Part shown: piece after piece, positions 1 through 33,561 of the stretch
How positions within the stretch are numbered: position 1 is the stretch's first letter
How the letters are laid out: each line of letters begins with the position of its first letter
Origin: Lachnospiraceae bacterium
GTDB lineage: Bacteria; Bacillota; Clostridia; Lachnospirales; Lachnospiraceae
Assembly: GCA_021205225.1 (NCBI GenBank)
Contig: JAJPXX010000205.1
Span: 1 to 33,561 of the forward strand
DNA length: 33,561 bases
Direction: 5' to 3'
The notes under the pieces: generated by a model
The model's input: the letters and a program-made list of their open reading frames with translations, nothing else
What the model was told of the DNA's origin: nothing
Database searches by the model: none
Translations under genes and position numbers: made by a program

Positions 1-65
1 CCTTTATAATTTCTATTATTGATAAAAGGAACGAACAATCAAGACAAAAAGGAAGGGAATCTAAT

Positions 66-1235
66 ATGGCTCTGAAATTAACAAAAGACTTCAAAGGCGT
101 CATTTTCGCGCCGAGAAAAAATGAAATCAAACCCGGTCCCGGCGTGCTTTATCCGCGGATCGTTGAACTGAAGCATGCAGGAGAAGAGAACGGTACCCTG
201 CTTGCATCGTTTGAATATTACGAGAATCGGGAACCGGCTGTTATCCCCATTTATAAAAGTACAGATGGCGGGAAAACATGGAATCATTTCAGTGAAGTGG
301 AGGATACCAAAAACGGATGGGGGATGCGTTTCCAGCCGCATCTGTTTGAACTGCCGCAGCCGTGTGGGGATTTACCGGCCGGTACCCTTCTGTTTGCCGG
401 CAATTCCATTCCGGCGCAGGCATTTGCTCCTGGTAATCCGCCAGACTTCATAGGGACGGAGCTCCAGCTTTATATCAGCCGTGATCACGGAAAAAGCTGG
501 GAATATCGCTCTTCATTTGCATACGGCGGTGTGCCGGTAGAGCAGAATTGGGATTGCATTGGACCAGTCTGGGAGCCGTTTTTGTACCTCAATGCTTACG
601 GAGACCTGACTGCTGTCTATTCGGATGAGAAGCCGCACACAGACCGCCGCCTGAATCAGTGTCTCGCGGTGATTTCTTCCCCTGATGGCGGAAAAACATG
701 GGGCGAAGCAAGGCTTGTAGCTGCGATCCCGGACGGAGTGCGGCGCCCTGGTATGGCGATCGTCACAAAGCTGCCAAATGGCAGGTATTTTATGTGCTTC
801 GAGATCGTAAATGATGAGAATTGCGGAATCTTCTATAAGATTTCAGACGATGGGATGGATTTCGGCGACCCTTCTTTACGTGGGACACGGGCGCAGACAG
901 CGGATGGAACGTATGTCGGGAGTATGCCTTATTGCATCTGGACAAAAGCTGGCGGACCTAATGGGACGATCATTCTCAGCGGCAAACGGGATGGCGACTG
1001 GCTGGGACTGCGGGATCCGGGTAAGTTCCTGGTCAACTACAACCTGGGAGAGGGACCCTGGGAGCAGGCAGATATGCTGGTTTCCTATGACTCCAGAATC
1101 CATCCTGCCGGATGGAGCATGGGGATGGCAGCGATTGACGACGACACGAAACTGATCCAGCTTGCCCCCACGCAGATGGATCCAGACGTGATGCAGATAT
1201 CCTGCGGCATTGCACGGATGGAAACTATGGAGTAA
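66..1235 (+). CDS. Sialidase-like / Asp-box beta-propeller glycoside hydrolase
   Basis: The 389-residue product has three clear Asp-box motifs, STDGGKTW (65-72), SRDHGKSW (138-145) and SPDGGKTW (205-212), and a degenerate fourth near 260. These mark the blades of a sialidase-type beta-propeller. A YPRI segment near 29-32 sits where sialidases carry an Arg-containing motif but lacks the classical FRIP proline. GH33-like sialidase and GH93-like exo-arabinanase are both possible, and the substrate cannot be read from the sequence. There is no signal peptide, so the enzyme probably acts in the cytoplasm on an imported oligosaccharide. The ATG follows an AAGGAAGGG ribosome binding site. A TATAAT at 5-10 could be the -10 of a promoter whose -35 lies outside the window. 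The PHP gene starts three bases after the stop, so the two are probably co-transcribed. Confidence 0.75.
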   Translation: MALKLTKDFKGVIFAPRKNEIKPGPGVLYPRIVELKHAGEENGTLLASFEYYENREPAVIPIYKSTDGGKTWNHFSEVEDTKNGWGMRFQPHLFELPQPCGDLPAGTLLFAGNSIPAQAFAPGNPPDFIGTELQLYISRDHGKSWEYRSSFAYGGVPVEQNWDCIGPVWEPFLYLNAYGDLTAVYSDEKPHTDRRLNQCLAVISSPDGGKTWGEARLVAAIPDGVRRPGMAIVTKLPNGRYFMCFEIVNDENCGIFYKISDDGMDFGDPSLRGTRAQTADGTYVGSMPYCIWTKAGGPNGTIILSGKRDGDWLGLRDPGKFLVNYNLGEGPWEQADMLVSYDSRIHPAGWSMGMAAIDDDTKLIQLAPTQMDPDVMQISCGIARMETME

Positions 1236-1238
1236 ATC

Positions 1239-2120
1239 ATGATTGATTTACATATTCACACAGAGGCGTCGGATGGTTCTGATTCCATCCCGGAGCTTTT
1301 ATCAAAACTGAAAGAGTGCGGCATTCATACCTTTGCCGTGACGGATCATGATACAATCGACGGTGCGCTGGAGATGGAACACGTCGTCTGGCAGGGCGCA
1401 CGTTATGTAAAAGGCGTAGAATTTTCCTGTGTTTCACCATTTGGCAAATGCCACATTCTGGGGTACGGCTACAATGCCTCAGATCCGCAGCTGCTGGCTG
1501 CTCTGAAGGAAGGGGCTGAGCTTCGGATGGCAAAGCTTGGCCAAAGGCTTTCATATGTCCAGGAGACCTATCACATTCAATTTGCCCAGGAAGAGCTGGA
1601 CTGGCTGTACAGTCTGAAAAGTCCCGGAAAGCCTCATATTGCGGAGCTTCTGCTTAAGAGAGGAATTGGAAAAGACCGAAATGATGTGATCCGCAATTAT
1701 ATCCACGGGACGAAAAACGAAGCAGACCGGATTTTGGCGCAAACAGCAATCTCCGGCATCCTTCACGCAGGCGGTATCCCGGTCTGGGCGCACCCGCTTG
1801 GCGGAGAAGGAGATGAACTGCTTTCGAACGAGCAGTTTACCGTTCAGCTAAGGTCATTGATAAAGAGTGGCATCCGGGGACTAGAATGCCATTATTCACG
1901 TTATTCAAAAGAGCAGGTACAGTTTTTGCGGGAAAAAGCAGTTCGGCATCACTTGCTGATCAGCGGCGGAAGTGATTATCACGGCTCCCGTAAAAATATC
2001 GCTCTTGGCACTCTGAATGCGTATGGCGAGCCGGTGTATGAGGAGGATTTAACAATTCTGCAGGAAATATCTGGCAATGCCACAGGCATAGAGAATTCTT
2101 GCAGGCCGGGCGGCCTGTAA
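1239..2120 (+). CDS. PHP-domain metal-dependent phosphoesterase
   Basis: This 293-residue protein carries the full set of PHP metal-ligand motifs: DLHIHT (H5, H7), TDHDT (D36, H37), GVEFS (E61), CHILGY (H72), WAHPLGG (H185), ECHYS (H218) and GSDYHG (D246, H248). Its length and motif order fit stand-alone PHP proteins of the YciV / 3',5'-nucleoside bisphosphate phosphatase and 5'-3' exoribonuclease (RNase AM) group rather than a polymerase PHP domain. It probably hydrolyses phosphate esters with a trinuclear metal centre in the cytoplasm; the substrate is unknown. It starts three bases after the hydrolase gene, and the CTATGGAG at the end of that gene acts as its ribosome binding site, which suggests translational coupling. 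The last codons contain the stem of a terminator-like hairpin. Confidence 0.8.
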   Translation: MIDLHIHTEASDGSDSIPELLSKLKECGIHTFAVTDHDTIDGALEMEHVVWQGARYVKGVEFSCVSPFGKCHILGYGYNASDPQLLAALKEGAELRMAKLGQRLSYVQETYHIQFAQEELDWLYSLKSPGKPHIAELLLKRGIGKDRNDVIRNYIHGTKNEADRILAQTAISGILHAGGIPVWAHPLGGEGDELLSNEQFTVQLRSLIKSGIRGLECHYSRYSKEQVQFLREKAVRHHLLISGGSDYHGSRKNIALGTLNAYGEPVYEEDLTILQEISGNATGIENSCRPGGL

Positions 2121-2126
2121 TCTTTT
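2102..2126 (+). terminator. Probable intrinsic terminator overlapping the end of the PHP gene
   Basis: A perfect 6-bp GC stem, CAGGCC-GGGC-GGCCTG (2102-2117), lies within the last codons and stop of the PHP gene and is followed by TCTTTT. The T-tract is short and offset by the stop codon, so efficiency is uncertain. Confidence 0.5.
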
Positions 2127-2160
2127 AGGAAACCTTAATAATTCTATCGAAAAAGCTTTC

Positions 2161-2189
2161 TTGTTTTCATCGAAAAGGGATGCTATACT
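2161..2189 (+). promoter_or_regulatory. SigA-type promoter for the DUF1002 gene
   Basis: TTGTTT (2161-2166) and TATACT (2184-2189) are separated by exactly 17 bases, with an extended -10 TG one base upstream of the -10 box. It lies between the terminator-like hairpin of the PHP gene and the DUF1002 gene, giving a leader of about 115 nt. Confidence 0.75.
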
Positions 2190-2210
2190 CGTTGATAACA
2201 GTGTAAATAG

Positions 2211-2283
2211 CTGCGTCAGGTAAAGAAAGACTGACGCAGACAGAATTGACGGAGATAGCAGAATTCAGATGGTCCATCTCCGT
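2211..2283 (+). other. Two consecutive hairpins in the 5' leader of the DUF1002 gene
   Basis: The first hairpin has a perfect 9-bp stem, CTGCGTCAG / CTGACGCAG (2211-2219 and 2231-2239), with an 11-nt loop. The second has a perfect 8-bp stem, ACGGAGAT / ATCTCCGT (2249-2256 and 2276-2283). Neither is followed by a T-tract, so they look like leader structures (stability, protein binding or translation control) rather than terminators. The gene's AAAGGAGAGG ribosome binding site lies just downstream and is free. Confidence 0.6.
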
Positions 2284-2312
2284 TTATCGAAAAGAAAAGG
2301 AGAGGTTAGCGT

Positions 2313-4337
2313 ATGAAATTTACAAAGAAGCTGGCTGCGGTTTTAATGAGCGCGCTCACTCTGGCTGCGGCGATTCCGTCTGTTCCCGCGATGGCAGACA
2401 GCCAGAAGGTTGTGACGCTTGGCGCGGATTTATCAGAAGAACAGAGGACTATGATTCTCAAATATTTCGGCATATACGGTGAGTCGAATATTGAGACACT
2501 GACTATCACGAATGAGGATGAGAGAGAGCACCTCGGTTCCTATATCCCGCTGGAGCAGATTGGCACCAGAACTTATAGCTGTGCGCTGGTGAGTCCGACG
2601 ACATCCGGAGGCATTCAGGTAAAGACGGCGAATCTTACCTATGTGACCAGTAATATGATTGCGTCGACGCTCTCTACCGCCGGTGTGGTAAACTGTGAGG
2701 TACTGGCTGCGGCTCCGTTCGCTGTGTCCGGTACCGGAGCGCTCACCGGTGTGCTGATGGCGTATGAGACGGCTTCCGGCGAGACATTGGATGAGACGAA
2801 AAAGGAAACGGCGACACAGGAGCTGGTTACTACGACAACGATCTCGGATAGTGTGGGAACAGTCGAAGCAACGCAGATCGTTAATGAGACCAAGATACAG
2901 GTCATTCAGGGTGATGTTGTCAGCACCGGCGACATTGAGGTGATTGTTGACACGGTTGCGGAGGAAGAGAATGTGACCCTTTCCGATGAGGATCGCGCCC
3001 TGCTGGTTGAGCTTATGGAAAAGATCGCGGAGCAGGATTACAACTATGAAGAGATGAGCGAGACTCTGGAGCGTGTCGAAGAAAATCTGGATTCCCTTCT
3101 CAACGAGGAAAATGATGGGACAGAAAGCTCTTCGGATGAGGAGAGTACAGAATCCGAAGAAAGCGCGCAGGAAGCAGCGTCGGAAACAGATGAGTCGGAA
3201 GAGTCAGCCCTTTCTGAAGACAGCATTCTTCTGAACACAGATGAATCCGCTCTGGGAAGCGACGTGGTGTTTGACGCGACAGATGAATCCGCTCTTTCTG
3301 AGACAGAGGCATCTGCGGAAGCAGAGACCGAGACGGAAAGCGTTTCCATTGAAACAGAAGCTTCCGATGATTATGGCTTTGATATTACAGTATCTGATAC
3401 CTATGAGGATTCGACTGGTGATGATGGCTCCTCGGATTCTGCCGACGCAGATGCTTCTGCTGACGCAGGCAGTTCCACAGAGAATGCGGCAGATGATGGT
3501 TCCGTGCAGACGGAAGGGTCGGATATCGTGGTAGATTTCGAGACTTCCGACGCCGAAGAGACGGGCGAAACCGAGGCATCTGAAGCAGAAACCGAGACGG
3601 GGTCTGAAACGGAAAGTACGATTCAGGGAATTATTTCCATAGCGGAATTGGTATTGGAGCCGAATACAGACGAGGATGCCGCGGAAACAGCTGCGATTGA
3701 GGCCGGGAGAAATTATCTGACAATTTCCACCTGGCGTACGGATCTGGTTGCGGGCACAGGAACTATTTCCGTATACGATGCGGCAGATGGCTCTCTGATT
3801 GAGACGGTAGAGATGAGTGACGCGACAAAGGTTATCTCCGAAGCGATCACAGACGTAGAGAAGCTGTATGAAATGGGAGGGTGGACAGAAGGAACTGAAT
3901 TCCGTATCTACCTGAGCAGCCCGCTGGCAGCGGATATGTCCTATTATATAGTAATCAGCGACGATGCGCTTACGACTGAAGATGGCTCTGCTTCCATACA
4001 GACCGCATTGGATGATTATCTTCTTAACTGGCATTTTGACACGCTCAGCTACGGTATTGGTGTTGATGAGACGGTAGACGGTGTGACAGCGAACAGCGCC
4101 GTGACCGGGACACTCTATGTGGATTCAGAGGTTTCTGCCTACGCATTGCTCGACAGCATCACGGTAGACGGCGTGGAGACTCTGGAGGATGGAGCGGCGA
4201 TTGCATTTACGGAAAGCTCCACCTTCGAGCTGACGATCGGACAGAGCGGAGAAGCGGTGATTCACGTATCCTATTATGATTCTGCGGAGACAATGAATCT
4301 TGTAAATGAAGCTGCTTACACAGTGACTGTGAAATAG
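2313..4337 (+). CDS. Secreted DUF1002 protein with acidic Ser/Glu linker
   Basis: The 674-residue product begins with a signal peptide (KKL, hydrophobic core, likely cut after PAMA near 27-28). Residues ~30-260 match the DUF1002 family (related to Bacillus YpuA), including the LSEEQRTMILKYFG and ITNEDEREHL segments. Residues ~265-433 are a low-complexity linker rich in Glu, Ser, Asp, Thr and Ala with short tandem repeats of TDESAL. Residues ~434-674 form a second globular, beta-rich region with no family I can name. The function of DUF1002 is not known; export and an extended acidic spacer suggest an envelope or extracellular role. It is monocistronic, with its own promoter, structured leader and 3' hairpin, and AAAGGAGAGG precedes the ATG. 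Confidence 0.8.
   Translation: MKFTKKLAAVLMSALTLAAAIPSVPAMADSQKVVTLGADLSEEQRTMILKYFGIYGESNIETLTITNEDEREHLGSYIPLEQIGTRTYSCALVSPTTSGGIQVKTANLTYVTSNMIASTLSTAGVVNCEVLAAAPFAVSGTGALTGVLMAYETASGETLDETKKETATQELVTTTTISDSVGTVEATQIVNETKIQVIQGDVVSTGDIEVIVDTVAEEENVTLSDEDRALLVELMEKIAEQDYNYEEMSETLERVEENLDSLLNEENDGTESSSDEESTESEESAQEAASETDESEESALSEDSILLNTDESALGSDVVFDATDESALSETEASAEAETETESVSIETEASDDYGFDITVSDTYEDSTGDDGSSDSADADASADAGSSTENAADDGSVQTEGSDIVVDFETSDAEETGETEASEAETETGSETESTIQGIISIAELVLEPNTDEDAAETAAIEAGRNYLTISTWRTDLVAGTGTISVYDAADGSLIETVEMSDATKVISEAITDVEKLYEMGGWTEGTEFRIYLSSPLAADMSYYIVISDDALTTEDGSASIQTALDDYLLNWHFDTLSYGIGVDETVDGVTANSAVTGTLYVDSEVSAYALLDSITVDGVETLEDGAAIAFTESSTFELTIGQSGEAVIHVSYYDSAETMNLVNEAAYTVTVK
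3237..3295 (+). repeat. Direct repeat within the acidic linker of the DUF1002 gene
   Basis: ACAGATGAATCCGCTCT occurs at 3237-3253 and again, identical over 17 bases, at 3279-3295. The period is 42 bases (14 codons) and both copies encode TDESAL. A diverged relative lies just upstream. This points to linker growth by internal duplication. Confidence 0.7.
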
Positions 4338-4348
4338 TAAGGCAGCGG

Positions 4349-4383
4349 CCTGGTGCCTGACGGATATATAGTCAGACACCAGG
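4349..4383 (+). terminator. Strong 3' hairpin after the DUF1002 gene
   Basis: CCTGGTGCCTGAC (4349-4361) pairs with GTCAGACACCAGG (4371-4383) with a single mismatch and a 9-nt loop, eleven bases after the stop codon. No T-tract follows, so it may serve as a mRNA 3' end structure rather than a classical terminator. It also forms the left end of the inverted-repeat element. Confidence 0.45.
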
Positions 4384-4660
4384 GCTGAAGTGAAAAGTTT
4401 ATTTCCACGCCAAAATTTGTGATTTTCCGGTGGATTTCACTCTTTCTGGGATTACTGGGTGAACAAGGAAGAAAAACTTCATTCCATTTACGCCATCATT
4501 TACCCAGTAGAATTGGGTAGGCCATATGGTGTAAGACTGATTTCCACTAGGTTTTTGCTGCGAACGCCGGAAATACAAGTGGAATTTTGAGTAAGACTGA
4601 ATTCCACTTGTACCCCCGAGTTGTGGAATTTAAATTTTCATTTCACCGTCAGACACCAGG
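4349..4660. repeat. Non-coding ~312 bp element with terminal inverted repeats (MITE-like)
   Basis: The ends CCTGGTGCCTGACGG (4349-4363) and CCGTCAGACACCAGG (4646-4660) are inverted repeats matching at 14 of 15 positions. The similarity continues inward: GTGAAAAG...ATTTCCAC on the left mirrors GTGGAATTT...CATTTCAC on the right. Inside are a perfect 13-bp inverted repeat (4574-4586 with 4600-4612), an ACTGGGT/ACCCAGT pair, and six or more copies of ATTTCCAC/GTGGAA-type motifs in both orientations. No ORF of note is present. I see no clear target-site duplication. It could be a miniature transposable element, another dispersed palindromic repeat, or a structured RNA. Confidence 0.6.
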
Positions 4661-4682
4661 TTTCATCTAAGATATTTTTCAG

Positions 4683-4711
4683 TTGCATTTTTCTGTGAAA
4701 TAAACTATAAT
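4683..4711 (+). promoter_or_regulatory. SigA-type promoter of the thiamine operon
   Basis: TTGCAT (4683-4688) and a consensus TATAAT (4706-4711) are 17 bases apart. The expected start, around 4718, lies just before the TPP aptamer, as is usual for riboswitch leaders. Confidence 0.8.
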
Positions 4712-4721
4712 GCCCTTATAA

Positions 4722-4811
4722 GAGACAGGGGAGCCTGTGCGGCAGGCTGAGAGGAAGTCACCCAACTTCGACCCTTGACCTGATGCGGATAATGCCGCCG
4801 TAGGAAGTCGC
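4722..4811 (+). promoter_or_regulatory. TPP riboswitch (THI box)
   Basis: The conserved blocks are all present in order: GGGGAGCC, GGCTGAGAGG, ACCCTTGACCTGAT, GGATAATGCC and CGTAGGAAG. P1 can be closed by GAC (4724-4726) with GTC (4807-4809). The P3 arm is GAAGT/ACTTC, and P4/P5 is GCGG-ATAAT-GCCGC. It senses thiamine pyrophosphate and is followed by a terminator, so it should switch off thiW-thiM-thiE-thiD-thiC when TPP is plentiful. Confidence 0.95.
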
Positions 4812-4827
4812 CAGTTGCTTTTTTCGG

Positions 4828-4853
4828 AGATACCCGCATGGGTGTCTTTTTTT
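4828..4853 (+). terminator. Riboswitch-controlled intrinsic terminator
   Basis: AGATACCC-GCAT-GGGTGTCT (4828-4847) is an 8-bp stem with one G-U pair and a 4-nt loop, followed by a run of seven T (4847-4853). CCGCAT (4834-4839) in this hairpin is complementary to ATGCGG (4783-4788) in the aptamer P4/P5 region. That pairing is a candidate antiterminator that TPP binding would prevent. Confidence 0.85.
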
Positions 4854-5218
4854 GTCCAATTAGGAAAGTTCTCCGAACTTCCTATTGGACAAAAACCCTC
4901 CGGGGGATGCATATGCCGCGCTGGAGGAAATTGTCTGCTGGCGCAGACGCGCGGCAGCGCGAGAATCCCGCAAAGCGGGATTCTATTTTACGCCTTTGCA
5001 ATAAGGCGGAGAAACATTCACGGAAATCCGTGCGGACAGAGGGGGAGCGCCCTGTGTCTTGTATCACAGCGATGGGAAGCCGTGTTCCGGCGTGAGAGGG
5101 AACCAGTAAGTTCCGACCGAACTTCCCGGAAGGGCATAAGCCTTTTCGGATAGTGGCAATGTGTCATTTTTTGCACAGACGCCACGGAGGAGCGACGCTG
5201 TGATCTGCCGTTTCTCCG
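4849..5218 (+). other. Multi-hairpin leader between the TPP terminator and thiW (candidate structured RNA)
   Basis: No gene is convincing here, but the plus strand is packed with stems. They are: 4849-4895, a ~21-bp stem with two bulges; 4915-4955, GCCGCGC/GCGCGGC enclosing GTCTGC/GCAGAC; 4962-4984, a perfect 10-bp stem with AAA loop; 4991-5008, CGCCTT/AAGGCG; 5019-5032, CACGGA/TCCGTG; 5035-5058, 9 bp with one mismatch; and 5153-5185, GTGGC/GCCAC. Two long-range 9-bp pairings nest them: CGGAGAAAC (5007-5015) with GTTTCTCCG (5210-5218), and ATCACAGCG (5063-5071) with CGCTGTGAT (5196-5204). It does not match riboswitch, T-box, tmRNA or RNase P signatures that I know. Confidence 0.55.
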
Positions 5219-5257
5219 AAACAAATCTACTATTACTTATTTCAAAGGAGAAGAATT

Positions 5258-5779
5258 ATGAAGAAGTCAACTAACATTCAGAAACTGGTAACCGCTGCTT
5301 TGCTTTGTGCTGTCGCAGTTGTCGGCAGCATGTTTTCCTTCCCCGTACTGGGGAGCAAATGCGCTCCCATTCAGCATATGGTAAACATCATTTGCGCGGT
5401 GGTACTCGGACCTGGCTACGGCGTGTGTGTCGCGTTCTGCGCGAGTCTTTTGCGCAATCTGTTTGGTCTTGGAAGCCTGATGGCTTTTCCAGGCAGCATG
5501 ATCGGTGCGTTGCTGTGCGGCCTGATGTACTGGAAAACACGGAAGGTTCTGCCGACGCTTCTGGCAGAGGTTTTCGGAACGGCGGTGCTTGGCGGCCTGT
5601 GCGCATACCCGATTGCGGTTTTCCTGATGGGAGTAGACGCAGGCGCGGTAGCATTCTACGCGTATATTATTCCATTCCTGATTTCTACGGCGGGCGGCGC
5701 GATTCTTTCTGCTGTTGTGATTTATTCCATGCAGGGATCCGGTGTACTTGCTAAGGTGCAGGCGCAGATGAATCAATAA
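5258..5779 (+). CDS. thiW: ThiW, ECF-transporter substrate-binding subunit for thiazole
   Basis: The 173-residue hydrophobic protein has about five to six membrane segments and the ThiW family signatures FSFPVLGSKCAPIQHMVN (27-44) and LLRNLFGLGSLMAFPGSMIGALLCG. ThiW proteins are predicted S components of energy-coupling factor transporters for hydroxyethylthiazole, working in the membrane with shared EcfA/EcfT subunits encoded elsewhere. The assignment rests on family knowledge and on context: it is the first gene of the TPP-riboswitch operon and lies next to thiM, whose kinase uses the imported thiazole. The ATG follows a strong AAAGGAGAAG ribosome binding site. Confidence 0.9.
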   Translation: MKKSTNIQKLVTAALLCAVAVVGSMFSFPVLGSKCAPIQHMVNIICAVVLGPGYGVCVAFCASLLRNLFGLGSLMAFPGSMIGALLCGLMYWKTRKVLPTLLAEVFGTAVLGGLCAYPIAVFLMGVDAGAVAFYAYIIPFLISTAGGAILSAVVIYSMQGSGVLAKVQAQMNQ

Positions 5780-5893
5780 AAATAAACCTTTTTATGCTTA
5801 TATCAGTACGCTTACGAATACCGATTGTTTTTCAGAAATATCTGTCCGGATCGGAAGGAGCGAATATACTGTGCCTGAAAGAGGGGCTGTCGA

Positions 5894-6823
5894 ATGTGGA
5901 AGGAATTGCTGGAAAATGTGCGGGCATATGCGCCGCGGATTCACTGCATCACCAATTATGTGTCTATGAATGACTGCGCGAATATCCTGCTGGCGTGCGG
6001 AGCGTCCCCTATCATGGCGATGGATGAAGCGGAAACTGCGCAAATCACATCAATCTGTGACGGGCTTACCATTAATATTGGCACCTTAAGCAGAGCGACG
6101 ATACCAGCTATGCTCTTGTCTGGAAAGCGTGCGAATGAACTTGGAATACCGGTTGTTCTTGACCCGGTTGGAGCAGGGGCATCCGATTTCCGGACGGAGA
6201 GTGCAGTCCGGCTTCTAAAGGAGATCCGCTTCACTGCAATTCGCGGAAATGCCTCTGAATTGCGTGCCTTGTCCGCTGCCTGTGAGGACATATTGGAACC
6301 ATGTCGGCTGTCCGCCACGAGTGAGAATTCGCTGGAGCGGCATATGTTTACCGGCGGTGTTGATGTCAGCGAGCCTGACCGGGTGACAGAAGAAAATCTG
6401 GATATCTGGATTGCCTTTGTTAAGAATTTTGCAAAGAGGACTGGGGCAGTGGTGGCTCTGACCGGTACGATTGACATTGTGGCGAATACGAATTCAGCGT
6501 TTATTATTCGAAATGGGCATTCGATGATGAGCCGCGTCACCGGGACGGGCTGTCAGCTTTCTGTATTGACAGCCGCGTTTCTGGCAGCGAATCAGATTTT
6601 TTTGACGAGAGCCGGAAAAGGGAAAAAGTATCCGGATGATGACGCAGGAAAGCTTTCCGCAGTCGCCGCAGCGGTATGCACAGTGGGTGTATGCGGAGAG
6701 ATCGCGCAGAGAAGACTGACCACGATGGATGGAAATGCGACTTATCGAAATTACATCATTGACGCAGTTTACCTTTTGACATCGCAGGAACTGGAAACGG
6801 AGGCAAAGTATGAGATGCGATAA
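5894..6823 (+). CDS. thiM: Hydroxyethylthiazole kinase ThiM
   Basis: ThiM phosphorylates 4-methyl-5-(2-hydroxyethyl)thiazole, allowing salvage of the thiazole half of thiamine. The ribokinase-fold signatures are present: CITNYVSMNDCAN (18-30), DPVGAGAS (90-97), RGNASE (117-122), ALTGTID (188-194) and the anion-hole/catalytic GTGC (217-220). At 309 residues it is longer than the usual 260-280, with extra sequence around 128-165 (EPCRL to VSEPD). The ATG has a modest AGAGGGG ribosome binding site, and 114 bases separate it from thiW. It overlaps thiE by 14 bases. Together with ThiW it forms the thiazole salvage arm of the operon. Confidence 0.93.
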   Translation: MWKELLENVRAYAPRIHCITNYVSMNDCANILLACGASPIMAMDEAETAQITSICDGLTINIGTLSRATIPAMLLSGKRANELGIPVVLDPVGAGASDFRTESAVRLLKEIRFTAIRGNASELRALSAACEDILEPCRLSATSENSLERHMFTGGVDVSEPDRVTEENLDIWIAFVKNFAKRTGAVVALTGTIDIVANTNSAFIIRNGHSMMSRVTGTGCQLSVLTAAFLAANQIFLTRAGKGKKYPDDDAGKLSAVAAAVCTVGVCGEIAQRRLTTMDGNATYRNYIIDAVYLLTSQELETEAKYEMR

Positions 6824-7445
6824 ATCCATGATGCAGCTGTACGCAGTCACTGACCGGACATGGCTTGGAGCGCATACCTTGTACGAGCAGGTGGAAGAAG
6901 CCCTGAAAGGCGGTGTTACCTGTGTTCAGCTTCGGGAAAAATATCTGCCGGAAGCAGAGTTTCTTGCCGAAGCGTTTTCGATCCGTGAGCTCTGCAAAAG
7001 ATATGGTGTCCCTTTTATCATTAATGACAATCTGGATATCGCACAGAAATGCGGGGCAGACGGCGTCCATGTCGGGCAGGAGGATATGCATCCGGATGAG
7101 GCTCGGCAGCGTGTTGGGGATGGAATGATCATTGGCGTAACTGCTCATACGGTCGCGGAAGCGGTGGAAGCCGAGAAACGCGGCGCAGATTATCTCGGAG
7201 CCGGGGCAGTATTCCAGACAGGAACGAAATCCAATACGGTTGCCCTTCCTTATGAGACGCTTTGCGAAATCTGTGCTTCTGTGCAGATTCCGGTTGTGGC
7301 GATTGGCGGCATTTCACGTACAAACCTGATGTCTCTTTCGGGAAGCGGTGTCAGCGGCGTGGCGGTTGTATCGGCAGTCTTTGCAGCGGCGGACGTGCGG
7401 AGGGCAGCATCGGAGCTTCTGGATTTATCCCGAAAAATGACGTAG
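6810..7445 (+). CDS. thiE: Thiamine-phosphate synthase ThiE
   Basis: ThiE joins HMP pyrophosphate and thiazole phosphate to make thiamine phosphate. This 211-residue TIM-barrel protein shows the family motifs QLREK (40-44), FIINDN (69-74), DGVHVGQED (84-92), IGVTAHT (108-114), GAVFQTGTK (132-140) and VAIGGI (163-168). The start at 6810 is preceded by ACGGAGG, so the 14-base overlap with the end of thiM is probably real and couples their translation. Length is normal for the family. thiD follows ten bases after the stop. Confidence 0.95.
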   Translation: MRCDKSMMQLYAVTDRTWLGAHTLYEQVEEALKGGVTCVQLREKYLPEAEFLAEAFSIRELCKRYGVPFIINDNLDIAQKCGADGVHVGQEDMHPDEARQRVGDGMIIGVTAHTVAEAVEAEKRGADYLGAGAVFQTGTKSNTVALPYETLCEICASVQIPVVAIGGISRTNLMSLSGSGVSGVAVVSAVFAAADVRRAASELLDLSRKMT

Positions 7446-7455
7446 GAGAGAAGAG

Positions 7456-8325
7456 ATGAAGACGGTATTATCGATTGCTGGAAGTGATTCAGGCGGAGGT
7501 GCCGGTATTCAGGCGGACTTAAAGACGATGACCATGCATGGAGTCTATGGCATGACAGCCGTTACGGCTCTCACCGCGCAGAATACAACGGGTGTGACAG
7601 CGGTTATGAAGGTCTCACCGGAATTTTTGCGGCAGCAGCTGGATGCGGTATTTCAGGATATCCGTCCGGACGCGGTGAAGATTGGTATGGTTCCTTCACC
7701 GGAGCTTGCAGAGGTGATTGCTTCATGTCTGCAGGCGTATCAGGCAGAGAATATTGTTGTGGATCCGGTCATGACGGCAACGAGCGGCACGCAGCTTTCC
7801 GGGGATACTGCGATCGCGCGGATGCGGGATAGAATTTTTCCGATGGCAACCGTCATCACTCCGAATATTCCGGAAGCAGAAGCCTTATCCGGCATGAAAA
7901 TCCGCACAGCGTCAGACATGGAACAGGCTGCGAAATACCTGGGAGATGCCTATGGGACTGCGGTTCTCTGCAAAGGCGGGCATCGTGTTATGGACGCGAA
8001 TGATTTGCTGTATTCCGGTAAGGCGATGGCTGACCATGCTGATGCTACGTTTGGAAAGGATAATCTTCAGACTGACATTGCAAAAGCAGGTTATTCCGCT
8101 GCCCGGTCGGGACAGTTTATATGGTTTCGGGGCGAGCGGATTCTGAATCCGAATACACATGGAACTGGCTGTACCCTGTCAAGCGCGATTGCGTCAAACC
8201 TGGCAAAAGGAATGTCTCTGGAGGAAGCGATTCGCTGCGCAAAGGATTATTTGTCCGCAGCGCTTGGAGCCATGCTGGATCTTGGAAAAGGCTCCGGACC
8301 GCTGAACCACATGGTTCATATGTAA
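7456..8325 (+). CDS. thiD: HMP/HMP-phosphate kinase ThiD
   Basis: ThiD makes HMP pyrophosphate in two phosphorylation steps; the ThiC product enters here as HMP phosphate. Signatures are AGSDSGGGAGIQADLK (8-23), VKIGMVPS, VVDPVMTATSG (101-111), ITPNIPEA (134-141), CKGGH (172-176) and the catalytic GTGC (236-239). At 289 residues it is longer than the usual ~265, with extra residues around 190-228, just before the active-site motif where pyridoxal-kinase-like relatives also vary. AGGAGAGAAG precedes the ATG. Confidence 0.94.
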   Translation: MKTVLSIAGSDSGGGAGIQADLKTMTMHGVYGMTAVTALTAQNTTGVTAVMKVSPEFLRQQLDAVFQDIRPDAVKIGMVPSPELAEVIASCLQAYQAENIVVDPVMTATSGTQLSGDTAIARMRDRIFPMATVITPNIPEAEALSGMKIRTASDMEQAAKYLGDAYGTAVLCKGGHRVMDANDLLYSGKAMADHADATFGKDNLQTDIAKAGYSAARSGQFIWFRGERILNPNTHGTGCTLSSAIASNLAKGMSLEEAIRCAKDYLSAALGAMLDLGKGSGPLNHMVHM

Positions 8326-8429
8326 GGACGTGATTCGCTTCGGCTGTCGTTAAGGCGTGTGCCAATAGCATACAGCAGGGTGCGAAAAAAGCTACATTTT
8401 TATAAGCATAAAAGGAGATCGAACACAAC

Positions 8430-9737
8430 ATGGAACGAAACTATACCACACAGATGGATGCCGCCCGACGCGGCATTGTGACGCCGGAGATGGAAACTGT
8501 AGCGAAGAAAGAACAGATGCCAATGGAGAAGCTGATGGAGCTGATGGCATGCGGGAAGGTTGTGATTCCGGCAAATAAGAATCACAAATGCCTGAACCCG
8601 GAGGGAATCGGCTCGATGCTCCGCACGAAAATCAATGTCAACCTGGGAGTCAGCCGGGACTGTAAGGACTACGACATTGAGATGCAAAAGGTAATGTCCG
8701 CCGTAGAGATGGGGGCGGAAGCGATTATGGATCTTTCCAGCCACGGCAACACAAGCCCTTTTCGCTGCAAGCTGACGCGGGAATGCCCGTCAATGATCGG
8801 TACGGTTCCGGTTTATGACAGCGTAATTCATTATCAGAGAGATCTGGATACTTTGACGGCACAGGATTTCATTGATGTCGTGCGGCTTCACGCGCAGGAG
8901 GGCGTGGATTTTATCACGCTGCACTGTGGCATTACGCGCAAGACCATTGAACAGATCCGCAGACATAAGCGGAAAATGAATATTGTATCCCGCGGCGGTT
9001 CGCTGGTTTTCGCGTGGATGTGTATGACCGGAAATGAAAATCCGTTCTATGAATATTATGATGAAATTCTGGAAATCTGCCGGGAATATGACGTCACCAT
9101 ATCCCTTGGCGACGCCTGCCGTCCCGGATGTCTCGCGGACGCGACCGACGTCTGCCAGATCGAGGAGCTGGTACGCCTGGGCGAGCTGACAAAACGAGCC
9201 TGGGAAAAGGACGTGCAGGTAATGGTGGAAGGACCGGGGCATGTGCCGATGGATCAGATTGCGGCCAATATGAAAGTGCAGCAGACGATCTGTATGGGAG
9301 CGCCGTTCTATGTACTTGGGCCTCTGGTGACAGATATTGCGCCCGGATACGACCATATCACGTCTGCGATCGGCGGTGCGATTGCGGCAATGAACGGAGC
9401 GGCATTCCTCTGTTATGTCACTCCGGCAGAGCATCTGGCTTTGCCGAATGTAGATGATGTAAAACAGGGGATCATTGCGAGTAAAATCGCTGCACACGCT
9501 GCAGATATTGCGAAGGGAATTCCAGGTGCGCGTGACATGGATGATAAGATGGCGGACGCACGCCGTCAATTGGACTGGGAAGCGCAGTGGGAATGTGCGA
9601 TTGACCCGGAGACTGCAAAAGCGATCCGCGCTGACCGTTCGCCAGAGCATGATGATACCTGTTCCATGTGTGGGAAATTCTGTGCAGTGCGCAGTATGAA
9701 TAAGGCGCTCAATGGAGAACACATTGACATTCTGTAA
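8430..9737 (+). CDS. thiC: Phosphomethylpyrimidine synthase ThiC (short form)
   Basis: ThiC is a radical SAM enzyme that rearranges aminoimidazole ribotide to HMP phosphate. The 435-residue length is that of the short form common in anaerobes, without the N-terminal extension of the ~630-residue enterobacterial enzyme. Recognisable blocks include [38 protein letters not shown] and [21 protein letters not shown]. The C-terminal cluster motif reads CSMCGKFC (411-418), that is CX2CX3C. A strong AAAAGGAG lies upstream. It ends the thiamine operon after a 104-base gap from thiD in which I see no feature. Confidence 0.96.
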
Positions 9738-9772
9738 TTCGATTTTTACACTTCTTCGCTGTGTTTAATACG

Positions 9773-9801
9773 GGCGGGGCAGGTCAAAGGCAAGCTCCGC
9801 C
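9773..9801 (+). terminator. Possible terminator of the thiamine operon
   Basis: GGCGGGGC (9773-9780) pairs with GCTCCGCC (9794-9801), including one G-U, with a 13-nt loop, 35 bases after the thiC stop. It is followed only by TATATATTTG, so T-tract support is weak. Confidence 0.45.
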
Positions 9802-9841
9802 TATATATTTGAATCGCAGGTAAAAGAAATTATATGACTTC

Positions 9842-9870
9842 TTGACAAATCTCAAAATGAGCAGTATTAT
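9842..9870 (+). promoter_or_regulatory. Consensus SigA promoter for the Xer recombinase
   Basis: A perfect TTGACA (9842-9847) and TATTAT (9865-9870) are 17 bases apart. The expected start near 9877 rules out the TTG at 9870 as start codon and supports the ATG at 9936. Confidence 0.85.
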
Positions 9871-9885
9871 TGTTTCAGGAACAAT
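9869..9885. promoter_or_regulatory. Palindrome over the -10 / start of the Xer promoter
   Basis: ATTGTT-TCAGG-AACAAT is a perfect 6-bp inverted repeat that covers the end of the -10 box and the predicted transcription start. Its position suits an operator, but no regulator can be named. Confidence 0.4.
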
Positions 9886-9935
9886 CTATACGACAAACAC
9901 ATGTTTTTCAAATAGATTACGCATGGAGGTACACG

Positions 9936-11000
9936 ATGAATCAGAATCATACAATGACTTACCAGGAAAAAGTAAACATGGATAACGTCATTCGGCTGCG
10001 TGAGGTTCTGAAGACACTGCCTGGTTTTGCAAAGGATTACTTTCGTGCGATTGAGCCGACGACTTCGACGAGAACCAGGATTTCTTACGCATATGATATC
10101 CGGATTTTTTTTCAGTTTCTTGCCTCAGAAAATCCGCTTTTCCGGGATAAGGATATTACATCACTGACGGTTGATGTGCTGGATCAGATCCAGGCTCTGG
10201 ACATTGAGGAATATCAGGAATATCTGAAGGTTTATCAGGACACAGATAATAAAACTGTCACAAATGGAGAACGCGGGCTGAAACGTAAAATGTCTGCATT
10301 GCGAAGCTTTTACGCCTACTATTTTAAACATGAAATGATTCATACGAATCCGACCGTACTGGTAGATATGCCGAAATTACATGAAAAAGAAATTATCCGG
10401 CTGGATGCGGATGAAACCGCCGGACTGCTGGATTACATCGAGCATTGCGGAGATTCCCTGAGCGGACAGAAAAAGGTTTATTACGAAAAGACGAGGGTTC
10501 GGGATCTGGCGATTGTCACTTTACTTTTGGGTACGGGAATTCGCGTGTCGGAATGTGTCGGGCTGGATGTGGATGACATTGACTTTAAGAACAATGGCAT
10601 CCGCGTTGTGCGCAAGGGCGGTTCGGAAATGATGGTGTACTTTGGCAATGAAGTGGAAACGGCACTCAGAAATTACCTGGAGTCGCGTAAGGCAATTACG
10701 CCGATTGCGGGTCATGAGAACGCTCTCTTCTATTCTACCCAGCGCCGTCGGATCGGGGTTCAGGCGGTCGAAAATATGGTTAAGAAGTACGCCCGTGAGG
10801 TCACGACGACAAAAAAAATCACACCCCACAAGCTTCGAAGTACGTATGGCACAAGTCTGTATAAAGAAACCGGCGACATCTATCTTGTCGCGGATGTCCT
10901 GGGACACAAGGATGTTAATACGACCAGAAAACACTATGCGGCAATGGATGATGAGCGCCGCCGCAAGGCTGCCAGTGCGGTGAAGCTTCGGGAATCATAA
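9936..11000 (+). CDS. Tyrosine recombinase, XerS/XerH-like single-recombinase type
   Basis: All catalytic residues of the tyrosine recombinase family are visible: R203 in GTGIRVSE, K227 in VRKGG, H298 and R301 in TPHKLR, H324 in LGHKD and nucleophile Y334 in KHYAAM. An N-terminal SAM-like core-binding domain covers about 20-140. At 354 residues it matches the XerS/XerH class (about 355) better than XerC/XerD (about 300), and the PHKLRSTYGTSLY and RDLAIVTLLLGTGIR blocks resemble XerS. The ATG at 9936 has GGAGG upstream; the track's longer TTG start overlaps the promoter -10. It is monocistronic, with no phage or integron genes nearby. A dif-like site follows the stop by 21 bases. The likely role is chromosome dimer resolution; a stand-alone integrase is the alternative. 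Confidence 0.85.
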   Translation: MNQNHTMTYQEKVNMDNVIRLREVLKTLPGFAKDYFRAIEPTTSTRTRISYAYDIRIFFQFLASENPLFRDKDITSLTVDVLDQIQALDIEEYQEYLKVYQDTDNKTVTNGERGLKRKMSALRSFYAYYFKHEMIHTNPTVLVDMPKLHEKEIIRLDADETAGLLDYIEHCGDSLSGQKKVYYEKTRVRDLAIVTLLLGTGIRVSECVGLDVDDIDFKNNGIRVVRKGGSEMMVYFGNEVETALRNYLESRKAITPIAGHENALFYSTQRRRIGVQAVENMVKKYAREVTTTKKITPHKLRSTYGTSLYKETGDIYLVADVLGHKDVNTTRKHYAAMDDERRRKAASAVKLRES

Positions 11001-11021
11001 TTCAGAGGAAACAGCCTCACT

Positions 11022-11049
11022 CGTTTACATAATATAACTCCGTAAACCT
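11022..11049. other. dif-like Xer recombination site
   Basis: Read on the minus strand, this 28-bp segment contains TATATTATGTAAAC, identical over 14 bases to positions 14-27 of Bacillus subtilis dif as I remember it. That covers four bases of the central region and ten of the XerD-type arm. The other arm diverges from the XerC-type arm. On the plus strand GTTTAC (11023-11028) and GTAAAC (11042-11047) form an inverted repeat. It lies 21 bases after the recombinase stop, between convergent genes. A weak terminator (6-bp stem followed by CTTTTTT) is the competing or additional reading. Confidence 0.55.
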
Positions 11050-11075
11050 TTTTTCGTAGACCACTGCGAAAGGAA

Positions 11076-11513
11076 TCAGCTCTCCAGGAGGATTGTAAAT
11101 GGTCCGTCGTTACAGAGGCGGACTTCCATTTTTGCTCCGAAGACACCTTTTTCTACAACCGGAACGGTTTTTCTGCACTCGGAAATGATATATTCATACA
11201 GTTCTTTGGCTGTCTGGGGATCTCCGGCTTCCGCAAAGGAGGGACGGTTCCCTTTTACACAGTTTGCGTAAAGCGTAAACTGTGAGACCAGAAGCAATGC
11301 CCCATTTACATCCTTCAATGACAAATTCGTCTTTCCGTTCGCATCCGGGAATATACGCAGCCCGAGCATTTTCCGGATCAGTTTATCCGCTTCTGCGCGG
11401 GTGTCATTTTGCCCTACACCAATCAGAACAAGATATCCCTTTTCGATTTTACCTGCTATCTCATCTCCGACTGTTACAGAGGCTTCGGTGACTCGCTGGA
11501 TTACAAATTTCAT
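11076..11513 (-). CDS. dtd: D-aminoacyl-tRNA deacylase Dtd
   Basis: Dtd removes D-amino acids (and glycine from mischarged tRNA-Ala) from tRNA in the cytoplasm. The 145-residue product has the normal length and the two signature motifs: SQFTLYA (77-83) and the Gly-cisPro motif GPFT (137-140), where the usual sequence is GPVT. AAGGAG lies upstream of the ATG at a somewhat long distance. It is the last gene of the leftward ylm/aroB operon, separated from the RluD-family gene by 104 bases in which I see nothing, and it converges on the Xer gene. Confidence 0.94.
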   Translation of the reverse strand: MKFVIQRVTEASVTVGDEIAGKIEKGYLVLIGVGQNDTRAEADKLIRKMLGLRIFPDANGKTNLSLKDVNGALLLVSQFTLYANCVKGNRPSFAEAGDPQTAKELYEYIISECRKTVPVVEKGVFGAKMEVRLCNDGPFTILLES

Positions 11514-11617
11514 GTTTCTGCTCTCTCCTTCTGTTCTCCGGTTTATCTGTCATTTCGATGTCTGTTTCTGGCCATGATTGCTGATAATTGTCCGCCTTAC
11601 AGCTTGTATGGATGGTT

Positions 11618-12529
11618 TTACTGCTTCCGCAATTTTATAAGCAATTCCTTAAAATAATCCGGAAGCGGTGCTTCCACTTCTATGTATTCCCCTGTTCCCG
11701 GATGCACAAAACCGATCGTCATGGCGTGTAACGTCTGTCCCTGTAAGTCTGGGAAAGGGCATTTTGCCGGGCCATACAATTCGTCACCGAGAACCGGATG
11801 GCCAATGCTTTTCATATGCACGCGAATCTGGTGGGTGCGGCCGGTCTCCAGCTGGCATTCGATATAAGTGAACTGGTCAAATGCTTCGAGAATATGGTAA
11901 TGCGTGACCGCGTCTTTTCCTCCCGGCACATTGACCGCCATTTCTTTTCGCCGCTGCGGGTGACGCCCGATGGATGCATGAACCGTACCGTCTTCTGTAA
12001 GTCTGCCATGTACAATCGCGCGGTATTTTCGGGTAATTGAGTGCTCCTTCAGCTGCGCCGCCACCGCCTGGTGCGCTCTGTCATTTTTGCAGACAATCAG
12101 GGAGCCGGTGGTATCCCGGTCAATCCGGTGGACAATGCCCGGACGCAGGACGCCGTTAATACCGGACAGGCTGTCTTTACAGTGATAAAGCAGGGCATTC
12201 ACCAGAGTACCGCTGTAATGGCCGGCCGCCGGATGGACAACCATCCCTTTCGGCTTATTTACAATAATCAGGTCTTCATCCTCATACAGGATATCAAGCG
12301 GGATATTTTCGGGTATGACATCCAGATCACGAACCGGCGGAAATACAATTTCGATCCGATCGTTCTCCATAATTTTCTGACCGGATTTGCATGGCTTTCC
12401 GTTTACTGTAACAGAGCCATTTTTAATCAGATCTTGCAGGCAGGATCGCGTGTACGCCTCATATCGGGCTGCGAGCAGCAAATCCAGCCGTTGTCCGTCT
12501 TCTGCTTTTAAAGCCCTGAATTCGTCCAT
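11618..12529 (-). CDS. rluD: RluA/RluD-family pseudouridine synthase
   Basis: The 303-residue protein has an N-terminal S4 RNA-binding domain (about 12-65) and a RluA-type catalytic domain with the motif HRIDRDTTG (134-142), which holds the catalytic Asp139. Further family blocks are NKPKGMVVHP (91-100) and TGRTHQIRVHM. It modifies uridines in RNA, most likely 23S rRNA as RluD does; the exact target cannot be read from the sequence. Placement directly after lspA is the common Firmicutes order (lspA-ylyB). The ATG has AGAGGGGAG upstream. Confidence 0.9.
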   Translation of the reverse strand: MDEFRALKAEDGQRLDLLLAARYEAYTRSCLQDLIKNGSVTVNGKPCKSGQKIMENDRIEIVFPPVRDLDVIPENIPLDILYEDEDLIIVNKPKGMVVHPAAGHYSGTLVNALLYHCKDSLSGINGVLRPGIVHRIDRDTTGSLIVCKNDRAHQAVAAQLKEHSITRKYRAIVHGRLTEDGTVHASIGRHPQRRKEMAVNVPGGKDAVTHYHILEAFDQFTYIECQLETGRTHQIRVHMKSIGHPVLGDELYGPAKCPFPDLQGQTLHAMTIGFVHPGTGEYIEVEAPLPDYFKELLIKLRKQ

Positions 12530-12554
12530 AAAATCTCCCCTCTGCTTATCTGAA

Positions 12555-13058
12555 TCATTTGTGGGTCTTCAAAAAAAGAAACTCCTCTGAACGATATAGC
12601 GTAAACAACAGGATTACTGCCAGCCCCGCGCCAATACATACATAGCAATCCGCGATGTTAAATACCGGAAAATCAATCAGAGAAAAATACAGGAAATCAA
12701 TCACGTAACCTCGGGCGAGACGGTCAATCATATTACCAATAGCTCCGGCTATAATAAGGGAGCAGACAAAACGCAGCGGATGGTAGCTCTTCCCGTGAGG
12801 AAACCGGACAAAGACATAGACGGCAAAAACAGAAATGATCAGGGCGATGAGCACAAAAAAAAGCTGGCGGTTATTTAAAATACCAAAAGCCGCTCCCCGG
12901 TTTTCAAGATAGTAAAGCTCAAATACCCCCGGAATCAGCGTAATTCCAGAGGTACCGGCAAGAAATCGGGCAGCGAGATATTTGGTAATCTGATCCGCGG
13001 CAATCAGCAAAAAGGTGAATACTGCCCCCGCCGCGAAAATTTTATTTCCTGTTTTCAT
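12555..13058 (-). CDS. lspA: Lipoprotein signal peptidase LspA
   Basis: LspA is the membrane aspartyl protease that cleaves signal peptides of diacylglyceryl-modified prolipoproteins. The 167-residue protein has four hydrophobic segments and the conserved blocks ADQITKY (21-27), ENRGAAFGI (52-60), GAIGNMIDRLARGYVIDF (105-122) and FNIADCYVCIG (133-143), which contain the invariant Asp residues. Length is normal. It lies between aroB (19 bases upstream) and the pseudouridine synthase gene (25 bases downstream), so it is transcribed with them. Confidence 0.95.
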   Translation of the reverse strand: MKTGNKIFAAGAVFTFLLIAADQITKYLAARFLAGTSGITLIPGVFELYYLENRGAAFGILNNRQLFFVLIALIISVFAVYVFVRFPHGKSYHPLRFVCSLIIAGAIGNMIDRLARGYVIDFLYFSLIDFPVFNIADCYVCIGAGLAVILLFTLYRSEEFLFLKTHK

Positions 13059-13077
13059 ATTCTAATCCTGTTCCTTT

Positions 13078-14208
13078 TCAGGCTTCCACAACATATTCAT
13101 AGCGGATAAAATTCAGTGCTTCCGTCATCTCTTCATCGCTCACATCCGGGACAACAACGGCGTGTCCAATTTTTTCCAGTAAAACAAAGCGGATTTTACC
13201 GGAATCCATCTTCTTGTCTTTTTTCGATGCGGCTACAATCTCGTCCGCCGTCGGCCCTTCAAAAGAAATCGGGAGGCCAAAGCCTACGTTCATGTCACGG
13301 ATCTCATAGAACTCTTCCTCATCAATCATTCCCCGCTGCCAGGAAATATAGGCGGCGGCAATTGTTCCAAGCGCTACGCACTCTCCATGTAAAAGCTCAA
13401 AATTTTTCAGCTTTTCGATCGCGTGCCCCAATGTATGACCGAAGTTAAGCAATGCGCGCTCTCCGGTCGATTCTTTAGGATCCTTTTCTACAATCGACTG
13501 CTTTAGCTCACAGCTTCTGGCAACCATAATCAGAAGCACAGAAAATTTGCGGTCTTCGATATCGCTCATATGATCAATGACCCATTCATAATAATCCGCA
13601 TCGAGAATCAGGCCATGCTTTAACAGCTCTCCCATTCCGCTGGCGAACTGGTCGTCCGGAAGCGAGTGGAGCGTTTTTATATTAATATAGACCAGGGATG
13701 GCTGATGAAAGGCTCCCACCATATTTTTGTAGCAGTCAAAATCTACGCCGGTTTTGCCGCCAATACTGCTGTCAATCTGAGAGAGCAATGTGGTTGGCAC
13801 CTGAATGAAGCGGATGCCGCGCAGATAAGTCGCCGCGGTGAATCCGGTCAGGTCGCCGACAACGCCTCCGCCCAGTGCCAGAAGATAATCGTGCCGGTCA
13901 AACCCGGCCTGAATCAGTACCTCGTACAGCTCGCGGACGTGATCCAGTGTCTTGTTCGCTTCACCCGCAGGCAATTCAAACGAGAGGACAGTATCTGTGC
14001 ATTCTCTGGCAGAGATCATAACCTCCTGCAAATAGAGCGGCGCCACATTCGAATCCGTCACAACGCATATGCGGTGCCCCGCACAGCCAATCTCATTAAG
14101 ATATGCGCTCAGCTTCCGGAAGGAATCCTGCAGGCAGATCTCATAAGGGGCATTTCCTTCTGTACGAACTGTAATTTCCATGCCCGTTCTGTATTTTCCT
14201 GTCTTCAT
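13078..14208 (-). CDS. aroB: 3-Dehydroquinate synthase AroB
   Basis: AroB converts DAHP to 3-dehydroquinate, the second step of the shikimate pathway, with NAD and a metal ion. Signatures include LALGGGVVGDLTGFTAATYLRG, VPTTLLSQIDSSIGGKTGVD, the metal-ligand blocks GMGELLKHGLI and NFGHTLGHAIE, and a KKDKK segment near the C-terminus. The 376-residue length is slightly above the usual ~360. No other shikimate genes are in the window, so aroB is separated from its pathway and embedded in a ylm-sepF-lspA operon. GAGAGG lies about 12 bases before the ATG. Confidence 0.95.
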   Translation of the reverse strand: MKTGKYRTGMEITVRTEGNAPYEICLQDSFRKLSAYLNEIGCAGHRICVVTDSNVAPLYLQEVMISARECTDTVLSFELPAGEANKTLDHVRELYEVLIQAGFDRHDYLLALGGGVVGDLTGFTAATYLRGIRFIQVPTTLLSQIDSSIGGKTGVDFDCYKNMVGAFHQPSLVYINIKTLHSLPDDQFASGMGELLKHGLILDADYYEWVIDHMSDIEDRKFSVLLIMVARSCELKQSIVEKDPKESTGERALLNFGHTLGHAIEKLKNFELLHGECVALGTIAAAYISWQRGMIDEEEFYEIRDMNVGFGLPISFEGPTADEIVAASKKDKKMDSGKIRFVLLEKIGHAVVVPDVSDEEMTEALNFIRYEYVVEA

Positions 14209-14236
14209 TGTAAAATCGAACCTCTCTTCCCCTGTA

Positions 14237-15031
14237 TCATATATATTTTTGTACTTCCGCGTAAATACGGCCTTTTCTGGTCTGTCCGCCAGTGCCGATA
14301 TAGCGAATACGCCCCATTCCGTGGACAGATACGATATCCCCTTCTTTCAGAGAATACGCATTTGTTGTAATCAGCTTTCCATTTACAAAGACATTGCCAT
14401 TTTCGATCAGCGAAAGCAGGCTGCTTCGAGATGCGCCAAAACCAAGTGCCATGACAGAATCCAGCCGGACGGAAGCAATGCTGCCGCGGATTGTCTCTGT
14501 AGCAGGCGTATAGGTAAAATGCTCCATACTGCAAAGCTCACAGGAAACCTGCGTATGGCGGATCTGCGTCAGCTCCTGACAGATCAGACCGGAAAAAGAA
14601 GAAGAGCAAAATAAATATGCTTCTTTTTCAGAGACTGCGATATCTCCTGTCTTTGATCGTTCAATTCCCAGATTCATCAGCGCTCCCAGGACGTCTCTGT
14701 GACTTAATACTTCCGCAAAACGCGCAGAGCGCGGACGGATGTGGACACAGTGAACAGGAAACACAATGCCGGAATGGGATACCGTGCATGCTTCATCATT
14801 TTCATTACTGTTCCACAAAAGCTGATCCGGGACAAAAGCAGCAATGCACCGTTCAGCTCCCTCATAACCGCCAAAAGTTTCCCCTTGGATCCAGGAAAAC
14901 TTTTGTATGGTCTTATGCAAAATATTCTGTTCGTTCAGACTCAGGAAATCTGAGAAGGTGACACACCCCCGATGTTCCGCCAGGGAAGCAAGATCCTGAA
15001 ATCGCTTTGTCAATAATCTGTCTTTTTCCAT
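14237..15031 (-). CDS. ylmH: YlmH-type S4-domain RNA-binding protein
   Basis: This 264-residue protein has the YlmH layout: an N-terminal region containing FSWIQGETFGGYEGAERCIAAF, a middle domain and a C-terminal S4 domain (about 180-250) with RLDSVMALGFGASRSSLLSLIENGNVFVNGK. YlmH proteins belong to the sepF neighbourhood of Firmicutes and are reported to bind ribosome-associated RNA. Here it follows sepF by 21 bases, preserving that link, although ylmG and divIVA are not seen next to it. The ribosome binding site is weak. Confidence 0.88.
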   Translation of the reverse strand: MEKDRLLTKRFQDLASLAEHRGCVTFSDFLSLNEQNILHKTIQKFSWIQGETFGGYEGAERCIAAFVPDQLLWNSNENDEACTVSHSGIVFPVHCVHIRPRSARFAEVLSHRDVLGALMNLGIERSKTGDIAVSEKEAYLFCSSSFSGLICQELTQIRHTQVSCELCSMEHFTYTPATETIRGSIASVRLDSVMALGFGASRSSLLSLIENGNVFVNGKLITTNAYSLKEGDIVSVHGMGRIRYIGTGGQTRKGRIYAEVQKYI

Positions 15032-15052
15032 CTGTATTCTGAGCGCCTGTAC

Positions 15053-15697
15053 CTAGAATGAGGTTCCAAACGAAGGCATATCATAGGAGCTGCCAACCAT
15101 CTCCTGAATATCGCCGGATATATCTACATTCACCGGAGTGATGATAAAGATATAATTGCTCACCTTCTGAATCTTGCCATGGAGCGCATAGCAGGAACCG
15201 CAGGTAAAATCAATAATGCGCTGAGCCAGTTCAAAATCTACGCCTTCCATATTCAGAATAACCGTACACTCATCCAAAAGAGTATCCGCCACTTCGCGGG
15301 AATCCTCAATACTTCTTGGCTTAATCACGCATACCTGCATACCACTGGTGCGCCTGGAACCAGGTGTGCGCATAGGAGAGATCTTACTGCCTGAGCGCGT
15401 TGACGTACGTGTCCCCATCTGTTTTTGAGGCTGAACACGCGGCTCTTCGGCATAAGAATCTGCTTCTTTTGCTGCCGGACGGCGACTCTCATACGCATCG
15501 TCATCATTTCTGCGAAAAGCCTGCTTTTTCGGACGCAAATCTTCTTCATCATCATTTCTGCGAAGAATCCGCTTCTTCGGACGTTCTTCCTCCGGATCGT
15601 CATAACTGTCCTCATCATATTCATCATCGAGATAATCGTCCTCAAGAACATCATCATTCATTTTAATTGCATCCAGAAACTTATCAATAACACTCAT
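15053..15697 (-). CDS. sepF: Cell-division protein SepF
   Basis: SepF bundles FtsZ and anchors the Z-ring to the membrane. I place the start at MSVIDKFLDAIKMN, the typical SepF membrane-binding amphipathic helix, preceded by GGGAG; the track's longer GTG start would add 32 residues ahead of this helix. The 214-residue protein then has a charged Asp/Glu/Lys/Arg linker (about 18-105) and a C-terminal SepF domain (about 118-200) with VCVIKPRSIEDSREVADTL and FELAQRIIDFTCG. It lies between yggS and ylmH, the classical Firmicutes order. Confidence 0.93.
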   Translation of the reverse strand: MSVIDKFLDAIKMNDDVLEDDYLDDEYDEDSYDDPEEERPKKRILRRNDDEEDLRPKKQAFRRNDDDAYESRRPAAKEADSYAEEPRVQPQKQMGTRTSTRSGSKISPMRTPGSRRTSGMQVCVIKPRSIEDSREVADTLLDECTVILNMEGVDFELAQRIIDFTCGSCYALHGKIQKVSNYIFIITPVNVDISGDIQEMVGSSYDMPSFGTSF

Positions 15698-15789
15698 TTT
15701 CTTATCTCCCACTCTGTTTGGCAACGTAAATTTCCGTTCTTTTGCACTGATATTTATCAGCAACATTCGTACCTTCGCAGTTCCGTTTA

Positions 15790-16479
15790 TCACGTATAAG
15801 ATCGCGCACCAAAAATACCGGTACCTACACGAATCATTGTGGCACCCTCTTCGATAGCCACCTCATAATCTCCTGTCATCCCCATGCTCAGATGACTCAT
15901 ATCCGTATTATCAATGTTTTTGGCTCTGATGTCAACATTTAATTTCTTCATTTTGCGAAAAACTGACCGATTATCCTCCGGATTGTCCGTATAAGGCGCA
16001 ATGGTCATCAGTCCCTCTACATGAACGCCCGGAAGCGGGGCGATCTGCCGGATCAGAGACTCTGTATCCTCCGGCGCGATGCCATATTTCGATGCTTCCC
16101 CGGCCATATTAACTTCAATCAGTATCGGCATTATCCGGTTCCTTCTGACCGCCGCTTTACTGATTTCCTCCGCCAGACGGAAGGAATCTACGGAGTGAAC
16201 CATACAGGCACGCTCTATGATATATTTGATTTTGTTTGTCTGGAGGTGCCCGATCATATGCCACTGCACATCATCGGGAAGTCTGGGAAACTTATCACGA
16301 ATTTCCTGCGGATGGTTTTCCCCAAAATCACGCACACCCTCTCGATAAATCTCTTCTATCATTTCAACCGGCTTAGTTTTACTGACTGCGATCAGCAGAA
16401 CTTCATCCCGGCTCCTGCCTGCGCGTGCGCAGGCACACGCAACTCTTTCTTCTACATCCTGTAAATTTTCTTTCAGCAT
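15790..16479 (-). CDS. yggS: YggS/PROSC-family PLP homeostasis protein
   Basis: The 229-residue protein is a single-domain PLP-binding TIM barrel. The PLP lysine is K34 in LLIAVSKTKP (28-37). Other family blocks are DFGENHPQEI, WHMIGHLQTNK, HSVDS, EVNMAGEASKYG and LSMGMTGDYEVAIEEGATMIRVGTGIFG. It binds pyridoxal phosphate and influences B6 and amino-acid homeostasis without a known catalytic reaction. In Bacillus the orthologue is ylmE, in the same position upstream of sepF. GGGAGAG precedes the ATG. Confidence 0.94.
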   Translation of the reverse strand: MLKENLQDVEERVACACARAGRSRDEVLLIAVSKTKPVEMIEEIYREGVRDFGENHPQEIRDKFPRLPDDVQWHMIGHLQTNKIKYIIERACMVHSVDSFRLAEEISKAAVRRNRIMPILIEVNMAGEASKYGIAPEDTESLIRQIAPLPGVHVEGLMTIAPYTDNPEDNRSVFRKMKKLNVDIRAKNIDNTDMSHLSMGMTGDYEVAIEEGATMIRVGTGIFGARSYT

Positions 16480-16525
16480 TTTGTCTCACTCTCCCAGACA
16501 GAATATAGTGATGTATTCTCAAAGG

Positions 16526-17890
16526 CTAATATACGATCTGATCGTCAGTCACCTGCGATGCATCCAGAGCGATATAATCATAGGCTGCGAGTCCGTATGT
16601 ATTATTGCTCTCTACAATGCAGTATTCCTCATTCTGATCGATAATCGTGACTTCCCGGAAAACCGCGTAGCCTTTATTTATATTGTAAACTCCGTAAAGA
16701 GTCTCCACATCACTTTCGGAAAGCCGTTTTCTGGCTGACGAATCATCTGTCAGCAGATAATCGTCATCCGAGAGCAATTCCTGATCTACCAGATAATAAC
16801 CATCCGAGTGACTGTATACAGTAGCAGTAATATAACTGATATTGGAGGAGCCGTCTGCCGCAAAGCTCTCAGCTTTCAGGGTAATCTCATCCTCCGAGCT
16901 GTCATTCACAATCGCGTACTCCTCCGGAATCTTATAAAAAGAACGGGAAGAGATCGCGGAGATCGGCACTTTCAGACCGGTTTTTTTATCCATAACCAGC
17001 TCAATCTCCAGGAAACGCTCCGTCACATAACGTACAAGAGAATTGGTCAGCGTAATTTTGCCGAAAGATTCATCTCCATTTGTGACGATAGAAAAAGATG
17101 CGGTAAACGTAACATTATCCTTTAAAAACCGGAATTTGATTGTGCCGGAATCCGCCAGCTCTGTGGCGAGACTGTCATCCAGCGGAAAATATAACGCCCA
17201 GTCTTCGCTCGTCACAAGTTTATATAATGTTTCACCAGCCTTTACCGTACTCTGGCTGCGCAGATTTGTTACAGAATACTCATTCTGCGAAAACATCGAC
17301 GCTGTCAGGTCAGATTCCTGCGTATCCTCAAATCCGTCAATTTTATAAAGAACAAAACCAGAAACCGGAGCGTAGCTGGCATTTCGTGTTATCAGGGTAT
17401 CATTCGAATTTTCCTGTAATACTTCTGAAATCAGGCCTTCCACACTGGACTTCAAGTCATAGGCTATTTGAAAACTGTCAGCGGAAAACTTAATCGTAAA
17501 GCTGGAAAGAATATCCCGCAGACGATCTTCATCATCCGAAGACAATGAAAAATCACTGACCGTCTGCACAACCGTACTGCCTGATTCATCAATCGCACAG
17601 ACGCTACTGCCCGCTGAGGTTTTCGCTCCCTCACGCTCAAAATACCGGACGCTGCCGGACTGCGAAGCAGTAATAATGGTCTCCTCCCGCAATGCAAGTG
17701 CTTCATATCGGTAATTTCCGGTTAGAGAACCCTTCACGACTTCATAAGAAGTAATATGCGTCTGGGTCAGATACATCACCATCATGATGATCATATAAAT
17801 AAATACAAGGATAAACAAAAGTGTTCCGATATTAAAAAAAGAATACCGCCTGTATTTTGCAATTCTTTTTTTATTGCCGCGTATATTCAA
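16526..17890 (-). CDS. HlyD-like membrane-anchored protein of the sepF cluster
   Basis: I place the start at the TTG at 17890 because it has a perfect AGGAGG five bases upstream; the track's ATG is 57 bases earlier without a better site. The 454-residue product has a short basic N-terminus (RKYRRY-like), one membrane segment (about 18-42) and a long extracellular part with a barrel-like region (EALALREETIITASQSGSVRYF) resembling HlyD/membrane-fusion adaptor proteins. No ABC or RND transporter genes lie nearby, so an efflux role is not supported by context. As first gene of the yggS-sepF-ylmH operon it may serve envelope or division functions. Family membership is moderately sure; function is unknown. 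Confidence 0.65.
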   Translation of the reverse strand: MNIRGNKKRIAKYRRYSFFNIGTLLFILVFIYMIIMMVMYLTQTHITSYEVVKGSLTGNYRYEALALREETIITASQSGSVRYFEREGAKTSAGSSVCAIDESGSTVVQTVSDFSLSSDDEDRLRDILSSFTIKFSADSFQIAYDLKSSVEGLISEVLQENSNDTLITRNASYAPVSGFVLYKIDGFEDTQESDLTASMFSQNEYSVTNLRSQSTVKAGETLYKLVTSEDWALYFPLDDSLATELADSGTIKFRFLKDNVTFTASFSIVTNGDESFGKITLTNSLVRYVTERFLEIELVMDKKTGLKVPISAISSRSFYKIPEEYAIVNDSSEDEITLKAESFAADGSSNISYITATVYSHSDGYYLVDQELLSDDDYLLTDDSSARKRLSESDVETLYGVYNINKGYAVFREVTIIDQNEEYCIVESNNTYGLAAYDYIALDASQVTDDQIVY

Positions 17891-17967
17891 GAAAGCCTCC
17901 TGTGAAAATAACAATATCTGTAATACAGTCAAGCGTGCGATAATCATTTGCCTTACGCATAAACCTT

Positions 17968-17996
17968 ATTTTACCATGTTCCGTGGACGGTTACAA
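17968..17996 (-). promoter_or_regulatory. Promoter of the HlyD-like/yggS/sepF/aroB/lspA operon
   Basis: On the minus strand TTGTAA (17996-17991) and TAAAAT (17973-17968) are 17 bases apart, with an extended -10 TG. The predicted leader to the TTG start at 17890 is about 70 nt. No other good promoter is seen before dtd, so the eight genes may form one unit. Confidence 0.7.
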
Positions 17997-18037
17997 GCAA
18001 TTTTGAATAAAAATTAAAAAGAATGGGGATTCTATGA

Positions 18038-18062
18038 CAAACGAATCTGTGATATTCGTTTG
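18038..18062. promoter_or_regulatory. Inverted repeat upstream of the DUF378 gene
   Basis: CAAACGAAT (18038-18046) and ATTCGTTTG (18054-18062) form a perfect 9-bp inverted repeat with a 7-base spacer, 31 bases before the DUF378 start. It could be an operator or a leader hairpin; a -10-like TAAAAT lies just downstream but no matching -35 was found. Confidence 0.45.
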
Positions 18063-18093
18063 CCAGATGATAAAATCGAAAGGAGCTACTGTT

Positions 18094-18306
18094 ATGAGTA
18101 AAGGTTTGGATTATACGGCACTCACACTGGTCATCATCGGAGCTGTGAACTGGGGACTGATCGGATTCTTTCAGCTGGATCTTATAAATCTGATATTCGG
18201 CAATCTGACCTGGATTTCCAGAATTATATATGCGCTTGTTGGTCTGGCCGGACTATATCTGCTGAGTCTCTATGGCCGGGTTCTGTCGATGGGCGACCGG
18301 GAGTAA
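18094..18306 (+). CDS. DUF378 small membrane protein
   Basis: The 70-residue product has two membrane segments (about 8-28 and 38-58) and the family motif NWGLIGFFQLDLINLIFG. DUF378 proteins are short, widespread in Firmicutes, and of unknown function. The ATG at 18094 is chosen over the track start because AAAGGAG lies just before it and the usual DUF378 length is about 70. It is the only clear rightward gene to the right of 11 kb. A perfect inverted repeat lies upstream and a strong hairpin downstream, so it is probably transcribed alone. Confidence 0.85.
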   Translation: MSKGLDYTALTLVIIGAVNWGLIGFFQLDLINLIFGNLTWISRIIYALVGLAGLYLLSLYGRVLSMGDRE

Positions 18307-18312
18307 AAGAAA

Positions 18313-18349
18313 GCCAGAGAAGGAGGAATAATTTTCCGCCCTCTCTGGC
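18313..18349. terminator. Bidirectional terminator hairpin between DUF378 and the P-loop gene
   Basis: GCCAGAGAAGG (18313-18323) pairs with CCCTCTCTGGC (18339-18349) with one mismatch. Read leftward it is followed by TTTCTTTTA, so it can end transcription of the minus-strand P-loop gene; read rightward it lies 7 bases after DUF378. Confidence 0.65.
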
Positions 18350-18427
18350 ATAATCACATACAAAGGATCCCGGACATCAGAAAGCACGCTTCTTTTGCTT
18401 CCGTAACGCACGGTAAAAGATATGTAA

Positions 18428-18850
18428 TTATAATTCGGCAATCACATTCTCTTTAAATTTGGGATCAATGTCTCCTGACTGCAATGAGATACTGATAATA
18501 AAGGAAACGTCATATTTCTCACCGATCCCGCAAAGGGTATCGAGGACAGCATTTGCTGCTGCTGCGTCTTCTGTTTTAGCGATCGTGAGAAAACTGTCAA
18601 GATACATCTGTTCCAGGTCGTGATCCTGAGATAGAATACCGTAAATGAAGCCAATAAATTCTTCACTGGATTTTAAATCAAAACCTGAAATGTCAATGAG
18701 CCTTACTTTATTGTTCAGCTCATACATATGCTTCGCGCTTTTGTCAAGATATACGATACTTCCGTGTGCTGTTTTAATCTCCGTGTTCGCCTTGTCCAGT
18801 AATATTTTTGTCTTGCCTTTCCCCTTGTTGCCTAAAATTAACTGTATCAT
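18428..18850 (-). CDS. Small P-loop protein of unknown function
   Basis: The 140-residue product starts with a Walker A motif, GNKGKGKT (7-14), directly after a short hydrophobic strand (MIQLIL), as in P-loop NTPases. A hydrophobic strand ending in Asp (VRLIDISG) and a late strand (VSFIISISL) could complete a minimal nucleotide-binding fold, but I see no certain Walker B, and the protein is very small for an NTPase. I do not recognise its role. It has AAAGGAGGAG before the ATG, a consensus promoter and a leader hairpin, and is transcribed alone. Confidence 0.7.
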   Translation of the reverse strand: MIQLILGNKGKGKTKILLDKANTEIKTAHGSIVYLDKSAKHMYELNNKVRLIDISGFDLKSSEEFIGFIYGILSQDHDLEQMYLDSFLTIAKTEDAAAANAVLDTLCGIGEKYDVSFIISISLQSGDIDPKFKENVIAEL

Positions 18851-18884
18851 GGGCTTCTCCTCCTTTAGTAGCGGATATTTATAG

Positions 18885-18902
18885 TAACGACCTCAGTCGT
18901 TA
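18885..18902 (-). other. Leader hairpin of the P-loop gene
   Basis: TAACGAC-CTCA-GTCGTTA is a perfect 7-bp stem with a 4-nt loop, located between the promoter and the ribosome binding site of the P-loop gene, close to the expected transcript 5' end. A 5' stabilising hairpin or a protein-binding site are both possible. Confidence 0.5.
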
Positions 18903-18914
18903 TTTCATAGATGC

Positions 18915-18943
18915 ATTATAGACTATTCCGGGCAAAATTACAA
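18915..18943 (-). promoter_or_regulatory. SigA-type promoter of the P-loop gene
   Basis: On the minus strand TTGTAA (18943-18938) and a consensus TATAAT (18920-18915) are 17 bases apart, 65 bases before the ATG at 18850. Confidence 0.8.
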
Positions 18944-18962
18944 CACCTTTTTAACTCTCCAG

Positions 18963-19003
18963 TTCAGAACAGTAGCAGGCGGTCTGCGGCTTACTGTTCT
19001 GAA
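18963..19003 (-). terminator. Hairpin at the end of the shape/division operon
   Basis: TTCAGAACAGTA (18963-18974) and TACTGTTCTGAA (18992-19003) form a perfect 12-bp stem starting seven bases after the carboxypeptidase stop. It lacks a T-tract in either direction, so it may protect the 3' end or terminate with help from a factor. Confidence 0.5.
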
Positions 19004-19010
19004 AACCGTA

Positions 19011-20096
19011 TCAGGATGAAATCAATGCCAGCATGGAATTCATCTCCGAATAGAGCGAGTCTTTGGAATCTGCGTGAAGAATGACCGCAATGTAAGGATT
19101 CCCATACAGATCCTTTGCCATAAGAGACAGGCAGTATCCGGCGTCATTGGTAGTACCTGTCTTTCCGCCATAGATAATGACGCCGTCCGGCGCCGTAGCA
19201 GAACCGGTAAAATACTGGTTTGTTGAATCCCACGTTACAGCCACTGCGTTGCCGTCCGCATCCGTATATTCCGCATAATAATTATCCCGGTTGATGATAT
19301 CCAGGAAAGTGTCGTACTGCATAGCGGCATTAAAAATCAGATAAATATCGTAAACACTGGTATAATGCTCCGAGTCGGTCAATCCATGCGGATTTGTAAA
19401 ATGCGTATTCGTTGCGCCAATGGCTTCGGCTTCCTCGTTCATAAGCTCAACAAAAGCGTCCACACTTCCCGCCACATGCTCCGCGATCATCATTGCCGCG
19501 TCATTGCCGGAGGCAATCATCATGCCATAGAGCATCTGTTTCAGAGAAAGGACGTCCCCTACCTTAAGGTCACAGACCGAGGAGCCTTCCTCTATGTTCA
19601 GAATAGTGGACGTGACAGTCACCTGGTCATCGAGATTGCCGTACTTCAGTGTCACCAGTGCTGTCATGAGCTTTGTAATGCTTGCCGGAGAGCGTTCTGT
19701 AAAAATATCCTTCGCATACAGCACTTCCTGGCCATTGATATCAAACAGGGCCGCTGAATAAGAATCCAGGGAGAGTGCGGAGCGATTGACATCACCGGTA
19801 GCTACGCAGAGATCCGAAGCAAAACCATCTTCGGCGTCCGGATCATCCAGGATCGTTCCGACTCCGAATACCGTGTCAGTGATTTCATAAGAATAAGACA
19901 GCGTGTAATCATGAGAGCGAAATACCAGGTAGTAAACCAGAAATCCCATACCGGCAGTTACGAAAAGCAGAATGGCGAGCACGAGTGCCAGTCTTCGGTT
20001 TTTCTTTTTCTCCTGTTTTTCCTGTTCCAAGAGCCTTGTCCATTCCCGTTCGGTATATCCGAGACGGACACGAGCTTCATCATCTGTACATTTCAC
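19011..20096 (-). CDS. D-alanyl-D-alanine carboxypeptidase (PBP5/DacA family)
   Basis: The active-site triad of penicillin-binding peptidase family S11 is complete: SITK (139-142), SGN (196-198) and KTG (312-314), numbered from the GTG at 20096. It trims the terminal D-Ala of peptidoglycan pentapeptides outside the membrane. Unlike classical DacA it has no cleavable signal: a charged cytoplasmic N-terminus of about 34 residues precedes a single membrane helix (about 35-58), and the protein ends soon after the catalytic domain without the usual C-terminal anchor region. The start is uncertain; an AAAAAGGAG lies between the track's TTG (20120) and the GTG I prefer. Its 5' end overlaps the mgsA-like gene. 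Confidence 0.85.
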   Translation of the reverse strand: MKCTDDEARVRLGYTEREWTRLLEQEKQEKKKNRRLALVLAILLFVTAGMGFLVYYLVFRSHDYTLSYSYEITDTVFGVGTILDDPDAEDGFASDLCVATGDVNRSALSLDSYSAALFDINGQEVLYAKDIFTERSPASITKLMTALVTLKYGNLDDQVTVTSTILNIEEGSSVCDLKVGDVLSLKQMLYGMMIASGNDAAMMIAEHVAGSVDAFVELMNEEAEAIGATNTHFTNPHGLTDSEHYTSVYDIYLIFNAAMQYDTFLDIINRDNYYAEYTDADGNAVAVTWDSTNQYFTGSATAPDGVIIYGGKTGTTNDAGYCLSLMAKDLYGNPYIAVILHADSKDSLYSEMNSMLALISS

Positions 20097-20475
20097 GCCA
20101 TTCAAGATCTCCTTTTTCAAGTGATTTCAACAGCATTTCCGCTGACGCAATATTGGTAGCAAGAGGAACATTATGGACGTCACAAAGCCGGATGACTTTA
20201 TTGATATCCGGCTCGTTTGGCCTTGCCCCAAGCGGATCCCGGAAGAAAATCATCAGGTCAATCTGCCCCTGCTCAATCATGGCACCGAGCTGCTCTTCTC
20301 CTCCGACATGACCGGCGAGAAGCTTATGGACATTCAGCCCGGTTGCCTCCTCAATCAGCCGCCCGGTCGTGCCTGTCGCGTACAGCTGGTTTTTTACGAG
20401 AATACTGCGATAGGCAATACAAAGATTCTGCATAAGTTTTTTCTTTGCGTCGTGCGCGATAAATGCTACATTCAT
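20080..20475 (-). CDS. mgsA: Methylglyoxal synthase homologue (MgsA-like)
   Basis: The 131-residue product has the MGS fold signatures AHD (7-9), YATGTTGRLIEEATGL (32-47), IFFRDPLGA (76-84) and NVPLATNIASAE (102-113). MgsA converts dihydroxyacetone phosphate to methylglyoxal. Two key positions differ from the Escherichia coli enzyme: the GGDQQ loop with catalytic Asp71 reads GGEEQ (Glu60), and the PHDPD motif with His98 reads PNEPD (Asn87); the Asp101 equivalent (Asp90) is kept. Activity is therefore uncertain. It lies inside the cell-shape operon, between rodA and the carboxypeptidase gene, with AAAGGGGG before the ATG. Confidence 0.8.
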   Translation of the reverse strand: MNVAFIAHDAKKKLMQNLCIAYRSILVKNQLYATGTTGRLIEEATGLNVHKLLAGHVGGEEQLGAMIEQGQIDLMIFFRDPLGARPNEPDINKVIRLCDVHNVPLATNIASAEMLLKSLEKGDLEWREMYR

Positions 20476-20496
20476 ATGAATAGAACCCCCTTTGAA

Positions 20497-21606
20497 TTAA
20501 TAATTTTTCTGATGCAGACCGACGTTTAATACAAATCCTATCCCGATACAAAAGCTGACCAGTGAGGTCAGGCCATAGCTGACAAACGGAAGCGTCAATC
20601 CGGTATTGGGCAAAAGTCCGGTCGCTACGGCAATATTGATGAAGCTCTGGAATGCCACCAGAATACCGACGCCGCACGCAATCAGCGTCCCGGAGAGTGC
20701 TTTGGCTTTCCTCCCAATCATAAAGCATTCAAGAGCAATCAGAAATTCCAGGAGTACAATAATACAGCAGCCGATAAAGCCGAGCTCCTCCCCCGCTACC
20801 GCGAATATAAAATCCGTCTGATCCTGAGAGATAAAGCCTCCATTTTTGACAGATTCCACATCATCGTTGTCAAGTCCCTTGCCATAAAGCTGTCCGGAAG
20901 CAATCGCTTTTATGGAATTCTGCTGCTGCATGGAATCGGAAGGATATTCATCCGGATAGAGCCAGGCATAAATACGAGTCAGCTGATAATCCTGAATCAG
21001 GGTCTGGTCTGGCTGAGTGACCAGACTGATCAGAATAACACCAATCGGAATACATACCACCAGAATTCCCAGAATAACCTTATAGCTTAAGCCGGCAGTA
21101 AAAATCATCGCGCAGAATAAAAGCGCAACTACAATGGTTGTGGAAAGATCCGGCTCTCTGACGATCAGGAAAAGCGGGATCGCAATCAGGATCACCGAAG
21201 TGATAATGGTACGGAACGTGTTAATTTTTTCTTCCCGATCCTCAAAAAAGCGGGCGAAAAACAGAATCAGCATTATTTTCGCAATATCGGAAGGCTGAAA
21301 GCGGAATCCGCCGATCGTCAGCCAGCGTGTCGCTCCGCCTCCTGAGGAACCAAGGCTGCTGACAATCACCAGAAGCAGCAGGAGGTTTGCACCCAGATAA
21401 ATAAACCAGTTAAAATTCAAAAGCCAGGTATAGTCCATCAGCGAAATCACAGCCATGAGAATGATTCCCAGAACAAATCCCAGGATCTGCTTTGTCATGT
21501 AATCGGAATCCGCACTGCCTACCACCAGAATGCCCAATACAGACAGGATTGTTACCCACAGGATCAGGCGAAAATTATAGTTACTTAATTTGTATTGTCT
21601 TAACAT
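20497..21606 (-). CDS. rodA: SEDS peptidoglycan polymerase RodA
   Basis: RodA polymerises glycan strands from lipid II during cell elongation, in complex with PBP2. The 369-residue protein has about ten membrane segments and SEDS signatures: RWLTIGGFRFQPSDIAKI (94-111), REPDLSTT (150-157) with the catalytic Asp153, a large extracellular loop with QQQNSIKAIASGQLYGKGL, and FIFAVAGEELGFIG. The nearby mrdA (PBP2) and mreBCD genes favour RodA over FtsW. Its start overlaps the end of minE by 26 bases, so the two are probably translationally linked. Confidence 0.92.
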   Translation of the reverse strand: MLRQYKLSNYNFRLILWVTILSVLGILVVGSADSDYMTKQILGFVLGIILMAVISLMDYTWLLNFNWFIYLGANLLLLLVIVSSLGSSGGGATRWLTIGGFRFQPSDIAKIMLILFFARFFEDREEKINTFRTIITSVILIAIPLFLIVREPDLSTTIVVALLFCAMIFTAGLSYKVILGILVVCIPIGVILISLVTQPDQTLIQDYQLTRIYAWLYPDEYPSDSMQQQNSIKAIASGQLYGKGLDNDDVESVKNGGFISQDQTDFIFAVAGEELGFIGCCIIVLLEFLIALECFMIGRKAKALSGTLIACGVGILVAFQSFINIAVATGLLPNTGLTLPFVSYGLTSLVSFCIGIGFVLNVGLHQKNY

Positions 21607-21826
21607 CCGAAATTCCCCGTTTCCATCTGCAAAGAAAACTCAAGCGTATTTCCAGGTTATCTTCCTCTGTGTTGATATATTTGGCCAGAACCTCCGCTAC
21701 ATCCCGGCGCATCTGCGTGAGCAGATCCGGATTGCAGTCCAGGCGATCCGCGGATACAGTCAGTTCTGCCCGTGTCTTCGCGATTTCTCTCGACGTAAGA
21801 AAAGACTTTTTCCCGTATCGATTCAT
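21581..21826 (-). CDS. minE: Division-site regulator MinE
   Basis: MinE displaces MinD from the membrane and drives Min oscillation, keeping the division site at midcell. The start is placed at the ATG at 21826, which has TTTGGAGG just upstream; the track's GTG start adds 16 unlikely residues. The 81-residue product shows the MinD-interacting helix (SREIAKTRAELTVSADR) and the dimerisation domain (CNPDLLTQMRRDVAEVLAKYINTEEDNLEIRLSF). It follows minD by 49 bases and overlaps rodA. Confidence 0.92.
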   Translation of the reverse strand: MNRYGKKSFLTSREIAKTRAELTVSADRLDCNPDLLTQMRRDVAEVLAKYINTEEDNLEIRLSFLCRWKRGISDVKTIQIK

Positions 21827-21875
21827 TGAAGCCTCCAAATGGTTGTCCATCTCTGTGATCGCTCCATTCCCCACA

Positions 21876-22667
21876 CTATTTTCTCACAAGCAGATCCGCG
21901 ATCCGGTGGAAAAGAGAAGTGTGTTCCTGCAAATGCAGCAAAGGAACAGTCTCGCCCATGATCCGTCTGGCAATATTTAAATAAGCTGCGCCTGCCTGAG
22001 AATCACTGCCAAGTACCGGTTCTCCATGATTCGCGGCAATCACAACACTTTCTTCATCCGGCACCGCGCCGATCAGATTAACGGTAAGGATATCCAGGAC
22101 ATCTTCTACCGACATCATTTCCCCGCGTTTCACCATATCCATACGAATCCGGTTGATGACCAGATCGATGCTTCGAAGTCCGGAAGATTCCAGAAGGCCG
22201 ATGATCCGGTCTGCGTCCCGGATCGCGGAAACCTCTGGCGTCGTAACGACGATCGCACGGTCTGCCGGGGCGACAGCATTGCGGAAGCCCTGCTCAATTC
22301 CTGCCGGGCAGTCCAGGAGAATATAGTCAAAGCTTTGCTTTAGTGTATCCGTGAGCTTAATCATCTGTTCCGGCGTCACCGCGCTTTTATCTCGCGTCTG
22401 CGCGGAAGGCAGGAGGTAGAGCCCCGGATAATGCCGGTCACGGATCAATGCCTGCTTTACGCGGCAATTTCCCTCAATCACATCGACGAGGTTATAGATA
22501 ATCCGATTCTCCAGTCCCATCACCACGTCCAGATTTCTCAGACCGATGTCAGTATCTACCAGAACAACTTTTTTATTCAGGCGAGCCAGACCAGCCCCGA
22601 TATTCGCGGTAGAGGTAGTCTTTCCCACGCCGCCTTTTCCTGACGTAACCACAATCACTTCACTCAT
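21876..22667 (-). CDS. minD: Septum-site ATPase MinD
   Basis: MinD is the membrane-cycling ATPase of the Min system and recruits MinC. The deviant Walker A, GKGGVGKTT (10-18), is followed by VDTDIGLRNLDVVMGLE and DYILLDCPAGIEQGF, and the C-terminus (SLFHRIADLLVRK) is the amphipathic membrane-targeting helix. The start at 22667 is preferred because TTGGAGG precedes it; the track start is six codons earlier and would contain this site. The length is 263 residues, typical of the family. A 142-base gap to minC holds nothing I can identify. Confidence 0.96.
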   Translation of the reverse strand: MSEVIVVTSGKGGVGKTTSTANIGAGLARLNKKVVLVDTDIGLRNLDVVMGLENRIIYNLVDVIEGNCRVKQALIRDRHYPGLYLLPSAQTRDKSAVTPEQMIKLTDTLKQSFDYILLDCPAGIEQGFRNAVAPADRAIVVTTPEVSAIRDADRIIGLLESSGLRSIDLVINRIRMDMVKRGEMMSVEDVLDILTVNLIGAVPDEESVVIAANHGEPVLGSDSQAGAAYLNIARRIMGETVPLLHLQEHTSLFHRIADLLVRK

Positions 22668-22809
22668 AACTGTTCCTCCAATCACAGATTTACACGGACA
22701 GCGGAAAAGAATGTTCCCTTATCCGAATTGCACTGTCGGCACAGTACCTGAAACTGACGATTCCCGTAAGCCGGAATTTCTTACATTCCATAAGCAGATA
22801 ACGGAGCAT

Positions 22810-23493
22810 TCAGGCCAGATACTCACACAGCGTTTCATTTGTAATGGACTTAATCTGAAGGTGGTCGTCTTTCACATAGACTATTTTAGGGTCCACCGGA
22901 TAATCTCCGGTATCCTTCTTCTTTATGATTGCGCTGCGTGCAGCGAAACCGGCAATCTTAACCAGCGCCGGTTTCATGGTGAGAGCGGCCGCAAAGCACT
23001 TGTCATCTCCGCCCGCTCCGGCATAAAGCGTCCCCATGCAGCATCCAAGAATAACAATATTTCCCTTTGAAGTCACCTGCGCGCCCGGATTGACATCCCC
23101 CAAAATGACAATGCTTGTCTCACTGTCCAGGGTCTGTCCGGAACGCAGGGATCCGCGATGAAAAAAACCATCTCCATCTTCTTTCTTCTTCTGAGCGTTC
23201 ATCACGGCTTTTTTATAAAATTCGGCCGATTCTTTATCTTCATCTACAATACAGAGAACCCGTATCTTAGAATTCTCTACAATCGCATCTACCAGCCTGT
23301 TTTCTTCCTCCCTGGTAAGCTCCCTTCCGCGGAATGTTAAAGCCAGACGGGCATTTTTGAAAAAGTCCGCAGATACCCGGAATTTTTCTCCTACAGCGGC
23401 AACGAGTTCGTCAAAAGGAAGCTCTGGGGAAAGGCTTATCATCAGCCCATGAGGATTACTCTTTAAAATCACTGCACTGTGTTGCTGTTCCAT
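22810..23493 (-). CDS. minC: Septum-site inhibitor MinC
   Basis: MinC blocks FtsZ polymerisation away from midcell when held at the membrane by MinD. The 227-residue protein has an N-terminal FtsZ-inhibiting domain (about 1-100), a short Lys-rich linker and a C-terminal beta-helix (about 115-220) with VNPGAQVTSKGNIVILG, TLYAGAGGD and ALVKIAGFA, the MinD-binding part. Together with minD and minE it makes a complete Min system, which in this operon sits between PBP2 and RodA genes. Confidence 0.93.
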   Translation of the reverse strand: MEQQHSAVILKSNPHGLMISLSPELPFDELVAAVGEKFRVSADFFKNARLALTFRGRELTREEENRLVDAIVENSKIRVLCIVDEDKESAEFYKKAVMNAQKKKEDGDGFFHRGSLRSGQTLDSETSIVILGDVNPGAQVTSKGNIVILGCCMGTLYAGAGGDDKCFAAALTMKPALVKIAGFAARSAIIKKKDTGDYPVDPKIVYVKDDHLQIKSITNETLCEYLA

Positions 23494-23606
23494 ATTGCTC
23501 TCCCTCTATCTTACTCTGATGCAACCATGCTTCCGCCACAGCTGCCTCCATCACCATCAGGCATTGCGAAACCTCGTATTACGATTTGCCAGCGGATTTC
23601 CGGCGA

Positions 23607-26522
23607 TCAGTCATTTACCTCAATTCCGGTGTCTACGTCATAGGCTTCCCCGGTGATCAGAGTGTCTTCGTCTTCTATTCCATAATAATACGAAATGACA
23701 TTTCTGGCAAGCGCGGCAGCATTGGCGGATGTATATCCGTTCGCAATGCGGACAACAATGCCGATCTCCGGGTCGTCGTAAGGCGCGTACCCGATAAAGG
23801 TCGCATGGTTCGGAATACTGGTGGTGATCTGTGTGGTACCGGTTTTCCCGGCCACGGCAACTCCGCTGAATCCGGAGAAAGCGCTGCTGTTCTGCACCAT
23901 ACCGCGCATCCCGGAGTGGATTGCATCCCACAGCTCATCGCTTAATTCAACGGTACTTCCCACCTCCGGCTCATTTTCTTCAAGGACAGCACCGGAGGAA
24001 TCGGAGGTGTATTTTACAAGGGTCAGGTAATAGCTGGTGCCCCCGTTTGCGATTGTGCTGACATAGCGTGCCAGCTGAGTCGCAGTATAGGTGTGGTCGG
24101 ACTGCCCCATCGCGGCCTGCGGAGTGGCGGAAGTCGCAAAATGCGGGGAAGTCTCTGAGACTTCTACACCGGATTTCTCTGTCAGTCCAAACATAGCGGC
24201 ATATTTTTTCAGCAATTCGATACCGGCGTCATCGCTGTAGGTACCCGTCATCGCGCTGAGCCGATATCCGACGGTATTGAAATAATAGTTGCAGGAATTC
24301 GTAATCGCTCCTGACAATGTAAGCGCACCGTGTCCATTGGTATTCCAGCAATTGATCTCCGGAGAAACCAGATCAAAGGTACCTGTACAATAAATGCTTT
24401 CATCAATCGTTACAACGCCCTCGCTGACGCCGGCAGCCGCGGACACGATCTTGAACGTCGACCCCGGCGCAATCGCCTCCTGTGTCGCACGGCTGTAAAA
24501 TGGCGAGGAGCTGTTATACAGCAGAGAATAATAATAGTCGTCGTCCATATCATTGGCCAGCCGGTTATTATCATACCCCGGATAGCTGACACAGGCCAGC
24601 ACTTCCCCAGAATTTACATCTGTAATCACAACCGTTCCAGAGCAGGGAGTCAGACCAAGCTGGGAGGGAGTGATTTCCAGATTGTAAATCTTATCCATAA
24701 GGAATGTATATCCGCTTAAGGAACCACTTTCGAGCCGTTCATACTGGCTCTCATTCATCTCAAGAACGTCCTGATCGAAAAGCAGCATACAAATCTGCTC
24801 ACCGGTGATACGCTGCTCTTTCAGCATATAGCGGTATACCTGTCTGCAAAAATCATCGTCTTCATACAGATAATCCGCGATATAATCCGCGATCGCGGAA
24901 TACATCTCATCCGAATCCAGATACTCATCCTCTACATTCAGCTTTGAGACATCAATCCAGTTCTGCGAGATCGCGTAGGTCAGATATTCCTTCAGGCTGA
25001 TACTGGAATCCTCTGTCCAGGCGATATAGGTGGCATCTGTTTTATCAATCGCTTCCTCGTTCAGAATTCCGGTGTCTTCCATCAGCATATCGTTGACAAT
25101 ATAAGAGACATAGACCTGATACTCATCGTCAAGATCTTTATAGATAGTCGGGTCGTCCGAAAGAAGCTCCTGCCGGATGACTTCGAAAATCTCAGAAGCT
25201 TTCACGAGGAAGGTCTGGTAGACCGTCTGCTCATTTTCAGAGGCCTCCGAGGATTTCAGATGGCTGACGCTCAGAATATTATTTTCAAAAAACGCATAGT
25301 ATAAATCGTAATATGCGATATAAACTTCATCCGCGGATGTCAGATTTTCCGTATTATATTCTTCGACAGGGATTACCTTGGAGTATAAAATACCGGCAAT
25401 CTCCTGCTCCAGCATCTGATAAGCCGCCTCCTGAAGCTCCACATCGATCGTCAGATAGAGGTCATTGCCCGCCTGGGCGTCAACCTCTTCCACAATTTCC
25501 TGTGTCTGGCCGACATAATTGACATAGAGGGTCTGGTATCCCTTTGTCCCCTGGAGGGTTGTTTCGTATACGCTCTCCAGCCCGGATTTGCCGACGATAT
25601 CGGTCGCGGAATAATCGCTGCTGGATTCCTGCAGTTCTTCCAGCTCTTCCGAAGAAATCTGTCCGGTATAGCCGATCAGGCCGGCCATGCATTCCGCATA
25701 GTCATAAATGCGGACGTATTCTTCCGAAATATCAATACCCGGATAGTCGGAAATATTTTCCAGAATGCGCGCCACTGTCTGATCGCTGACTCCCTCCGCA
25801 ATCGTTACCGCCTGATAACGCTGATAGCTGTAGGCCGCGATATTCGCGCGAAGTGCTATAAGCTGAAGGATTTCCTGCTGCGTGTACGATTCCGGCAAAT
25901 CATACTCTTCCCGTTCTTCGTCTGTAATCGAGTCATCCAGAACTCCGTATCCGGTAATCCCGTATTCTGAATTATATCCTCCGCACAGAACCTCCATCAG
26001 ATCACTTGTCTCAATGTTCAGCTGATTCGCATCGAGGCTGCTGATATTTGATTCGCCAAAAATGTCTGCCTTAAAGCGATTTAATGTGTATCCGCTTGAA
26101 GTATAATACCAGCTCCCGTCATCCGCGATTGAAATGTCAAAATCTTCTACCACAGAATCGACAGAGTCACCTTCCTCCTCAATCAGCTTAATAATATGGT
26201 AAAGAGTGCTGTTGATTGAAAGGTTCTTTTCCTTTGTCGAATCGTAGGTCAGGCTGTCTTCAAAGGTCACACAGTTTGAAATATCATTGTAAGCGATAGA
26301 AACGCCGTTGCGGTCATAGATATTGCCTCGGGCGGCGTTAATTGTTTTTGTCTTTAGAATGGACAGGGAAAAATTTTCCTGATAGGACTCCCCCATCACA
26401 ATCTGCAGATAAAAAAGCCGTTGAATAACTGCTGCAACCAAAAGGGCGGAAACAACAATAAGAATAATCACTCTTGAGTTCACGGACGATTTGGGAAACT
26501 TTTTTTTGAACTTTTGAAACAA
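23607..26522 (-). CDS. mrdA: Penicillin-binding protein 2, elongasome transpeptidase (large form)
   Basis: PBP2 cross-links peptidoglycan during elongation together with RodA. The 971-residue product has a single N-terminal membrane helix (about 17-38), a class B dimerisation region (with ARGNIYDRNG at 64-73), and a transpeptidase domain with STFK (688-691), SCN (743-745) and KTG (893-895). It is far longer than the ~630-720 residues usual elsewhere, because of an acidic, Tyr-rich helical region between about 375 and 620. It starts with TTG about 11 bases after AGGAGG. It lies between mreD and minC in the shape operon. Confidence 0.93.
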   Translation of the reverse strand: MFQKFKKKFPKSSVNSRVIILIVVSALLVAAVIQRLFYLQIVMGESYQENFSLSILKTKTINAARGNIYDRNGVSIAYNDISNCVTFEDSLTYDSTKEKNLSINSTLYHIIKLIEEEGDSVDSVVEDFDISIADDGSWYYTSSGYTLNRFKADIFGESNISSLDANQLNIETSDLMEVLCGGYNSEYGITGYGVLDDSITDEEREEYDLPESYTQQEILQLIALRANIAAYSYQRYQAVTIAEGVSDQTVARILENISDYPGIDISEEYVRIYDYAECMAGLIGYTGQISSEELEELQESSSDYSATDIVGKSGLESVYETTLQGTKGYQTLYVNYVGQTQEIVEEVDAQAGNDLYLTIDVELQEAAYQMLEQEIAGILYSKVIPVEEYNTENLTSADEVYIAYYDLYYAFFENNILSVSHLKSSEASENEQTVYQTFLVKASEIFEVIRQELLSDDPTIYKDLDDEYQVYVSYIVNDMLMEDTGILNEEAIDKTDATYIAWTEDSSISLKEYLTYAISQNWIDVSKLNVEDEYLDSDEMYSAIADYIADYLYEDDDFCRQVYRYMLKEQRITGEQICMLLFDQDVLEMNESQYERLESGSLSGYTFLMDKIYNLEITPSQLGLTPCSGTVVITDVNSGEVLACVSYPGYDNNRLANDMDDDYYYSLLYNSSSPFYSRATQEAIAPGSTFKIVSAAAGVSEGVVTIDESIYCTGTFDLVSPEINCWNTNGHGALTLSGAITNSCNYYFNTVGYRLSAMTGTYSDDAGIELLKKYAAMFGLTEKSGVEVSETSPHFATSATPQAAMGQSDHTYTATQLARYVSTIANGGTSYYLTLVKYTSDSSGAVLEENEPEVGSTVELSDELWDAIHSGMRGMVQNSSAFSGFSGVAVAGKTGTTQITTSIPNHATFIGYAPYDDPEIGIVVRIANGYTSANAAALARNVISYYYGIEDEDTLITGEAYDVDTGIEVND

Positions 26523-26586
26523 AACGATCTATTCCTCCTGATTTTTCTGTAAAACCGACAGACATAACCTTATGTATTTCATACTT

Positions 26587-27084
26587 TCAGCCATCCGTCA
26601 GGTCAAGGCTGCGGTTAATTCGATAGAATATCTGATAACAGATAATTGTCAATATCAGTGTATATACTACTTCAGGCAAAATAATTCTTCCCAGATAAAA
26701 GAAAAACTGTACACGCCCCCGCAAAAGAAAGCGGAAAATATACTGGACGATTCCGTACGCCAGATCACATACAGAAATCAGTAAAAGAGGGGTTTTTATA
26801 TCATCATCATAAAAAATCCGGTAAAAATATCCGCCAAAATACCCCACCCAGAGATAGAGAAGCGCGTTAAAGCCTATGGTGCTTTCAAAAAAAAGATCTG
26901 TGAGAAGGCCGCAGAAAAATCCAATCAGCATTCCTTCCCTCCGCCCGCACATCAGACCGAACGACACAGTCAGTATAATCAGCAGATTCGGTTTGATTTC
27001 ACCGATCGCGATCATCGGGCAGACGGAAGCCTGCACAAGGACACAGATCACGATAAGCAAGGCTAAGATAAGTTTCCGTTTCAT
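26587..27084 (-). CDS. mreD: Rod-shape protein MreD
   Basis: MreD is an integral membrane partner of MreC in the elongasome. The 165-residue protein has about five membrane segments, a conserved KPNLLIILTVSFGLMCGRREGMLIGFFCGLLTDLFF region and the MreD-type position after mreC. The start is set at MKRKLI (27084) because GTGAGGAG lies just before it; the track's GTG start is within that ribosome binding site. It is followed by mrdA after 64 bases. Confidence 0.9.
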   Translation of the reverse strand: MKRKLILALLIVICVLVQASVCPMIAIGEIKPNLLIILTVSFGLMCGRREGMLIGFFCGLLTDLFFESTIGFNALLYLWVGYFGGYFYRIFYDDDIKTPLLLISVCDLAYGIVQYIFRFLLRGRVQFFFYLGRIILPEVVYTLILTIICYQIFYRINRSLDLTDG

Positions 27085-27182
27085 ATATAATCTCCTCACA
27101 CGGCTGTTTTTAGTAGCTTACAAACAGGGTCCCGTGTACACTGCATTCGATCCTCCGCTTATCTCTGGCAGTCAGAATCTGT

Positions 27183-28139
27183 TTATTCCGTCCCCGAACC
27201 AGGATCGGTCTCAGATTCCGTCTCAGTTTCTGATTCATCTTCCATCTGCGATTCATCTTCTGTAGACGATTCGCTCTCAGAGGATGCAGACGGCGTATAA
27301 TCCTTCAGCTCCAAAATAACCAGAACCTCCTGCAGGTGACGGAAATCAACCACCGGTGTAACGTAGCCGGATTTTGTCAAGTTGTTTGAGTCATTGTTCA
27401 GCTCGCTGATGTAGCCGATCAGGATGCCGGGCAGGTACTTTTCGCTGATATAAGATGTGACCACCTTATCGCCGACATGGACGGCGTTTTCCGTATCGGT
27501 CAGTCTGGACAGTTCCAAAGAACCTTCGTCAATCAGCGTCAGGTCGCCGGCTATGACACACTGATCCGATGTGTTGGATACCATTGCGCTGACATTGCTC
27601 TCATCATCAATAATCGCGCGAACCGTCGCCCAGTTGGTTCCTACTTCTGTGACAATGCCCACCAGACCTCCGTCGGCGATGACATTCATATCAACCTCTA
27701 TGCCATCATTCGAACCCTTGTCAATCGTAAAAATATTAAACCAGTTTCCGGATTCTTTCGCAATGATGTTGGCCCCGACTTTTTCATAGGAAGAGTATTG
27801 CTCGTCCAGATCATACAGCTCCCGCAGGCGTTCCAGCTCCTCATGCTCCTGTACCAGCAGGCTGTTTTCCTCGGTCAGAGTCGCCACCTGCTCTTTCAGA
27901 GATGCGTTTTCTTCACGCAGGGTCTCGGCATCCTCAAAGTTGTCAGTAAGACCGGAAAGCCAGGAGCCAAAGCTGTTGATTCCCTTTTGCACTGGTGTGA
28001 CCAGATAACCGGTGATTTGCTTAACCGGGGCTACAGAGTCGCTGTTCATAAAGGATAAGCCGATCAGCAGCACACAGAAGACGGACAGCCCAATCAGCAG
28101 ATATTTATTTTTCAGGTTTTCATTTGCGTTCTTTTTCAT
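27183..28139 (-). CDS. mreC: Rod-shape protein MreC with acidic C-terminal tail
   Basis: MreC links the MreB cytoskeleton to PBP2 outside the membrane. The 318-residue protein has one membrane helix (about 13-31), a coiled coil (about 72-110, with LREENASLKEQVATLTEENSLL split by heptads), and the beta-domain with IIAKESGNWFNIFTIDKGSNDGI and GGLVGIV. The last ~35 residues form a Ser/Glu/Asp/Thr tail absent from most MreC proteins. It starts 18 bases after mreB. Confidence 0.93.
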   Translation of the reverse strand: MKKNANENLKNKYLLIGLSVFCVLLIGLSFMNSDSVAPVKQITGYLVTPVQKGINSFGSWLSGLTDNFEDAETLREENASLKEQVATLTEENSLLVQEHEELERLRELYDLDEQYSSYEKVGANIIAKESGNWFNIFTIDKGSNDGIEVDMNVIADGGLVGIVTEVGTNWATVRAIIDDESNVSAMVSNTSDQCVIAGDLTLIDEGSLELSRLTDTENAVHVGDKVVTSYISEKYLPGILIGYISELNNDSNNLTKSGYVTPVVDFRHLQEVLVILELKDYTPSASSESESSTEDESQMEDESETETESETDPGSGTE

Positions 28140-28157
28140 TACAGTCGTTAAGTCCTC

Positions 28158-29165
28158 TCAGCGCATGGCGGCAAGATCATTTAATGTGTAGGTGATCGGT
28201 TTCATTTCTTTGTCATTCATAATCTCTACCAGCCCGCGGATCGTGCTATACTTCGGATCCTGGATGTGATGGAGCGGGATACCGATCTCTTTGCGGATAT
28301 ATTCCGGCAGATTCAGAATCATAGAAACACCGCCGCTTAAATAAATCCCCTCGCGGGCAATATCCTTCATCAGCTGGGGCGGCACCCGGTTGTAAATGGA
28401 ACTGATGCTTTCTACAATCGAGTCAACCGTATCTATGATTGCAACACTGACGGCCAGAGAGGGAATCACTTCCGCCTTGGGAAGTCCGGAAAGCGTATGG
28501 ATGCCGAACACTTTCTGCTCCAGTCTCGGGCCATTAATCATAAACGCCAGATTATTCTTAAGGGACTCAGCGGTTTTCTGCCCAATACTGAGATTGAATT
28601 TACGGCGGACCATCGTTGCGATATCCGCGTCCATCTTCCGTCCACCGATCTTGATTGTCTGGCCAAGAATAATCTTGCCGGAGGAAATCACGGAAATCTC
28701 TGTCGTATCCGCTCCGATATTCACCACCATATGGCCGCGCCCGGAAAGCACCGGAAGCGACGCACTGACCGCATCAGCAAGTCCCTTTTCCACCAGCCGG
28801 ATACGACCGGCTCCGATCTGCCCCTTCATCACCTGAAAAAAGGCGCGCTTTTCCACCTGGGTAATCTCGGTCGGAACCGCAATCAAAAGCGAAGACGCCC
28901 CTCCAAACCGTTTGATCAGATAATCAAGCAGAAGATCCATCTCTGAGAGATTTGCGATCACGCCGTTTGCCATCGGCCAGACGACCCGTATATTCTCCGG
29001 CTGCTTTTCATATACGCCATAAGCAGCGTCCCCGTAAGCAAGAACACTGCCATTTTCGCGCAAAGCTACCACATTCCTGCTGTACAGGAATTTTTTCCCA
29101 TGTTTTTCTCTGATTTTAATCGTATCTGTTCCCAGATCAATCCCACATGCCCGTTGAAACAACAT
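28158..29165 (-). CDS. mreB: MreB-family actin homologue, divergent nucleotide site
   Basis: MreB forms membrane-bound filaments that orient elongasome movement. Actin-fold blocks are recognisable: ACGIDLGTDTIKI (phosphate 1, 6-18), VVWPMANGVIAN, VVNIGADTTEISVI (phosphate 2, 147-160) and GIYLSGGVSM (adenosine). The usual DIGGGTTE reads NIGADTTE, and the usual IEEPMAAA reads VEKGLADA, so residues tied to ATP hydrolysis differ. The start at 29165 is favoured by GAGGGG seven bases before; the track ATG overlaps the radC stop as TAATG. The 335-residue length is normal. Operon position first of mreBCD supports the assignment. Confidence 0.88.
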   Translation of the reverse strand: MLFQRACGIDLGTDTIKIREKHGKKFLYSRNVVALRENGSVLAYGDAAYGVYEKQPENIRVVWPMANGVIANLSEMDLLLDYLIKRFGGASSLLIAVPTEITQVEKRAFFQVMKGQIGAGRIRLVEKGLADAVSASLPVLSGRGHMVVNIGADTTEISVISSGKIILGQTIKIGGRKMDADIATMVRRKFNLSIGQKTAESLKNNLAFMINGPRLEQKVFGIHTLSGLPKAEVIPSLAVSVAIIDTVDSIVESISSIYNRVPPQLMKDIAREGIYLSGGVSMILNLPEYIRKEIGIPLHHIQDPKYSTIRGLVEIMNDKEMKPITYTLNDLAAMR

Positions 29166-29179
29166 GCCTGTTCCCCTCA

Positions 29180-29866
29180 TTAGTTATCCTGCCAGACCCC
29201 CTGTTCCCTCATACTGACAGCCTGGCAATCTCCGATAATAATATGATCCAGCAGCTCAATCCCCAGCATAGCGCCGCATAACCGCACACGTTCCGTGAGG
29301 CGGATGTCCTCTTCGCTCGGATCCGGGATACCGCTTGGATGATTGTGCAGCAGAATAATGCCTACAGCCTGGTTTCGCACCGCTTCGATAAAAATCTCAC
29401 GCGGTGAAATCATCGAAGACCGGACAGTCCCTTTGGACAATCGGACATCTCTGATCAAACGGCCCTTGCTGTTCAACATCACGAGAATCACGACCTCCTG
29501 TTCCAGATGGCGAAGGTCTTCCATATAATATTCCGCTACTGCCACCGGATCCTGAAAAGATACTCCCTCAGAAAAACGGCTGCGCGAAATCCGTCTCGAT
29601 AATTCTGCTATGCATTTTAACTGCGCTGCCTTGACGCTTCCGAGACCGCGCACCTTTGTAAGGTCAGCGATCGACATATGGTAAATACCAAGCAGGCCGC
29701 TTCTCTCCCCATTCAGCCTGAGAATCCTTCTTGATAATTCCAGTGCCGACTCCCCGCAGGAGCCCGTCCGCAATATGACTGACAGAAGCTCAGCATCCGA
29801 CAGGCACTCAGCCCCTTTTTCCAGACATTTCTCATACGGGCGCTCATCGGGGGGCATACTTTTCAT
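29180..29866 (-). CDS. radC: RadC/UPF0758 JAMM-motif protein
   Basis: The product has a helix-hairpin-helix-like N-terminal region (LTKVRGLGSVKAAQLK) and a JAMM metal motif, HNHPSGIPDPSEED, as in the RadC family. Its biochemical role is not settled; a DNA-repair role has been questioned. The start is uncertain: conserved family sequence begins at MKSMPPDERPYEK, whose ATG (29866) has AGGA six bases upstream and gives 228 residues, the usual length. ATGs at 29920 and 29959 and the track's GTG at 30007 are longer options. Its stop overlaps an upstream ATG of mreB by one base, keeping the typical radC-mreB order. Confidence 0.88.
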   Translation of the reverse strand: MKSMPPDERPYEKCLEKGAECLSDAELLSVILRTGSCGESALELSRRILRLNGERSGLLGIYHMSIADLTKVRGLGSVKAAQLKCIAELSRRISRSRFSEGVSFQDPVAVAEYYMEDLRHLEQEVVILVMLNSKGRLIRDVRLSKGTVRSSMISPREIFIEAVRNQAVGIILLHNHPSGIPDPSEEDIRLTERVRLCGAMLGIELLDHIIIGDCQAVSMREQGVWQDN

Positions 29867-30027
29867 CGTATGTCCTGCTGACGCAGTGTTTTTTAAATCC
29901 TTCTTTTTTGTATTTGTCATACCTTCGATACAAATCTTCCCCAATGATTCCAGGTGCATAAGAGAAATTCTTCCGGATGAATCAAAAGAAAAACTCAGCA
30001 ACGCCACCGAAATGGAATCACTGAGTT

Positions 30028-30037
30028 ATTCTATCAC
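30028..30037 (-). promoter_or_regulatory. Possible extended -10 promoter for radC and the shape operon
   Basis: On the minus strand TGATAGAAT gives an extended -10 (TAGAAT at 30033-30028). I see no good -35 at 16-18 bases, so this is a weak call. It overlaps the T-tract of the upstream kinase terminator. Confidence 0.35.
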
Positions 30038-30065
30038 AAAAATCTGGCAAAGTACACCACCAGAT
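30037..30065 (-). terminator. Intrinsic terminator of the kinase gene
   Basis: On the minus strand ATCTGG and CCAGAT (30065-30060 and 30047-30042) form a 6-bp stem followed directly by TTTTTG. It starts 12 bases after the kinase stop codon. Confidence 0.6.
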
Positions 30066-30076
30066 ATACAAATTTT

Positions 30077-30835
30077 TTATTGAAAATCAATGATCTCCGT
30101 CCATCTGCGCAAAAATGCTTCTTCCTCCGCGATACCCTTCGTCATCTGTGCCGCAGCTGCAATCGGAAGCCATTTCTGTACATACTGCTTTGCCGTGTCG
30201 CTTTTTTTGCAGAACAGATCCAGATACAGATCCGCTTTTTTCTGGTTCTTGAGAGCGAACTCCAGATAAGTAATCGCCGCATCCCCGCTTGCATTGCCCT
30301 GCGTCGCATGCGCCCAGTCTACGATAGTCATAGAGCCGTCCTCACGGACGATCACATTGCTCGGATTGAAATCGCCATGGCAGAGCTTTGTATGATTCGG
30401 CATAGATTGCAGGCGGGTATTCAGCTCATAGCGCGTAGTCGCGTCGATCTTATCTTTCAGGCTGGCAATCTTTCGGGCGAATTTATCTTTCTGTAAGGTC
30501 AGGCGCGGCGCTTTTTTCGCGTGCATAGACAGCTGCGCGTCCACAAACTGTTCCATATAGGTTTCAATATTGAGCGGATCATTTTCCATTTTTTCTTCCA
30601 GCGTCTCGCCTGCCACATAACGAGTCGCGAGCGCCCACTCTCCATCAATCTCGGTTACCTCAAGAATCGGAGGAATATCCAGGCCGCTCTCTTCTACCCG
30701 TGCGGTACAGAGCGCTTCATTAAATACATTGGCTTTGCCGTGTTCTTTTGTGAACACCTTGATAATGCGGTCTCCGTCCTGATAAACGACCTTATACGGG
30801 CGAGTGACTAATAATTTTTTATCCTTTAAATTCAT
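30077..30835 (-). CDS. APH/choline-kinase-fold small-molecule kinase
   Basis: The 252-residue protein has the catalytic loop CHGDFNPSN (152-160) and metal-binding TIVDWAHA (170-177) of the aminoglycoside phosphotransferase / choline kinase superfamily, with an N-lobe containing IIKVF (24-28) as the probable ATP-lysine strand. It should phosphorylate a small hydroxyl-bearing substrate in the cytoplasm; which one cannot be told. The family name does not imply antibiotic resistance, and no resistance-island features lie nearby. AAGGAG precedes the ATG. It lies 65 bases downstream of adhE and may be partly co-transcribed through the weak hairpin between them. Confidence 0.82.
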   Translation of the reverse strand: MNLKDKKLLVTRPYKVVYQDGDRIIKVFTKEHGKANVFNEALCTARVEESGLDIPPILEVTEIDGEWALATRYVAGETLEEKMENDPLNIETYMEQFVDAQLSMHAKKAPRLTLQKDKFARKIASLKDKIDATTRYELNTRLQSMPNHTKLCHGDFNPSNVIVREDGSMTIVDWAHATQGNASGDAAITYLEFALKNQKKADLYLDLFCKKSDTAKQYVQKWLPIAAAAQMTKGIAEEEAFLRRWTEIIDFQ

Positions 30836-30864
30836 GGTTTATCTCCTTATTCTCCCGTTCCATA

Positions 30865-30887
30865 TCCGAAAATTGCCTGGTTTCGGA
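30865..30887 (-). terminator. Small hairpin between adhE and the kinase gene
   Basis: TCCGAAA (30865-30871) and TTTCGGA (30881-30887) form a perfect 7-bp stem with a 9-nt loop, 13 bases after the adhE stop. No T-tract follows on the minus strand, so at most a weak terminator. Confidence 0.35.
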
Positions 30888-30900
30888 AATACGATATTAT

Positions 30901-33510
30901 TTACTTCCCATAATATGCTTTCAGATAAATCTCTTTCAGCTCAGACATCAGCGGATATCTTGGATTCGCGCCAGTACACTGATCGTTGAATGCCTGCTCT
31001 GTCATTTCGTCCAGCGTATCAAGGAAATACTGCTCATCTACACCGTAATCGCGGATGGTTGGCTTAATCTCGATGGTACGCATCAGATCTTCCAGCTTCT
31101 CAATCAGCTTATCCAGCACCTCCTGGTCATTTTTTCCGGTCAGACCGACAAAGCGGCCGATTTCGGCGTAACGTGCAAGGGCATGCGGATACTGGTACTG
31201 TGGGAAGGTTCCCATCTTCGTTGGAACCTCTGCGCTGTTGTAGCGCATCACATCGGTGAGCACAAGCGCATTCGCAATTCCGTGCGGAATGTGGTGGAAC
31301 GCACCCAGCTTATGCGCCAGAGAGTGATTCACCCCAAGGAAAGCGTTGGCAAATGCCATGCCGGCCAGGCAGGAAGCGTTTGCCATATGATCTCTCGCTT
31401 CAATGTCGCTGCCATCTTTGTATGCGCGCGGTAAATACTCAAATACCAGCTTGATCGCCTGCAGCGCCAGACTGTCTGTAAAATCGGAAGCCATAACAGA
31501 CACATATGCCTCGATCGCGTGTGTCATGACATCAATACCGGACGCACAGGTCAGCCCCTTCGGCGCGCTGATCATATTATCTGTGTCGACGATCGCCATA
31601 TCCGGCAGGAGCTCATAATCTGCGAGCGGCCATTTGATGCCGGTTCCTTTGTCGGTAATAATCGCGAACGGCGTGACTTCGGAACCGGTGCCGGAGGAGG
31701 TCGGGATAGCTACAAAATAGGCTTTCTTTCCCATTTTTGGGAAGTTGTAAATTCTTTTGCGGATATCCATGAAATCCATAGACATATCCTCAAAATTCGC
31801 GTCCGGATTCTCGTAAAGCACCCACATGATTTTACCTGCGTCCATCGCGGAGCCGCCGCCCAGAGCGATAATCACATCCGGTTCGAAAGCAGTCATTGCC
31901 GCCGCTCCGGCTTTTGCGGAAGCCAGGGACGGATCCGGCTCTACATCGGAGAAGCAGGTATGAACAATGCCCATCTCATCCAGCTTTTTTTCGATTGCTC
32001 TGGTATTGCCATTTTTATAAAGGAAGGAATCCGTCACGATAAACGCGCGTTTTTTGCCCATCACGGTACCAAGCTCATCCAGTGCTACCGGCATACAGCC
32101 TCTTTTAAAGTAAACCTTTTCCGGCGTTCTCATCCACAGCATATTCTCTCTCCTTTCGGCTACGGTCTTAATGTTGATCAGATGCTTCACGCCCACGTTT
32201 TCCGATACCGAATTACCGCCCCAGGAGCCGCAGCCCAGCGTCAGGGACGGGGTCAGCTTAAAGTTGTACAGATCGCCAATACCGCCCTGAGAGGAAGGTG
32301 TATTAATCAGAATGCGGCAGGTCTTCATGGCTGCCGCGTGTTTTGCCATCTTTTCTGTCTCATTTATATTAATATAGAGAGAAGAAGTGTGACCAAATCC
32401 GCCGTCCGCTACCAGACGTTCCGCCTTCGCAATCGCTTCATCGAACGTCTCGGCTTTATACATGGCCAGAACCGGGGAAAGCTTTTCATGCGCAAATTCT
32501 TCACTGATATCTACAGATTCAACCTCGCCAATGAGGATCTTTGTCCACGCTGGAACCTCAACACCAGCCATCTGTGCAATGGTATATGCAGACTGTCCTA
32601 CAATTTTTGCGTTCAGGGCGCCGTTGATAATAATCGTCTTGCGCACTTTTTCCAGTTCGTCCTCTTTCAGGAAATAGCAGCCCCGGTACTGAAACTCATC
32701 CTTTACCTGCTGATAAACACCAGCAAGAACGGTAACCGACTGTTCAGAGGCGCAGATCATGCCGTTGTCAAAGGTTTTGGAGTGAATAATCGAATTCACC
32801 GCCAGACGGATATCCGCGGTATCGTCGATGATAACCGGCGTGTTTCCTGCGCCTACGCCGAGAGCCGGTTTCCCGGAAGAATAAGCGGCCTTCACCATCC
32901 CAGGACCGCCGGTCGCCAGAATAATGTCCGCGTCCCGCATAACCATATTGGTCAGCTCCAGGCTTGGGATATCAATCCAGCCAATGATGCCCTCCGGAGC
33001 GCCGGCCTTTCCCGCTGCCTCCAGAAGCACCTTCGCCGCGTCAATCGTACGTTTCTTCGCGCGCGGATGCGGGCTGATAATGATTGCGTTTCTCGTCTTC
33101 AGCGAAATAAGGGTTTTAAAAATCGCTGTCGAGGTTGGATTCGTGGTCGGGATAACCGCCGCAATCAGACCGATCGGCTCCGCGATCTTTTTGATGCCAT
33201 AGGTTTTATCCTCCTCGATCACACCGCAGGTCTTTGTGTTTTTATAAGCGTTATAGATATATTCTGAAGCGTAATGATTCTTGATTACTTTGTCTTCGAC
33301 AACGCCCATGCCGGTCTCTTCTACTGCCATTTTCGCAAGAGGAATGCGGGCTTTGTCCGCGGCGGCAGCAGCGGCCTTAAAGATCTGGTCAACCTGAGCC
33401 TGGGTGTAAGTCGCGAAAATCTTCTGCGCCTCTTTCATGGCAGCCATCTTCGCTTCCAGGGCTTCCGCCGTGTCAATGATGTTTGGAATAGTGACGTCTG
33501 TGTTCGCCAT
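30901..33510 (-). CDS. adhE: Bifunctional acetaldehyde-CoA/alcohol dehydrogenase AdhE
   Basis: AdhE reduces acetyl-CoA to ethanol in two NADH-dependent steps during fermentation and forms spirosome filaments. The N-terminal aldehyde dehydrogenase half carries PTTNPTSTAIFK and the catalytic Cys253 in GMICASEQS. The C-terminal iron alcohol dehydrogenase half carries ALGGGSAMDAGKIMW, IPTSSGTGSE and the metal region ASGIDVMTHAIEAY with NHSLAHKLGAFHHIPHG. The start is MANTDVT (33510) because AAAGGAGGG lies just before; the track start is 15 codons earlier. The resulting 869 residues are typical. The promoter lies beyond the window edge. Confidence 0.96.
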   Translation of the reverse strand: MANTDVTIPNIIDTAEALEAKMAAMKEAQKIFATYTQAQVDQIFKAAAAAADKARIPLAKMAVEETGMGVVEDKVIKNHYASEYIYNAYKNTKTCGVIEEDKTYGIKKIAEPIGLIAAVIPTTNPTSTAIFKTLISLKTRNAIIISPHPRAKKRTIDAAKVLLEAAGKAGAPEGIIGWIDIPSLELTNMVMRDADIILATGGPGMVKAAYSSGKPALGVGAGNTPVIIDDTADIRLAVNSIIHSKTFDNGMICASEQSVTVLAGVYQQVKDEFQYRGCYFLKEDELEKVRKTIIINGALNAKIVGQSAYTIAQMAGVEVPAWTKILIGEVESVDISEEFAHEKLSPVLAMYKAETFDEAIAKAERLVADGGFGHTSSLYININETEKMAKHAAAMKTCRILINTPSSQGGIGDLYNFKLTPSLTLGCGSWGGNSVSENVGVKHLINIKTVAERRENMLWMRTPEKVYFKRGCMPVALDELGTVMGKKRAFIVTDSFLYKNGNTRAIEKKLDEMGIVHTCFSDVEPDPSLASAKAGAAAMTAFEPDVIIALGGGSAMDAGKIMWVLYENPDANFEDMSMDFMDIRKRIYNFPKMGKKAYFVAIPTSSGTGSEVTPFAIITDKGTGIKWPLADYELLPDMAIVDTDNMISAPKGLTCASGIDVMTHAIEAYVSVMASDFTDSLALQAIKLVFEYLPRAYKDGSDIEARDHMANASCLAGMAFANAFLGVNHSLAHKLGAFHHIPHGIANALVLTDVMRYNSAEVPTKMGTFPQYQYPHALARYAEIGRFVGLTGKNDQEVLDKLIEKLEDLMRTIEIKPTIRDYGVDEQYFLDTLDEMTEQAFNDQCTGANPRYPLMSELKEIYLKAYYGK

Positions 33511-33561
33511 TGGGAACCCTCCTTTGAGATATTCGAAAATCTGTTGCGGTTTCACATAGAT

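Follow-up and report, generated by a model that had tools for sequence, protein, structure and literature searches.

The window, a stretch of 33,561 nucleotides corresponding to contig C25 of a 3.46-Mb Lachnospiraceae draft genome (240 contigs, 98.6% complete), very probably carries, at the replication terminus, a module for the resolution of chromosome dimers. As judged from sequence comparison, this module would consist of an XerS-like tyrosine recombinase gene (xerS) and a 34-bp dif site, which we named difS, directly upstream of it. The original prediction of a one-recombinase Xer module with the site next to the gene was supported, but the site is probably the upstream difS and not the downstream segment that had been proposed. 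The features of the window were as follows.

1..33000, no strand: GC-skew switch; in 1-kb bins, all positive over 1-11000 and nearly all negative after 11001
9842..9870, plus strand: promoter-like TTGACA-17-TATTAT upstream of difS, with 11/12 consensus matches
9884..9917, plus strand: proposed dif, named difS, ATC-TATACGACAAA-CACATG-TTTTTCAAATA-GAT, with an 11-6-11 core at 9887-9914 within symmetric 3-bp flanks
9936..11000, plus strand: XerS-like tyrosine recombinase gene, 354 aa, catalytic residues R203, K227, H298, R301, H324 and Y334
11023..11047, no strand: downstream palindrome GTTTACATAATATAACTCCGTAAAC with XerD-type arms, the dif of the original prediction; judged to be a second terminus-linked element and not dif
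11076..11513, minus strand: convergent neighbour from the ORF list, D-aminoacyl-tRNA deacylase-like (putative name from its own sequence); gene orientation flips here

The open reading frame confirmed the predicted 354-residue recombinase with its full RKHRHY set, and all six residues were unchanged across 20 orthologues, namely the window protein and 19 others with identities to it down to 45%. A match was found in 59 of the 60 relatives searched, with a clear orthologue in most of those. Comparison with the NCBIfam models revealed the XerS equivalog NF003462 as the top match with 208 bits, followed by XerA (177), XerC (172) and XerD (154). Yet the XerS cut-off is 267 bits, a value that was exceeded in one of 14 control genomes, and because the score falls short of it we did not class the recombinase as XerS. 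The solved structures nearest to the recombinase in the PDB, both by sequence and by fold, included XerA, XerD and XerH, with sequence scores of 77 bits for XerA, 76 for XerD and 42 for XerH (5jjv, E 5e-10). The AF2 model had a pTM of 0.61, only a moderate value for the overall shape, and the fold matches were therefore used solely to confirm the superfamily. The promoter-like sequence at 9842-9870 is likely the xerS promoter, although the pattern itself is weak, as shuffles would be expected to give 2.6 such sites and three were found.

The palindrome before the recombinase gene was first noticed by comparing complete chromosomes from other families, and a scan then located the copy in the window, which reads ATCTATACGACAAA-CACATG-TTTTTCAAATAGAT. 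We found that the pattern ATCTATACGACAAA-N6-TTTTTCAAATAGAT scored at least 24 of 28 at 77 of the 81 orthologue loci and at most 19 at shuffled loci; two of the four loci below the threshold were interrupted by a contig end, and the shuffled window gave no chance match at all. The original prediction had overlooked this element, which is better conserved than the site downstream of the gene. Its conservation ended sharply at both edges of the 34 bp, and the flanks were not conserved. Across the orthologue loci, difS lay 52 to 1456 bp upstream of the gene and was inverted in orientation seven times. It was found at one place in the genome of the window and as a single copy beside the gene in nearly all genomes of the same genus. 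Beside the orthologues from other families within the class lay a variant site, TATTCGCAAAA-CACAAG-TTTTGCGAATA and similar. difS was not recognisable at two loci (L082 and L119), and five genomes (G055, G051, G058, G049 and G127) contained no convincing copy within ~9 kb by the motif used. Additionally, G052, a genome of another family, had difS-like palindromes at C221:745, C221:1005 and C227:7625, none of them on the xerS contig.

The main genes of the window were mostly on the plus strand to the left of the site and mostly on the minus strand to its right. The terminus of this genome was placed by local skew only, as its draft assembly consists of 240 contigs. In the five complete chromosomes sampled, all from other families, the recombinase gene was located at the switch from positive to negative skew in every case, and the 3-kb skew was positive before and negative after the gene locus in 52 of 56 orthologous loci. 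Where difS and the gene were well apart, the intervening stretch was already negative in most cases (-0.18 in G054, -0.14 in G041, -0.19 in G181 and -0.09 in G077; -0.24 in both L100 and L103, -0.22 in L107 and -0.18 in L084), the exceptions being G036 and G042. The peak of the cumulative skew usually lay ~0.9 kb beyond difS, close to the 3' end of xerS, so that the peak alone cannot single out the site; this offset can be explained by the coding-strand skew of xerS itself. We also observed that the change of sign was unusually sharp, falling within ~1-3 kb of the site both in the window, where the change is at 11001, and in L296, L316, L336 and L356. Such a sharp switch would be useful for asking whether replication forks meet at dif.

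The recombinase had been described as solitary, which does not hold when strictly taken, as the source genome revealed 17 tyrosine-recombinase domain matches, including an XerD-like gene on contig C77.

8389..9420 of L023 (G000:C77), minus strand: XerD-like gene, catalytic Lys lost

This was the only other gene close to the XerC and XerD models (322 bits, cut-off 329.6), and its neighbourhood includes an ScpB-like gene (named by eye). Upon alignment with E. coli XerD, the catalytic Lys was found to be replaced by Asp and the first catalytic His by Gln, and the Tyr was shifted by one residue; from its sequence, the protein looks catalytically dead. The XerD-like copies checked in the same genus had Asp or Glu at the Lys position wherever it was readable, and four of them stopped before the Tyr region. 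Nine copies outside the genus were also without Lys at that position in the E. coli XerD alignment, and XerD was absent in many families of the order. XerC was looked for in the source genome and not found. We infer that the source genome has a single active Xer recombinase, with XerC missing and the XerD-like protein inactive. The original prediction had set against itself a pair of separate XerC and XerD genes together with a better dif; the better dif does exist, but the search gave no XerC, and the XerD is degenerate. In four small genomes of relatives (G049, G044, G077 and G181), the XerS-like gene was the sole tyrosine recombinase. The FtsK gamma domain was present with a score of 98.7 bits. 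Other integrases were considered as a second Xer, namely an XerA-like enzyme beside an HsdS-like frame on C16 and a row of three on C30, and were judged to be mobile or phase-variation enzymes. In the case of C16 (G000:C16 25837-26304, L004), the HsdS-specificity-subunit-like reading frame follows the recombinase directly, and the enzyme is probably a type I restriction phase-variation invertase.

The palindrome downstream of xerS forms a second element. Its minus strand at 11023-11036 reads TATATTATGTAAAC, and the predicted identity with the B. subtilis dif over 14 bases was exact (14/14; PMC3025954); the genome contained no further copy of this 14-mer, even with one mismatch allowed. Relatives have a fuller form, GTTTACATAA-N5-TTATGTAAAC, with two XerD-type arms and a 5-bp gap, which the window palindrome matched at 17 of 20 positions and shuffled loci at no more than 15. 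Among the 60 relatives, the palindrome was largely restricted to the genus of the window and mostly located on the contig of the recombinase gene. It was missing from five genomes in or near Blautia and from others, as well as from most other families that keep the gene, and perfect palindromes looked for near the recombinase gene in Blautia were not found. At the loci examined, the palindrome was positioned between -6.7 and +11.9 kb relative to difS, with up to four copies per genome, and where it was displaced the GC skew mostly had the same sign on either side, with no flip. Within the genus, one to four copies occurred within ~12 kb of difS, some spaced exactly 50 bp; besides window positions 11023-11047, such loci were present in G016:C9, G009:C6, G003:C73, G020:C12 and G022:C125. 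The two bases flanking the arms were also symmetric in more than half of the cases. A second GTTTAC-N13-GTAAAC sequence at G000:C85:9072-9096, a near-perfect XerD-type palindrome that is conserved in the genus, falls inside a conserved reading frame of an acetyl-CoA synthase/CODH cluster and was rejected as a coincidence of codons.

With regard to what this palindrome is, we tentatively consider that it is the relic of an XerD-type site, or such a site put to a new use, to which the XerD of the genome, catalytically decayed as it is, would bind as a homodimer; this explanation is possible and still rather unlikely. Both half-sites of the full palindrome equal the Firmicutes XerD arm, XerD-like genes without the catalytic Lys persist across the genus, and the palindrome is linked to the terminus; nevertheless, several XerD-bearing genomes have no palindrome and a few palindrome-bearing genomes are seemingly without XerD. 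Moreover, symmetric changes outside the arms and, in some copies, A/T-tract flanks would also suit a terminator hairpin, features that were checked on a few sequences only. The XerD-like homodimer site was our first guess and a terminator-like hairpin the second. The wider arrangement, in which the XerS-like enzyme would do all the chemistry at difS and the decayed XerD would be kept as a non-catalytic DNA-binder on the multi-copy terminus palindromes, is a doubtful proposal.

That 11022-11049 is itself the dif, its divergent arm reflecting new arm rules for the recombinase, was the claim of the original prediction and now seems highly improbable. The palindrome is not consistently kept downstream of orthologues, and its absence from many gene-bearing genomes, its multiple copies and the lack of a skew flip at displaced copies make it a poor dif; in addition, its inner gap is 5 bp rather than 6, and a stricter and far more conserved site is located on the opposite side of the gene. 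These points stand against an XerD-type arm shared with the B. subtilis dif, uniqueness in the genome, proximity to the skew switch of the window and similar palindromes near the gene across much of the genus.

It is also most unlikely that the upstream element is an operator for xerS autoregulation instead of a recombination site. Although the element is mostly found 50-300 bp upstream of the start codon and closely follows the promoter-like sequence in the window, it is sometimes 0.9-6 kb away or inverted, the GC-skew switch tracks it, and phages without xerS have it between genes with altered centre bases. The same element could serve as both operator and recombination site.

We found the own-family form of difS on nine IMG/VR contigs and the other-family form on 30, while exact reversals of both patterns gave no match in IMG/VR. 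Among the difS-bearing contigs that were examined are tailed phages, which encode terminase and portal proteins and have the site between genes; in the phage copies, the left arm was conserved and the centre was changed. The viral contigs L426-L434 and L442-L471 have difS-like sites with altered centres; in several of them, which are tailed phages, the site is close to genes for terminase. A second difS-like site in G007 (C76:12389-12422, L403), ATCTATACGACAAACAGTAATTTTTCCAATAGAT, has a phage-type centre and lies away from xerS; it is perhaps the trace of an integrated element. By peptide scan, the difS-bearing viral contigs had no close XerS relative, save the host-flank copies in L438 and L439. 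In these two isolate records, inovirus-type genes (a rolling-circle replication protein and a Zot/gene-I-like ATPase) end at difS, and an XerS-like gene 61% identical to that of the window lies ~0.7 kb past the site. Similar inovirus-type genes precede difS in L458, where the host LexA gene follows it.

L438, 5183..5216: difS site abutting an inovirus-type element
L439, 8588..8621: difS site abutting an inovirus-type element
L458, 5997..6030: difS site abutting an inovirus-type element

These elements are probably prophages using the host recombinase. Each of the three inserts was seen at one end only. Their probable integration would fit published cases in which dif is used by filamentous phages and, in Legionella, by LME-1, an integrating mobile element that uses the host dif (PMC9765430). 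With the 34-mer as query, BLAST searches among named phages and plasmids returned nothing useful. An integrase of a mobile element with difS as its attachment site is scarcely credible for the window gene: a tyrosine recombinase with an adjacent palindromic site and the phage genes alongside it in L438 and L439 fit such an origin, but the gene has a match in nearly every relative and a clear orthologue in most, occupies the terminus in the five complete chromosomes from other families, is the sole tyrosine recombinase in reduced genomes and keeps a fixed place beside the host skew switch.

In the dimer resolution module that we favor, two recombinase monomers would occupy each difS, on its two unequal arms (TATACGACAAA and TTTTTCAAATA), and two such sites would pair. 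The septal FtsK gamma domain would probably trigger exchange over the 6-bp CACATG centre, which would resolve the chromosome dimer into two monomers. The strand order and direction would be set by the unequal arms and the asymmetric centre, as they are in difSL and difH. Both filamentous and tailed phages seem to have mimics of difS and to enter the chromosome via the host recombinase.

Single-recombinase Xer systems are known from streptococci and lactococci, epsilonproteobacteria, archaea and Legionellales. In the literature searched, we found no report of one for Lachnospiraceae or other gut Clostridia, and an XerS/difSL-type single-recombinase system in Clostridia is apparently undescribed there. 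Orthologues with a recognisable site occur in a large part of the order and in some parts of the class. If our reading is correct, it would provide the dif site of a large group of gut bacteria, together with an insertion point for phages relying on the host recombinase, and the states of XerD (full-length without the catalytic Lys, truncated or gone) would represent steps on the way from a two-recombinase to a one-recombinase system.

We compared the module with the known Xer systems. Similar to XerCD/dif of Bacillus subtilis, it has a terminus-linked 11-6-11 site, and the downstream palindrome contains the common XerD arm. In contrast to XerCD/dif, XerC was not found, XerD is degenerate and the arms of difS are different; by sequence, the genome has neither two active recombinases nor a unique site with an XerC and an XerD arm, the palindrome having XerD-type arms, a 5-bp gap and multiple copies in relatives. 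The XerL/dif system of Legionellales likewise has a single recombinase and a dif that serves an integrating mobile element as well, whereas its arms are unrelated and perfectly symmetric, and its gene and site are >400 kb apart instead of adjacent (PMC9765430). XerH/difH of Campylobacter and Helicobacter resembles the module in having one recombinase of similar size, an adjacent site and unequal arms (PMC2731167). The right arm of difH, TTTTCAAATA, is close to the TTTTTCAAATA of difS, while the left arm and the centre differ (PMC2731167), and the sequence match to XerH was weak, its 42 bits falling below the 77 of XerA and the 76 of XerD in a PDB search. Finally, XerS/difSL of Streptococcus and Lactococcus also has one recombinase, of ~356 aa, and a gene-adjacent site at the terminus, with imperfect inverted arms whose inner ends are AAA and TTT (PMC5357621), and the FtsK gamma domain is present in the genome of the window. 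The differences lie in the score under the XerS model cut-off, the arm sequences, the centre (6 bp in difS as judged by symmetry, compared with a reported 11 bp in difSL), the class of Firmicutes and the decayed XerD-like paralogue retained here. As in XerS/difSL, the sequence points to a single active Xer, a gene-adjacent site occurring once per genome and a module at the terminus, placed in this genome by local skew.
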